From Diplosphaera chodatii (taxonomy: Eukaryota > Chlorophyta > Trebouxiophyceae > Prasiolales > Stichococcaceae): a stretch of 64,000 nucleotides of DNA. The notes beneath the pieces are model-generated. The model saw nothing but the letters and a program-made list of their open reading frames with translations. It did no database searches and was not told where the DNA came from. Positions 1 through 64,000 of the stretch are shown here, piece after piece; positions within the stretch are counted from its first letter, which is position 1; every line of letters begins with the position of its first letter. The position numbers were made by a program, and so were the translations under genes. The stretch spans positions 930,001 through 994,000 of the forward strand of contig JAALGY010000001.1 in assembly GCA_032358165.1 (NCBI GenBank), written 5' to 3'.

Positions 1-138
1 TCGCAGGACTCGGTGCATTCAGTGCTGCGCAAGCATGAACACATGAAACCTTGAGGACATCCCCGCACATGCATCAGCCATGGCCACACTGTGTCGCTCT
101 TCATTGCGTGACCGGCTGCACATCTGTTGTTGGTGCAG

Positions 139-1191
139 ACACCTTTCACAAACCGGGCTTCAAGATGCACGCTCGCATCCTGCACCACCTGTTCGGCGTC
201 GCAAGCAGCGACGTCATCAAGGCCCCTCTGTGGGAGGTGACCAAGGGTGGGTGTCGCTTGAACCTCCTCCTTTCATAAAGCAGCAGTCCTTAGGGATCAT
301 GCTCTGAAGATTCCATCGGAGTGCAACAGGCTGTGTGAGCAATGTGTTGGCTGTACATTACTGTCTGGCACTACAGCTGCTAGCACAGTGAATGTGTCGC
401 CAAGATGTTCGTGCCGTCGCCCTGCTGCAGGTCCAACAGCATACCCGAACAATGCGGCTTTTGTGCACGAGTTCGTCACCAACCTGCTGACGACCAGCTT
501 CCCAAACATGCGGCCGCAGCAAGTGCAGGCATGTTGTTTGCCACGCATCCTCTAGTCTGGAGCTCACATGCATAAATGGTTCAAGTTGCACCATGCAAGC
601 ATGCTATCGTAATTCGAATCCAAACCTGGCGGTGTGGACTCTGCGGACCTAAACAGTGGTTAATGAATGCATGGTAGTGGTAGAGCATGGCACGGGCGGC
701 TGTGATTTTGCATACCAAGCTTCAACATATATGTGCTGGCTGCAGGCTTGCGTGGCCGGCATGTTTGAGTACAAGGATTTTGGCGCCTTCAAACAGCACC
801 TGCGGGACTTCCTGGTCCAGGTGCCAAGCCAATGCCACATGTACAGCACGCCGTATGCCTTACCTGAAACCTGGAGCGACTCAGCAACGTCGGCATCCTC
901 CGTATGCTGACGACTTAGGACTTGTGCATGCGCAGACCAAGCAGTTTGCGGACAAAGACAACGCAGACCTGTTTGCAGAGGAGGCTGCAGCGCAGCGAGA
1001 GGTGATATCCGACTTCGCACATGCTTGTGCTGGTTGGCTTTCGCAATAGGCATGGTCACGAGTCACGTGGGGTCCCTGTCAGCCGTTCACGCTTTCGCAC
1101 GCTTGTTTTTTTGCAGGCTGAGCGCCAGCGGCTTGCTTCTATTCCTGGCATGATTAACCAGCCGGAGGTGCAAGAGATGAACGATGCGTGA
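139..1191 (+). CDS. XPO1: Exportin-1 (CRM1), C-terminal exons only
   Basis: This is the C-terminal end of the karyopherin that carries leucine-rich NES cargo and RanGTP out of the nucleus. The exons I can join are 139-246, 431-528, 746-820, 936-1001 and 1117-1191 (stop TGA). They read, in order, DTFHKPGFKMHARILHHLF, then YPNNAAFVHEFVTNLL, SFPNMRPQQVQ, FKQHLRDFLVQ, TKQFADKDNADLFAEEAAAQ and ERQRLASIPGMINQPEVQ. These blocks are characteristic of the CRM1 C-terminal HEAT repeats and C-terminal helix. The frame closes across all junctions. The intron after 528 appears to use a GC donor (CAG|GCATGT), because V-Q is needed to keep alignment with the family. The rest of the gene lies left of the window; bases 1-138 look intronic. 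Its 3' end converges with the membrane-protein gene on the other strand. Confidence 0.93.
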
Positions 1192-2273
1192 GGCGACTGC
1201 CAGCCGCCTCCGTCCTGACGAGTGGAGCGCCCATGTCGCAGAGGTTGCATGCGCCAGCCGCCCGCAACAGCGGCCGCCGGCTGGAGTGGCTCAGGGCAGC
1301 TTGCGGCTCGCAGGAAGTTGCCACTTTGTGCAGCAGGTGGCAGTGTCAAGCAGTCTTCTGCAAGAGGCTGATCAAATGCCTGGCTCGTGGCTGCCAGGTC
1401 TGACATCGTGAGAGCGTGCACATGTAGTAGGACAGTAGTGACGAAGGGACACCTCAATGCCGTGCTTAGATAGACTGTTTTGCGCCTTGTGTTTGGGGAT
1501 CATCGAGTAGGTTTTTGCTCATATTCAGAATGTCAGCAAGAGCTCCTGCAGCCCTAAACCTGGTTTGTGATGGGTTTGAGTGACGCACGTATGTCGACAG
1601 AGTCCATGCACACGGTTTGCATCACTTGCTGTGGCCTGTGACGAACAGCTGCGCATGACTACCTTACTGGTTGCAGCCCCATGCAGAAGAAACCAGGAAC
1701 TATAACCAACAGAATGTTACTGGCTGCACTTGCCTTCACACTCTCAAACCCAGCACCTGAGGATCGCTGCTGCTGTGTTCAAAACCAAATGCCACACAGA
1801 TAGACCAAACTTGCCATGCAACCATGACTAGTACAGCTCAAGCCGTCACAGCCTGGCTACCGAAAACTGGCGCAGACAGCGCCCAGAAAGCGAACAGGAT
1901 CGGTGCGCCAGGCCCCGTCTTGCCAGACTGCTGCAGCAGCGGCAGCAAGGACAGCACCTGCAGCAGATGGAGCAAATGGCTGCAGATAATGCACGATAAC
2001 AGCAAGAGCTGCAAAATGCAAGCATGAAGTACAGCAGCCAATTGAGACAGCCAGGACGTACATGGATCAGTGATGCAGCTGCCATTGTGGCGTTGACGAT
2101 CTTGAAGACGTTGGTTGGGAGGTCCGACTTGATGACTGAAGTCTGCAGTTGGAAGTGACTGGGACTCTTTTGCAAGGTGCAGCGTGTACAGGAATCAGCT
2201 CATCCTGCTCGGATGTGTAGCTCAGTGAGATCAGACGTCTGTCGAAGCAGGGCAATGCAGCAGTGCCACATTG
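1192..2273. other. Convergent intergenic region, no gene seen
   Basis: This 1.1 kb stretch between two gene 3' ends probably holds 3' UTRs. I see no exon-like ORF, RNA gene or repeat array that I can support. Confidence 0.6.
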
Positions 2274-3802
2274 TCAAATTCCTTCATCAACCTGCAGGCC
2301 GTAGGTGAAGATGGCAGCGGGAAGCAGGGCGCCGCCACCCAGCGTCTGCAGCAGCGCCGTTGCCTCCTTGGGGCCTGCGCATCCCATTCGCCTTGTTGCA
2401 AATGTTTTAGGTTTCACAGGCACGTTGCAACCATTACTGTGCATACTGATGTCCCCCAGCATATGCAAGGATCAGGCGGTCAGGTGGACGTTTTGCTAAC
2501 CCATTCCTCACCAGGTGTGCCAAAGGCGGAGGCCAGGAAGCGCGCGGGGGCGATCAGGTATACCAGTGCGAGCACTGCCAGCGCGACCGCCATCGCAAAG
2601 TAGATGGAGGACGTCACCTTCTTGCCCTGGTTGCTGGGCCTGCTCTTGAGCGTCTGCAAGGTTACACGACCCCGCTTTGGTGGCGTTGTGCAATGGCTTC
2701 ACTTCAGAGAACGAAGCCGAAGACTGTTGTGTTGGTATATGCATTGATTCAGCAAGAGCAAGGCCAACTACAAGGGGCCAGCACCTCCATGAGTGGCTCC
2801 TTGACAGCGTCTGCGGACAGCCCCTTGGGGCTCGCACACTGCAGGCATGAAACATGATGGTCCTTGCTTCTGGCGCAATTGCATGATCGCAAAACCAAAC
2901 AGGACAGGTGGATCACCGATGGGAGGCATGGGTGTTTGCCACTCACCTTGTAGTGGTATGTCGCAATGGCGCCGGCAGTGATGAAGACCGGTGGGCCGAA
3001 CCTGCAAGGCATGCCATACGGAGCATGGTATTTTCATGTTATAGCAAATTTGCATCAACAGCATGACTTGTGAGCAGTCCGCCTGTAATTTCGCTATTGC
3101 TGGTCAGCCACTTGGCACAGTGAGCTGGCACACATACACACAGGTTGGCCGCGCAAGCTTGCACGCACATGAGGGCCTCGCGGCGCAGCAGGGGCGCCGC
3201 CAGGGGCATGAGCAGCAGGCTCATGGCCTCGTGCACCATGATGCCCAGGTCCAGCAGCAGGTAGCTGGGGCTGCCCTCCCGCCCCTTCTTCACCGCGTCC
3301 GCCAGCGCATACGACACCCCTGCAGGATTTAGGTTTTATGGTCAGCCCGAGAATGGTCACCACTCGCAAGTTGACAGGGATGCGTGCACAGCTTGCTTGC
3401 AACGCAGTGACGGTTTCAGGGGATTATAATGCAATATCTGCAATCCGGTGTGCCCAGTTCGCATCCTTCAGATAGGCAGGGTTGGATGAGTGTTGGCGTC
3501 ATCAATGCACATCTGATTGCAACATGCCATCAGCAACACGGGTTTCAAATTGCCGTTACTTCAGCTGAGGGTGCAACAGTGAAGCGGTATGCAGGAGGCA
3601 CCGCAACATGCATACCTGTGATGACGACGAAGCCAGCCGCCAGGAATCGCCACAGCGTGGTGGTGACATCATCGCTTGGCATGTGGCCAAACACCATCTT
3701 GTGCGCCTGCAGCAGAATTTGGCCGACTGTTCCCACCTGATGCCCCTGTCATGCTATCATCACATTGTACGACAGTCCCAAATTAATGACCCAGTTCCTA
3801 CC
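2274..3802 (-). CDS. Multi-pass membrane protein of unknown function (5' end unresolved)
   Basis: The exons, in gene order, are 3802 upward to about 3900 (5' limit unclear), 3616-3736, 3142-3319, 2947-3001, 2512-2653 and 2274-2374 (stop TGA). Phases agree at every junction. The protein shows several hydrophobic helices, for example around WWVLVVVNAGLAAWAGA, RFLAAGFVVITG, LAAPLLRREA, VFITAGAIATY, FAMAVALAVLALVYLIAPA and LLPAAIFTYGLQ. It is therefore an integral membrane protein with roughly five or six spans. I do not recognise the family. The sequence upstream of about 3900 looks intronic, so the start codon is probably in another exon before the divergent NLP gene that begins at 4607. The gene shares that upstream spacer with NLP and converges with exportin-1. 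Confidence 0.7.
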
Positions 3803-3904
3803 AGATGAGGAGTGGCACCCGCCCATGCTGCGAGCCCTGCGTTGACAACCACCAGCACCCACCAGCCGTTGAAGTTGCTGCCCGCGCTGCCCTGAGCATC
3901 ACGA

Positions 3905-4606
3905 ACAACAATGATCGTGACGTCAGTCCCAGCATGTAGCAAGCTCAGCCCGATAACAGATCCGTTCCGACCCCAACCAGCATCGTACATGCGAGGCTGA
4001 TGCATATGTTGCCAGGCCACAAGCCCACCAAAGCGGCAACACAACGTGGCAAACTGACTAAACGGCATTACAGATGATGTTTGCACATCTGCAAGCCACT
4101 GCAGCCTGCCAGAACGCCATTCTGCTCAATCAGTAGCTGCTCAAAAGTCGCATTCAGATACATGTATGCTACATGCGTTCATGGTTTTGCGGCTGTTCAA
4201 AGGCTCCAAGATCACACAGAAGTCTCTAGTAAGGGTGCTTGTCATCATTTTGTGATCTTTGAACACCTGCACCCCATGCATGCACTCACTGATGCGTTGG
4301 CTTTGGCGCGGTCTAGAGGGCTCGCTGTGTCCGCCATGTTGCAGAAGCGCTTGAAGAAGACGTTTCAACGTCAAGACTTGTGTATCGCGATTGCATTTCC
4401 TCGGCGTCGCTTTTGCCGTAGGTGCATTCAGGATCGCCCCGAGACCGGCTGCAGTACAACTCCTGCAGGAAGTATTTGACCCGGACAGACACTGGTGGTA
4501 GGAAGCGCTCTGAGCTGTGTTCCACGGCCAATTTGCATGAGGTTGGTTGACTGTGAATGGAGCAAACGAGCCGCATAACATGTAGCTTACACAAGGCGCG
4601 AGCAGC
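3905..4606. promoter_or_regulatory. Divergent spacer between the membrane protein and NLP genes
   Basis: About 0.7 kb lies between two outward-reading genes. It must hold the 5' end of the membrane-protein gene, including a missing first exon, and the NLP promoter. I could not fix a TATA box or a start for the minus-strand gene. Confidence 0.4.
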
Positions 4607-7600
4607 ATGACGGTGCAGCCGCTGGCGCCGGCGGACAAGCTGGCGCTCAAGAGGAATCTGTGCCGAGCCATCGTCGGACTGCAGGACGCCATCCTCAGCA
4701 ACGAGCATGATACTGCTGGATCGCTGGCACAGGTACAGTACTGAAACAGAATTGCACGGCGCGAACTGCATCCTGGAGTGTAACTTTGCTGAACATCTCG
4801 TGAAGCACCTGAGGCCCCAACCCTACAGTGCAATGCAGTTCCTGTGCTTTCCACAAGATCGGCTTTGCTCCCCTGCCAAGCTCTGCATGCCAATCAAGGA
4901 TGACTGGGCGACGATCATGGACTGTCGGCCATTTGCAATGCACGTATCAGACACCCAATTTTCTGTGGTAAGCAGGTCTGGCTGCCAGAAGAAAACGACG
5001 ATGGCGCTGTTGTGCTCCGGACAAAGGTGCAGGATCATTCGACACGACCACCTGACACACGCACATTGTTTGCTCCGTCCGGAGTGCGAGCTGCTATGGT
5101 GCCAGCATGCATCACACCAGCATGCATCACATGGGTGGTCACATGTTCACAGCAAGTTCACGGCATTGCACACAGGGCCTGCCCTTCTGCGTGGCCGGCA
5201 CCGGCGACCTTCTGGCGCTCTTTCGCTGCATCAGCTGCCGCTACTGCTTCGGCACCGATGTGGGCGCCCCGCTGATGCTCGGGGCGCCCGGCCGTGTCTT
5301 CACCAGCAGCGAGGTGACCCGCGTCTCCCGGTCTCGTCTTGCAGCACTGCTCAGGAGTTGTGTCGCCTCAGACTTTCCTGTGATTCGTCGAGCTCATGCT
5401 GTGCTATCGTGCAGCACCATTGCTGTGCTCACGCGTATGTTCATCCTCGCAGCCGGAGATGTCGCGGAATGTGCAAAAGTACAGCCGCGAGATCTACGCG
5501 CGCGCCTCGGAGGCCCTGCACTGCCGCGTGCACGCGACGCTGATGCTGCCGCTGTTCATGGAGCAGTCGCGCCGCACCCCTGTGGGTGTGCTGGAGGTTG
5601 TGCAGGTGCGGCTTCGAGCTCCGAAGTGCCCGCTGTATACATCTGCTCCTCAAATGCATCCGCGTTCACATGTACTAATCCGTGCTCTTTCTTCGTTCGA
5701 TCGCCAGAAGGCAGCCCGTGCTGCTGCTGTCATGCGGAACGCATTGCATGTGTGTGAGTGGATCTGATATGCTGGGTGATGCAATGCAGACAGTGGAGGA
5801 CATGCACTTCATGCGGCTGGCGAGCACCGTGTCCACCGTCTTGCGGGTGAGGTTGGTCGGTCCACACAGGCAGCACGACATTCTTGTGGTACACATCACC
5901 TGAATGGGACAAGCTGGCCTTCCTGCAGGAGCTTGGCCAGCCTCCTCACGGCCGCTTGTGGTGTCCCTTGCAGAAGTGTCAGCTGTACACATGTGATACG
6001 TCTGTGGACCAGAAGGAGATGGAGTTCTCGCTGGCGGCGGCAAAGTCGTTTGCAGCGCTGCGTGTGGAGTCAGGCTCCAACGCCACCTCGCCAAATGGGA
6101 CGCCCTCACCAAGCGGCACTCCCATCCCGGGCAGTAGCCCCCCAGACGCCGCCCCAGACGGGGGCATGCGCTCCATCGCTGCAGCCGCTGCTCGTGACAG
6201 CGCAGCAGCAGCAGCAGCAGTGGCAGCAGCGGGCGGCGGCAGCACGGCATCCCCCGCCTCCTCGGCAGGCAATCGCACGGCGCAGGCAGAGGCCGCGCCC
6301 AGCGGGCGGTCAGCGGACAGCGCTGCACCCAGCAAGCCGCCGCCGCCGCCAGTCGGGCAGCGGCATGACGCGCAGCCGCGGCCCGCGCCCACTGGCCTGC
6401 AGCCGCTGCGGGGCGCCCTGGACAGCACGGGTGAAACAGCCGACGCCAGTGCCTCACTCGAGGTACTCCTGGATATGCACAAGCTGGCCAGCTACTTGCA
6501 TGAACGCCTGAGTGCATCCACAGAGCATCACGTCCTCCGTTGTGTACCAGCAGGGTCTCTGATACAGTGGCATCGCCCAGCTGACCAGCAGCAAGTTGCA
6601 TATGCAGAATTTGCGGGCGTCATCAGCACCCGAGGCGCGTGGGGCCCGCCTGAGGACAGGCAGCATGGAGCTACGTGCCCGCCAGGTGACAGCACTTGCC
6701 CACGCCAAATGCCACACCCTGTATCACAGCATACCAGTGGGTGTGATGGACATGCACTAGCTCGGGCAGTAGGCTTGCACTGGCTGTGAGTGTTGGTTGC
6801 CTCACACCAGCCAGCAATGCCGGCTTTTATGGTGCATGGGCGTGCTGACTTTATGTGTGCCTGTGCAGGCTAAGCTCCTGAGTGAAAAGTTGAGCGCTGC
6901 ATCTGGTAGCCTCAAGCGCCAGTCTGGGGCAGCAGGTGCGCAGTGTGGCAAATTCCTGCAGCTTGAGGCCTCGCCTGACTGTTCAGGCATGAATTGACTT
7001 CATGATTATGTAGAGCAGAAGCTGCAACCCTCCTGAAAAGATCCTAGCGTGCGACGAGCAAACCCAGCTGATTGTGTTTTGCAGCTATGCCGATGGAAGA
7101 GGAGGCAGGCGCGGGCGACGACGATGGCGAGGACATCGGCGATGACAGCGGCAGCGATGAGGAGGATGGCGATGGCGACGGCACTGCCAACGGCGTGCGG
7201 CGGCGGCGCGGCAAGGGCAGCGGCAACGCCGGCAAACCGGGGAAGAAGCTGCGGCTGGAGCAGCTGCAGGCGCACTTCGGCGTGGGCCTCAAGGAGGCCG
7301 CCGGCCAGCTGGGCATCTGCGCCACCACCCTGAAGCGCGCCTGCCGCCGCCACGGTGAGGCCCCATACGCCGCACAGCTTGAGCCAGGGTCTGCAACGCT
7401 GTGCCTTTGGTGGTCGACCTCAGCTGTGCCTGCTGCCACGGTTATACACACAACGTGCAGGCCCAGGACAGCACGTCATACGGTTGTCCATCAGCCAGCC
7501 CTGGTCTGGGTAATGAAGGATTCGGGCGCAGCAAGAGTGCTGTGGTGGCAGTACCGCATAGCATTAGACCGACCTGGCGTCTGTGGTGTCTGACAGGCAT

Positions 7601-9467
7601 CCAGCGCTGGCCGCGGCGCCAGCTCCTGAAGATGTCAAAGGCGATGGACAAGCTGGAGGCAAAGGGCAGCGGCGATGGCACCTCTATGCCAGCCGGCCCC
7701 GCAGGTGAATGGATACGCCTGATGCTCTGGATGGTTGTGAACACGCCCACCTCATGCCATACATGAGGCGTACATTCTGCAGGTAGCAGGCCAAAGTGCA
7801 CCTCATGATCCTGGCTATGCCCGTCCCCCAGCTAGCAACGACGCTGGTGTGCGATTTGCAGGCGGCGGCCCAGGCGCGGGAGCTCGCGACGACCGGTGGC
7901 TGACGCTCACGCAGCTGGTGCCCACCATGCGCGCGTCCGAGCCCGCAGCCATCACCCCGCAGCAGGTGTAGCAAAATGCTCATGCACCTCATGTATTTCG
8001 AGGCAAACAGTGCACACAGCTGTTGGATATGCGGCAACATGTACCACATACACAAGCTACAGCCTGCACAAGCTACAGCCTGCAGACTGCCAGCACTGCA
8101 GAGCATTCCCAACCTGCCGATCATCCTATCAGCACCTACCCTCTGCAGGCGGCGCCGCTCCTGCTGCCTCCAGGCTCGCTGGCGCAGGGGCCGCCGGCTG
8201 CCAGCCAGCTTCCCGTGCCCACAGTGCAGGCTGTGCCAATGGACACAAGTGGCAGCAACGTCGGCGCTGCTGCAGGCACGACGCAGGATGGCAGCTGGCA
8301 CAGCGGGCATCAGGCCGCAGCCATGGTGGCAGCCACAGAGGGGTCATCGCATGGCGGGGTGTCTTTCTCGCAGCTCATTGTGAGTGGCTACCCGAGACAA
8401 AACCTCATGTTGGTGTCGTCACCATCAACCACATGACAACCCTTCACAATACACACAGGTTTCAACTGCATATCCATTGCCCACATATATACTTGAGCTA
8501 TTATATGTTATGATTGTTGCTCGAGTCCTGGTTGGCTGTTTGTCTCAACCACCAGATGCGATCTTTCCCGCTTCACTTAATTTTGTGTCTTGCTGCAGAT
8601 GCAGCAGCACCCCGATGAGGGTCCGCGGCCGCAGCAGCAACGGCAGTACCAGCCACCGCCTCTGCAGTCACTGGCATATGCGCAGGCGGTGGCAGTGCAG
8701 CAGCTGCCACCACCGATGCACGACGAGCCCCCACCCAACTTCATGGCACAGGTACTGGCTTGTTCAATGGTCGTGAAAGAAGGTGCAAAGATCAGGCTGC
8801 ATGCCAGCCCTGCCACGAGGTCACCGCACGCACGACAGTATGGTCAGCCGACCTGCTGCAGGGCATCCCGCAGTCGCCGCCGAGTCTGCCACAGCAGCCG
8901 ATGGGTCCGCTGCTGTCGCCACGTGGGTCCAGTGCGCTGCAGCAGCAGCAGCTGGAGGTTTCGCCGTTCGTGGTCCGACAGCAGCAACAGCAGCTGCGCC
9001 ACCAGCACCAACAGCAGCAGCCACACCCGCACCCGCAGCTGCAACAGCAGCTGCAACAGCAGCACGAGCAGCACGGCGGCTACCTGCGGCACCCCAGTGA
9101 GCCGCCGCCAGGGCACTTGTTTGCACGGCCACCAGCTCAGGAATTCACATCCCCGCCGCCAGCACAAGCGGACGCTCCCCAGCAGCAGATGCAGCACACA
9201 GCACCAAACGGCCGCCTATACCATCAACACCAGCAGCAGCCCGAGCAGCAGCCGCTTACGTATCAGCCACACCCAGTGCTGCTGCAAGATCAGCAGCAGC
9301 GGCAGCAGCAGCAGCAGCAGCAGCGCGGCACCCGGCAGCAGTCTGGGGCAACAGGGCACTCGCCGCCATTGCACGCCACTCTTGCAACAGCTATGGAGGA
9401 GGACGATGATGTTGGGCTCATAGACGCAGAAGTCTTCGAGATGCTGCTCAACAGCGATGACCACTAG
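4607..9467 (+). CDS. NIN-like (RWP-RK) transcription factor, NIT2/NLP type
   Basis: Thirteen exons join in frame to 850 residues: 4607-4732, 4976-5026, 5176-5313, 5453-5605, 5790-5846, 5974-6462, 6869-6935, 7085-7354, 7597-7704, 7862-7965, 8149-8379, 8599-8751 and 8862-9467. The N-terminal part (about residues 40-175) is the NLP-type GAF-like region, with GAPGRVFTSSE, VQKYSREIYARASEALH and the VGVLEVVQ strand. An acidic stretch and a basic stretch precede the RWP-RK domain (about 415-465), which reads RLEQLQAHFGVGLKEAA, LGICATTLKRACRRHG and IQRWPRRQL. The C-terminal third is rich in Gln, Pro and His and ends in an acidic tail. I see no PB1 domain, unlike land-plant NLPs; a Gln-rich C-terminus also occurs in Chlamydomonas NIT2. 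The likely role is control of nitrate-assimilation genes (inferred from the family). The 3' end converges with arsC. Confidence 0.93.
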
Positions 9468-9824
9468 CATACACTTCTCTGCACCACCTCTGTCCGCCGT
9501 CACATGCCATGACCGACCCACCACAAGCGCCGTGATCAGGGACCTGATGATCACCTTGTATTCGTCTGGCGCGCTGGGTCGTATCAGACAATGCGCATGG
9601 CCAGTACTTGTCTGCCAGACGCCCCACCTTGCACATACGGTCTGTCTGTTCGGAAGTCAGCTTTTGTCTCAGTTCGTTGCTTGTACCAATACTCTACGCG
9701 TTGTGTTTTAGCTCAGTATCTCATATGAGCAGCGAAGGTCGGGTAATCACTGAAGTATTGCCTAGAGGTGATCTGAACGCTGTGCTGTTCCAAGACCAAG
9801 ACGCTGCTGTGCTGATGTGGAAGG
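9468..9824. other. Convergent spacer between NLP and arsC
   Basis: These 357 bases between two gene 3' ends are presumably 3' UTRs and polyadenylation signals. I see nothing else. Confidence 0.5.
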
Positions 9825-10636
9825 CTATTGTTCCGGCTTGCCCCAGCCACGCTCCTCAATGAGCTCCTTCACCCTGGCGGCTGCATCGTCCCGCACTTCC
9901 CGTGCGCCCTCCACTGGCATGTGCTTTGGGTCCGCCAACGGCCAGTCCAGCTTCTCCAACCCTACACATGAACAAACTGCCGAGTGGTCAGCTGCAATGC
10001 GTGTAAAGAGGATGTGAAGTGCGCAGGTCCGCCCAGACTGATTGCCCACCGGCTCGAGCGCAGAAGTCAATAGCGAGAAAATGCGTGCATGCACAACCTG
10101 GGACGTATGGGCACGCCTCGCCGCAGCCCATCGTGATCAGGAGCGCCGCCTGCTGCGCCACCTCGGGGGTCAGCTTCTGTTGCGGTGCGTTGGCGATGTC
10201 AATGCCCAGCTCCTGCAAGTAGAAGTCGACATGCATCGAACAGTCAACAGGCTTCGATCTGAATGTAGGGTGCTGTTCATTGCGGTTTTGCAGCTACGCC
10301 TTGCAACGAGTAACAGTGAAAAGGTCAGATGATGACATCCCGCAGCCTGCAACGTCATAAACGGCCCACCTTCATGACGGTTATGCAGACGGGATGGACC
10401 CCTGTTGAGCTGGGGTTGGTGCCGGCGCTGATAGCTCTGGCTTTGGCCGGGTCGGCGTGGGCGTTGAAGAGTGCTGCTGACATCTGACTACGCCCTGCAA
10501 CATGGGGTATGCATGAGTCATAACATGCGCATGGTGATCTGTCAGCACGAGTGTGGCAGGCAATGAGCAATTCGTTTGCCTTGCCTGCATTTGCGATGCA
10601 TGCAAACAACACTGTCTCGACGCCCGAAGACGTCAT
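9825..10636 (-). CDS. arsC: Arsenate reductase, LMW-phosphatase-fold ArsC
   Basis: It reduces arsenate to arsenite, which ACR3 or ArsM can then handle. Four exons, 10585-10636, 10370-10494, 10098-10212 and 9825-9961 (stop TAG), join in frame to 142 residues, the usual family length. The phosphate-loop motif CX5RS (Cys13 to Arg19-Ser20, within CIANAGRSQM) is intact. So are SAGTNPSSTGVHP, the ELGIDI segment, the second cysteine region TMGCGEACPYVPG (Cys89, Cys93) and the WPLADPKHMPVE tail. The first intron seems to use a GC donor (GCAG|GCAAGG). An in-frame ATG at 10681 could add 15 residues. The gene is head-to-head with ACR3 across a 459 bp spacer. This is the prokaryote-type ArsC fold, not the Cdc25-like ACR2 of yeast and plants, so bacterial ancestry is likely (inference). 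Confidence 0.92.
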
Positions 10637-11095
10637 GACGCCGCTGTGTGCAACAGATTTCGATGTCGAGCTGTGTTGCACCCGCCACCCCCGGTCTTCA
10701 CTCTGAAGAGTTTTCAGCTTGGTGCAGGTTGCACAGGACCGAAAGACATACAGCTGCAGATCTTAGTCTGTACCTGTTAGAAAAGGTGCGACAGCAGCCG
10801 TATTCAGGCGCAGATGTGGGGGTGATGCAGAGGGCCATTCCGAGGTTGCGTGATGACGTAATCCGCCAACGCAACATCGAAGGGGTGACGAGGTGTGAAC
10901 TTTCCAAGAACGCCAGATGATATCAGTCTGCGCAGCGACACCGGCACGGTTGTCATACAAAAGATTTCACGCATGCTGGCGATGAACCTCGTTCACCGTC
11001 GTGCATCGCAGCAGAGTTGGATCAAGTGACGCAATAGCGTGGCCTGACCAGGCTGTACCGGGCACAATTCAGTGAAGTTCTGCGTCAGCCTCAGC
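10637..11095. promoter_or_regulatory. Bidirectional arsC/ACR3 promoter with two TGACG-type sites
   Basis: This 459 bp spacer separates the divergent start codons of arsC and ACR3. It contains TGACGTAA at 10854-10861 and TGACGCAA at 11027-11034, which are CRE/bZIP-like cores. A bZIP gene lies a few kilobases away, so these are plausible regulator sites. No binding evidence exists here beyond the motif. Confidence 0.5.
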
Positions 11096-14000
11096 ATGGA
11101 CGGGCTGCGCTACTGCGACGATGCGGCGTGCCCGAGCACACATCAGCAGCGGGAGCTGTTGATGCACTGCTCAGAGCTGCGCCTGGAGGCGGACCAGCGG
11201 GAGGCGCTGCTGTTCGAGTTCGAGGACGGCTCCCGTGTGAACGCCGCATGGGACAATGAAGGGCAGACCGCAAGCTGCTTGCTGCCTAAGGTAGAGCGTG
11301 CTGCTCATCGTCTGCGTGCGTCGCCCAATGCCTGGTGCACAGTACTAGATGCATGACGATCCTGACGTCTGCAGGACACTGGGTTCCAGATGCTCTATAG
11401 CACCCGGATGACTTCGTTAGCTTGACCCCTGATGTCTGGCTGGCAGGGAGTGCCGGAGGATGCAAAGCCGCCGAAGCTATGCGGGCAGAGTGGCCAGACA
11501 CTGTGCATGCCGGGTTCCTGCACGCTCAGACGGCGGTGAGTGCGCTTGCGTCCATCCAGCTGGGCGGTGGGTGTGTGATGGAGTCTCAGCTATGATGTGA
11601 CACTGGAGACGACCTGAAGTTGTTTGAGGTTGCGCCCAATGTGATGCATGCGTCGTGCGAGGCAGGTGCGCGCTTCAGGGTCAGTCAGACGCGCCTGCAA
11701 ATGACGGCATCGATGATTCTGAGCGGCCAAAGTCGACTGGGCCGCCTGCTAAGGCGACAGTCGGTGAGCCACCGCGATGCAAGGCCACTGTGCAGCTGTC
11801 TGGCCCTCTGGTGCAATGTTGAGACACTATCACATGCTGGAAGCCAAACACTGATGGTGCTGACATCGCATGCCGCATGTGCTGCAGGCGTGTGGCAGCA
11901 GCTCAGCTGGTCGGACCGGCTGCTCAGCGTGTGGATCATTGGGGCCATGGGACTGGGGCTTATCCTGGGCAAATTCACTGGTGCGCCGCCAGCCATGCAG
12001 GGAGGAGAACGCATGCACGCCTCATGCATGCCTGCTGGAGCACTGTGACTTGCAGCATTCGGCTGTCACTGCTGCACAAGTTTCCTCCACCGGCTGTACT
12101 GCATGCAGATATGAGCGAGAAGCTGGACACCGTGAAGGTGGACACGGTGTCACTGCCAATTGCACTGGGCCTGTGGCTGATGATGTGGCCGGTGCTTACA
12201 AAGGTGGGTACCCTCTAGGAACTGCAAATGACAAAGCTCTGCAGTATGCAGCCTGTGCAATTGACCAGTCTGTACAAATCACACAGGCCAGCATGTGTGA
12301 GGTTGCTCCTTGATGTTTTCCTCTGCAGGTGCAATACGAGGTGCTGCACAAGCTGCTGCGAGAGCGTGGCATGCTGAAGCAGGTGCGCTCCAGTCGCAAC
12401 CGGAAGCCAATCGTCTTGATTGGCATGTTGTGCACTGCCCAGGTCTTGAAGTCAAGACGCAGAAGGTATTGAAGGACGGGCTGGGCATGCCCGCAGGTGG
12501 CGCTGTCGCTCGTGCTGAACTGGATCATTGGGCCGGCGCTCATGACGGGGCTGGCCTGGGCCACGCTGCCCGACCTGGAGGGGTACCGAAATGGTGTCAT
12601 CCTGGTGCGATTCGAGGCACTCCATCACTGTGCAAAGGTTCAAAAGCGTTGTGTCAGAGCACTAAATGAGGCATAGTCTGCCTGCGGAGCGGTTGCACCC
12701 ACCCTTGGTCCAAGCATGCAGCACAGCAGCAACCACAGATAGCAATGCTGCACATAGACTTATCGGGCTCTTTGCTGCGGTGGCAGGTCGGCCTGGCGCG
12801 CTGCATCGCCATGGTGCTGCTGTGGAACCAGCTGGCCCGTGGCCATGCCGAGTACTGCGCCGTGCTGGTCGCCATCAACTCCATTATGCAGATCGTGCTG
12901 TACAGCCCCCTGGCCGTGTTCTACATCAAGGTGATCAACCATGCCGGCTGTGAGTTAGGGCAAGTATACGATCCAACCTTCATGTGTCGACCCTGAGCAA
13001 GTGAAGTGCATGCCGACTGACAGTCACTGGACGCACTCTTCCTCTTCCGCATGCAGGTGGTCTCACAGTCCGAAGGGAGCGCAAGCTTCAGGTGCGCACA
13101 TCCTGATCCCATAGTCAGGCAACCTAGCTGATAGTGTCAGACATGCTTTATTGTCACAAACACTGGCCTATCGAGCCTGTCAAGTCTGCTGTTCAAACAT
13201 CCTAGCCACCATCACAGCTCAGCAGCAAGCGCCATTGCTGCAAAGTGGATTTTGCTGATGATGTGTCCTGCAATGCGACAGCTTCTGGGACGTGGCGCGC
13301 TCGGTGCTGATCTACCTAGGCGCCCCGCTGGTGCTTGGCATCATCACCCGCTATGGTATGCCATCTGCCTTCATCCCGCAATTGATCTGTGGTCATGTGG
13401 AGCATAATATCTGCCGAGGGCATTGCAACCGTTTGTCCATGTTTCATGTGCACAAGTGCGGCATGATATTAAAATCGCTGAAGTGTCTGGGTTTGCAACG
13501 ACGACATGGCTGATTCAAGGCTGATGCTGTGCAGGCATCATGGCAATCATGGGGAAGGAGTGGCTGGAGAAGAAGTTCCTGCCCTGGTTCGGCCCTGTAG
13601 CGCTGATCGCGCTGATCTACACCGTCCTGGTGCTGTTCGGGCTGCAGGTGCGTGGAGTTGCCCATTACACATTTGTCCGCCTCACAGACAGGGTGTAGAG
13701 CTGGCGCAGTGCAGCAGAATAGCCGCTGCCATGCTGTGGACCACATCAGATGCTCGTGTCTGCATGTACTCTTGTCACAGTCACATGTTCCCAGTGGTGC
13801 TGCAGGCCAAGAACGTGCTCGACCACTTTGGCGATGTGTGCCGCGTGGCTGTGCCCATGTTCCTGTACTTCATGATCATGTGGATCGCCACACTCCTTGT
13901 CACACGGAAGTTCCACAGCACCTACGAGCAGTGCGTCACACAGGTAACATCGTACAGCTGCCTGCCTCGCATACGTGCACGCCGCAGAAGTAGTGCCAGC

Positions 14001-14566
14001 TTGTTGTGCAAGTGCAGTGACGTGTTAGGCTACAAGAGCTGAGGTGTCAACAACGTAACATGCAGAGCTTCACGGCGTCCTCCAACAACTTCGAACTGGT
14101 GCGCCTCTAATGCGCTGTTCAGAGTCTGCAGCAGATATGCACCGTGCAGCGGTGAACGTGGTGAAATTCCTAGCAAGCTACGCATGTCTGCTTGCAGGCG
14201 ATCGCCATTGCTGTCGGCACATTCGGCGTCAACTCACAGGAAGCCCTTGCAGCCACCATCGGACCACTCATCGAGGTGATTACTGTGCATTCGCCAATCA
14301 ATTTGAGCAGTTCTGCCGAAATTCTGGAGCCCCCATTCTGGTGCCTTAGGAAACTGCATGGGCTTGATGTTGAGCTCCGTGCCGGTGCCAGTCCGCCTGC
14401 CTGTGCCATGGCAACCCGGAATCCTAACCCTCTACACACCGTGCTTCAGGTGCCCGTGCTGCTAGCGCTGGTATACGTGGCCCTGTGGCTGCATCAGAAG
14501 CTTACCTGGTTCCATCCTCCACAGCAGAACTCCGAAGTTGCAATGCAAGTAAAGAACTCTGAGTGA
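11096..14566 (+). CDS. ACR3: Arsenite efflux transporter ACR3
   Basis: It exports As(III) across the plasma or vacuolar membrane (BART-superfamily carrier, ten helices). Fifteen exons give 462 residues: 11096-11234, 11447-11535, 11685-11763, 11888-11980, 12109-12203, 12329-12382, 12497-12604, 12787-12930, 13057-13091, 13282-13355, 13535-13647, 13806-13943, 14066-14098, 14198-14275 and 14450-14566. From exon 4 on, the family match is unmistakable: [52 protein letters not shown] (essential Cys, residue 225), [20 protein letters not shown] and [18 protein letters not shown] (conserved Glu, residue 397). The first two exons, before the hydrophilic linker, are less certain: they use a weak donor (CCC|GTGTGA) and match nothing I know, though frame and phase close. 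The gene is head-to-head with arsC and converges with the bZIP gene. Confidence 0.93.
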
Positions 14567-14871
14567 GCTGGTGATTTGAAGGGTGTAGTCACAGTTTTAC
14601 ATGTTACTACATGAAGTCGGGGTGAAGTAGGGAAGGGCAGATAGATCGGTATGGAGTGCGACATGAGATTCGTGTATAGTGGCTGTAATTAAAGGTTGAA
14701 AGCTTTGCACTCAATCCACATACCAGACCTTCCCAAAACTATTTTGTAGTTTGATGTTCAAGTTATAAGCGGAGGCTGCCTCTTATCAAAATGCTGATAG
14801 CCAATACCGCTGCTGTCCGACTGCTGCAGCTGTGCAATGCCTCTACGTACGCTGCCTGGTAGGTCATGACC

Positions 14872-17800
14872 TCAGGCTGCAGCCGGTTGGGCGGTCCAGG
14901 GTGCCCACTCTGCTGAGAGCACTGCCTCGATGTGCACCAACTGCCTGCCTGCTCCTACAAATTGAAACATGTCGATCCCGTGTCGTGCAGGAGTGCAATG
15001 CGCTCTCGCACGTGTGCATGCCAGTCCGTGCATAAGCCTGTTAAGACCATTTCTGCCTAGAACCGTGCATGCAGTACACCAGCCACGAGACCAGGCTGGA
15101 GTCCAAGTCAAACCCAGCTTGGTGAGTCTGCCTGTACCTTGAGCCATCAGCTGTGCCGCAGGCAGCTCGTCTGAAGCCTCCGCAAGGGCCTCAGCCAGGG
15201 CTGGCATATCCACTGCCCCAGCCTGCCGGCACAGCGAATTCCACCATGCAACACGCATCTCAATCTTGACCCACTGACTTCAAATGTTGCGCATGAACAT
15301 GAAGCAGAGCCTGCAACAAAATGCCGTGCCGTAGAGAACCCACTGCAACTCGTCACCATGCCGTTCACACCTGAAACGCTGCAACATCCAAAGCAGCTGC
15401 TTGAGCAGGCGCAAGCACCCGCCGTGTGATTGCAATGGTGAACTGCGGCAGCACCATACGGTTTCTGGCTGAACAACATTTGCACAGCGTCGATGCTGGG
15501 CGACGCCACGCTGCACTCAGGGGCAGTGCTGCAGCTGCTTTGGCAGGTTGATCCTGGTCTTATTACGATACAACGTTACAGGGACATCACGTACCCGCAG
15601 CAGACAGGCATGGGTCCTTGCGGTGAGCAAATGCCTCTGACTCTGCACCGTCACATGGTGCAGAGCATCTTGCGTGTTAACCTGAGCTGTGCTCACCTGC
15701 AGCAGGTAGGAGTGCTCCAGCCGGAGCGCCACGCACAGCGCCTTGGCAGCATTTATGGACTCCTGGAATTTCCCATTTACATCGCACTGCGTTGATGCGC
15801 ACAGCGGCAGAGCGTCCTGCGCATCATGCACGGCCAAATTTTCTGACGAGGCCCATGTGCTTCATCCGGCACCGTCTGTGAAATGCATGCAGGCAGCCGT
15901 GAGCTGCACCCTGCAACTTGCACCCTGGTATGCCACGAAGATCAATGTTACCGGGTGCACCTGCAGCATGGCTGTGAGCGAGCGCCTGCGGGCAGCCAGC
16001 ACCCCCAGATTGCCGAGATAGCTGCGGCGCAGGTCGCAAACAGCAGCGCGCTGCTGTATAGTCAGCACCGCTGCGTCGGCGGCCTGCCGACAGTTGCAGT
16101 GTGCACACGAGGTTTGGCATGGCCACACATGCAATGCTGGCTGCACAGCTCACGTGACATGGGACTTTGAGCACAACAGAGGTTTGTTGCAGGCATGCAC
16201 GGACAGCCACGAGAGGTCCATCTGCAGCGTGATGACTGCATCAAAGTTCCAAAGCTGCCGCACCTGCAGCCAGGCATCTGGAGTCAGCTCCACAGCATGA
16301 GCGGCATCTGCCTTCAGCGCCGCCAGCCGCTCTTGTCGCGATGCTAACACAAATGCTTTCAGCTGTAGGCCCTCGAACACAAGCCGCGCCTGCACACACA
16401 AAATGCTTCTAAAATATGATGCGTGTGCAGGTTGTGCTATGTTGCGGCCACAGCAGCGCAGGGTACAACCCCTGGCCAGCATGCAACGAACCACTTGGAG
16501 CAAGTTGGTGCACCCGCATCAGCACACGCATGTAGGCACACACCAGCCTGTGTCCGGCATCTGTCTGTGTGTCGCCGCGCATCTGCAGCAGCAGCGCGGC
16601 AAATGCGTGCAGGTACTGCTGCCACAGGGCTGCCAGCTCGCTGCGTGGCATAGCTGCCACCTGCTCATCGACACCACCTCACATCTCCTATCACTGAGTG
16701 CCTTTGCAACTTCATGACGTGCTAAACGTGATTTTGCATGGTGCGTGTCGTCGTCACAGGCTGAAACACCCGCCTGTGGCTGCGTGAGCTGTAGCGCTGC
16801 GCCAGGCCGCACCGTGAAGGTGAAGCCCTCTGCAAGCTGTAGCTCATCAGCTAGCAGCGCCTGCCCCACGCATGGAGTTGTCAGGAGCTATGATTGTAGT
16901 TCCTTTGCTGCAATGTGTCATGGTCTGTAGGGTAGCCAGCTGCATGTCGCACGATGATATTTATGCAAGCACACTCCGAGCATTGCCACCTGCATGGTGG
17001 CATCCTGCCATGAGGCGTCTGCACAGCCATTGCTGCACGGTTCCTCCGTTGCAGGTGTGGCATTCGCCGGGCTGGGATCCGTTGCACCGCTGGTACTTGA
17101 ACAGACCGGGCTGCACTCCTGCTGCAGCAGCTGCTGCTCTGCTACAAGCGCCTCCAGTTGTGCATTGCGCTGCTCGAGCAGCACCTGCAGAATGATGGCG
17201 CTCGAGGATCGGAGGTGTTGCCTGTGCTTCCCTGCACGTCCAACATCACCCGTGCTGCGAAGTGTCCGACACGCTGATACGGCAAGCTTGCCTGATCGGC
17301 AGACGACCGTTGCAGTTGCTGCTGGAGTTCCTTGAGCTGCTCCTCCGTCGTCTGCCGTCGCTCCTGCAAGCCACCCTCATGCACGTCCGAAGCGCGCACA
17401 GCGGGGTTGGTGGCGACCTACTGACGCAGCGAGTGCCATAAGCTGAGCATCACAGCCCTCAGACCTTCTGTTTGGCCCTATACCGCGTCTGAGACCGCCG
17501 GTTCTTAGCACGCAGCATCGACACCTGCGCAGGAAGTGACCACAGTCGAACCGTAGGCACCGCGATAGGATCACTGTCATACTCAGCTGCACGCTTACCT
17601 TCCTCCCGAGCCTGTTTTCCACCGAGGGGCCAGCATGTTCTGCTGGACCGGCATCACGGCTGCGGCTAGAAGGCGGCACATCAGCATCAGGCTGCAACCC
17701 TGGTCCGCCATGTGACAGCAGTGCCTGCATGAACAAGTACATCGCTAACATGATGCAGTGCAAAACCCCAAGTCAGACTGCAGAGATTGTGCATGCCCGC

Positions 17801-17886
17801 TTTGTCATGCAGCTGACCTCAAAAGGGCTTCTGCCCTCCAGAAGCTGTGCAGCCAGCGAGCTCAGAAAGCTGTTGTCTGACTCCAT
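14872..17886 (-). CDS. bZIP transcription factor with two CX3C pairs after the zipper
   Basis: Thirteen exons join in frame to 494 residues: 17818-17886 (ATG), 17599-17691, 17465-17524, 17250-17363, 16990-17184, 16770-16860, 16514-16653, 16201-16389, 15961-16083, 15697-15762, 15371-15553, 15138-15222 and 14872-14948 (TGA). The basic region lies in residues 55-74, with the N-X7-R signature AKNRRSQTRYR (Asn62, Arg70). A Gln/Leu-rich coiled coil follows (TEEQLKELQQQL, then LLEQRNAQLEALVAEQQLL). The next stretch carries two CX3C pairs, Cys136/Cys140 and Cys162/Cys166. The C-terminal half is helical and typical of long algal bZIP proteins. Phase allows an extra 20-residue stretch between the two coil segments; alternative splicing there would change the zipper. 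The gene sits inside the arsenic block, head-to-head with arsH. A role as cluster regulator, like yeast Arr1/Yap8, is inference. Confidence 0.85.
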
Positions 17887-18361
17887 GAACACAGCACTGA
17901 GCGGTGCGATTGTCCTGAAGTTCAAGCAGTGCTCGCAAGTCCAATTTTTGTCAGGTACAACCGCAGCACTTGAGATCCAGATCATGGGCTCGCACAAATC
18001 ACCTCACCGGCGCACCATGAAAATGATGCAGAAGCGTCACACAGGCCGTCCTGGTCATGAGATTCTGCCCTGCTCACATCAGCATAGCTATTCTGATACA
18101 CAGCCTTCCTTTGATGTTGCGCGTCGCCAGCGGATCAAGCATTTGGCTGCGAAACCAGGCTGTGCAGCAGCACTTCCAGCCCCTGATTGCTGCATTAAGA
18201 TTGCCCGCCACGAGCAGAAGCACTCGTCCAGCTACCATGTGTTCATCAATCACACCGACATCCAATGGACATCAGGTGTGGATGTTCACTGCACTGCATG
18301 ACTTCATGCAACACGCATGCTGTGCTCGCAAGTGGCCAGCAGGAGTCGCTGGCCACCAGTG
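17887..18361. promoter_or_regulatory. Divergent spacer between the bZIP gene and arsH
   Basis: About 475 bp lies between the bZIP ATG (minus) and the arsH ATG at 18362 (plus); it shortens to 430 bp if arsH starts at 18317. I find no ACGT-core or TTASTAA site here. Confidence 0.4.
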
Positions 18362-20122
18362 ATGACACTGGCTGCTGCTTCATCAGCGTGGAAGTGCTCT
18401 TGCTTTGCTTCGCAGGCCACTGCAGAGTTGTCACTGCCCAACTACCACCCATACCGTCTCCTCGATGAGGCCGCAGAGCGTGACTGGGTCCAGCACCTGG
18501 AACTGGACACAGCGCGCGCCACAGCAGATTCTAGTGCTGAGGATCCTCTCAAAGTGCTGGTACTGTACGGCTCGTTGCGACAGCGGAGCTTTTCCAAGCT
18601 TTTGGCATATGAGTTTTCAAGGTAGGCCCCAGGTTCCCTTGCTTGTGTCCACCAGAGCATGTACAAAGCTTGTGGCTACGCCTGCATCGCCTGCACAAGC
18701 GGGTCCTCAGACAAGCAGGTTGGCTATCGTGTTGCAGAGTTCTCGAGCGGCTTGGTGCGGAGGTGCGTGTTTACAATCCAGAAGGACTGCCAATGAAGGA
18801 CGAGGCCTCCACAGCGCACCCCAAAGTGGAGGAAATCAGGAGCCTCAGCATGTGGTCCGAGGCCCAGGTATGCTTGCGATGCTGTCATGCATGTGCATGT
18901 CTTCGTGTCGTCACTTTCCTCATCATCAAGTCTGATGTTTGGTGCACAGGTCTGGGTGTCGCCGGAGCAGCATGGCACCATCACAGGCGTGTTCAAAAAC
19001 CAGATCGACTGGATCCCGCTCAGTCTGGGGTCGGTACGGCCCACACAGGGCCGGGTACTGGCCATTGCGCAGGTAAGCTGTGGCAACTGTCACAGCATCT
19101 ATATGACATGACGTGACCTGCAGTGCGCACGCTGCTGATATGGGAGTGACACATCTCAGTACCGTACAGGTCAATGGGGGGTCTCAGTCTTTCAATGTCG
19201 TCAGTACATTGCGAAACCTGGTGAGTAGGATACCGAGTCGACAGATGCTTCGACGTGTCACCCTGTGTCTCGACATGACACTCCTAGGTGAAAGCGCAGG
19301 GGCGGTGGATGCGGATGTTTACCATCCCGAACCAATCGAGTGTCCCCAAAGCCTGGACAGAGTTTGACGAGAGAGGCCGCATGAAGGTCTGTCTCTCTTT
19401 CTATTACTGTTGCTGCCTGAGTATATCTAATCAGCACATTGGATGTGGATGCTTCACTGCCGGCTGCATGCATGCACCCGGTCTGTCAAATCGTGATGCA
19501 TCTACGTTGCAAGGCCAACACGACAGTACACCTGGCCACGCATGTGGAAACGCCCGCTGTATGCTGCTGCCTGCAGCCCAGCAGCCTGCGGGACAGAGTC
19601 GTCGACGTCGCTGAGGAGCTCCTCAAATTCGGGCTGCTTCTGCGGCCGCACAGCAAATACCTCGTGGACAGGTGCAAACCAGTGGTGCTATCACCCGTGA
19701 ACATGCTCAGCGTCGTTTCTGGGTACTCCAGCAGGGTCATTTAGAGGTGCAAGTGCAACGCCCAGATACTGCTAACACTGCTGCTCATCTGCCTGAGTCC
19801 AGCGCCGGTGTGCACGCGCCACCCACTGCAGCTGTGTGCGCCACAGCCCATGCAAGGTGCCTCTTCACATGCCGTAGGTACAGCGAGCGTGAGGAAAAGC
19901 GCCGCAACGGCCGGCTGCTCTCACAGGTGCTTGCCACTGCCCTGCAGTAATGGCTGGTGTTTACTGCCTCAGAAACTTGCTCTGCATAGCCCAAAGTGTG
20001 CCTGGTATGGGTGGTGATGTCAAGCTGTTAACATGTACAGCAGACACGACCAATCATTGACAACATGTGCGCAGGCGGAGAAAGAAGCAGGAAAGCCCAA
20101 GGATGTGGCTGCCAAGGGCTGA
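18362..20122 (+). CDS. arsH: ArsH, NADPH-dependent FMN reductase of arsenic operons
   Basis: ArsH oxidises trivalent methyl- and aryl-arsenicals using FMN and NADPH. Eight exons, 18362-18621, 18738-18867, 18950-19072, 19170-19220, 19288-19386, 19577-19671, 19878-19926 and 20075-20122 (TGA), give 284 residues. It shows the FMN loop [12 protein letters not shown] (from residue 70), [56 protein letters not shown], the GGSQSFN turn, [28 protein letters not shown], and the C-terminal helix [17 protein letters not shown]. These are the family blocks in the right order. An in-frame ATG at 18317 could add 15 residues; either form may carry a short targeting peptide. ArsH is common in bacteria and found in some fungi and algae. 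The gene is head-to-head with the bZIP gene and tail-to-tail with the small membrane protein. Confidence 0.94.
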
Positions 20123-20577
20123 TGATGCCTTCTGTTGAAGGGCTTACTTCGTGTGTAGCATAAGCCACACTCTGTGCATCTATGATAGAACAGAATGCTT
20201 TTGTACCGCCTGAACCTATTTGCTTGCCAAGAACCTCGATGAAGTATATTCAGGACCGATGAAGACGAACATTGTTTGGAACAAAGCAGTAATTGGCTTT
20301 TGGCGCGCTGATGAATCAACAGAAGACATTCTGCACAAACCACTGCAACTAACACAGCTGCACGAAGAAGCAATTCATGGCGTCTACATCATTATCATTG
20401 TACAGTCAGGCAGGGGACACACTCAACTTTGTCGCTCTGTCCACTGCCTGCACAGCGCGTTGCGATCACACCCGCTGCTGGATCTGCTGCTGCTGACAGC
20501 GCTGCGGCCGCCACGTTTGACTGCACACCCTACGCTGCGCTGCGTTGAGCTGCGCTGCTAAGGCAGTCACCACCGAA
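20123..20577. other. Convergent spacer after arsH
   Basis: These 455 bases between two 3' ends hold no supported exon. They are likely 3' UTRs. Confidence 0.5.
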
Positions 20578-21576
20578 TTATCTGCCCCTTCTCGGGATGG
20601 TTGCCAGGGTGACGAACCGCTCCCGGGGCGGCGGTGCCGGGGGCGCCTCCTCATCAGCCACGCTCCATGCCGGGTCATGCGGCAAATCCCTTGAGGCAGC
20701 CTGCCCAGCGGCGGGCTTGGCCTGCATGGACAGCGCGAGGGTTCAACTCCGACCCTTGACATACCGATGGATGCCATGGCGCATGCACCACAGATCCTGA
20801 GGTGAAATCGTGACGATACATGTTGAAGATGTGGGCGATGCCCAGATGTGGTTCAATCCCTACAGGGGGCCTGCAGACCTTCTCATCCTCCAGCGCCACC
20901 GACATCTCGCCATCGGGCTGCGCCACCAGCAGCGCCTTGGCGTCAGGCAACGGCTGCCCTGCGACCACCGGCCCGAGGGGCACGCCCGCCTGCGGAAGCA
21001 CCAAACAACCGAACGTGCATCAGCTTGGCGGCACCAGTGCTCCCATCTGTTTGCCAAGCGGTGGCTTCTGTGCAGCGAGCGGAGCAGCACCTGGCAGCTT
21101 GGAAGCAGGAGCGCCCTCTGGTGCAATACAGACGCCTAGAGCGCATTCATACTGGATGTATAGGTGGCAGGCACGGGCTTCTGAGCTCGCGTCTACCTGC
21201 TCATGGCCCGGAGGTGCTGCTGCCCGCGAGAACAAGTACCAGTCATTGTTGATTCTGACGGCCACCAAGCCGTTACTGCCGTTGGCACGTGCTTCTGCGT
21301 GCTCCTGCATTCCATTTGTGGTATACACATATGCACTCCATCCACGATGTACATGTTTGCAGAAGCACGCTTCATTTCCCCATCAGGCTAGCACGCCGCT
21401 GTTGCACATTTCACAGGTATGAGGATGTGTCGTTAGAAGGCGGTCATACTGAAAGTATGTTCAGATGCTGTTCGTGTTCCCACCTGCAGTTGAGCCTCCA
21501 GCAGCCGCCTGCGCCTCCGCAGGCATAGGTACACTGCTGTGAATATGACCACAAAGACGAAGATGACCTCATACAT
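20578..21576 (-). CDS. Small membrane-anchored protein of unknown function in the arsenic block
   Basis: Four exons, 21484-21576, 21035-21304, 20879-20989 and 20578-20721 (TAA), join at phase 0 to 205 residues. The protein starts with one hydrophobic helix (VIFVFVVIFTAVYLCL), followed at once by a run of arginines (positive-inside). It then has a soluble region with LVAVRINNDWYLFSR, LPDAKALLVAQPDGEMSVAL and a proline-rich tail. The start at 21576 is chosen because an in-frame stop lies just upstream. Alternatively, two upstream exons at 22251-22284 and 22038-22105 (MPPWFWVAIALG, then AVFVVAYFKHNFLERHLRNH) form an open, phase-consistent hydrophobic lead that could splice in. I recognise no family. 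It lies between arsH and arsM and diverges from arsM, so a role in arsenic handling is possible but unproven. Confidence 0.65.
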
Positions 21577-22284
21577 GCCGGCCCGTCACGCCCAGGCAGC
21601 AAGCCGGTTAGACCAGGTGTGGGCTATGGTTGATCCGTGTCCGTGCTGCTCACTGGTCGCAACTCATCCGCTGGCTGTGGTTCATCCACTAATGCGACGT
21701 GGATTGGACTGCAGGGGCAAACAGGATGGTTCACCAGGGCAGGCGTGCGAGCCAGCTACACAACAGCATCTGTGAACATCTTCTGTTCTGCGGATGCGCA
21801 TGCCGTGTAGCACCGTAAAGCTAGCAATGTGCGCACCCTGCAGGCTGCTGACAGTAGTAGCCATCTTTCACTGTTATACAGATGGTGCGGAGCGGAGGGC
21901 TGGTTGCTGGTGACTGTACCTGCATCAATCGACCCTAAGAACAAATCAAACTGTCGTTTGACAGCTACTTTCCTAGTGTATCGCTCGCACGCACATGATA
22001 CCCTGAACGCGCAGCACACCTCCGCAGAAGCCTGAACATGGTTGCGCAGGTGGCGCTCAAGGAAATTGTGTTTAAAGTATGCAACGACAAACACAGCTTG
22101 CAGCCCTGCATAGCAACCACCAGAGCAGAAGTTGGTCAGGACTGCAAAGCGTCCGACTCGTTGAACTGCGGAATGACACGCACGACTTGCCCTTCCCAGC
22201 GTGTGCTCGGACAATTTGCCACGGTGCAAATCATGCATGGAGACACTCACCCAGTGCGATCGCTACCCAGAACCACGGCGGCAT

Positions 22285-22771
22285 GAATGTGGGAGGTCCG
22301 ATCAGTACCGTGGCGACAATAGAGCATATGTTCCGTGCATGATGCTGCACAAGGGGAATAACCCCTGCCTATCCGAATGCCAGCTGGCCATATAAGAGGG
22401 TGGCAGTCGGGGGAAGCTCGCCCGCCTGCACTATTACTAATACACGGATCATTAACAGGCTTGCACGCAGCAATCTACACTGCACGCCATACATTCCCAC
22501 CTGCTCCGTCTGTTCTGCCCATAAACCAGTCCATGACCCCATATTGGACAATAACAGCATTGGTTGAATGACGGGCGCCCATCAGACTCTCTGCAGGCCA
22601 ATACAGCGCAGCCTTGCACAGAGTGCATAAGCAAGAGCAAGTGGTGCGCGAGATTTGGTTGATATCGGGCAACCCATTACAGCTTTCAGCCACCTGTACC
22701 TATCAGCTGGAGGCGGATTGGAAGGTGGCGGGTGATAGAGTAGGCGCTGCCCGTCAGCTGTTCACAGCCGC
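22285..22771. promoter_or_regulatory. arsM upstream spacer with a TTACTAA site
   Basis: The spacer upstream of arsM contains TTACTAA at 22434-22440, identical to the yeast AP-1 (YRE) core, and TATAAG at 22391-22396. If the putative upstream exons of the neighbouring minus-strand gene are real, this is a 487 bp bidirectional promoter. A short inverted repeat (AGGGG-n5-CCCCT) lies near 22354. Confidence 0.45.
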
Positions 22772-25386
22772 ATGACGTCCAGCTCTTCCCGCAGCGATGG
22801 CACGAACGGCACGGCGGAAGAGGCTGTGGCAAATGGCGCGGTCAATGGACACACGGCCAGCATGACCAGGAGCACTGAGGCACCGTCGAACGGGACCTAT
22901 GAGTCAGTTCAGGACTATTACGGGAAGGTGACATGCAATGCGTGGTTGATCGTGCATTGAGCCATGAAGTGTAGCAAGACGGCGCTGACCAACACACTTA
23001 TTCTGCTGTGCACCGTATCCAGGTCCTGAAGTCCTCTAAAAACCTCAAAACAGGTTGGCTTGTATATCTTCTTGTCAAGGCACGGCTGTTGTATCGTTTG
23101 CTGGCAGCCAGTGCAGCAGCTAACGTTTGGTGGACTCACAGGGGCATGCACAGCCGGCGGCGCGCCGCCAAAGCAGATTCGGCAGGTGCAGTTGCACACA
23201 ACACCCCGCTGTCTTCCCTTGCAACCTTCAACGGTGCAGTGCGTACGCCACGCTGGTATTCTTGTCACTTCAAATCGCATGCAGCAGTCCAGTCGCATGC
23301 AGCAGTCAGCGCGCTCGCTGCTAATGATGCAGATCCTGGCGCGGGTGCCGGATGAGGTGACGTCCAAGTTTTATGGCTGCGGGGCGCCGCTGCCACTCGG
23401 CATTGACGGCCTGCACGTGCTGGACCTGGGCAGCGGCTCTGGGCGCGATTGCTATGTGTGCGCAGCGCTTGTGGGGCCGCACGGCAGCGTGACTGGCATC
23501 GACATGACAGATGAGCAGAATCAGGTCAGTCCCGCGGCTGGCGTGCAATGCGCAATGGCCGTGGTGCTGCGCTGTTGTGTGGGTTTAAAAGTTTGAGCGT
23601 CTCGGCGGCATCCCGATCAAAACAACTGGCGGGGTAGCACCTCCACATTGTCTCGTTAATGATGCAGGTCGCGCAGCGCCACATGGAGGCATACAGCAGG
23701 CAGCTTGGGCACTGCTGCAGTAACATGCGTTTTGTGACCGGCCACATAGAGTACCTCGACAGGTACACAGCACCTGCAAGGCCAGGGCTGCAGAGTCATA
23801 GCTGAACGCTGTTGAAACTGCTGATATGCCTGGCATCGAAGGGCATCAAGGTCCCTCCAACAATATGTTGCAGGGCTGGTATCGTAGACGAATCCGTGGA
23901 TCTCGTCATCAGCAACTGCGTTGTGAACCTCAGCCCAGACAAGCAGCGCGTCATTCGTGAAGCATACCGTGTGCTGCGGCCAGGCGGCGAGATGTACTTC
24001 AGCGATGTGTATGCAGATAGACGCGTCCCGGCAGCTCTTCAGAAAGATGAGGTATGCTCCTGACAGCAGCAATGGACATGCAACCGTCTGCTGCGCATGC
24101 TGCAAGCGCCTGATTAGTTCAGGGAGGGTAGTCGTTGCTATGCTTGTGGCTGCCTCACAGCTGCGCGTATTTGCGAACCTGGTTTTGAGGTTGTGGGGGT
24201 CCATCGGGGGCTCACAGACTGACTTCGGAGGGCTGCACGGGATACGCACGGCATGTGGTTGGGGTGCAGGTGATCTGGGGCGAGTGCATTGCTGGCGCCC
24301 TGTACATCAACGACTTCCTGCGCATCGCCAAGGATGCGGGCTTTGCCGACCCGCGCATTCTGCACCAGGGGCCGGTCGCCATCCACGATGCCGAAATCCA
24401 GGTGCACCTTATGGCGGTTCCGACTGAGCGCGCTCTGGCTTGTAACACCCGCCCAATGCTGCAACCTGCGGCCTCCTGTGTCCGTTTGAGCCCCGACTCT
24501 ACACCGCCCCATCTGATCCCATCGGCACCTGGCCCCCTGCCTCCTGCAGGACGCAGTGGGAAACATCCGCTTCTACAGCATCACCTTCCGGCTGTTCAAG
24601 CTGCCTGGCCTCGTGGAGCCCGACTGCGAGGAATACGGGCAGTTTGCCGTCTACAAGGTAGATGAGAACTCCGGACCAGCAGGCACACCTACACCCATTG
24701 GCGACTGTGCGACATAAACAAGGGCAGCTTCGTTATATAAGCTGAAGCAAAGGCTGTGTCTGGAGGACCACTCTAATAGCGTCATAGCATTTGGTGGTGC
24801 CCACACGCTGCAGGGCAGCATCGAGGGGCAGCCGCATGCGTACAAGCTGGACCAGGGGCACATCTTCGAGACAGGACGCCGGACATCGGTGTGCGGCAAC
24901 ACAGCCGCCATGCTGGGCGAGAATGGCGTCAGCTGGCTTGCGAAGCACTTTGAGGTTAGATCCTCCTGCAACACACCATACCCTTGCAGCAAGGTTGAGA
25001 CTGCTGGATGTGGGTTTGCACGGCATGTTCGTCAGCAGAATGCAGCAGTGGCTCACCAAGAAGCTCACCAGCAGCTGATGTGTCACTGTGCGCTAGATAT
25101 GTTGCGAGTGCAAACCTGAAGAGACGCCTGCGACCACGACAAAGAACTGCTCGAGTTTACCCAGTGTACCCATATGTAGTCTACCTGGGAACACAACCCT
25201 GCAACATGCCCGATGCAGGGTGTTCCCCTTTTTTGGATTGGGAAATTACAGATTACAATATCCACATGGCTGCCTGTGCAGGTCGTTGGCAATCGCGCTG
25301 TGCACTTCGGCGCATACACCGCATGTGCTTCGGACTACCAGCTGCCAGAGGAGGCGCCGCCGACGGTTGCCGCCAGCTGCTGTTAG
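22772..25386 (+). CDS. arsM: ArsM, arsenite S-adenosylmethionine methyltransferase
   Basis: It methylates As(III) stepwise using SAM. Ten exons, 22772-22927, 23023-23053, 23142-23185, 23333-23524, 23668-23762, 23874-24051, 24270-24401, 24550-24657, 24814-24954 and 25282-25386 (TAG), give 393 residues. Motifs visible are the YYGKVL...CTAGG start, YGCGAPLPLGIDG, the SAM-binding VLDLGSGSGRDCYV, VTGIDMTDEQ, SNCVVNLSPDKQRVIREAYR, VLRPGGEMYFSDVYADRR, and GECIAGALYINDFLRI. The four key cysteines are present at 65, 93, 188 and 238. The 28-residue and 50-residue gaps equal those between Cys44/72 and Cys174/224 of the Cyanidioschyzon enzyme. The N-terminus is Ser/Thr-rich, and the protein ends in Ser-Cys-Cys. 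The gene is tail-to-tail with the glycosyltransferase. Confidence 0.96.
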
Positions 25387-25690
25387 GCTGCCGAAAAACT
25401 GCAGCGTGCTGGTCTGCTCCAAGTTGTTTCCAGCAGGAGAGCTGACAGACGTGTGGAGATAGTTGCAAGGCTCAATCGAGCCTCAATCACGTGGAGTTGC
25501 TCACTAGCAAGTAGCTGTAGCGGAGGTGCGACAGGTGCGGGGTTGGCAGATGGTTTGCGATTTTACATTGGGGTCAATTTGCTATTGCAGCGTGATGTCA
25601 AGTTTTACAAATTTAGCAGGGACAGATACGTATCGCACTGAAAACTCATTGATCGTTCCCAGTATGTATCTCATTGTTTGTCCAGACATG
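25387..25690. other. Convergent spacer between arsM and the glycosyltransferase
   Basis: These 304 bases between two 3' ends show no exon or repeat. Confidence 0.5.
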
Positions 25691-27492
25691 TCATCGGAAG
25701 CTGTCGGCATACAGCGTCCTGTACAGCCTGATGAGCCTTCCCCGCGAGATGCCCAGATACCAGCCCAAGCCGATAGTGAAATGTATTTTTGTGGCTTTCC
25801 AGTTGCCAAGGGCCTCCAGCCGCCGTCCGCTGGTGTGTGCTGGCGGCCACAGGATCTGCACACGTCATCACAAGCATGGCACAGCTCAACACCCACAGAT
25901 GCCACACAAAGGAAGCTAGCACACTGACCGAGTTGGAAGCGGACGAAACATAGGATAGGGAACACATCGTGCCATGTCAGCAGCACTCAGATCCCACTTG
26001 TTTGATGTGACCGCGACCTGACCACGGCAGCTGCCAACCATCCCAGTACCGCCGCTGTTGCCTGGAAGCCGATGGCCTCCTCTCATGCATGCTGCAGTGC
26101 GACCAGTATAACCTGAGGCACATGTGTATGTCATGGTGTGAATCAGATCGTCTCTTTCGATATTACAACTCATATGTGTACCTTATGCACAATTGCACGT
26201 CCTCCATGATGGGCAGCGTTTCATCATATCCGCCGGCCTGCTCGAAATCTGCCGTGCGACAAAAGAGACTCTGGTCTCCAAAGAGTGCCAGGCCACCACT
26301 GCGCCAAAGAATTGTCAGGTATTTGATGGTGTACTTCAGTCGTCAGACATGCAGCATTGCCCTGACAGATACAGAAACCAAAATCGGAGCGGATATTGCA
26401 GAGCAGACTCGCACCCGAGCCACATCAGCGGGCGTGCGACCATCACCAGATAGTAGCTTTTCAGCAGGTGGTGCACTGTCATGAAGCGCAGCAGCGAGCC
26501 GTCACGGCGCTCTATCATCGTGCGGAAGCCTGCAGGTGCTTGAGCAATAAGTTGCGTCCATTCGGCAGTCGGTCTTGAGCAGCTTCAACGACACATGCAT
26601 TTGTAACAGGCACGACGTGCAACTGACAGTGGGTCAGCAGGTCAGCAGCGGACATGGCAGATCGTCTGATTGACGACCTGCCATATCCTGACAGAGTCTT
26701 GAGCACAGCGAGGGACACTCAAACATGACCAGCTCACCCGCCAGCACTGTCATTGGGTCCGCCAGCGTTGAGCGCATGATGCGCACCAGTGCCTGCGGCG
26801 GGCGGCTGTCCGCATGCACAAAGCACAGCAGGTCGCCTGCAGTTCAACCGCCTGCTCTGTCGGCTCTTGGAAGGCCCGTCTTGTGGTACACATCATTTGC
26901 AATAACCTCATGACATGACTGTCAAGAGCATGCACATGATCAAGCGTATTGAGGTGACGCACCAGAGGCTTTTGCAGCGCCTGCATTCATCTGGATGGCT
27001 CGACCCCTCTGTGACGACACCACAGTGGCGCCGGTAGCCTGCGCCACCTGGGCCGTGCTGCATAGGGGAGGCTCCGACCTCAGAAGCCGTGCCGCTTGTA
27101 TGCACTTGTCCCACATCGCGTACGGCTGTGGCTGGTTGTCAGAGCTGACCACCCAAACACGGCAGAGCGACCTGCACCTGTCCTCACTGTTGCCATCGAC
27201 CACGATGATCTCGTGCGCAGGCGGCTGGAGGCGTTGCAGCCACTGCATGCCGGACTGCAAGCCCGTCAGGAGGTCGATACAGGTTCAGGCAAGCACCCGC
27301 CACAGCACTAATGACAGAGCAGAATAGCAAGGGCCCTGCACCTCCAGGGTCTGACTCAACGTGTTTGCTTCATTCAGTGCCTGCAGCGTGCAGATCAGCA
27401 GGTCTTCCAGGCGCGATGACATGTCCACAGATGCTGCGGTGCACCGGCAGTCTGCTCACCGGGATGATGATCGAAACAGTTTCTACTGATCG
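25691..27492 (-). CDS. Family-2 glycosyltransferase, TIGR04283 arsenosugar type (5' end incomplete)
   Basis: The exons recognised are 27460-27492 (5' limit uncertain), 27342-27380, 27178-27254, 26963-27057, 26738-26836, 26415-26529, 26182-26298 and 25691-25855 (TGA). They give ETVSIIIP, ALNEANTLSQTLE, PPAHEIIVVDGNSEDR, SSQRGRAIQMNAGAAKASG, DLLCFVHADSRPPQALVRIM, FMTVHHLLKSYYLVMVARP, FGDQSLFCRTADF, GGYDETLPIMEDVQLC, and SGRRLEALGNWKATKIHFTI with GLGWYLGISRGRL. This is the full domain order of the TIGR04283 glycosyltransferases, which NCBI names as arsenosugar-biosynthesis enzymes. The short link between LCIR (26182) and the last exon is unresolved, and I did not find the start codon. Its position beside arsM supports a role in organoarsenical glycosylation (inference). 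Confidence 0.85.
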
Positions 27493-28084
27493 CTGCCCAA
27501 TAGCTGCTTGGTCTTGGTTGCGTCTGTGACGCCAGTACCAGTACGTGACCACCTGCACCCGGTCTGAGCGCGTACTGCCACAAGTTTGTGCATGGTAGGT
27601 TGCGTGCATGCAGCGGCAATGTGGCATGCATCCACATGGTTGAATCACTCACCAATGCCGATGCTACCACTATCCAAACATACATGCAGGCTTGCAATCA
27701 CGGCAAGTATTGTGGCACGATTGCACTGCTGTGCGCTAAGAACAGCTGGTCATGGACGCATGATCAGCACCGCGACGGCATGGTGCAACAACAACAGCCC
27801 CTACAAAGTGATCGCTGTAAAGTCCTGACAATACGACGGTCAGTGACATCTACATTGCGGAATAAAGCTGCGATCTGCTGGAGACACTTCCTACAGCTGA
27901 TGTATATAACCAAGCCATGCAGCATGCAGGGTATTGTGTGCACATCAGCAGAATCTCGCACATTTCATGTTGCACATAAGCATTCAGCATCGCGGCCGAT
28001 CCATATTGTGGTGCTGAGTTCGCCTGGTGCAAGCAGCTGGTCATGTTGAACTGCAGTTGGCCAGTCCCTTCGACATGTCGGACG
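27493..28084. other. Divergent spacer upstream of the glycosyltransferase
   Basis: About 0.6 kb should hold the missing first exon of the glycosyltransferase and both promoters. I cannot support any specific site. Confidence 0.35.
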
Positions 28085-28520
28085 ATGTCTGCCTACGGCA
28101 GCGGCATGTCAGCAGTACAAACATCCATGTCGCGGCAATCACTCTGCAGATCATGTCGGCCTTCAGCTCGCACTAACCAGCAATCAGCAGATCTGCAGAT
28201 TGCCGCACCTGTGCGCATGACGCTTGCTGACATCACCGTCGCAACGCCAGAGTCGGCGGTTTCCAAGCGACCCACCAGCAGAGTATGCGCACCGTCTCAG
28301 GAAACATCAACTGTGTACGCTCAGTTGACTGGCGACCGTGTGCTACAGGCTTCATGAGGGACTCAACTTGGTGCCGCAGGCTGAGACAGCTTCAGAGAAT
28401 TGGGTTGCGCCTTGGGAGGGCGGGGTCTGGAGCCCGCTCTTCTTCGTGTCCATTGGCATATTCCTCCTGACGAACTGGCTGATCCAACGGGAGGAGAGCG
28501 GGGCAAGGAGAAAGCAATAG
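28085..28520 (+). CDS. Small one-helix protein, probably plastid-targeted
   Basis: The last exon, 28380-28520 (TAG), is clear: ETASENWVAPWEGGVWSP, then one hydrophobic helix (LFFVSIGIFLLTNWLI) and a charged tail QREESGARRKQ. The upstream exon 28085-28282 is open and phase-consistent (donor AGA|GTATGC). It is Ser/Arg-rich with few acidic residues, as in algal plastid transit peptides. Together they give about 112 residues. The helix bordered by Trp and Pro resembles small thylakoid subunits in style, but I cannot assign it to one. Another donor near 28309 would lengthen the middle. It diverges from the glycosyltransferase and converges with RAD51B. Confidence 0.5.
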
Positions 28521-28865
28521 CAGCATCATATAAAGCTTGCGAGAGTGTGCAGTCTGCCACATGCAGCGCCCTCCAAAGCTGCAGGCAAGTGCAGATGCAT
28601 TGTGGGGCACGTCTAGCAACCCGTGGTGTATAGCCTGAACCCATAAGTTGCGGGTTTCGTGCTGCTGTCTGCTGCTGAGCTACAAGCTTTCGTTGGCCAC
28701 AGGCATTGCCAGCAAGCCCCCAGCCAGCACAGGAGTTGACAATGGAGGATGGTCCAGCAGCTGAAGACCCGAGCCATCAACCTGGAAAGCAAATGCGACC
28801 TGCGAACCATGAAGGACGTTGGCAGGCAGTATTGAGGCACATTGCTTACTGCTACGTAAACTCTA
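28521..28865. other. Convergent spacer
   Basis: These 345 bases between two 3' ends may include the true end of RAD51B if its last exon is spliced again after VAKSPVAPT. Nothing else is seen. Confidence 0.4.
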
Positions 28866-31259
28866 TCACATGCTGTGCAGATTGCCAAACACTTTGCTCA
28901 CTGTGGGGGCCACGGGGCTCTTGGCCACCTGCCACAGCAGTTCACGAGCACAGTTTACCTGCCCAAACGATGCAAAACACCGATGCAACAGCTCCCCGAG
29001 GGGTATAGTGCGGGCGCTCAGTTGCAGGCTGACATGAGTTGCCCACCTTGATCCACCTCACCCCATTAGACGCCTCGAGCACCAGCCTTGTGTTTACCGC
29101 GTGCGCCCACTGGGGGCCCTGCAGCAGGCAGCATTGTATTGGGCAACGACAGGGTCTGCGCCAGCACTGATCCTCTGCCGTGCACCACGTCTGTTCAGTG
29201 ACACGCTTAAAGCATACAGTGAACAGCATGCTCACCAGCGCTGGTGTCATATAAGACGTCTGCTGCCGAGATGTCATGTCAAAAACATGTGTGGGCGTCT
29301 GAAAAGCAGTGGTGATCTGCGGGAAACGGTTGTTGACTTGAAGCGTAGAGGGCACAAAATGTCAGCAAGCCAAATTTGGATGCCTGCAAGGCTATACTCA
29401 CCCTATGCAAACTCAACATGCACGTACCTGATTAGACACGATGATGGGAATATTGCAGCGTGCGGCCAGGCTCTTCAGCACAGCTGCCTGGTGACCTACG
29501 TCAAGTCAGCACAGAAGCTGGGGCTGACGCTGGCACGCCGCATGACACTGCACGATGGCAAGCATGCAGAGCAGCACCAGGACAGCTCATTATGCAGTCT
29601 GTACATCAGTGCTGGTCATGGTGTGTGCTAAGCTCACCCAGCAGCTGCTGCTGGTCTGAGTACTGACGGTCCGTCTCATTGCGGAACAGCGCTGCAATGC
29701 TATCGACCACCACAACCCTGCGCGGCCAAGGGCCTGGTCGGCTCAGATGCACAGCCCGCTCCACAGGCCTGACGTACGCATAGCAGCTTGAGGATCACGA
29801 TGCAGACAGCACTGTTTCACCTGATGTTGTTCCGTGCTGCTTCTCCTTGCTCGAGAGCCTGTGCGCAGTGCGCAGGTGGACAGCTTAGGTGCCGTTCAAC
29901 ATGGCACGCTGTGCACAGAGGTCGAAATGGCCACCAGTCACAACATACCTGCAGCTTTTGCAGTAGGTCTGCGACGCCGTCAGGCACGATGACGTGTATT
30001 CGCCCCAAGAGCGCAACCTGTGCTGGCTGTGTGGCGTACTGCTGGGGGAACCGCTTGACGGCAATCTCCTTGATGCGCTTTGCACTGCATATCGCCCGGA
30101 CAACTCAGCATAGGACAAGCTGCAGTATGGTACGTTGTGGCTGGATGGTGGACTATGTCACCGCAGTAGTCCGACAAGCAGTATTTGGCACGTGTTGGCG
30201 TCACCTGAACCTGCGCTCAGTGTCGATGTAGCATGCGGAGCCGGGCTGCAATCAACAGGGTTCACTATGATCAGCCAGCATTGTTGCAAGGCGCTGCGAC
30301 GGACTGTGCACTTGGGGATCGCCACAGGCAAACAAGCGCTCCATGTGATGATGCGGCGATGGACAACAGGATGCACAGATGCCCATAAGGCAGCACAGCG
30401 CAGATCCGACAGTGACATACCATTGACGAGCTCCGGGGAAGCATGCACCTGGTTGCCCTGAGGGCTCACAGCCAGCGACGCTGCGATTGCCGCCAGCTGC
30501 AGGCACAGCTGGGTCTTGCCGATGCCAGCGGGCCCAACGAGCTCCGTGATGCTGCCGCAGGCACACCCGCCGCGCAGCGCCCAGTCCAGGCCCTGCCAAC
30601 TGCACACCTGGCTTGCCTCATGCCGGCTGACCATCTGTCCTTCCACCCTGCCAAGTCAGTTTTCAATGCTGCAGTCCATGCCGGTCCACACCTACAACTT
30701 TGCTGTGATGTGCTCGTCGCAGGATGCACACAGATACACTCCTTCGTGTGATGTTTTGCCAGGCAGTTGACACTCTGCGCAGTGCAAGAGAGGTGGCTGA
30801 CCTGCAGCTGTGTGGCCAGGTGTGTTAGCCGAGCTGCCTGCATGCGGGCCAGATCAAGGGCTGTGAGGGGTTGTGGCAGCGTCGCAGCGGCCACTACCCG
30901 CAGCAGCGCCTCCACTGCAACACACATTTGACAGCCTATTGGTCTATAGACCCTGCTACCCGCAGCCAGCTGTGAGCAACTCTGGCTGACGTCACCATGC
31001 TGTCTCGTCTGCAAGCATTCTGGTTTCACCATCGGTGGCATCTGCTCAAGTGGTGAGTGTGAGCAAGATCGTCTGACAGTAGTGACCAGGAACATTGCGC
31101 AGGCACTGCCTGGAGGTCACCAGCAGGCAGCGGTTGATCCAGCATCTCCATCAGGTCCAGCGGCGAATGCGCCAGCACATCGCGTGGCGTCACCAACCGA
31201 AGGGCCGCCAGCTTGAACAGTGTCGCATTGCTGATACCAGCACAATGCAGCACGGGATC
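28866..31259 (-). CDS. RAD51B: RAD51 paralogue, RAD51B-like recombinase (5' end incomplete)
   Basis: RAD51B is part of the BCDX2 complex in homologous recombination. The exons seen are 31121-31259, 30802-30914, 30449-30599, 30211-30245, 29949-30084, 29638-29768, 29428-29495, 29062-29118 and 28866-28928 (TGA). The N-terminal helix-hairpin part reads LFKLAALRLVTPRDVL and LDLMEMLDQPL. The ATPase core has Walker A in ITELVGPAGIGKTQLCLQLA, then CYIDTERSAKRIKEIAVKRF, Walker B RRVVVVDSIAALFRNE, AARCNIPIIVSNQ, QWAHAVNTRLVLEAS and VAKSPVAPT. RAD51B is preferred over XRCC3 or RAD51C because of the TELVGPAGIGKTQ loop and the ALRGG lead. Two junctions (30802 to 30599 and 29949 to 29768) do not close in phase, so small exons are missing there; the start codon is also not found. 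Confidence 0.82.
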
Positions 31260-31884
31260 CTGCACGGTGCATGCCGAGATTGCAGAGCTTTGTGTTTGGA
31301 TATGTGGCATTGGGCAGGTTCTGCACCCAAGCACATGGATAGAAGCATGCATCTATCAATGCTACAGTACCAGCTGGTTTAGTGCCATATGCGCCACTGC
31401 TCCGAGCCGCCTGAGTCATCACTAAAGACGGGCACTCATCACTGGATGCCCGCTGAGGCTCATGCAGAACACTTCAGATCACAGCCATTGTCGAAAGACG
31501 ATAGCCGCTGATATTGCGATCTCCTGAGGTTTGGCTGCTGGTCGCATAGCAGTGCATGTGCTGTGTCCGTCGGTGCGGTCCTCTTAGCAGCGTGGACGGC
31601 ACGTCACGTGGATAGGGGACGATCAGGAGACACTGCAGCGAACCGATATAATTGTGTCACGTACAAGTGCGAGGTGCACATCCATGAATGATGTACTGCA
31701 TGATGGGCCAGCACGCCCAGCAGGGGGACCCTATACTGGGACCTCAACAGCTCGCTCAGCAGTCCGGCTCTACATCTGTCGCCAGCCGCCGTGCCCGCGC
31801 AGAACCCGACACAGTGGATTCGTTGCTAACGTCAATCATTGTGCGAGCACCCCGCTGCAGCCATCGCCAGGCAATCAGGGCGTC
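31260..31884. other. Divergent spacer between RAD51B and the SAP protein
   Basis: This stretch holds the missing RAD51B first exon and possibly an extra 5' exon of the SAP gene (open frame at about 31689-31840). Neither is certain. Confidence 0.35.
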
Positions 31885-34578
31885 ATGGCCCTCGTCGGCT
31901 CCGCACCTCCACTGGCGCGAATGCCCAAGTCTGCCTGGGTAAGCAGCTTGGTGCAGCGCCTGAAGGCGCGTGGCGTACCAAAGGTGGGGATCAGATGACT
32001 GCCCGCCGGGATAGGTTGTCCGATGGCGAGTCAGGCCGTGCAGGCTGCTCAAACACTCAAACTCAGCGCATGGCTGTCAGCGCCTTGCATGTCGCCCTGC
32101 GCCGGCCCATTGGCGAACGTACCCTTCACGATGTGCATTAGGATTCTGCGCGGCTTGCCAGACCGCCGCGTCAGGGGAAGATGTTACTGGGAACGTTGAG
32201 CGATCAGAGCGACGACAGAGGGTGCAGCGTCTCTCTGACCTCAACAACCGCACCTCTGCAGGGCCTGCACTCGGCGCTGCCGACGCGATGCTCGGCAACC
32301 GATGCACTGCCCGAGGAGCCCACCAAGTCCGTCCTGCTGACGCTGCCCAAGGTGCGGTGGCAGCTGGCGCTGCTCTGGAAGCTTTGCCTTGTCAAGACAG
32401 CAGCTGCTGTTGCAAAGCATCCACACGTGAGTGTGATATGATATCATGCCGATCAACACCACTAGCAAGCAGCAGCACTCTGCTTGAGGCCATGCGGGGT
32501 CTGAGATGAACATGCCATTTGCACCCTGCGACAGGCACGCCTGCAATCGGAGCTGAAGACGCGCGGCCTGCATACAACTGGCAACAAGCCCGCGCTCGTG
32601 AACCGTCTGCACGCCGCGCTTTCGGGGCAGCCGCTGCAGGTGGGCTGTGGTCCTGGGACTGACATGGTACCTGGTTCGGCAGGGTGCCAGTGCGCCTACT
32701 GACAACAGAGGATGTGGCGGTCCTGCTGACTTCCCCGTGACGCCTAAGCAGGGCTCCGTCGCACAGCATGCGGCTGTGCAGGAGCGCCCAGCAGAGGCGA
32801 ACGCCGAGCTTGTGCACCTGCGCGAGATGGTGCGCTTCCAAGTGCCCGCCCACATGCTCAGCGTGCCTGTCAGCCAACGCACGATGTGGTGTTGCAAAGG
32901 CTCACACAGATACCACCCTACACCCAGCCGGGATCTGCGGGGTCGCGAAGATTGGGACTCGCCCCGCATCTGCAGGTGTTGGCGCTCGACTCGCAGCTGG
33001 CAGAGATGGACTTTGCCCTGGCCGAGGCCACCGCGGCGCGCCTGTTCGAGCGGTGCGTGTCACCCGGCGCAGCCTCAGGCTCTGCTATGCTGACCAGCTT
33101 CCGCGGACCTCGCATGCTGCCACTTGCACCACGCTGCCCGATCGCAACCGCTGATGGACCCGGGGCGCCGCTGCAGGCGGCAGGTGGATGTGCTGCGGGA
33201 GGAGCTCGCCGAGCTGCGGGCCACCTGGGCCGCGGACCAGGAGGCGCTGCAGGACGCCGTCGACTCCGCACGCACGGTGCGCCCCCCCGGCGCCGCCCGA
33301 GTGCACCCCGTCTGATGCAGGACCAATGTGGGCTGCCTTGACCAGGGCCCGTGGCGTGTGCAGCTACAAACTGGGCTGGTCCACTGCCCGCTGCACTGCG
33401 TGCGGACTGTGCCGTGCATGGGCTGCACCAGCTCCACGCCTGCGATGGCCGCCCGCTGGGTGACAGAGCTAAGTGGCTGCTGTCATCGTGGCGAGCTGCT
33501 GTGTGGCTCGCGCGCGCAGCTGGCGGAGAGCGAGGAGGAGGTGCGGGAGCTGCAGGCGCAGACGGTGCAGTTCTCCGAGCGGGTCGTCAAGCTGCAGACC
33601 CTCCTCCAGGTGCATGGCTATCATGGGTTGTCCAGCGAGGCACATATCCTCCAGCCTTCAGCACTTGAGACTGCCACATTTGCGTTGCACCCGACTCCTC
33701 CAAGTGACCAGCTTCCATTCACACCTCGAATGTTGTTCGCGCTGGACCGCGCATGTGTCTGGGGGAAGTTGCACTGCGCTGACAAGAGCGCTCTTGCTGT
33801 AGACCCAGGACGACAAGATCGCGGAGCTGAAGCGCCAGCTGGCAGCTGCGCAGCCGGCGTATGCGATGGCAGGCGCCGAGGTGGGCGGCAACAGCAGGTC
33901 GCCCACCCTGGAGCAGCTGTTTGCCGGCCTGGGCAGCGGCGAAATGCTGCCCGCAAGTCCGGTGAGTGCCCGCTGGCACAACCTGCGATTCTCAAGGAAG
34001 CACTTCATCGCCACTTCACACCTACCGTCATGGCGGAAAAGGGTTTATCAGGTCCCTGCAGTGCACCCCCGCACCCGCCCCTGGCAGGTCCAGCAAACCT
34101 CGGCAGCTCTAAGTGTTCCGTAGTTCGCACCGTTGGCTACATTGCTGCCAACTGTAGGCGGGCAATGGCGGGTCCATGGCAGAGGCGGTGCTGTCGGCGT
34201 CGGCTTCACCTGCAAGCTGGCCGCTGGATGCGCCCCGCAGCAAGCCTGTCTTCAGGTAGGACCGCCGCTTCACACCACCAAGCGCCCTCATGTACAGGCT
34301 GGCTTGTGTTGTAGAGCAGCTGCCAGCGCAGCATATTCCCAATTCAGGGCTGATGCTGCTGTCTCGCGCCCGGCAGGAGCGACATCCTGCAGCAGCCCGG
34401 CGCGTTCGGTGTGGCAATGGCCGCCGGCACCATGTCAGCGGCAGAGGCGGCCGGTGAGGCATGGGGCACTGTCCGGCGGCTGGCGCCGCCAGAAAACCGT
34501 GGCGCTGTGGATGCGGCAGCAGTGGCAGCGGTCGGCAGCGTCAGCGTCATGGCCGCCTGGGCCCTGGGACAAGCGTGA
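31885..34578 (+). CDS. SAP-domain coiled-coil protein
   Basis: Ten exons join in frame to 387 residues: 31885-31983, 32262-32426, 32535-32639, 32767-32841, 32976-33052, 33177-33276, 33520-33609, 33809-33961, 34158-34255 and 34377-34578 (TGA). The first exon has a helix LVQRLKARGVPK that looks like half a SAP motif. The third exon gives a full SAP helix-turn-helix, LQSELKTRGLHTTGNKPALV followed by NRLHAAL. A long coiled coil follows (LDSQLAEMDFALAEATAARL, VDVLREELAELRATWAADQE, ESEEEVRELQAQTVQ, DKIAELKRQLAAA), then an Ala/Gly-rich C-terminus. SAP domains bind A/T-rich DNA or RNA, so a nuclear or organellar nucleic-acid role is plausible. I do not recognise the exact orthologue. The start at 31885 is the best ATG, but an upstream exon is possible. 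Confidence 0.7.
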
Positions 34579-35527
34579 TGTGCAATCAGTGGCGGCGCAT
34601 GCCTGTGGCAAGCCAACAGTATACGGTAGTTTCGTTTCAGCAGCCCTGCATCCATGACATCTTGTCACGGCAGGGCACGAATGCTATCATCTGCACCCTC
34701 ATGCCACACCGCAGATCTGAGATGCTTATCTTGCAAGGCAGCAGTCTTGCGCGTTGGGTCAGTCACTCGAGCATCTGGTGACCTTGTGCCGCAGTTGCTG
34801 ACTGGTTGTGGGTTGCGCAGCAATCTGCGGGTGCCGCAGTTGCTAGGCATACGTGCTCTTCAGGGCAGGGACGCACCAAATTCGATGGTCCACGCTGTTG
34901 TGTTTTGCGTCTACTGGGAACTAAACAGACGGTTAGTGTACATCATCTTGAGCATAAGACGTGGTCGATCTATCGCTGCAAGCAGCAGCGTGAATGGGTC
35001 GGAGTTGAAAGCATTGGCATTCCTAGACACTTCACCTCAAAGCCAACCAGCTTGTTGTTACAGACATGCACATCTTGCTCCTGTTCGGAGCTTGTAGCAC
35101 CTGCCACACACACCTGCCAGAAGCACAAGATACACCACCGCAAACGGCAGCGATGATGCGAGTGTCTCGTCTACATACCCAAGCCGTGCCAGCATGACTC
35201 GGCCAACAAATGCCCACGCTCAACTGCACCTAGCTGTAGGCAACTACCTTCTGTTTGACAAGCCACCAGCTTGATCACCTCAGGTGTGGCCTGTGAGGAG
35301 TCCGGCCCGACAAAGTGGCACCATGGGCCACAATGTTGCTTGAAATGATACCGATCAGATCCCGTTCTATGGCCAGCCCCTGGTGGAGCTGTGCAAACTA
35401 CTGCCCTGCCCTTGATCACGACTCGTCAGCGCCCTCTGCAATTGATGTTTCACGGCGCTTGCTCGCCTGGCGAGACACCTGGATTGGCAAGGGGGTTAAA
35501 CCTCTGGTGCCACTGATATGAGATGTG
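34579..35527. other. Convergent spacer between the SAP gene and the exchanger gene
   Basis: These 0.95 kb between 3' ends have no supported exon. Two near-identical 15-mers (GTGCCGCAGTTGCTG/A) occur near 34789 and 34830. Confidence 0.4.
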
Positions 35528-38500
35528 TTATAGTGTGGTCTGCAGGACAATGCATGGCAAGCGCACGCAGGATGCGCAAGGCTCATACAAGTTTGGGCTG
35601 CTGCTCAGCGAGTGACGGCGGACCTGGATGACTTTGAGGCGCTCGGCCGACGACTTGCCGGTCCCGCTCGCGAAGCTGGACAGCTCCACGGCCTCGTTGC
35701 CAGTCGTCGACGCCATGGCCGGCAGCCTGCAGGCCCCAACACAGCCAGCCCTTTGCCGTGTCAACATAGTAACCATTGCCAAGGACTTGCCATGCCTCCG
35801 CGCAGAGCACATGGGGCAAGGCGATGGCAGGGTGGCTGGTTGCCCGTCTCAGCATAGCACCGTCAGAACCAGTGGGCCCAGCCGCTGGTGACAGCACGGC
35901 AGTCCTGGGCGTGCAACACCGCCAGGGGGCCGCACCGCTGCATGGAGCCCAACCGCCGCAGCGTGGCGCTCCTGCGCCACTCCCGCTCCGGCGCGTCGCC
36001 GGGCCCGGCCCCCGCCGGCGAGCCGCCCTCGGGTGGGCCGCCCTGGGGGGTGGCCGGCGGCCCTGAGCCGTCGCTGCCCTGGCTGAGGCCGCTGCCGCGG
36101 CGGCCGCCGTCGCCGAGGTCACCTGCTCGCAGGAAACCTCTGTGGCATGCACAGCAGTACATGGTTGTACATGCTTCAGGACACTCTCTATAGAGCTCCA
36201 ATGCGCCCATCTGGCAAGTGCCGCTCGTGTCCATCAACAGGTCTCACTCATCAGGGTACATGTCAACAAAGTTGACTGTGGTAATCACTGACACCACTGC
36301 GGAGGCTGCTGCCAGCATGCCGCCGTGGCAGCTGCTAGGGTACCTCTGATATGCAAGATTCTGCTGATGCCAAAGGGACAGGGGTCAACCAACAGCGCAG
36401 CGCTGCTGCCAGCAATCAGCAAGCCAAGCATGCAGCTGCCATGAGCACTGGCACAAACAACGTACCTGCTGCAGACGGGCCAGCCTCCGCGCTGCTTTGT
36501 CGAGAGCCATCTTCTGACTCCGTCATGTCAGTGTCGGAGTCGTGCTCTGGCGGGCACATCACCACGATGGCACCTGCAGGGAGCATGTGGCAGGTTGATG
36601 CCGGCGCAAAGGAAAGCAGGTGGTACACAGGCGGCTCTGTGCGCCGCGTTTTGCAGCCGCCTGCGCATTAGCTGCAAAGCACATTGTGAATAAGCTCTGC
36701 CAGGAACCTCACAGGGCAGTCACAGCTGTACATCAACGAATCAGTCTGGTTCGTCCGTGCACTAAAGATCGCACCGCGGCTGCCGGCGCGCAGGCTGATG
36801 TGCGAGGGGCGCATCCGTGGGTCCGCCGAGGGAGCCGCCTCGTCCCACAGCCAGGGCATGATGCACGGCGCATGGTACTGCACCAGCACCGAGAATTCGC
36901 CGCTGCCGGCGTCCTTCGCAACTTCGCCCCCTGGCGTGACAACAGACGAGCTTGAGGTGCGCGTCCGGGGTCTCCAGTGGCGGCTGCAGCAGCAGCGCCC
37001 AGAGCGAGGGTCCTGTTGAGAGGGTCACAGCAAGCCGACGCACCTGCAGCCTTGGAGTCGTCAGTGTGGTGGCGGGCAGGGTCGGGGGTGCCGGCGGAAG
37101 TGGGAAGGCTTGAGGCTTGGGCTGCTGCGCGCAGCGTGCCGCGCAGCACCACCAGGCTGGAACGCTGCAGGGTGGTGCGCTAACGAAGTTGGTACTATGT
37201 CCGGATGTGCATGTGCCCCGTGCCACCAGCACACGCTAGTCATGCTCTGGGCATGTGCGGCTCCACAGGAGCTTGCTGCTGCAGCTCATGGACATGGTGC
37301 AGAGATGCGCAGCAGCATCTGCGAACGTCAGGAACACCAAAGGTCACCTGCGAGATGGCGGCGCCCGGGGGCAGCTCCAGCACCTCCGCCTCGCGCAGGC
37401 CCGCCTTCAGGTTGCCCAGGACTGCAGCACGGGAGGAGGCCGCTGAGCCAGGGTTGTGTTGGGAGAAGGTGCTCTCACTTGCAGCTTGTTACTAAGCGCA
37501 CTGTCTGGTGCGGTCTATGCAACAAAAGCAAGATACACCCTGCTCAAAGTGCAGTGCTCTCAATGATTAGCACAGAGAGCAAGCTGCACAGCCCAGTCAG
37601 CTCTGTGTGCAAGCTTGCACTCACGTAAGTGCAGCAGGCATGTTTAGGTCGCAGCACGGTTGTGGTTCATGGGAGGACACAGCGCGCACCTGTGGATGCG
37701 TGCTTCTGCACCTCCTTGTACATAGCGTGCGGGTCCATAGCATCCAGCAGCTCTGCGTCAGTTGGGACGCCCAGCGTCTCACCGTGTGACTGCTGCTGCT
37801 CGTTGTCACCTGCTCCATCACGACACACATCACTAGGTGAACCAGAACTGTTTGGTGTATTGCTGATGAGAGCTTGCGAGAGAATGTGGCGGGCAGTTAA
37901 AAGGGTGTGTTGACAGTCCGATACTCTGCCGGGAGACTGCTGTAGCAGGTCGTATGAAGCTCTGTTCTACTAGTCTGTCAACCAAACACACGATAGCAGT
38001 ATAACCGACAGGTCAGCAGTTTTTGTAAGCAGCAAACCCTTGCACCAGTAGCAGCCCACATGCCGACCGCTGGGCGCTCAGCAAAAAAAACATGGCATAT
38101 GTGGTAAGATTTGCATGAAACTCGGAAGGGTAAACGATAGTCATGGCATCGGAAACTGCAGTGCCAGTGCTGCAGCTCAGCAGCACCAGGAACTGCAGTC
38201 GCTCAACGACCCCACCTCTAGCAAACGGCGAAGGCGTGGGGCCGCCATGCTGCTTGCCTCCTTGCTCTGGGTTCCCAGACGCCTTGGCAAGGTTCTGCAT
38301 GGCGGCAACGTCAAGGTGTAATCAGGTCCAAACCCAAGCACCGCAGTTGATCAGGTCATCTGTACATGCTTGCTTCCTCGTACAGCTGTGGCGAACAGCG
38401 CGAGTCCGTGATGTAGTCACAGGGGCCCCAAGGGTTAGCAATGTGCGCTGCAACTACGCCATGTTCTCCAAGGTGTGCACCCATCGCCAATGATACCTGC

Positions 38501-41500
38501 TGTTTCAATGCGTTGACGGCCTTGTCGAACTCGGCCTCCAGGAAGGTGCGCGCCCGCTGCGCCTTGTCCGCCCCGCCGCCGCCCTCCTTCTTGCCCTCCT
38601 TCTTCTTGTCGTCCTTTGCATGCTGCACAGCAGCCAAGGACTGTCCACTGTGCAGAGGCTAGTGTTGATCCCTGCCAAGACACCCGTCACCCAGCCTGTC
38701 ACATTTGCACCCCAGCACCCCTGCTCCCCCACCACTGTTGTGGCAACCTTTGCAGGAGTGACAGTGTGCCTTCTGATCCCCTTGCAGGTTGCAGTCAAAC
38801 ATGCTCCCCCTGTCCATGCAGTGCACTCATGTAACCTGGGTGAAGCTCGGTAAACACCTTGATCGAGTTGCGGCGGGAAATGGTGCGACGAAGTGTTGCG
38901 CGTGCTGCGGCGCGGCGGGCCGCTACAAGCGCCAGCTGCTGGTAATGGGCAGCGATTGTGGCCACCACCTCATTGCGCATGCGCTCCGCCACGTACAAAG
39001 CCGACACCCTGCACGACACCACCAACATTCAACTCAATTGATCGTTTCTAAAACGAAGTCTGGCTTTGGCTTCCTGTAAAACGCATCAGTACAACTATGA
39101 TCGTGCGCTGTGCAAGAGCACCAGCTGCAGCCTCACTTGTGCGACTGTCAGTTCTATTAGGGCACCTGTACAGATCCAGCATGAGCTGTTCGCAGGCCGC
39201 GTCGCCGCTGTCAGCATCCTTGCGGACGGAGCGCACCACCTCAGGCGGAATCCGGAAAACGACTGGTCCCCGGCGCAGCAAGTTGCCCTGTAGTGAAAGA
39301 GGTCTGCATGTGAGGGGCACAGCATGTTTGCAAGGTGCAGTGCAGGACGCCCTGCGCCCAAAAGCAGCAAAGAAGCAGCATGTCCTGCGCTGATGTGGTG
39401 ACGGACCTCCGCAATGACGGGGCGAGCACCAGGCAGCGCTTCTCCCGTGAGCGCTGGCAGCAGTCCAAACATGCCCCCACGCCCCAGGAAGTATTCCTGT
39501 AGCAGCGAGTCTTTAGTCACATCGTGTAACTCGGCAGGCATCCCTGCGTGAGACTGTGCCGGCATCCCTGCATGAGGCTGCACATGACATCGCACATGGG
39601 CCCGTGTCCTAATCCATCAGCAACCAAGGCAGCCGCCGCTGCACACATTGCCTGGCCACACCAAGCGATGAGCAACCAATATAAAACTCAATTTCTACTC
39701 ACGCTCTGAGTGCCATCAGGCGCGGCGTACGCAGATCGCACGATGCCGTGCAGCACAACGAAAATGCCCTGGCTGCCTTGGCGCGGCCCCTGTGTTGGGA
39801 CGTCGAGCCCGGCGTCGCCATTCTCATGGCCGCCCTCCTTGATGCTGTCAGCAGCCTGGTAGGTTCCAAAGCAGGCTTCCTTGCCAGGGTCCAGCAGGGT
39901 TGTCGACTTTTGCTTTCAAATGTGTTACCAAGCAGTGCTGGCAACACAAAGGCTCAGCAAGCTGACATCGCAGTACGCCTCAGTGCAACAGTCTGCCTGC
40001 CGATTTGCTAGCTGAAGGTCGCTAACCTTGAGGCTGGCAATGCTGGCCTCCCGTCTGGCAGCATCGCCGCCGCGACCAAAGGATTTACTGCTCCTCTGCA
40101 AGTCCTTCTCATCAGGCGCCGGCCGCCAGATGACATCACCTGTGCGAGGCCAGTCGGCACACTTTGCACACGACCGAAAATGGAATGATGCCAGCTGTGG
40201 TCATGCAGTGCTCGAATGCGCAGGAGCGTGCTGCGAAAGCAGACTTGCGGATTGCCAGTAAGCGAAGCGAACCTGCTGTGTACATGATGAGCTGGCCAGC
40301 CTCCAGGACGCGATCGAACAGCGACTCTGACACATTCGCGAAGAAGGGCAGCGAGTGCAAGATCTGCAATGTGCGCATGTCGCCAGGCTAGTCAGTGACA
40401 ACGAGGTGGATGGAGGCACGTTGATGTAAAGCCAGGCTGCGGTGTCCGAGACATATGTTTAATGATTGATGCTACATCAGGCGGCAGACGTCCGCAGTCG
40501 CACATCCAGCAGCAGGGGCGGCCGCCACACGGCGCCCAGGCGCATCAGCGCCCGCTCCCGCGCCTCCACCGGCTCTGTCAGCTCCTCTTTCTGCGGTGCA
40601 ACCCCCTCGCAGTGTGTCACCACACAGGGACTAACAGGACAACGAGGATGATTGGGCATGAGTGATGTGGGGGTGCTGCTTCATGGTGATTACCAGCAGG
40701 TTGAGAAGTGCACTAGGGTGCGCAACAAGACGATTGACAGCGGTTGCTGAGTGCATGTGCACGTGTTAGTTTCGTTACCTCCTGGTCGTCGACCATACCG
40801 GTGGCGTACAGCTGCTCAATGAACCGCGCCTGCTGCCGCATGATGGCCATTGCTGCCCTGTGCCACAAGAAGGCATGGGTTGCAGGTATGCGCATGCTTC
40901 ATGGGTCGATGCAGCTGCTTCCCACGATTGCAACCAAGCGGAGGCAAGGTCAACGAATGCATAGTCCTGTGCGGAACATGCCAGAGTGTGCCTCAGTGCA
41001 TGACACCTGTAGGATTGGATGGCCTGGAAGCGATCTGGCGCCTCGATCTCACGCTCGATGATGAACCGCCAGACCCGCTTACTCTCAGCGCTCACCTCCT
41101 CCTGCAGCACAGATATGAATGTGTGACTGAGGAGTCAAGGTGCTGACTCCAGACGGCCGCCGCTTTCTTGCCAAGCCTCTATGTTTTGGTACTGGCAGGA
41201 CATTTGTACCACTGATGCCACGCTTGGTTGCAGGTAGCCACATCGACGTTTGTGGCAGCAGTCGATGGGCTCTGCCATGCCAAATGCCGCACCAGAAGGC
41301 AGCCGGAAGGATCCGAGTAGCGCAGCCACTGCGCCTGGGGTGACCAGTTGAGCGCGAGCCAGAACTCCACTGCTGCTTCGATGCCTACCAGCATGACCGC
41401 GCTCAGCTGCGAGTTCAGCCACCCTGCAATGCAAATCACTGCTCTTCAACCATGTTGAATGACATCACCGTCAGCAAACCCACCAGCGCCACCACATCCA

Positions 41501-44500
41501 ATCAGGTGGTTTGCAGCCCCCAAATACAATAGCAGCGCAGAGCAGGATAAAGTATGCCCACACAATGATACGACCGCCAGCTGCAGTCAGGTTTCTCGAG
41601 GCTCACGAGATAGCATGCTGCGTGGCCAGGATAGCAGCGAGCGCAGGAATGGCACGTTGGAGTTGCGCAGCCAGTTGCCCAGCACTGCCGTCTGGAACAG
41701 CGCCCATGCCAGGACCTTCACGCGCCAGCCGCCCGCCACCTCCGCCTGATACACACGAGGTAGTGGTTGGTCGGTCACTGATGTTCTGGTTCTCGTGGAA
41801 ACAGCTTCCTCCAGCTAACATCCTCCGATGGCTCCCTTTGACGCTAATATAGGTAACATACTGCCAACACATCAGCGTGGGCATCTGCAGGATGTCCGCG
41901 CGTGCCTACATGACAGTACACGCTTTCACAGTCACCTGGATCGATGACCAGACGGCAAGCGGCTTGTCCGCGGAGTCCATCGCTATGTCGCAGGCAAAGT
42001 CAAGAATGCGGACGCCCTGCAGTTGGACAATCACTGTGCATGAGGCCCAAACGCCCACAAGGTGCGACATTGAGACCAACCACCATGTCGCCGCATTACA
42101 CTGTGGAATGAGTCTCATGCGGTTGACAACGACCAGGCTCACCTGGCCGGACACTAGGCCCTCAGCACGCTTGGTGTGGAAGAAGCGCTTCAGGCCGCTG
42201 AGCAGCCGCATGCGTGCCTCGGCGGTCATTGCAGAGGCATCCGCTGGTGCCAGCGCCTCATACCTATTGAACAACACATGATCTGGCTGCTTGCAGACGA
42301 CTCTGCGTGTTTGCGGTGGTAGGCGACCTTGTTCTGCAACCTCTGCACGGGCTCAGCACATTGCGCATCCTACTGACTCCAGAAGACAAAACATGTAGCT
42401 GGTCATCAATCATCATCCCACCGCTGCGCTGCAGTCTCTGAGGTCTGCTGCGCCTCCACACCAGGTTCGTGCGTGTTGAAGACGTGGAAGCCGTGGTCCA
42501 TTGCATTGCTGCCGCGGCCTGCACGGACAGACCTCTCCGTTCTGTTTGTCTCAGCCTGCTAGATAACATGGTACAAGGCGCTGTGCCTGGCAGCCTAGCC
42601 AACGTTTGAGAGAGAACCCTGACCATAACGTTCCCATGCTGCTGTTGGTCTGCTCTGGTGGGCTGACCTGGTGAGCCAAGCGGCGAGGATGCCTCCATGT
42701 CAGAGCTGCCGGTGCGCCTGGGTGCGAAACGCGTCAAGGCGTCGCTGCCACCAGAGAGCAGGCGACTGCTCGGAGCTGATGAAGGGCGATATGACTGTGG
42801 CAGACAAGACGATGCATCAATAATCCCGGTCAATACACCGCATTTTAAAGCCCGATAGCAGTGGAAAAAATTTGACGCAATGTTGCTGACTGCCAAGGAA
42901 GGGAGTCTCAGTGCAGCGTCAGGGTATGTACGCACGCAGGGGCTCACCTCGGACTCTTGCAAGTTGTCACCAAAGTCACGGCCGATCGGGATGCCAGCAC
43001 TGCCATATGCGTTTCCGCCATGCGCGCTGCCGCTGCCCTGGCGCTCATTGCCGGGCATCCCACTCCGGGATGCGCGTGCAAGGCTGCCACCGCTGCTGGG
43101 CGAGCCGCTGCTGCCTCCTGAGTGGTGTGGCGCCACAGACATGTCGGCCATCCACTCGTTACACACTACTTCATGTGAACGATCACTAGTACGGCGGCAG
43201 TTGCGGGCTTTGGTGCAGAGCTACAACAGTACAAGCACAGTGAGGTGCAGCTAACCAAGTGTTGGAATCGCCGTGCTTTGACATCGCAGCACAGTGCACA
43301 TAAAGAGACGTGCATCGGCAACCTACCAGCGCGCTGCGGGGTAGGAGGCTGTGCCCAGTCGTCTGGGGGTCCCTCGTTGGCACGTGCGCCGCGACGCAGC
43401 ATGCGCTGCACATCCACAGCCTGCCAGCTAACCGTCTGACGAGAGGCATCCCCTCTGCGTGCAGCATAACACATAAGCATGCTTGCATCTTGTCAGTGGT
43501 ATCAACCACGTGGCCAACCTGATTACCGCACTGGTTGACCAACCGCTGACATGAAATGTTGACAGTGCCTCTGGATTGGACACTGTCATGAGTCAGCCCC
43601 TACCCTACTCCAGCGTCGCTGTACAAGCACAGCGCTGTCACTGCACGACTACTGTACTACAGCACGAGCAGGTTGACATGTGCATGGTGCAGGTGTCCGC
43701 ACCCCTCCTCGTCGGTGCTGCCCAGGCGGGGCACCAGCACCGGCTGCGGCATCACGAGATACTTGCTGCCGCTGCCGTCCGAGCCGCTGCTGACGCCGCT
43801 CGCAGTGCGCACGGCGCCAGACCCCACACGCTGCAGTAGGATGCCAGGCTAGAGCGGTCACAAGTCCGCACACTTGGAGTAGGGAACTTGCCTGCAAGTG
43901 CTAGCTGCAGGACGAGCAGGACGACGACAACATGTGCGGTGCATGGACTTTGCAGCAGGAAACAGCATGAGGTAGCCACCTCGGGGTGGCGCTCCCACTG
44001 GGCCGTCTGCGGGTTGAGCACGCTGTCAAGTGCTGCCTGCCTCTTGTCGGGCTGTTCCCCTTCCTCTACATCAGCTCCGTCACCGCCACTGTCTGGTCCT
44101 GTCTGATCCTGGAAGCTGACATGGTGCCCGTGTGACCGGCCGCCGTGCACAGAGGCATCCTCCGGAAAATCAGCGGCAAGGGCGCCGCCAGCGCCGGCAC
44201 TGCCCTCCTTCAGTGCAAAGCTGTCCTCGAAGATGACGCCCGTCCCCAGTGGCGCGCTGCAGGAGATTTGACACTTGCATCTCCATGTGGTGAACGACAG
44301 GACCAATGCTTGAACGTGTTGGACACGCGGCCACCAAGTGGCCACACGCCCCACACATGTGCGCTAGCAAGGTTGGTGTCGTTGTGCATATCGCCTAGCA
44401 CCGTGCCAGGTGGAGCAAGAAGGCACAAGGATGCTACCCGACGTCACTTCAGATGCGGACCTGACCGAGTCGCTGGGCTGCGGCGGCACCACATTCACAG

Positions 44501-47500
44501 GCAGCGCATCCGCTGCCTCTGCCACGATACCCTGCCCTCCCGCCGCCTCCTGGAGTCACACGAATTAGGGATGGTAAGGCTTCAGCTGGGGCCTGCCATT
44601 GGGGGAATCCACGGGCAGTGCTATGCTACATACGAGTGCAATGCAGATCAACAGGTAACATGGCTGGCTGCTGAGGACGCACTGCAGCAGGCGGCATCTC
44701 CTGGCTCAAACCGCTGGTACGCCCGAGGCCACCGTCAGCGCTCTGATCATCGTCGTCCACACCTCTGGCATCAGCAGCGTCGCCTGCGAGGTCCTTGCCC
44801 ATGAAGGGCAGGTCCTCGGCAAACCGGCCGTGTGCCTGCAGACCAGTTTGGCACGGCTCGTGGACGGTACGGCATGAAGACAGCTCACATCACGCCTCGA
44901 CAGAGAGTGCATCGCGAACTGCAGGCTGGCCGGTTCATTGGCAGGACTGGGCTGGTGCGAAAAGAACCTTTTGGCCAACAATAGTACGTCATCTCTGTAT
45001 TGTGGTCCCTTGCGTTAACCAAGGGGCTATTTGTCAGCCTAAAGTCGATCGAAGAGGCACTCACCATTTCCAGGTCGGCCAAATTGTTGGGCCAGGGCTG
45101 TGCAACCTGTGTGCCGCAGTTGCCTGGGCCAGGGCCGTCTGACAGCGAGCTGGGGACGTGATCCGTCACGACCGTGTGCAGCTCATCATGGTCGCCTGCG
45201 TCACAAGTCAAGCATGAGTATATATAACGTCATGTAGCAACCAATGCGTTGCAACACAGAGATCAAGCAGGGATGGTGAGCACCAAAAGCTTTGTAACGC
45301 CAGTGGAGGGCTTGACACGCGTGCAGCCCCACCTTGCTCCGACTCGCTCTGCTCTGACGCCGGCCGCAGCATCGGCGTAGTGAAGGAGGCACACTGTGGG
45401 TCGCCAATCCAACGAGGCAATGTGCTGCCTGGCTGTTGGGCGCCCAGCATGTTGCGCATGCGCTCCGCTGACCACGCTGCAGCCTGCGGACACCAACAAT
45501 AATGATCAAGCAGCTCTCGATGGCAGGCTTTCTGCTGTTGGGGTGCATGCCGCACATGCCTGGCACCTGTGTGAACATGGCAGGCTCCCCCTTAAACATT
45601 GCAACAGTGTATGCAGCATGCAGGAGAGGTAAGTATTGGCAGTTGCCTCTGCAGCCCTGACATCACATCCGAATCCAAGCATGTGAGCAGACCTGCGCCA
45701 AGCCAACGCGTTCAGTCCACGAGGCATGGCTGCCCTGGACTTCACGCACCACCCGGCGGCTGGGCTCGTCCGCAGCACCGCCACCAGTGTCACTGCCACT
45801 GTCCTCGTCTTGATCGGATTCCCCTGCCACATCCAGCAGCGGCAGTGCATCGCTGATGTCCACATACTTAGCAACCATGTTCCAATCGACACCTGCAGCA
45901 GCAAGACAGTAACAGGTCGATCGACAGAAAGCCTGCGCCAGCTGCCACGCTGTGGTTTGGGAGCAAGAGATAGGAACAGCCTCCCTGCAACAGAACTATC
46001 AGACACTACTGTCTGCCTCCTACAATGTACAGCAGCCTTTTCCATGTGACATGGCGGGCCATGCACACCTCGCAGCATCTCGTCTTCGTCCCCCTTCAGG
46101 TCTTCGATGGCAGAGTGTGTGTAGCGGACTAGGGCACGTGCCGCCTTAGCCCGCATTCGGGCTTTGACGCTACCAGTCTCAGCCACCCTGCAGCACGCCA
46201 AGCAGTGAGATGTCGCGCAGGCCGAACGTTCACTGCCAATTCGGTCAGGAGCTTGCACATCCTGTGCGGTGACAAAGAGGAGCTTTCATGCTCGTGTACC
46301 CGGTGACCTTCAGCAACCAAGGCATCAGAGGCGCATTGATGATCAGGGTCAGCACCACGAAGCCAGAGGTCCACAGCGCGATCTGCAACCACATTTTGAC
46401 AGCGCAGATCAGCAGCGAGACAGGTGAACTTGCACGTCTCCGCTGCCAAACGGATGTTATGCAGAGCCTGGGCAACATACCCTTGTCAATGCAGCACATA
46501 ACCTTACATACCTCGGCAGTGATGTGACGGCTGGACAGCACTTTCTTCTCCTGGTCCAGCACCAGAATCTGAGCGAGAATCAGGGACACCGCGCCGCGCA
46601 GGCCACCAAACGTCGTGAACAGGACCACGCCCCACGACATGCCTGTGGAGCATTACAAGAATACCGTCAAATGTGCGGCAACACACTGGCATTTCGTTGT
46701 GCCGGGTGGACACCTTCAAGGTGCATGCGCACTCACAGCCAGACAACTGCAGCATGAACTCCTGCCCTGCAGCTGTTGGATGTTCCAGTGCACACCTGAG
46801 CCAGCGCAGTCAAACATGGGCTTGAAGAATGCGATGGATGCTGCACGGGCTAGGAACATGGCCACATAGACGAATGGCAAGCGCCAGAAGGTGCCGAACA
46901 GCACATCTACAGTGCCGGTCTCCTTCAGCTCCTCTGCCGACCTGAATGCAGCAGTGCGTTGATATGTTTACCCATAAGATGGTGATCCTGAGCAGCGGAG
47001 ACCCTGAAAACCGTGCGTATGCACTTGCAACAACATCAGCTGCTGGACATGGTACGGTCAACATGTGGGGATGCTACCGACCTGACGAAGAAGTTGACGG
47101 CAGATGTGCCGGCAAAGAAGAACACAATGCCATTGACGGCAAAGCTGACAGTGTCCCAGAAACTACACCGCATAGGGAGTGTGTCAGCAGGCAGCCGCAG
47201 GTGATTGGCAGTAGTTCTTGCTCGTGGTATTGCTGGTGAAGCGGTCAGGTGATGCAGAGTGCATGGGCATGCTCAAGCCAAGCAGCTGATGCTCAGGGTG
47301 CGTGTGCATGCTCAGGCGCTTGTTGCGCATGGGGTGCTCGCCTGCGCATACACTCATATCCCTACGACCGCTACTTCTCACCTGAAGAAGTGACCGCTTT
47401 CAGCAGTGCGCGGCGACATATCCCACTTGCCGGTGGCACTGCCATAGATGCCCATAATGACTACAGCAACCACGCCCGATGTGCCGGCAATGGCAGGGGA

Positions 47501-49318
47501 ATTCGCCACATAGAAGGCCAGATATGCCATTGCCAGCGTGATGGCCAGCTCCTGTCAACATGCAACAGAGCACAGGCTATGAATCGGCGACCATGATTCC
47601 AGCATCCTCATGAGTCATATGAAGTGGGAGGCTGTGACATGCCCTGTGCCCAGACGGAGCACACGACAGCTGTGCCGGAAAAACTTATGGACGTGCACAC
47701 CAACACTGTCATGCAATCTTCTACAATGGAAAAGCACCTGGGGTGGCTTTGCACCATGGTTCTGTAGCCACTTCAGCAGGTAGCGCGTGGCGACACCAAA
47801 GGCATAGCCAATCAGGGCACCACCTGTATTTGCACGCCATGCCATGCAACAATTGCCACACTTCGCAACATCCAGCTTGACACCAAGGCTGCTTACACCA
47901 GCAAATATGTCGTCAGCACGCATGTGGTACACAGCAGCAAGGCGTGATTGGAGAGACCGTATGACGTACCAACAGACAGGAAGACAATGCGGTTGACGAG
48001 GTCCAGCGCAGTAGCGCCAAAGCTCATGTCGTGCTTGCCGCTTTCCAGGCGCACCACCAGGCCCAGGAACACCTACGACCAGGCAGAGCTGCTAGATCGG
48101 CCAGTTGCAACTGCCACGTTGGTGAAGGATGCCGAAGGATACTCGGCAGTGCAAGCATTGGGTGGCAGCAGGGTTCTCTGTTAGCGCTGCTGCATTATAA
48201 GCTGAAAGCTAGTTGACTGAATTTCTTGGAAACGCACAAGTACCACCGCAACAGCAATGAGCCTGGCAAAGGCCGGCACACTGCACCTCAAACAGCGTGA
48301 TGGAGCTGGCATCGTTGAAGAGCGACTCGCCTTCAAGGACTGCAAGCAACTCTGGACCCACGCCAGCTGCAATGAGAGGACAACATCCGCTCGGGACCAC
48401 GCTGTGAGCTGCCGTGTTTTGGCGTTCCACACTAGCACTAGCTTTGCAGGATGCTACTTGGACTCTGCCCTGCAAGCACCTGAGTGCAGGATAGCTGACA
48501 CCGCAACCGCATCCGTGGACGCCACCATGGACGAGAACAAAGCAGCATGTTGCCAATGCCACCCGAGGTCCTGTTCGTGCAAATGGTGATGGTTGGAGAT
48601 GGACCAAGTGCAGACACCTAGGACCCGTATGTCAGCAAGTCAAGCACAAGGTGATTTCATGGCTGCGGTGCAGGCCAATCCATAGGAAACCCCGCTCACC
48701 GTCAGACGGAAGACATACAGCATGATTGGTGTCATGATGATGACGCAGCCAATGACCACCAGGAATGCAAATGTGAACACCTGCAGCATGACCTGCACAG
48801 CAAGAAAGCCACAATGACAGCTGTAGTCAGTGCATGCGCCATGCGAGGGTGGCACGCTGCAGTTGAGTTCACAATATTGCCAGAGGCCGACCTTTCTGAA
48901 GACGAACCACTCCATGCGCACGGCACTGTCCAGCAGCAGAGGCGGCAGGAAAATGTACAGAAAGAGGTCTGCTGGCGATATGGACAGCCAGATCGCGAAG
49001 GCGTTTGATAGTGGCCCCAAGTTGCACATGCTGTTGAGCAGCTGCATCGCACCACCTGCAGACAAGATGAGACACCAGCACCGTTGTACCCCTTTTTGCA
49101 AAACATCATGCAAGCCAGGATGCCGCAAAAACGTCTCAAGACACAATATTTGTACATCGGGGGTTACCTGCAATAAACACCCACAGCGCGGAGAGGCGGC
49201 CGCTGAGGAGGCAGGCCAACACCAATGCGATGGATGCAAACAGGACGGCATCCTCGCCCGACTCAGGTATCGGACAGAAGTTGTACCTGTCACCAGAGAT
49301 TCGCCCACAATTTCGCAA
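35528..49318 (-). CDS. SOS1: SOS1/NHX7-type Na+/H+ exchanger, very long and intron-rich
   Basis: This is a plasma-membrane Na+/H+ antiporter with a cytosolic regulatory tail. Well-supported 5' exons are 49168-49318, 48892-49055, 48700-48792, 48480-48570, 48287-48366, 47970-48072, 47738-47823, 47382-47551, 47082-47162, 46796-46941, 46512-46642, 46300-46382, 46069-46187, 45693-45892, 45333-45483 and 45065-45195. The transport domain shows EDAVLFASIALVLACLLSG, LYIFLPPLLLDSAVRMEW, SMVASTDAVAVSAILHSG (TD ion site), GESLFNDASSITLFE, FTTFGGLRGAVSLILA and FVVLTLIINAPLMPWLL. Downstream exons give the SOS1 middle region (RMRLLSGLKRFFHTKRAEG near 42200, VMLVGIEAAVEFW near 41380), a cyclic-nucleotide-like domain (ILHSLPFFANVSESLFDRVL near 40340, GIFVVLHGIVRSAYAAPDG near 39740, GRGGMFGLLPALTGEALPG near 39440), and a Ser/Gly-rich tail. 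Many exons below 44000 are approximate. The end at 35528 is the last in-frame stop; a separate gene in 35528-37200 cannot be excluded. Confidence 0.85.
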
Positions 49319-50359
49319 TCAGCTGACGCACAACGAAGGTAGCGACCCACAGCAGTGGAGTTCATGCAGCAGGCCAAGCTCTACTGTGCACTGTAATCTT
49401 GGTCACAAGCGTCCACCGAGGGTTACCTGTCCGGATCTGCATCATACAAGCATACGTTGTGATATTGCGTTATAGCCTGGTGCTTGTGACACTGCAAAAT
49501 GCAGGTTGGCATTGCCCTGCTACAGCACATACACATGGCGCGCACCGTCAATGCGATGCTCATACGTGGCATGTTCGCATACATCCTTGGCCCCGTGGCC
49601 GTGTGCCAACGCGCTGACATTGGCTACAGATGCACTGGTATGCAGCAACGCTGCGGCAGCCCAACCTGGCCAATCCCCCGTCTGCATCCCGAACTTCGGG
49701 GTGGGGCACCTACTGCCAGTAGTTATTTGTACCCCTCCTTTTGCTACAGTTGTGCCATACTACGTTGCCTGCTATCGTCTCAAGGCTCAGTGCAATGCCG
49801 AAGCTGGTGATAAGTGTGTTGGGGGATGCGAGTTTCAGCCAGCCCTGTCGTACTTGGGAGTAGCACATTCATCCGGCCACATCGCTCACCATGCTGCCCA
49901 CATCGCTTCAGCTGATCAGCAGCATCAGTTATCAATTACTACCATCTACAGTGCCGTGCATTCCATGCCCCTCCACTCCGACACCCACGTGACATGCCAG
50001 CTCATGACACATCAGCAGCCAGCATTCGCAAGAAATGCTACTGCATGAATGGAAACGCTGCAAATTTGCAATTGTACAGCTTACTTCTCATGGCAGTCGT
50101 GACGTGATCTGCAAACACATCCTGGCCGCGTTACAGCTGGATAACTTAACAGCTCTAACTGGACCTGCACAAGCACTGCATGCAAAATTGCATTCCGCAG
50201 CTTCGAACCGGGACTTGTCACCACGGCAATAGTCGAGGCTTGACAGCGTTTCAGTTGGCCATTCAGAGCGTCTGCGTATATCCGGAATTGTGATTTCTCC
50301 CGCGTTGGTGGGTGCATAGGGCGCCGGTCACCACCTGTGGGGGTGCAGGCTATGCGGCG
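49319..50359. promoter_or_regulatory. Divergent spacer between the exchanger and gluconokinase
   Basis: About 1 kb lies between two outward-facing genes. It must hold both promoters. I see no exon or conserved motif that I can defend. Confidence 0.4.
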
Positions 50360-51452
50360 ATGGGCAGCGTTGCGCCAGACCGTCCCAGAAGTCCGTCACG
50401 GACGACATACGTTATAGCAGGCGTCACAGGCAGCGGCAAGAGCACCATTGGCAAGCTGCTGGCTGCACGCCTAGGCAGCCAGTTCTTTGACGGTGATGAC
50501 TTCCACACTGCAGCAAACAAAGGTAACCACGGGGTGATCGGCGGTTGAGCAGCACTCTGTTCCGCTGGCAAAGCACGTATTGACGCATTGTGGATGTCGA
50601 TCGTAGACGCTGTCGTGCAGCCAAGATGCGTTCTGGCCAGCCGCTTACAGATGAGGACCGCATGCCGTGGCTGGCGCTGTTAGCAGAGGCCATTCGGAAG
50701 CACGCCTCAGCCGACAAGCCGACAGTGTTTGCGTGCTCGGCCCTCAAGCGGAAGTACCGGGATGTACTTGCGGCCAAGGCAGCCAGCGGCAGCCCAGCAC
50801 ACGTTTTGTTTGTGAGTTCAATCCCCCTGGCAGCCACTGGGTGCCACCCGTACACGTCAGGTGTGTTCAGCGCACAGCAAGCGGCACAGCGCAGTGCGAC
50901 CGGTTGTCTGTTTACATGCGATCTGCAGGTAGTGCTGATGCCGCCAAAAGACATCGTACGGGCGCGACTTGAGGCACGATGGAAGACAGGTCAAGCAGTT
51001 GCTGCCTGCACAGATTTGGGCAGCAAGCCGTGCACAGCGCGGACAACAACGCACAACGTGTGGGCCGCGCATGACGTTTCTACCAACATGCAGGTCAGCA
51101 CTTCATGCCGCCGTCACAGCTGGACGCACAACTTGCGGACCTGGAGCTGGAGGCGGCACCACCACCGCCAACGCAGCATCCCCTGCAGAGGGCATCTGCC
51201 ATGGGGACGGACACTCAGGCGCGCCGTCAGATTGAACGCTGCTTGCTCGTGTTTCATGTACCACCACGTGCACTAGCTGGAGCGGCCCCTGCATGTAATA
51301 GTGACAATGCAGATTATGTAGTCGGATCTGGTGTGCAGGGCGCAGAGCTGGCACCAGATGCGGCGCCACTCATCGTGATCCGGGACGTCATGCCGCCTGA
51401 CATGGTAGTCGATGCAATTCTGGCACAGTCGGCAGCCTTAGCGGCTGCATAG
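50360..51452 (+). CDS. Gluconokinase (thermoresistant GntK family)
   Basis: It phosphorylates D-gluconate to 6-phosphogluconate with ATP, feeding the pentose phosphate pathway. The exons are 50360-50522, 50621-50811, 50929-50989 and 51094-51452 (TAG). The Walker A motif GVTGSGKSTIG is followed by SQFFDGDDFHTAANKAKM, SGQPLTDEDRMPWL, VFACSALKRKYRDVL, VVLMPPKDIVRARLEAR and QHFMPPSQLDAQLADLE, all family blocks in order. The start at 50360 gives MGSVAPDRP just before the P-loop strand. The last exon carries an unusual insertion of about 65 residues between LADLE and the final VMPPDMVVDAILAQ helix. Part of that insertion may be an intron ending at the GTGTGCAG near 51339. It is the first gene after the long run of strand alternation; the next gene is on the same strand. 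Confidence 0.88.
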
Positions 51453-52718
51453 CATAGGCAGCATCACGAAAGTGTCAATAGTTGTCACAGTGGTCTGTCC
51501 TTTGTCCGTTCCCTGTATTCATGTGCCAAAGGACGAGTGCCTCCAAGACAAACACCGTGTGTGAGACTGCCGCTTCTGGCCTGCTGAAAAGCGCTCGCTG
51601 TTCTTAGACAACCTACGAGACAGCAAGGTACCCAGTACCACATGCCGGCTGCAAGGTGCCTTTATTTGCAAATGACCTAGTGTCGTCAGTTCTATTCTCG
51701 CAGTCGTCAGATGTGCGAGTGTAATAGTGCACAGAGGGCTCCTGCTGAGTGAAATCGCTGGTAGCCTCGCAAAACCACCTCTTGTTGTTGAGAGCGACGC
51801 AGTACGGCATCACTGCTCTAGCCGGACGCGAAGGGTCGCAGGCGCCGCACGGCAGGGGCGCGGACACATAGATGCAAACTTCCACTACTCTGGTAAACAA
51901 GCGATGGACCTTCTGAAGTCACCAACTTGTGGAGTCATCTCAATACAGACTTGCTGAAGGTATCGCGCGCTCGAGCGTGTCGCTGTATGTCTGACTGAAA
52001 TGCGGTCCAGTCGGACATCCGTGTGAAGTGCATGAAGTTCAGTGCGTGGGCCACCCGGCCCCTGTGTTTCTGATGTCATGCTCGGTTGTGTGGACTTGCC
52101 ACATGCCCTGCGCTCTAGTCGCAGGCGATTGGCTTTGCATGCTCCTCTCTGTGTTCCCAGGACTCGACCTATCTGGAACAACGCACGCATGGCTGTTTGA
52201 GACTTGAGACGCATGTAGATGTCATCAAACAATGGATGCTAGCAGGCTGTGCCTGGGAAATGTCGGTGTGGCACACCATCGGGTGGCTGTGCGTGCAGGG
52301 GTCGGTGCACCTCTGTGCACCTTCCAACGATCGATTTGCTGCGCTGCAGGTGCATAACAGCCTGCACATCTGCAGCATCTGGCGTGGGTATCAGCAGAGA
52401 AGTGTCCCGTCACAAAGGCAGCAGGGGTTGCACAGCCACTGGAACCGAGTCAGGCGCAGCAGGAGGCCCAGTGGAGATATTGTTAGTCAGGGCAGGCACA
52501 CAGCCCAGCATCGCCATGCCGTTGCAGTGCTGAGTTGGAGGCACCGGGTTGCTGCTCTCGGGCTTATCCGGCTCAGCAGCTGGCCAGGCGCCGCACAGCA
52601 GGCCAGCTGTGGAGCTGCGGCACCTCACTGCATTCCAGCTCTGCCAGCAGCCGCAGGCAGGTCGGCGGCGGCCGTAGGCAGCGCCCGCCAGCAGCGGCAG
52701 GGCCTCGGGAGCCGCTGC
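51453..52718. other. Region upstream of the glutaredoxin-DUF547 gene
   Basis: These 1.27 kb hold open frames on both strands, but none matches a family. Some of it may be 5' exons coding a targeting peptide for the next gene. No RNA gene or repeat is seen. Confidence 0.4.
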
Positions 52719-55700
52719 ATGCCAGCAACACAGCAACTCATGCCTGGCAGCAAAGTGCATGACATGCAAGCCGGTGGCTTTGCGGTGCGGGCCATCAGCA
52801 GCCTGCAGCATGAGGACTCGATTGCCAGCAGCGTGGGCGCAGCTGCGCGCCAGCTGCCCGTGGCCCTGATCACCACCACTGGCTGCCAATTCTGCAACCA
52901 GGTGCACACCTTGCTACCTTTGTGCTGATAAACGTTTGGCTGTTAAAATGTCTGGCACAGAAACAGCATCTGACAGTATCCAGGGTGTGTACGGGACAGC
53001 AGCACCAACACATGACAGTGCCTGCAGGCAAAGGCAGCTCTAGAAGATGCAGAGATCGCGTACGAGGAAATCGACCTGGGGCAATACCCCAAGCTGCTGA
53101 CAGAGGTCAAGCAGGCGACCGGCCGCGTCACAGTGCCGCAGGTGCTCCTGCAGCACTGCACGCATGTCACCAGTGCATCTGTACACCTCTGCACACAGGC
53201 TGCCTGCTAATGTTTGCAAGATTGTCAAGTCCAGAGTGCAGCACAATTCTAGGGCATGCATATCAACGAGGCGACCTGCCGTCCAACAGGTGTTTCTGGG
53301 TGGCCTGCTGATCGGCGGCGCGGAGGAGCTGCAGGCAGCGCTGTCAGACGGCAGCTTCAAAGATGCGCTGGACGGCAGCAACGAGCCCGCGCTGCCCGCA
53401 GACCTGCGCGAGGCTGTGGACCGCACCCTCGCCCAGCAGCCAGCGGTAGGCCCTACTAGGTGTCACGCAATACCGTTGCAAAGTGCAATGCACTTGGGAA
53501 GCGTTCTCATGGATGACAGCGCATTCCTACTGAGAACAGCCAGTCTGCGCCAGTACGCCGCTGGCCAGATCATCTGCGTCTGCCTTGGTCATGTGGCTCC
53601 TGCGCATCTCTTTCATGCATGTCCACCCGAGTTTTGCAATCACATCTTCCCTCAAAGCATTCAAACTTTGCATTCTCATATTGAAACAGGCAGCCGTCCC
53701 ACGGCCACTCTTGCCTGATGGAATGAGCGAGGAGCGGTACAGCCATCTGCAGAGCATCGCAAACAGGATTGGCGAAGGGTGAGGACAGCTGCCCCTTGCT
53801 ACCACTGAGCACATGCTGCATTGACCTGCACTGCTGCAAAGTGATGCTGGCTTAGTCATGACTGACAGCCTGCGGTACAGACTTACAACGCGCACACTAT
53901 CACGCCGCAGCCATTCCTGTGTCGTGGCGATGCTGGCATCAGCTGTTATGCTGACCTGCAAACTGACCTGCAACATGCTGTTATCAGCTGGCAGCAGGTT
54001 GTGCCAGCATGATCTGCAGCCACTGCTCATTCAGGTTGTGCATGAGTCATCACGAGGTGGCCTGATGGAGTGTCCTGACACATCTGCAGGCTGTTGCCAA
54101 ACGGCAACCGGATGTTCACCCTGGCAGAGGGCGGCGAGTGGCTGCGGCGAGCACGCGTGACGCCCTCACCAGACGCAGGCCTGGGCCTGCTGTCCGACCT
54201 GCAGCGCGCGCACCTGCTCTTCGTTGCAGATGGCTCGGGTGCCGACCTGGCCACAGTGGAGCCAGGTGGGCTGGCAACTGTCATGCATGCATTGGAAGGG
54301 GTTCTATGTCAGATGCAGCAGGCCGGCCTCCTCCCTGAGGGGCTATGCAGTGCATCTTCTGCGGTTTGAGGCAGTCTCACTGTTGATGTGACGTCACTGT
54401 GCATTGTGACGTACAAGTGTGCCGAAATTGTCGTCAGCTGAGCTGGTTGCTGCATGCACGAGGCAAGGTTCTGAAGCCAGGCATCAGCTTGACTGCACGC
54501 AGGCATGGGGGCGCCACCGTCAGCAGGCACGGTGCTGCAACTGGTGGATGATGCACCGCATGCGGGATGGGGAGAGTGCCTGAATGTGCAGGTGCCATGG
54601 TATGGCGATGCACACCCCGCCTCGCAGGTGAGCAAGGACTGTGCGCGTATAAGCACTCTCAATGGTTTTGGATGACTGTTTCAGGCATCATCAGGCCTTG
54701 GCTTGTGATTCTGTCCAATGCTTTTTGATGGCACCTGCTTACATCACAGTCGGGACCACGCTGCAGGTGGCAGAGGGCCTGCGGACGCTCATATCTGGCC
54801 TGTATGGCAAGCATCTTGCGGCAGATGGCCGCGGTGTGGATTATGCCAGTCTTGCACACGACGAGGGCTTCCGGGACTACATCACTGCTTCCGCAGAGCT
54901 GACAAAGGTTTGCAACTGCATGCGCTGTGCCTGCCTTCACACTTACTGCAAGCGTGATTGCAGGATAGCCTGGACCCTTATATCATCAGCTAGAGGCTGT
55001 TTCCAGTGTCTGCCACAGGTGGACCTGACATATCTGGACAGACGAGAGCTGACGGCATTCTTCATCAACATCTACAATGCGCTGGTCATCCATGGCATGG
55101 TGCTGTTCGGCCCAGCCGACTCGACCCTCAAGCGGTACGTTCTGCCACACTCTAGCACAAATGCAGCACGCAGTGTCGTCTCTAGTGCCGCCTGGTTCAG
55201 TGTGACGATCTCGACAGCAATGCTGCTATGATCAAGCACAGCACACTATGGGCTCTATGCTCTGACCTGCCTGTCCTGATGGCAGCTCATGCGACCCCTT
55301 TGTCCTGCATGCTCAGGCTGGCATGGTTCTCCGCTGTGCGGTACAACATCGGCGGCATGGAGTTCAGCTGCAACGACATCGAGCACGGCGTGCTGCGGGG
55401 CAACGCGCCCAGCCCCGCGTCCCTGGGCGTCCTCCTGGGCCGCCCCCGCTGGGCCAGCAACACCTTCAAAAAGAAGGACCCGCGCGCCCGCCTGGTAAGG
55501 TCCCACACGTCAACCGCTGCCAGTTCAGTGATACACCCGACAGTCAGAGATGGCCTCTCAGAAATGCTGTAGTCGTGATGCTGATATGGAGTCGTAGGGC
55601 CCCTATCCTGAAGCTGACTGCAAGCTGAGTCATGAGCAACTTGACGGTGCAGGCAGTGCAGCCCATGGACAAGCGCGTCCACTTTGCGCTGGTGTGTGGT

Positions 55701-56337
55701 GCGAAGAGCTGCCCGCCCATCCGCGTGTACACGCCCGAGGAACTGGACGAAGGCCTAGATGCAGCCGCCGCCGCCTTTTGCGAGGGTGTGTCACACGTTG
55801 GACGCCTGCATGTTGCACCGGCTGTAAACATCCACCATCCAGGCTCTGCTTGCAGCTTCATTGCTGCATGAGTGTGCGCACGGACGCTTCTGTGCTGCAG
55901 GGGAGGTGAATGTGGATCACGAAGGCCGAAGTGTGGCGCTGTCCATGATCTTCAAATGGTATGCAGACGACTTTGGGCCGCCCGATGTGGTGCGCGCACA
56001 TCTCTAACATCTGGTCTTGTTTGAATGTGGCGGCCTTCCGAGCGGCACGGTTGCAGTGCCTAAGCCTTGGTGCACATCGGTGTCTCAGGGTGCTACTGAG
56101 GTGAATCACCTGATTTGCACTTTGTGACAAGTTGCTGTGCTGAGCCCAACCTGCTGCTGACTCTGGGCTTGACATGCTGTACAGATGCTCCCATGGCTGC
56201 TGCGCTTCCTGCCAGACGGCCCAGCGCACGAGCTCGAGGACCTGCTCGCACACCTGGGCCCCGAAAATGTCAAGATCTCCTACAAGCCATACGACTGGTC
56301 ACTCAACAACAGCGGGGAGCCGCAGGAGGATGGTTGA
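52719..56337 (+). CDS. Glutaredoxin-DUF547 fusion protein
   Basis: Twelve exons join in frame to 578 residues: 52719-52901, 53028-53141, 53290-53445, 53690-53778, 54090-54349, 54503-54627, 54767-54907, 55019-55134, 55317-55494, 55653-55785, 55901-55989 and 56185-56337 (TGA). The N-terminal glutaredoxin has the active site CQFC (Cys56, Cys59), IAYEEIDLGQYPKLL, RVTVPQVFLGGLLIGGAEEL. Residues about 150-265 fill the place where plant homologues carry a DEP domain, but the match is weak. The C-terminal DUF547 is clear: YLDRRELTAFFINIYNALVI, LAWFSAVRYNIGGMEFSCND, IEHGVLRGN, RVHFALVCGAKSCPPIRVY, FKWYADDFG and LGPENVKISYKPYDWSLN. Biochemical activity of DUF547 is unknown. The start at 52719 is the nearest ATG; the same frame is open far upstream, so a longer N-terminus is possible. 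Confidence 0.9.
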
Positions 56338-57579
56338 GACCTGAGGAATGTGCAGGTTTGATCCGTGCTTCCAGCACATGTGGCAGCATCAGGACAGCCT
56401 TTGTCAGGGCCGATACAGTACGGGCTGCAGCATCAGCCGTTGGCCACTCAACTAGAGCAAGCGCAACACCTTCCAGGTGGCACGCAGGGAAACGAAGCAT
56501 CCTGGTTTGGTATGCGACATTGGCTATGACGGGCCCCCTTCATGACAAGTGGCTTAAGGGCGACTTGGTTCGTTTACTCGCAGCATATTTCGCATGTTTG
56601 CGCCGGTAATCCTCCGCCGTCAGAGTGTCGCACTGCTGCAGCGTGCACACTGCAGGTTTCTTCATGGTGCAATCCTGTTTTGACACGGTGTTTATGTACC
56701 GTACCCTCTGACTGCTTGCACATCTTACAAAACTTGCACCCCTAGCACAATTGGCTGGTCAGATACCCCACTATAACTGCTTGGTGTTACCAGGACCATC
56801 GTGTAAGCATCGCTGCATGTTTACCCACACTGAGCCAGACCGCTTTCGGCGAAACAACTGCATGATGGCTGCGCAGCCGTCGGCAGCTGATGTGCATGGC
56901 TTATGCCAAATGCTGTGAATTTCATATTTACGTATACCGCATGATGAAGTGAGGCTGCTGCTTATGTGTCTTCAGTGTGCACGGTCGCACTGGGGGTTTG
57001 GCTGGGCCTCTTGCTGTTGGCTGGCTCTCGAAACAATGGGCGTTCGCAGTAGCGAGACGCGAGTTTGGCCCCGATGGCTGTGAAGGGCAACACTAGACAA
57101 GGGAGAGCTTTCGTCCGTGGTCGTATCCTCCCCCCCATGGTGCGTAAATGCACATCACTGTGGTACTTAAGGCAACTTTGCCACCTCGTGTCCAAACGCT
57201 GCCAAAGTCGTGCCAGGTGCTTTTCGGACGTTCGCAAGCATCAGTGCAAAGTTTCACCGCGATTGGCAAGCCTGGTGCAACCGTGCCACCTGATGCTCGT
57301 TCCACGAAGACTGCAATGCTCTTGTTTCGCGTGCCCCACCCCGTCATTGGAAAAACGCATTACTTCACTATCCTGGTACAATGTGACATAAACCACGCAC
57401 TAACCTACAATGCCGCGCCGCGCGCCGTCTGCGATGCTTCAGCGTGCGCCAGCACTTGCAGTGGCTCGTGTCTGACAGCCTTGGAGTTCACCGCAACGTT
57501 TCACAACTTTCACAGCTGCTACGCTCTGACTGTCGTTCCGAAAATTTCAGGCTCGTAACTCGGTCCGGTATACACATGA
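56338..57579. other. Gene-poor interval
   Basis: These 1.24 kb have only short ORFs without family resemblance. The sequence is less GC-rich than the genes. I see no RNA gene. Confidence 0.5.
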
Positions 57580-57637
57580 GTTTGTCCCCCCCTGTAGGGG
57601 GGGGGCCAAACTAAAAACTGGCTCTCCACCTGACGAC

Positions 57638-57669
57638 TAGGGGTAGTTAAAGAACTTTAACTACCCCTA
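57638..57669. repeat. Perfect 15-bp inverted repeat (hairpin)
   Basis: Arm TAGGGGTAGTTAAAG at 57638-57652 and its exact reverse complement at 57655-57669 are separated by AA. A second C6-TGTA-G6 palindrome lies just upstream near 57585-57600. Both sit at the left side of the LINE remnant. Confidence 0.9.
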
Positions 57670-58880
57670 TGAAGACCTTTCCATCATCGCCACGTGGCTG
57701 GCGCGTGACATCCATACTAATAATTTCCATGTGATGGTGTCCTCACGGGACTCTACTAGGACCTCATTTTCGGGACTTTCCGTCACGCGTGAACGCCTGT
57801 GTGGGCCGGCGCGCCCCTCATGACGCATGATAATTCAGAGTTCGCCCGTTCCTGCTGACGGGCGCACGCCACGGGCGTGTTTGCCGCGCGGCGTCATGGG
57901 CCGGCTTCTGACGGAAGGCTAATGACGGGCTAACTCAGCGCTATTACCACCTAATTTCACATGCCCTTTCCAAGCCTCTCCTTTCAGCGCCGGCCGTCGG
58001 AACGACGGGGTCGTTTACTAGTAATAAGTAACCTACACAGCATCGGGCACGCGGTGGCCCAAGGCATCGCAATGACGCAGCACAACAGGCTGCTCACCCA
58101 CCTGAAACGAAGATGGCCGGATTGGGACGTCCGAGTCCTCCCTCTGGTGTTTGGCTCGTTTGGCACCGTGAGAACGGAGACGGAGCAACACCTCAGCACC
58201 CTGGGGGTAGATGGTCATCATGAACTCAAGGGTCTGCTGGAGACCGTGCACACCTACAGCATCGAGTACACGGTGAAGATCCTGCAGGTGCACAAGGAGC
58301 CCAGCAGCTTTGCCACTGTCACGGAGACACGCAAACGCAAGGCCATGCAAACCCCAAAGCGGCGCAAGTATCAGAAGCGGTCCAAGCGAAGAAAGGGTCA
58401 CCAGCATGGCGCGGACTCAAGCACAGAGGATTGGAGCAGCGAGGTGACACCGCAGAGCGGGTCCCAGCCCTGCCACTCAATGCGAACTAGATCCAGCAAG
58501 AGGGTGGCGCACGATGCTGACCTTCATGGCACTGCTGCCCCCGAACTACAGCGCACCCGCAGACGCAGGATCACAGGAGCCTGTCACGCTGCTGAACCCT
58601 CCGCAGTGATTTCTACACTGGTCGTGAACGACAGCGAAGAGTTTCACGTGGTCATATGTCGAACCGAGGGATGTCGCCAGAGGCCATCACCCCAAAAGAG
58701 AGCACATCAACGAAATCCGGATGGAGGGCGACCACGGAAACGCATCTGCTGCACGCTGTGTGCATGTGCAACCACGGTGCAATCGAGGGCCGAGAGGCCG
58801 GGACCGCGAGAACCGGATTAGTCAACATTTGAAATCTTATTGGGCCGGCAACACCGGCCGACCACCCCTTCCTGGGTCTA

Positions 58881-58910
58881 CACTTTCACTTTCACTTTCA
58901 CTTTCACTTT
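58881..58910 (+). repeat. (CACTTT)5 tandem hexanucleotide
   Basis: Five perfect copies of CACTTT occupy this stretch. The position just after the LINE-like ORF fits a microsatellite-type 3' tail of a non-LTR element. Confidence 0.95.
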
Positions 58911-59318
58911 CGGACTTGGGGTGTGCTGCTCCTACGATCACACCTTGTAAGCAGTTGCTGTTAGTACACAGCCACTTCAGCTGCCATTGCCCTCATCGCT
59001 GGGGGCCATACAACTCTGTGGCTGTCTGTCTGCTAGCTCTGGTCGAGCCCTTTGCTGTGTAGCCTCTGCTGGCACCACCGGGTGCTAGAGAGCTGACTGC
59101 ACCCACAGCCAATTCGAAATTTGTCCAGCACGGCTGTGTAGATCGAAGAGGCCCGCTCGATGAAGTTCAGCGGTGATCAGCTTTGCCCCTGGTAATCAAG
59201 GTTCGAGCCTCACAGCCCCGCGCGTCTGTGTAGCAGAGCAACAGCCACAGGAGCTTGTCGCAAGATCGTATCATCAAGCTGGTAGCAGGGCGACGGCCTC
59301 AGAGGGCTGCCTAAAAAG
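58911..59318. other. Spacer upstream of the prolyl 4-hydroxylase
   Basis: About 0.4 kb has no ORF or RNA gene. The gene it precedes lacks introns, so this segment may be a recruited promoter. Confidence 0.4.
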
Positions 59319-60110
59319 ATGCAGCGGCACTGTGGGTGCCTTGGCACGGTGCCGCTCCCACCAGCAGCAGTCCGCTGCACAGTGTTGCTCCTGTTGACAG
59401 CAGCATGCAGTGGTCTGGGCTGGCAGCCGCACGACCGAAACGAGGGCAGCGAAGTATCTACGAGCGCCGAGTGGCACGGAGTGGTGGAACAGATCAACTG
59501 GCGGCCACGCGCATTTCGATTTAGGAATTTCCTGACGCCTGCAGAGTGCGACTTCTTGATTGAAAAGGCGAAGCCTTACCTCAAGAACTCGACGGTGCTG
59601 GACAATAAGTCGCACCGACCGACGCCGAGCAAAGTGCGCACCAGCGCTGGAATGTTCTTCCGCAGAGGCGAGAATGCAGTGTTGCGGAACATTGAGCAGC
59701 GTATTGCCAAGGTCACGCACCTGCCGGTGGAGCATGGCGAGGGCATGCAGGTGCTTAACTACCACCACGGGCAGGAGTACCAGCCGCATCATGACTTCTT
59801 CCACGATGGGTTCCCTGACCGGGGCTCAGGCCAGCGCATCGCCACCGTCCTCATGTACCTGACCACGCCAGAGGAGGGTGGAGAAACAGTGTTCCCACTG
59901 GGACGGCCCCACATGCGAGGGGACGGCTGGTCAGACTGCGCCAGGAAGGGGCATGCTGTCAAGGCAACCAGGGGGGATGCCGTATTCTTTTGGGCGTTGA
60001 AGCCTGATGGGACCAAGGACCGCTCCAGCCTGCACGGCAGCTGCCCCACGCTGCAGGGGGAGAAATGGAGCGCCACCAAGTGGATACATGTTCAGCCCTA
60101 CGGAATGTAA
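59319..60110 (+). CDS. Prolyl 4-hydroxylase, intronless
   Basis: This Fe(II)/2-oxoglutarate dioxygenase hydroxylates peptidyl proline in secretory-pathway proteins such as algal cell-wall glycoproteins. A single uninterrupted ORF of 263 residues starts with a hydrophobic signal peptide or anchor (VRCTVLLLLTAAC). The catalytic domain shows FRNFLTPAECDFLI, RTSAGMFFRRGE, VLNYHHGQEYQPHHDFF with the HxD pair His157/Asp159, RIATVLMYLTTPEEGGETVF, then distal His239 (SSLHGSCPTL) and Lys249 (GEKWSATKWIHV), which binds 2-oxoglutarate. All iron and cosubstrate residues are intact and the length is full. The absence of introns is odd here, where other genes average an intron every 100-150 bases; a retrocopy origin is likely. 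It lies 0.4 kb after the LINE remnant. Confidence 0.94.
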   Translation: MQRHCGCLGTVPLPPAAVRCTVLLLLTAACSGLGWQPHDRNEGSEVSTSAEWHGVVEQINWRPRAFRFRNFLTPAECDFLIEKAKPYLKNSTVLDNKSHRPTPSKVRTSAGMFFRRGENAVLRNIEQRIAKVTHLPVEHGEGMQVLNYHHGQEYQPHHDFFHDGFPDRGSGQRIATVLMYLTTPEEGGETVFPLGRPHMRGDGWSDCARKGHAVKATRGDAVFFWALKPDGTKDRSSLHGSCPTLQGEKWSATKWIHVQPYGM

Positions 60111-61938
60111 CTGCATGCATGCCTGCTTCGGCGGCAGTGAAACGTTGAGGCGCAGAATGTGTTGATTTGTAACAGTGACAGCAGCGGCGTCGTGCAAACC
60201 AGGGACGACACTGTGATTGATTGCTTCGCAGCGAAGGAAATGCATTTTGCCGATTACCAGCACTGAGCAGCGGGACTGACCGAGTCAGGGGCTCAGGGCT
60301 AGTATCCAAAAGGCGTGGCCGATCCGTCTGTGCAAAGGGACCGCCTTATGCCATCCGTCTGCAAGCACATGCTTGCCCTGCTTTGCACGTTCCGCGCCCG
60401 ATGCAGCATGGCAGGGGCGCAAAGCTTGATGCACACGCAAGCGATCAACAACAAGTGCAGCCGCCAGGCCTGGCGGAAACTCTGACATCGAGGACTGGGG
60501 AGGACGGGTGACGCGTGAAGTGAATCTTTTGCGATGTTCAACAACACTTTGAGCAAGGTATGATCAATCAAGTGCCTTTGGCCACCATCGCGCAGGCACT
60601 TGGTGCCGCCGCCGACCTCCAAAGGTTGCCGAGGGCTGAGACCTGTTGTACTATATGAAGTGACGACGGGCCTATTCGGCTAGGCCTATCAGCTCGGGCC
60701 TCAAGAGTGGCGCAGGCGCGCACCACGTAGATCGGGTGATGAGTGTGGTGATAACAAAGACGCGTCCGCCCATAGTTTGCGGCAGTCAAGCCTGCCAGAT
60801 AGTGTTAGCATGCGTCCTATCTGAGTCCAGTCGCGACGGCTGCGTGTGAGATCGGCGCTGGTGCAGCGCGGCGCTGCTTCTATCCGCATCCCGCGCCGTT
60901 GCCGCTGCCCGTGCCCACTGTGTGGCACAACCCTGTTACTTGGTTTGAACATGCAGACCTCAAGGTGCAAATTCTTGCTTCAAGTCATGCCCGGGTGCCG
61001 CTCGTGCTGCAGTGCATAGCTGACTGCAGACCGTTTGAGCCTGAGCCGGCCGCGGCGTCGCCGCTGCGGTACCACACCGTTTGGGCTTGCAAGCTGACCA
61101 CCATAGAGTCCCGCTTGGGACGGGAATTTCGCCCTTCTTGACCCAGTTGCCAACTCGGCTTGCACTTGAATGATCCAGTCACTGCAGGTCCGAGGTCCGA
61201 TGGGGCCGCAGACAGCACAACATTGTCGCAGCCGCAGCTGCGGCACCTTTGACGGCGACTTGAGCGCGGGTCACGCCGCGACTTTCTCAAGAGTGACCCG
61301 GTCCTCGCGTCCCAGCCACCGTGCAGCGATTCCTCCCACTGCTCCTGGCACGCCTTCCCTCCGCATGGGTGTGGCCAGCTGAACAGCCCGCTCTGGTGCC
61401 ATGGCGCGACCCAGGAGGTGAGGTCATGCTGCCAGACAAGCTGCCGGGCAAGTGCTGGCTGGGCGGTTGCCCCGGCGCGATAACTTCGCCAGCTGCGAGG
61501 GTGAGCAACGCTGGTGCAGCCTATGCGTCTCCTGAGGGCTTCTATCTGCGAGCTGGCACGGCCACGGGGCGCCTGCCCTGCAAGGGGCACCTGGGCAGGC
61601 GTTTCGCACAGAAGACGTGCACCCCCGTGCTCGGCGGTGGCAGTTAGGTCTACAATCCGGGGCCCGGCGCCAGCAGCCGCCTACCAACGCCTCCAGCTTT
61701 GCAGGCGTTGCGTGCAGGGCGGAGGCGAGGGTTTGCCCGGCCTCAATACACTCTTGGCAGGCTTCTGGGCTCGCTCCGGGGACGTGCTCCTACTGGGCAC
61801 CTGAGGACTGATGCCCAGCTGCGGTAGCCTCCGTACAGCCCCTTCGCGGTCAACACTGATTGATGCTAGCTAGGACGTAACGCGCCGGTTGTGTAGTCCA
61901 GCTGAACCGACCGCGATTTTCTGGCTGATTGCTTGCAG
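60111..61938. other. Long spacer, possibly with 5' exons of the zinc-finger gene
   Basis: This 1.8 kb stretch is GC-rich from about 61200 onward and has open frames on both strands (for example 61321-61647 plus). It may include 5' exons of the next gene, but I could not connect any with confidence. Confidence 0.35.
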
Positions 61939-64000
61939 TTGTGGGCGACACCTGCATCTTGGCACCTCGCAGGGCCGTGCGCAACCAGCGGGCTGGTGAG
62001 GAGTCCTGCAGCCCCAAGCAGGCGAAGCCCGCCACCTCGGACAGCCCGCCGATGTCCGGGCAAGACAGCCCGCACAAGGCTTGCATCCAGTGCCACGACT
62101 ACAAGTCCCTGAACGACTTTCCCAGGTGCGTTCATGCAGATGCCTGTTGCCAATGGCAGGTAAGATGCCAGATGTGCCGGGCGCCAGCTGCAGTGGGCCT
62201 GCAGAAAAGGCCACTACATGATGTGCAACAACGCACGCAAACTGCGGCTGCTATCTGATAGTGGTGCCAGTTATGCACGGCTGACCTCCACGGGAGGCGG
62301 TCTTGAGCGCAGCCTGAGGGCATGTGGCGGCGTGATGCGCAGGAACCGCAACCGGCAGGATGGGCGCGACAACCGCTGCAAGCGGTGCACAGCGCGGGTG
62401 GTGGCGGCCCGCGTGGCTCGCCGCGCCCCCGTCCTGACCGCCCAGGTCTCGCACAAGGTGGGTCGCAGCCGCAAGCAGCAGGTTGTCATGCAGCACGTCT
62501 GTCGCAGCGTGTCAGCAGGACGACTGACGACGATAGCTCTTGACGGCACAGCGCTGCAGACTTGCGCCGTGCTAGGAATCTACCTGGGGGTTGACGCCCG
62601 GGAAGCCTGGTGCCTGTTGTAGGTCATGTCGTGTGCCACCGAGCCGCACAGCTGACACAAGTGTTCACATGCGCATGTGAAGGTGTGCGTGCGGTGCGGG
62701 AAGGAGAAGCCGGCGGCGGCCTTCAATCGCAACAAGGTCCGCCCGGATGGCCTGTGCAGCTACTGCAAGGTGTGCAACGCGGCGGCGGCCGCGGAGCGCC
62801 GCAAGACCCGGCAGCCGGTGCTGGAGCCCACCGTCTCGCACAAGGTGGGAACCCTCATACCCTGTCAGCACGGCACCTGCACCAGACACTGCTGGCCATC
62901 ACGTCACAAGCAGGGTGGTGACTGTCCTCACCCAGGCGTCATGCTCTCTGATAGCAAAGTCGTGAGACAGTCTGCACAATGCACCTGCAGGTGTGCAGCG
63001 AGTGTGGCGAGGACCAGCCGGCAGCCGCGTTCCACCGCTCCAAGTCGTACAACGACGGGCTGTACGGCAAGTGCAAGCGGTGCTGCGCGGCGGCGCTGCA
63101 GCGGCGGCGGGCGGCGGCGGAGGGCGGCCCCGCTCCACCGCTGCCCCACAGCAGCAGCCGCCGTGGCGGCCGCCACCAGTCCTACGAGCCGATGTTTGGC
63201 GGCGGCCTGGGCAGCGCCGACATCGGCAGCATGCTGTCGGATGCGACGCGCTACGGCGACCCCATCACAAAGGTGACCTCTGGCAACGCTACGTGGGCTG
63301 CTGTACAGTACAAGCTGAGCTGCATCGTCCCAGGTCAACCTGGTGGGTAAGTTGGATGTCTCACAGCAACACTCTCCACCATACAAATCGATGCCTCACA
63401 TGTTTGGCTATCATACAAATTGATGCTCTACGTGTCTGGCTATTATACTACAGGCGATGGCAGAGCTGGTGGCAGAGAACGCACGCAGCGGCAACCCGGC
63501 GCGCACGCCGCAGGAGCTGGCAGTGGCCCTGCTGCAGGGTGGCACGCCGAGGGAGGCCGTCGAGACACGGCTGCCTGGCCTCGTCTCCACGCTGTTTGGC
63601 CGCAGCGGCGCCAGCGGCGTCGCCACTGAGACAGCTGGTGAGCTTCAGCACCACCGTGTGCAGCTGCCTTGTTGTAACATTGGCAGACTCGCGTGCTGCA
63701 CTCCTATGCACACCTGCCTGCACTGCATGAAGGCAGTGCCTGCAGAGGATGCAGGTACGCATGATTCCCAAACATGCTGCCATTATGCTCCTCGAGTCGC
63801 ACAGGCGGCACCTCAGACGAGCTCGGCGACAGCGAAGACTCAGCCCACACCGCCTCGCGCGACGGCCGCAGCGAACAGCGCTCCGGGCGGTCTGGCGCCT
63901 CGGGCATGCCGCCGCGCCACACCCGCTTCGCTGACAGCGTTGGTGCGTCCGCTCGCCCCTGCTGCACGCTTGCTGCTTTGCGCTGAAGCCTCTGCATCAT
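61939..64000 (+). CDS. Protein with tandem CxxC...CxxC zinc-finger exons (runs off the window)
   Basis: The exons seen are 61939-62125, one from about 62204, one near 62309-62459, 62683-62844, 62991-63272, 63454-63637 and 63805 onward. Several exons code one copy of a module of the form CxxCGxxKPxAAFxRxKxxxDGLxxxCKxC, followed by Ala/Arg-rich helix. The clearest copies are CVRCGKEKPAAAFNRNKVRP to YCKVC and CSECGEDQPAAAFHRSKSYN to CKRCC. An earlier copy (CIQCHDYKSLNDFPR) is split by an intron. Later exons code a helical part (MAELVAENARSGNPARTP, VALLQGGTPREAVE) and a Ser/Asp-rich part. The cysteine layout resembles small zinc-binding modules seen near HNH-type nucleases, but no nuclease motif is visible. 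Function is unknown. The junction between the exons near 62204 and 62309 is unresolved. Confidence 0.65.

Follow-up and report, generated by a model that had tools for sequence, protein, structure and literature searches.

Do the arsenic-type genes that stand side by side in this nuclear stretch of Diplosphaera chodatii serve as one detoxification module, or do they comprise a smaller, already published core and its neighbors? The window (the whole 64,000-nucleotide stretch that was analyzed) had been read in a preliminary description as holding five arsenic-type proteins, a bZIP protein and a membrane protein in a set order between positions 9825 and 27492. Each gene model was rebuilt by comparison with a second copy of the locus on contig C51, which is ~75% identical to the copy on the window contig (C1). 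Inspection of the rebuilt models reveals all seven genes in the order described, namely arsC (-), ACR3 (+), bZIP (-), arsH (+), a membrane-protein gene (-), arsM (+) and a TIGR04283-type glycosyltransferase gene (-). The revised cluster spans 9,825-27,685 of the window (Table 1), which preserves the earlier start and moves the end to 27685. The seven models together comprise 65 exons and 58 introns, in keeping with the original view of intron-rich nuclear genes rather than bacterial contamination.

Table 1 Features of the arsenic gene cluster and its divergent intergenic regions, in window positions.
Feature	Position	Strand	Description
arsC	9825..10636	-	4 exons: 10585-10636, 10370-10494, 10098-10212, 9825-9961; 142 aa; putative low-molecular-weight-phosphatase-type arsenate reductase
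divergent intergenic arsC/ACR3	10637..11095		459 bp; 75% identity to C51
ACR3	11096..14566	+	15 exons, 505 aa; arsenite efflux permease
bZIP	14872..17730	-	13 exons, 405 aa; likely bZIP-type transcription factor; basic region RAKNRRSQTRYRAK; start codon tentative
divergent intergenic bZIP/arsH	17731..18236		506 bp; 77% identity to C51
arsH	18237..20122	+	9 exons, 275 aa; NADPH-dependent FMN reductase / organoarsenical oxidase
small membrane-protein gene (predicted)	20578..21576	-	4 exons, 151 aa; one N-terminal hydrophobic stretch (by eye)
divergent intergenic membrane gene/arsM	21577..22771		1195 bp; 66% identity to C51 over 769 aligned bases
arsM	22772..25386	+	10 exons, 393 aa; arsenite S-adenosylmethyltransferase
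glycosyltransferase	25691..27685	-	10 exons, 308 aa; GT2 family, TIGR04283 type; first exon 27653-27685 tentative

Within this nuclear locus ACR3, ArsH and ArsC are no more than a few genes apart, where ArsC is assigned by fold and closest solved relative. The ACR3 protein scores 383.5 bits against TIGR00832 (cut-off 282.8, E 8.6e-115), a match that covers model positions 1-327 of 327 and leaves outside it an N-terminal extension of ~145 residues with Cys, encoded by the first three exons and present in other algal ACR3s. A structure model was built for the ACR3 relative P0121 with this N-terminal domain as its target, and one metagenomic protein (P0152) carries a phosphatase-type domain (PF01451) fused to ACR3, a point in favor of a shared module. 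When ACR3 alone is compared, the best 120 hits include Coccomyxa viridis, C. elongata, Coccomyxa sp. Obi, Chromochloris and Klebsormidium at 51-60% identity. ArsH matches TIGR02690 with 342.4 bits (cut-off 292.25, E 6.8e-103) and the solved arsH structure PDB 2q62 with E 2.8e-84. ArsC carries the CX5R phosphate loop as CIANAGR in both copies, together with an MGCGEACP motif, and matches Pfam LMWPc (E 2.4e-12); its scores against NCBIfam TIGR02691, TIGR02689 and NF010053 (53.8-58.2 bits) fall far under the cut-offs of 157.6-215, and its best solved relative is the arsenate reductase PDB 3t38 (92 bits, 4.2e-25). On these motifs and matches, ArsC is described as arsenate-reductase-like, with an LMWP fold and 3t38 as its nearest solved relative.

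The arsM product aligns over residues 42-378 with the arsenite methyltransferase PDB 5evj (441 bits, E 3.6e-131), with three cysteines matched. These stand in GACTAGG, VISNCVV and GECIAGAL and are what we take to be the likely arsenic-binding residues. Pfam Methyltransf_31 (E 6e-29) indicates a SAM-methyltransferase fold, and the C-terminus ends in CC in the window copy versus CY on C51. A partial early model of the protein scored 178.3 bits against NF008823, under the cut-off of 263.

Two members of the cluster are less readily named. The bZIP protein yields no significant match in family libraries or the PDB, with Pfam bZIP_2 at E 0.49, below cut-off; it supplies the one match to a PROSITE bZIP pattern in 127,996 six-frame residues. 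Of eight stretches read among its paralogs in the genome, five show NRxAQRxYRxRQ-like basic regions, and the assignment as bZIP, which draws on the basic region and these paralogs, is likely. Comparison with the paralogs also led to the removal of ten residues from the model as a likely intron; the dN/dS of 0.126 is that of the earlier model. Cysteines at positions 116, 256, 287, 292 and 309 of the protein are shared by the C1 and C51 copies. No relatives were retrieved in a search of 5.8 billion proteins with 7996 candidates scored, a search that low-complexity words probably swamped. The small protein gives no Pfam match and, from its hydrophobic stretch, is predicted to be a single-pass membrane protein; it is 95.4% identical on C51 with a dN/dS of 0.057.

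Genome searches with arsC, ACR3, arsH, arsM and the membrane gene match just the C1 and C51 loci at the thresholds used. Beyond these there are an arsC-like match on C3 (21 bits, 26% identity) and an ArsH-like match on C49 (14.7 bits); no ArsB pump was found. The chance of four single-copy genes gathering under random placement on half the genome is ~4e-10, a rough figure that counts the contig pair as one locus. No recognized unrelated function is present among the interior genes, as the preliminary description had also judged, while both sides of the cluster hold genes of other kinds, with no further arsenic gene recognized on reading the flank models. Pfam scans of five flank proteins, including a 137-aa piece, name three of them (exportin-1 C-terminus, RWP-RK and Rad51), with a sub-cut-off match for the fourth and no match for the fifth; the remaining flank genes were named by eye. 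The window has zero Rfam matches to structured RNA at gathering thresholds. We regard the locus as a nuclear arsenic cluster that contains the sole copies found of arsC, ACR3, arsH and arsM (one per colinear contig) and that probably works as one detoxification module; its other members are the genes of a glycosyltransferase, of a likely bZIP regulator and of a predicted membrane protein.

The route proposed for such a module follows the known chemistry of these protein families; all reactions in this organism are inferred, as are their regulation and any part taken by the glycosyltransferase and the membrane protein. The first step would be reduction of arsenate to arsenite by ArsC, with ACR3 carrying arsenite out of the cell. 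Arsenic remaining inside would be methylated by ArsM, and the trivalent methylarsenicals, which are toxic, would be oxidized by ArsH to the pentavalent state. With ArsS, whose gene lies on another contig, the glycosyltransferase might lead the methylated branch on to arsenosugars, the weakest of the enzymatic steps. In yeast, Arr1/Yap8 switches on the ARR cluster, and by analogy the bZIP protein may turn on the gene set here.

Those control regions lie within three divergent pairs (arsC/ACR3, bZIP/arsH and membrane gene/arsM), which hold six of the seven genes, so that three shared regions could serve them. Among 8-mers conserved on both contigs, none recurs in at least three of the four control regions tested, and counts of 6-mers and 7-mers present in at least three of the four are within the null. 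All four regions share one conserved 6-mer, CACAGC, where the null gives a mean of 0.13 and a maximum of 2 per draw; this null was sampled from noncoding parts of the window taken at random (100 draws per k) and is slightly low, because 700 rather than 1195 bases were sampled for the largest region. CACAGC is a lead only as a shared control motif.

Comparison with known systems defines which part of the locus is new. As in the yeast ARR cluster, where genes for a bZIP protein, an arsenate reductase and ACR3 lie together, a likely bZIP gene stands here with arsC and ACR3. The yeast reductase Arr2 is of the Cdc25 type, whereas ArsC here is of the phosphatase type, and the yeast arsenic cluster is not known to hold an arsH, arsM or glycosyltransferase gene. 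The yeast and algal clusters are likely convergent. The preliminary description had taken the three-gene yeast cluster, whose ARR members include ARR3 (PMC6421352), as the eukaryotic precedent, a view that gives way to published green-algal three-gene neighborhoods (PMC7826186) and an Aspergillus fumigatus cluster (PMC12153272). The latter is likewise a eukaryotic arsenic resistance cluster; in the passages cited, it is fungal and carried on a giant transposon, within Hephaestus Starship elements (PMC12153272), and the same species is described with ArsH and a duplicated arsM, for which transfer of an ars operon is argued (PMC5552862). Bacterial ars operons, exemplified by Synechocystis arsBHC as described in PMC4010505, have the same pump-ArsH-ArsC set. 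They are operons, in contrast to the two strands, divergent pairs and 58 introns found here.

The closest likeness is to the green-algal ArsBHC neighborhood, nuclear and with ACR3, ArsH and ArsC side by side, which the cited passages of the 2020 survey by Foflonker and Blaby-Haas report from the trebouxiophyte Coccomyxa subellipsoidea and from Chromochloris zofingiensis, with two genes clustered in Klebsormidium nitens (PMC7826186). That text describes three genes and places ArsM outside these neighborhoods (PMC7826186), whereas the present locus adds arsM, a bZIP gene, a membrane gene and a glycosyltransferase gene. The ACR3-arsH-arsC core in green algae, then, is already published, as are fungal arsenic clusters; what is new is the joining of arsM, bZIP, the membrane gene and a glycosyltransferase of cyanobacterial lineage to that core. 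Searches of an open-access library showed no published seven-gene arrangement among their top-ranked papers.

A bolder account extends the module to a self-regulated super-cluster, in which an ancient algal ACR3-ArsH-ArsC core has gained the lineage's only arsM, a glycosyltransferase of cyanobacterial origin anchored in the membrane, a novel small membrane protein and a bZIP dedicated to sensing arsenite. Sensing, reduction, export, methylation and glycosylation of arsenic would then all be encoded at a single locus, assembled separately from the yeast and fungal clusters. We put this forward as a tentative possibility. Rather unlikely is the opposite simplification, that the functional unit is only the known ACR3-ArsH-ArsC core and that arsM, the glycosyltransferase, bZIP and the membrane gene came to lie next to it through chance rearrangement, with separate roles of their own. 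The three-gene core is indeed what the algal classes have in common, with arsM outside it in the survey passages (PMC7826186). The absence of a clear motif common to the control regions and the membership of the bZIP in a larger paralog family point the same way, as does the setting of the glycosyltransferase subfamily: among its 80 best prokaryotic loci, 2 have ArsS nearby and none has arsC, ACR3 or arsH. The sole arsM found, however, is in the cluster on both contigs, the bZIP gene sits inside the core between ACR3 and arsH, and the interior is free of genes of recognized unrelated function, all of which argue against this core-only reading.

The glycosyltransferase raises a further alternative, which we judge improbable: that the locus is mainly one of arsenosugar biosynthesis, where arsenosugar is the joint product of ArsM and the TIGR04283 glycosyltransferase and the remaining genes protect the cell in the meantime. 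In NCBIfam, TIGR04283 carries the name of an arsenosugar biosynthesis glycosyltransferase, and the protein scores 179.4 bits against it, narrowly under the cut-off of 182 (E 7.2e-53). It has an N-terminal hydrophobic stretch (by eye) and an insertion relative to its cyanobacterial relatives, and the named rows of its clade are green-lineage algae, adjoining cyanobacteria. ArsS is present in the genome, and among the best prokaryotic loci its two occurrences near a glycosyltransferase relative, one ~0.4 kb away in Lyngbya sp. HA4199-MV5, compare with ~0.2 in 80 expected by chance if each 6-Mb genome carries a single ArsS (Poisson 0.016). ArsM-like hits in 9 of the 80 loci (23-33% identity, at most 52 bits) were taken as other methyltransferases. 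Set against this alternative, the ArsS exons lie on C38 and C24, outside the cluster contigs, and another TIGR04283 gene pair and TIGR04282 are also on other contigs; ArsM in its partial model scores 99.6 bits against NF038099, the model of arsenosugar ArsM, whose cut-off is 400; and 78 of the 80 prokaryotic loci are without ArsS in the flanks examined. The arsenosugar label given at the outset is borne out in part; the prokaryotic setting is weak proof of an arsenosugar role, and the arsenosugar arm is incomplete within the cluster.

Contig C51 carries the same seven genes in identical order and orientation with every reading frame open, and its proteins are 87-96% identical to those of C1 with dN/dS values of 0.057-0.153; purifying selection acts on the genes of both copies. 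Because the same locus recurs there in DNA ~25% diverged, and with 58 introns in the models, an assembly join, once named as a possible refutation, or bacterial contamination can be set aside as having a negligible chance of being correct, with no supporting point found. Gene order is kept between the copies, but the colinearity covers the whole 62 kb, beyond the cluster, and so does not single the cluster out.

If the seven genes of the proposed detoxification module act jointly, a photosynthetic eukaryote would hold the efflux and methylation arms of arsenic handling at one place with their own regulator, in parallel to yeast ARR. The locus opens a test of whether selection imposed by toxic intermediates, such as arsenite and trivalent methylarsenicals, favors clustered genes in eukaryotes. 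It also offers algal biology a candidate bZIP sensor of arsenic and a specific hypothesis for two little-known proteins, the membrane protein and the cyanobacterial-type glycosyltransferase.

The cluster is present twice in the genome. Across 55 contigs (85.6 Mb), single-family searches placed a second locus for ACR3, ArsH and the glycosyltransferase on contig C51, and alignment of the window (bases 930,001-994,000 of contig C1) with C51 yielded 26 blocks in one order, all in opposite orientation. Identity in eight aligned pieces is 73-83%, and GC content is 58.3% in the window and 59.1% in its C51 match. Two colinear copies with ~25% DNA divergence were found at each place compared (window/C51, C38/C24 and C35/C52); the paired contigs could reflect hybrid origin, an ancient duplication or a mixture of two species within one assembly.

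The C51 copy served as an independent exon guide for the gene models, where 95% of 651 codons in exons read by eye are unchanged or synonymous between copies versus ~55% for background. The seven models comprise 65 exons and 58 introns in total, in keeping with the many introns ascribed to every cluster gene in the preliminary description, and all seven genes are open from start to stop in both copies, with their order preserved on C51. Nei-Gojobori comparison of the two copies (dS 0.31-0.59) gives dN/dS values of 0.057-0.153, so all seven genes are under purifying selection. The bZIP start and the glycosyltransferase first exon are tentative, and the ACR3 splice donor after exon 3 differs between copies and may sit a few bases earlier. 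The first arsC intron has a GC donor (GCAAG) in both copies, and GC donors were modelled for two bZIP introns as well.

Coordinates and between-copy (C1 versus C51) conservation of features; positions without a contig name are window positions
Feature	Strand	Position	Protein identity	dN/dS
Aligned extent, window		131-63,975
Aligned extent, C51		1,072,796-1,011,316
arsC	-		91.5%	0.081
First arsC intron GC donor		10579-10584
arsC/ACR3 divergent region		10637-11095
ACR3	+		95.6%	0.062
ACR3 N-terminal domain		11096-11817
bZIP	-		92.0%; revised model 92.9%, stop included	0.126 (earlier 415-aa model)
bZIP/arsH divergent region		17731-18236
arsH	+		93.5%	0.069
Membrane gene	-		95.4%	0.057
Membrane gene/arsM divergent region		21577-22771
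arsM	+		90.8%	0.104
Glycosyltransferase	-		87.3%	0.153
Glutaredoxin-like/DUF547-like gene		52260-56337
ArsS-like gene L040		C38:828371-830509
ArsS-like gene L041		C24:1795111-1797243

The arsenic names first given to ACR3, ArsH, ArsM and ArsC are supported by family or solved-structure matches. ACR3 and ArsH exceed NCBIfam cut-offs. ArsM scores 441 bits against 5evj, an arsenite methyltransferase of known structure, with three likely arsenic-binding cysteines aligned; an early partial model fell below the NF008823 cut-off. ArsC is of the low-molecular-weight-phosphatase type with a CX5R loop; it scores below the NCBIfam arsenate reductase cut-offs, and arsenate reductase 3t38 is by far its best solved relative. 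The membrane protein, whose membrane stretch is predicted by eye, had no match in a Pfam search. Genome searches, run exon by exon with only the best candidates scored, placed ACR3, ArsH, ArsM, ArsC and the membrane gene on C1 and C51 only, bar weak arsC-like (C3, 21 bits) and ArsH-like (C49, 14.7 bits) matches. On the arsC side lie the C-terminus of an exportin-1, a membrane protein of no assigned family and an RWP-RK protein, whose gene stops ~0.36 kb ahead of arsC; on the glycosyltransferase side are a Rad51 relative and a protein of 71 aa, likewise of no assigned family. One gene ~25 kb from the cluster combines glutaredoxin-like and DUF547-like domains, read by eye.

ACR3 exons 1-3 encode ~145 residues ahead of the permease. 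In an alignment with 22 other ACR3 sequences (mostly high-coverage picks, some truncated; the 10 named are all green algae), most have a similar N-terminus, where a single E and a single C reach at least 90% conservation, so the extension is a trait of algal ACR3 rather than of this cluster. A Pfam search with the extension gave no match. In the predicted model of P0121, an ACR3 relative, residues 20-96 form seven beta strands (pLDDT ~60-87 per ten residues), and the window encodes such a Cys-bearing, predicted all-beta domain, absent from Pfam. In the metagenomic protein P0152, ACR3 is fused to a phosphatase-type (PF01451) domain, which naturally links the partners of the arsC/ACR3 pair.

The arsenosugar-type label on the glycosyltransferase held in part: the protein borders TIGR04283 (179.4 bits; cut-off 182), but exons of ArsS (TIGR04167) map to C38 and C24, not to the cluster. 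With a further TIGR04283 gene on C35 and C52, and TIGR04282 on C19 and C25, arsenosugar parts are in the genome outside this cluster. The ArsS-like radical SAM genes of this nuclear genome are intron-split. A tree built from both copies and the 120 best relatives puts the glycosyltransferase in a clade that takes in 25 of the 122 rows (support 96/72) and whose every named member is a green-lineage alga; Myrmecia bisecta is nearest, and Klebsormidium diverges close to the base, with a long branch flagged by the program. Every named member of the 56-row sister clade (99/95) is cyanobacterial. Among the best 80 of 352 prokaryotic loci (76 cyanobacterial by record title), the flanks covered contain ArsS at two, ~0.4 and ~4.5 kb away, versus ~0.2 expected (Poisson 0.016, assuming a 6-Mb genome), and arsC, ACR3 or arsH at none. 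An arsenosugar role is possible.

The bZIP name is the least secure among the cluster proteins. A Pfam search gave no significant match; its basic region is the sole match in the window's 127,996 six-frame residues to the PROSITE bZIP pattern. Its C-terminal half is common to paralogs on C7, C9, C18, C31, C44, C46 and C49, of which the first five contigs carry NRxAQRxYRxRQ-like basic regions. Basic regions, e.g. REKNRIAQRKYRAKQR and KEKNRAAQRRYRERQK, occur in five of eight paralog stretches (L137-L140, L142); L054, L055 and L141 have the C-terminal half alone. Cysteines 116, 256, 287, 292 and 309 are kept in both copies.

Six of the genes form three divergent pairs. Among k-mers conserved on both contigs, those in at least three of four regions (one between the genes of each divergent pair, plus the sequence upstream of the glycosyltransferase) number six 6-mers (null mean 4.6), two 7-mers (AGCTGTG, CAGCAGC; 1.2) and no 8-mers (0.9). 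AGCTGTG occurs in all three divergent regions, and one 6-mer, CACAGC, in all four regions (null mean 0.13, maximum 2). The test gives no clear shared motif, with CACAGC/AGCTGTG as a lead, which leaves gene position and likeness to yeast as the grounds on which the bZIP would regulate the cluster genes.

Arsenic clusters are also described in fungi (PMC12153272, PMC5552862). For three algae of the green lineage, Foflonker and Blaby-Haas 2020 (PMC7826186) report an ACR3-ArsH-ArsC neighbourhood, with ArsM homologs placed outside it, whereas here arsM lies within a seven-gene cluster. Since no seven-gene arrangement of this sort stood among the papers listed by searches of an open-access library, the cluster is classed as a new, extended form of an already known cluster type.
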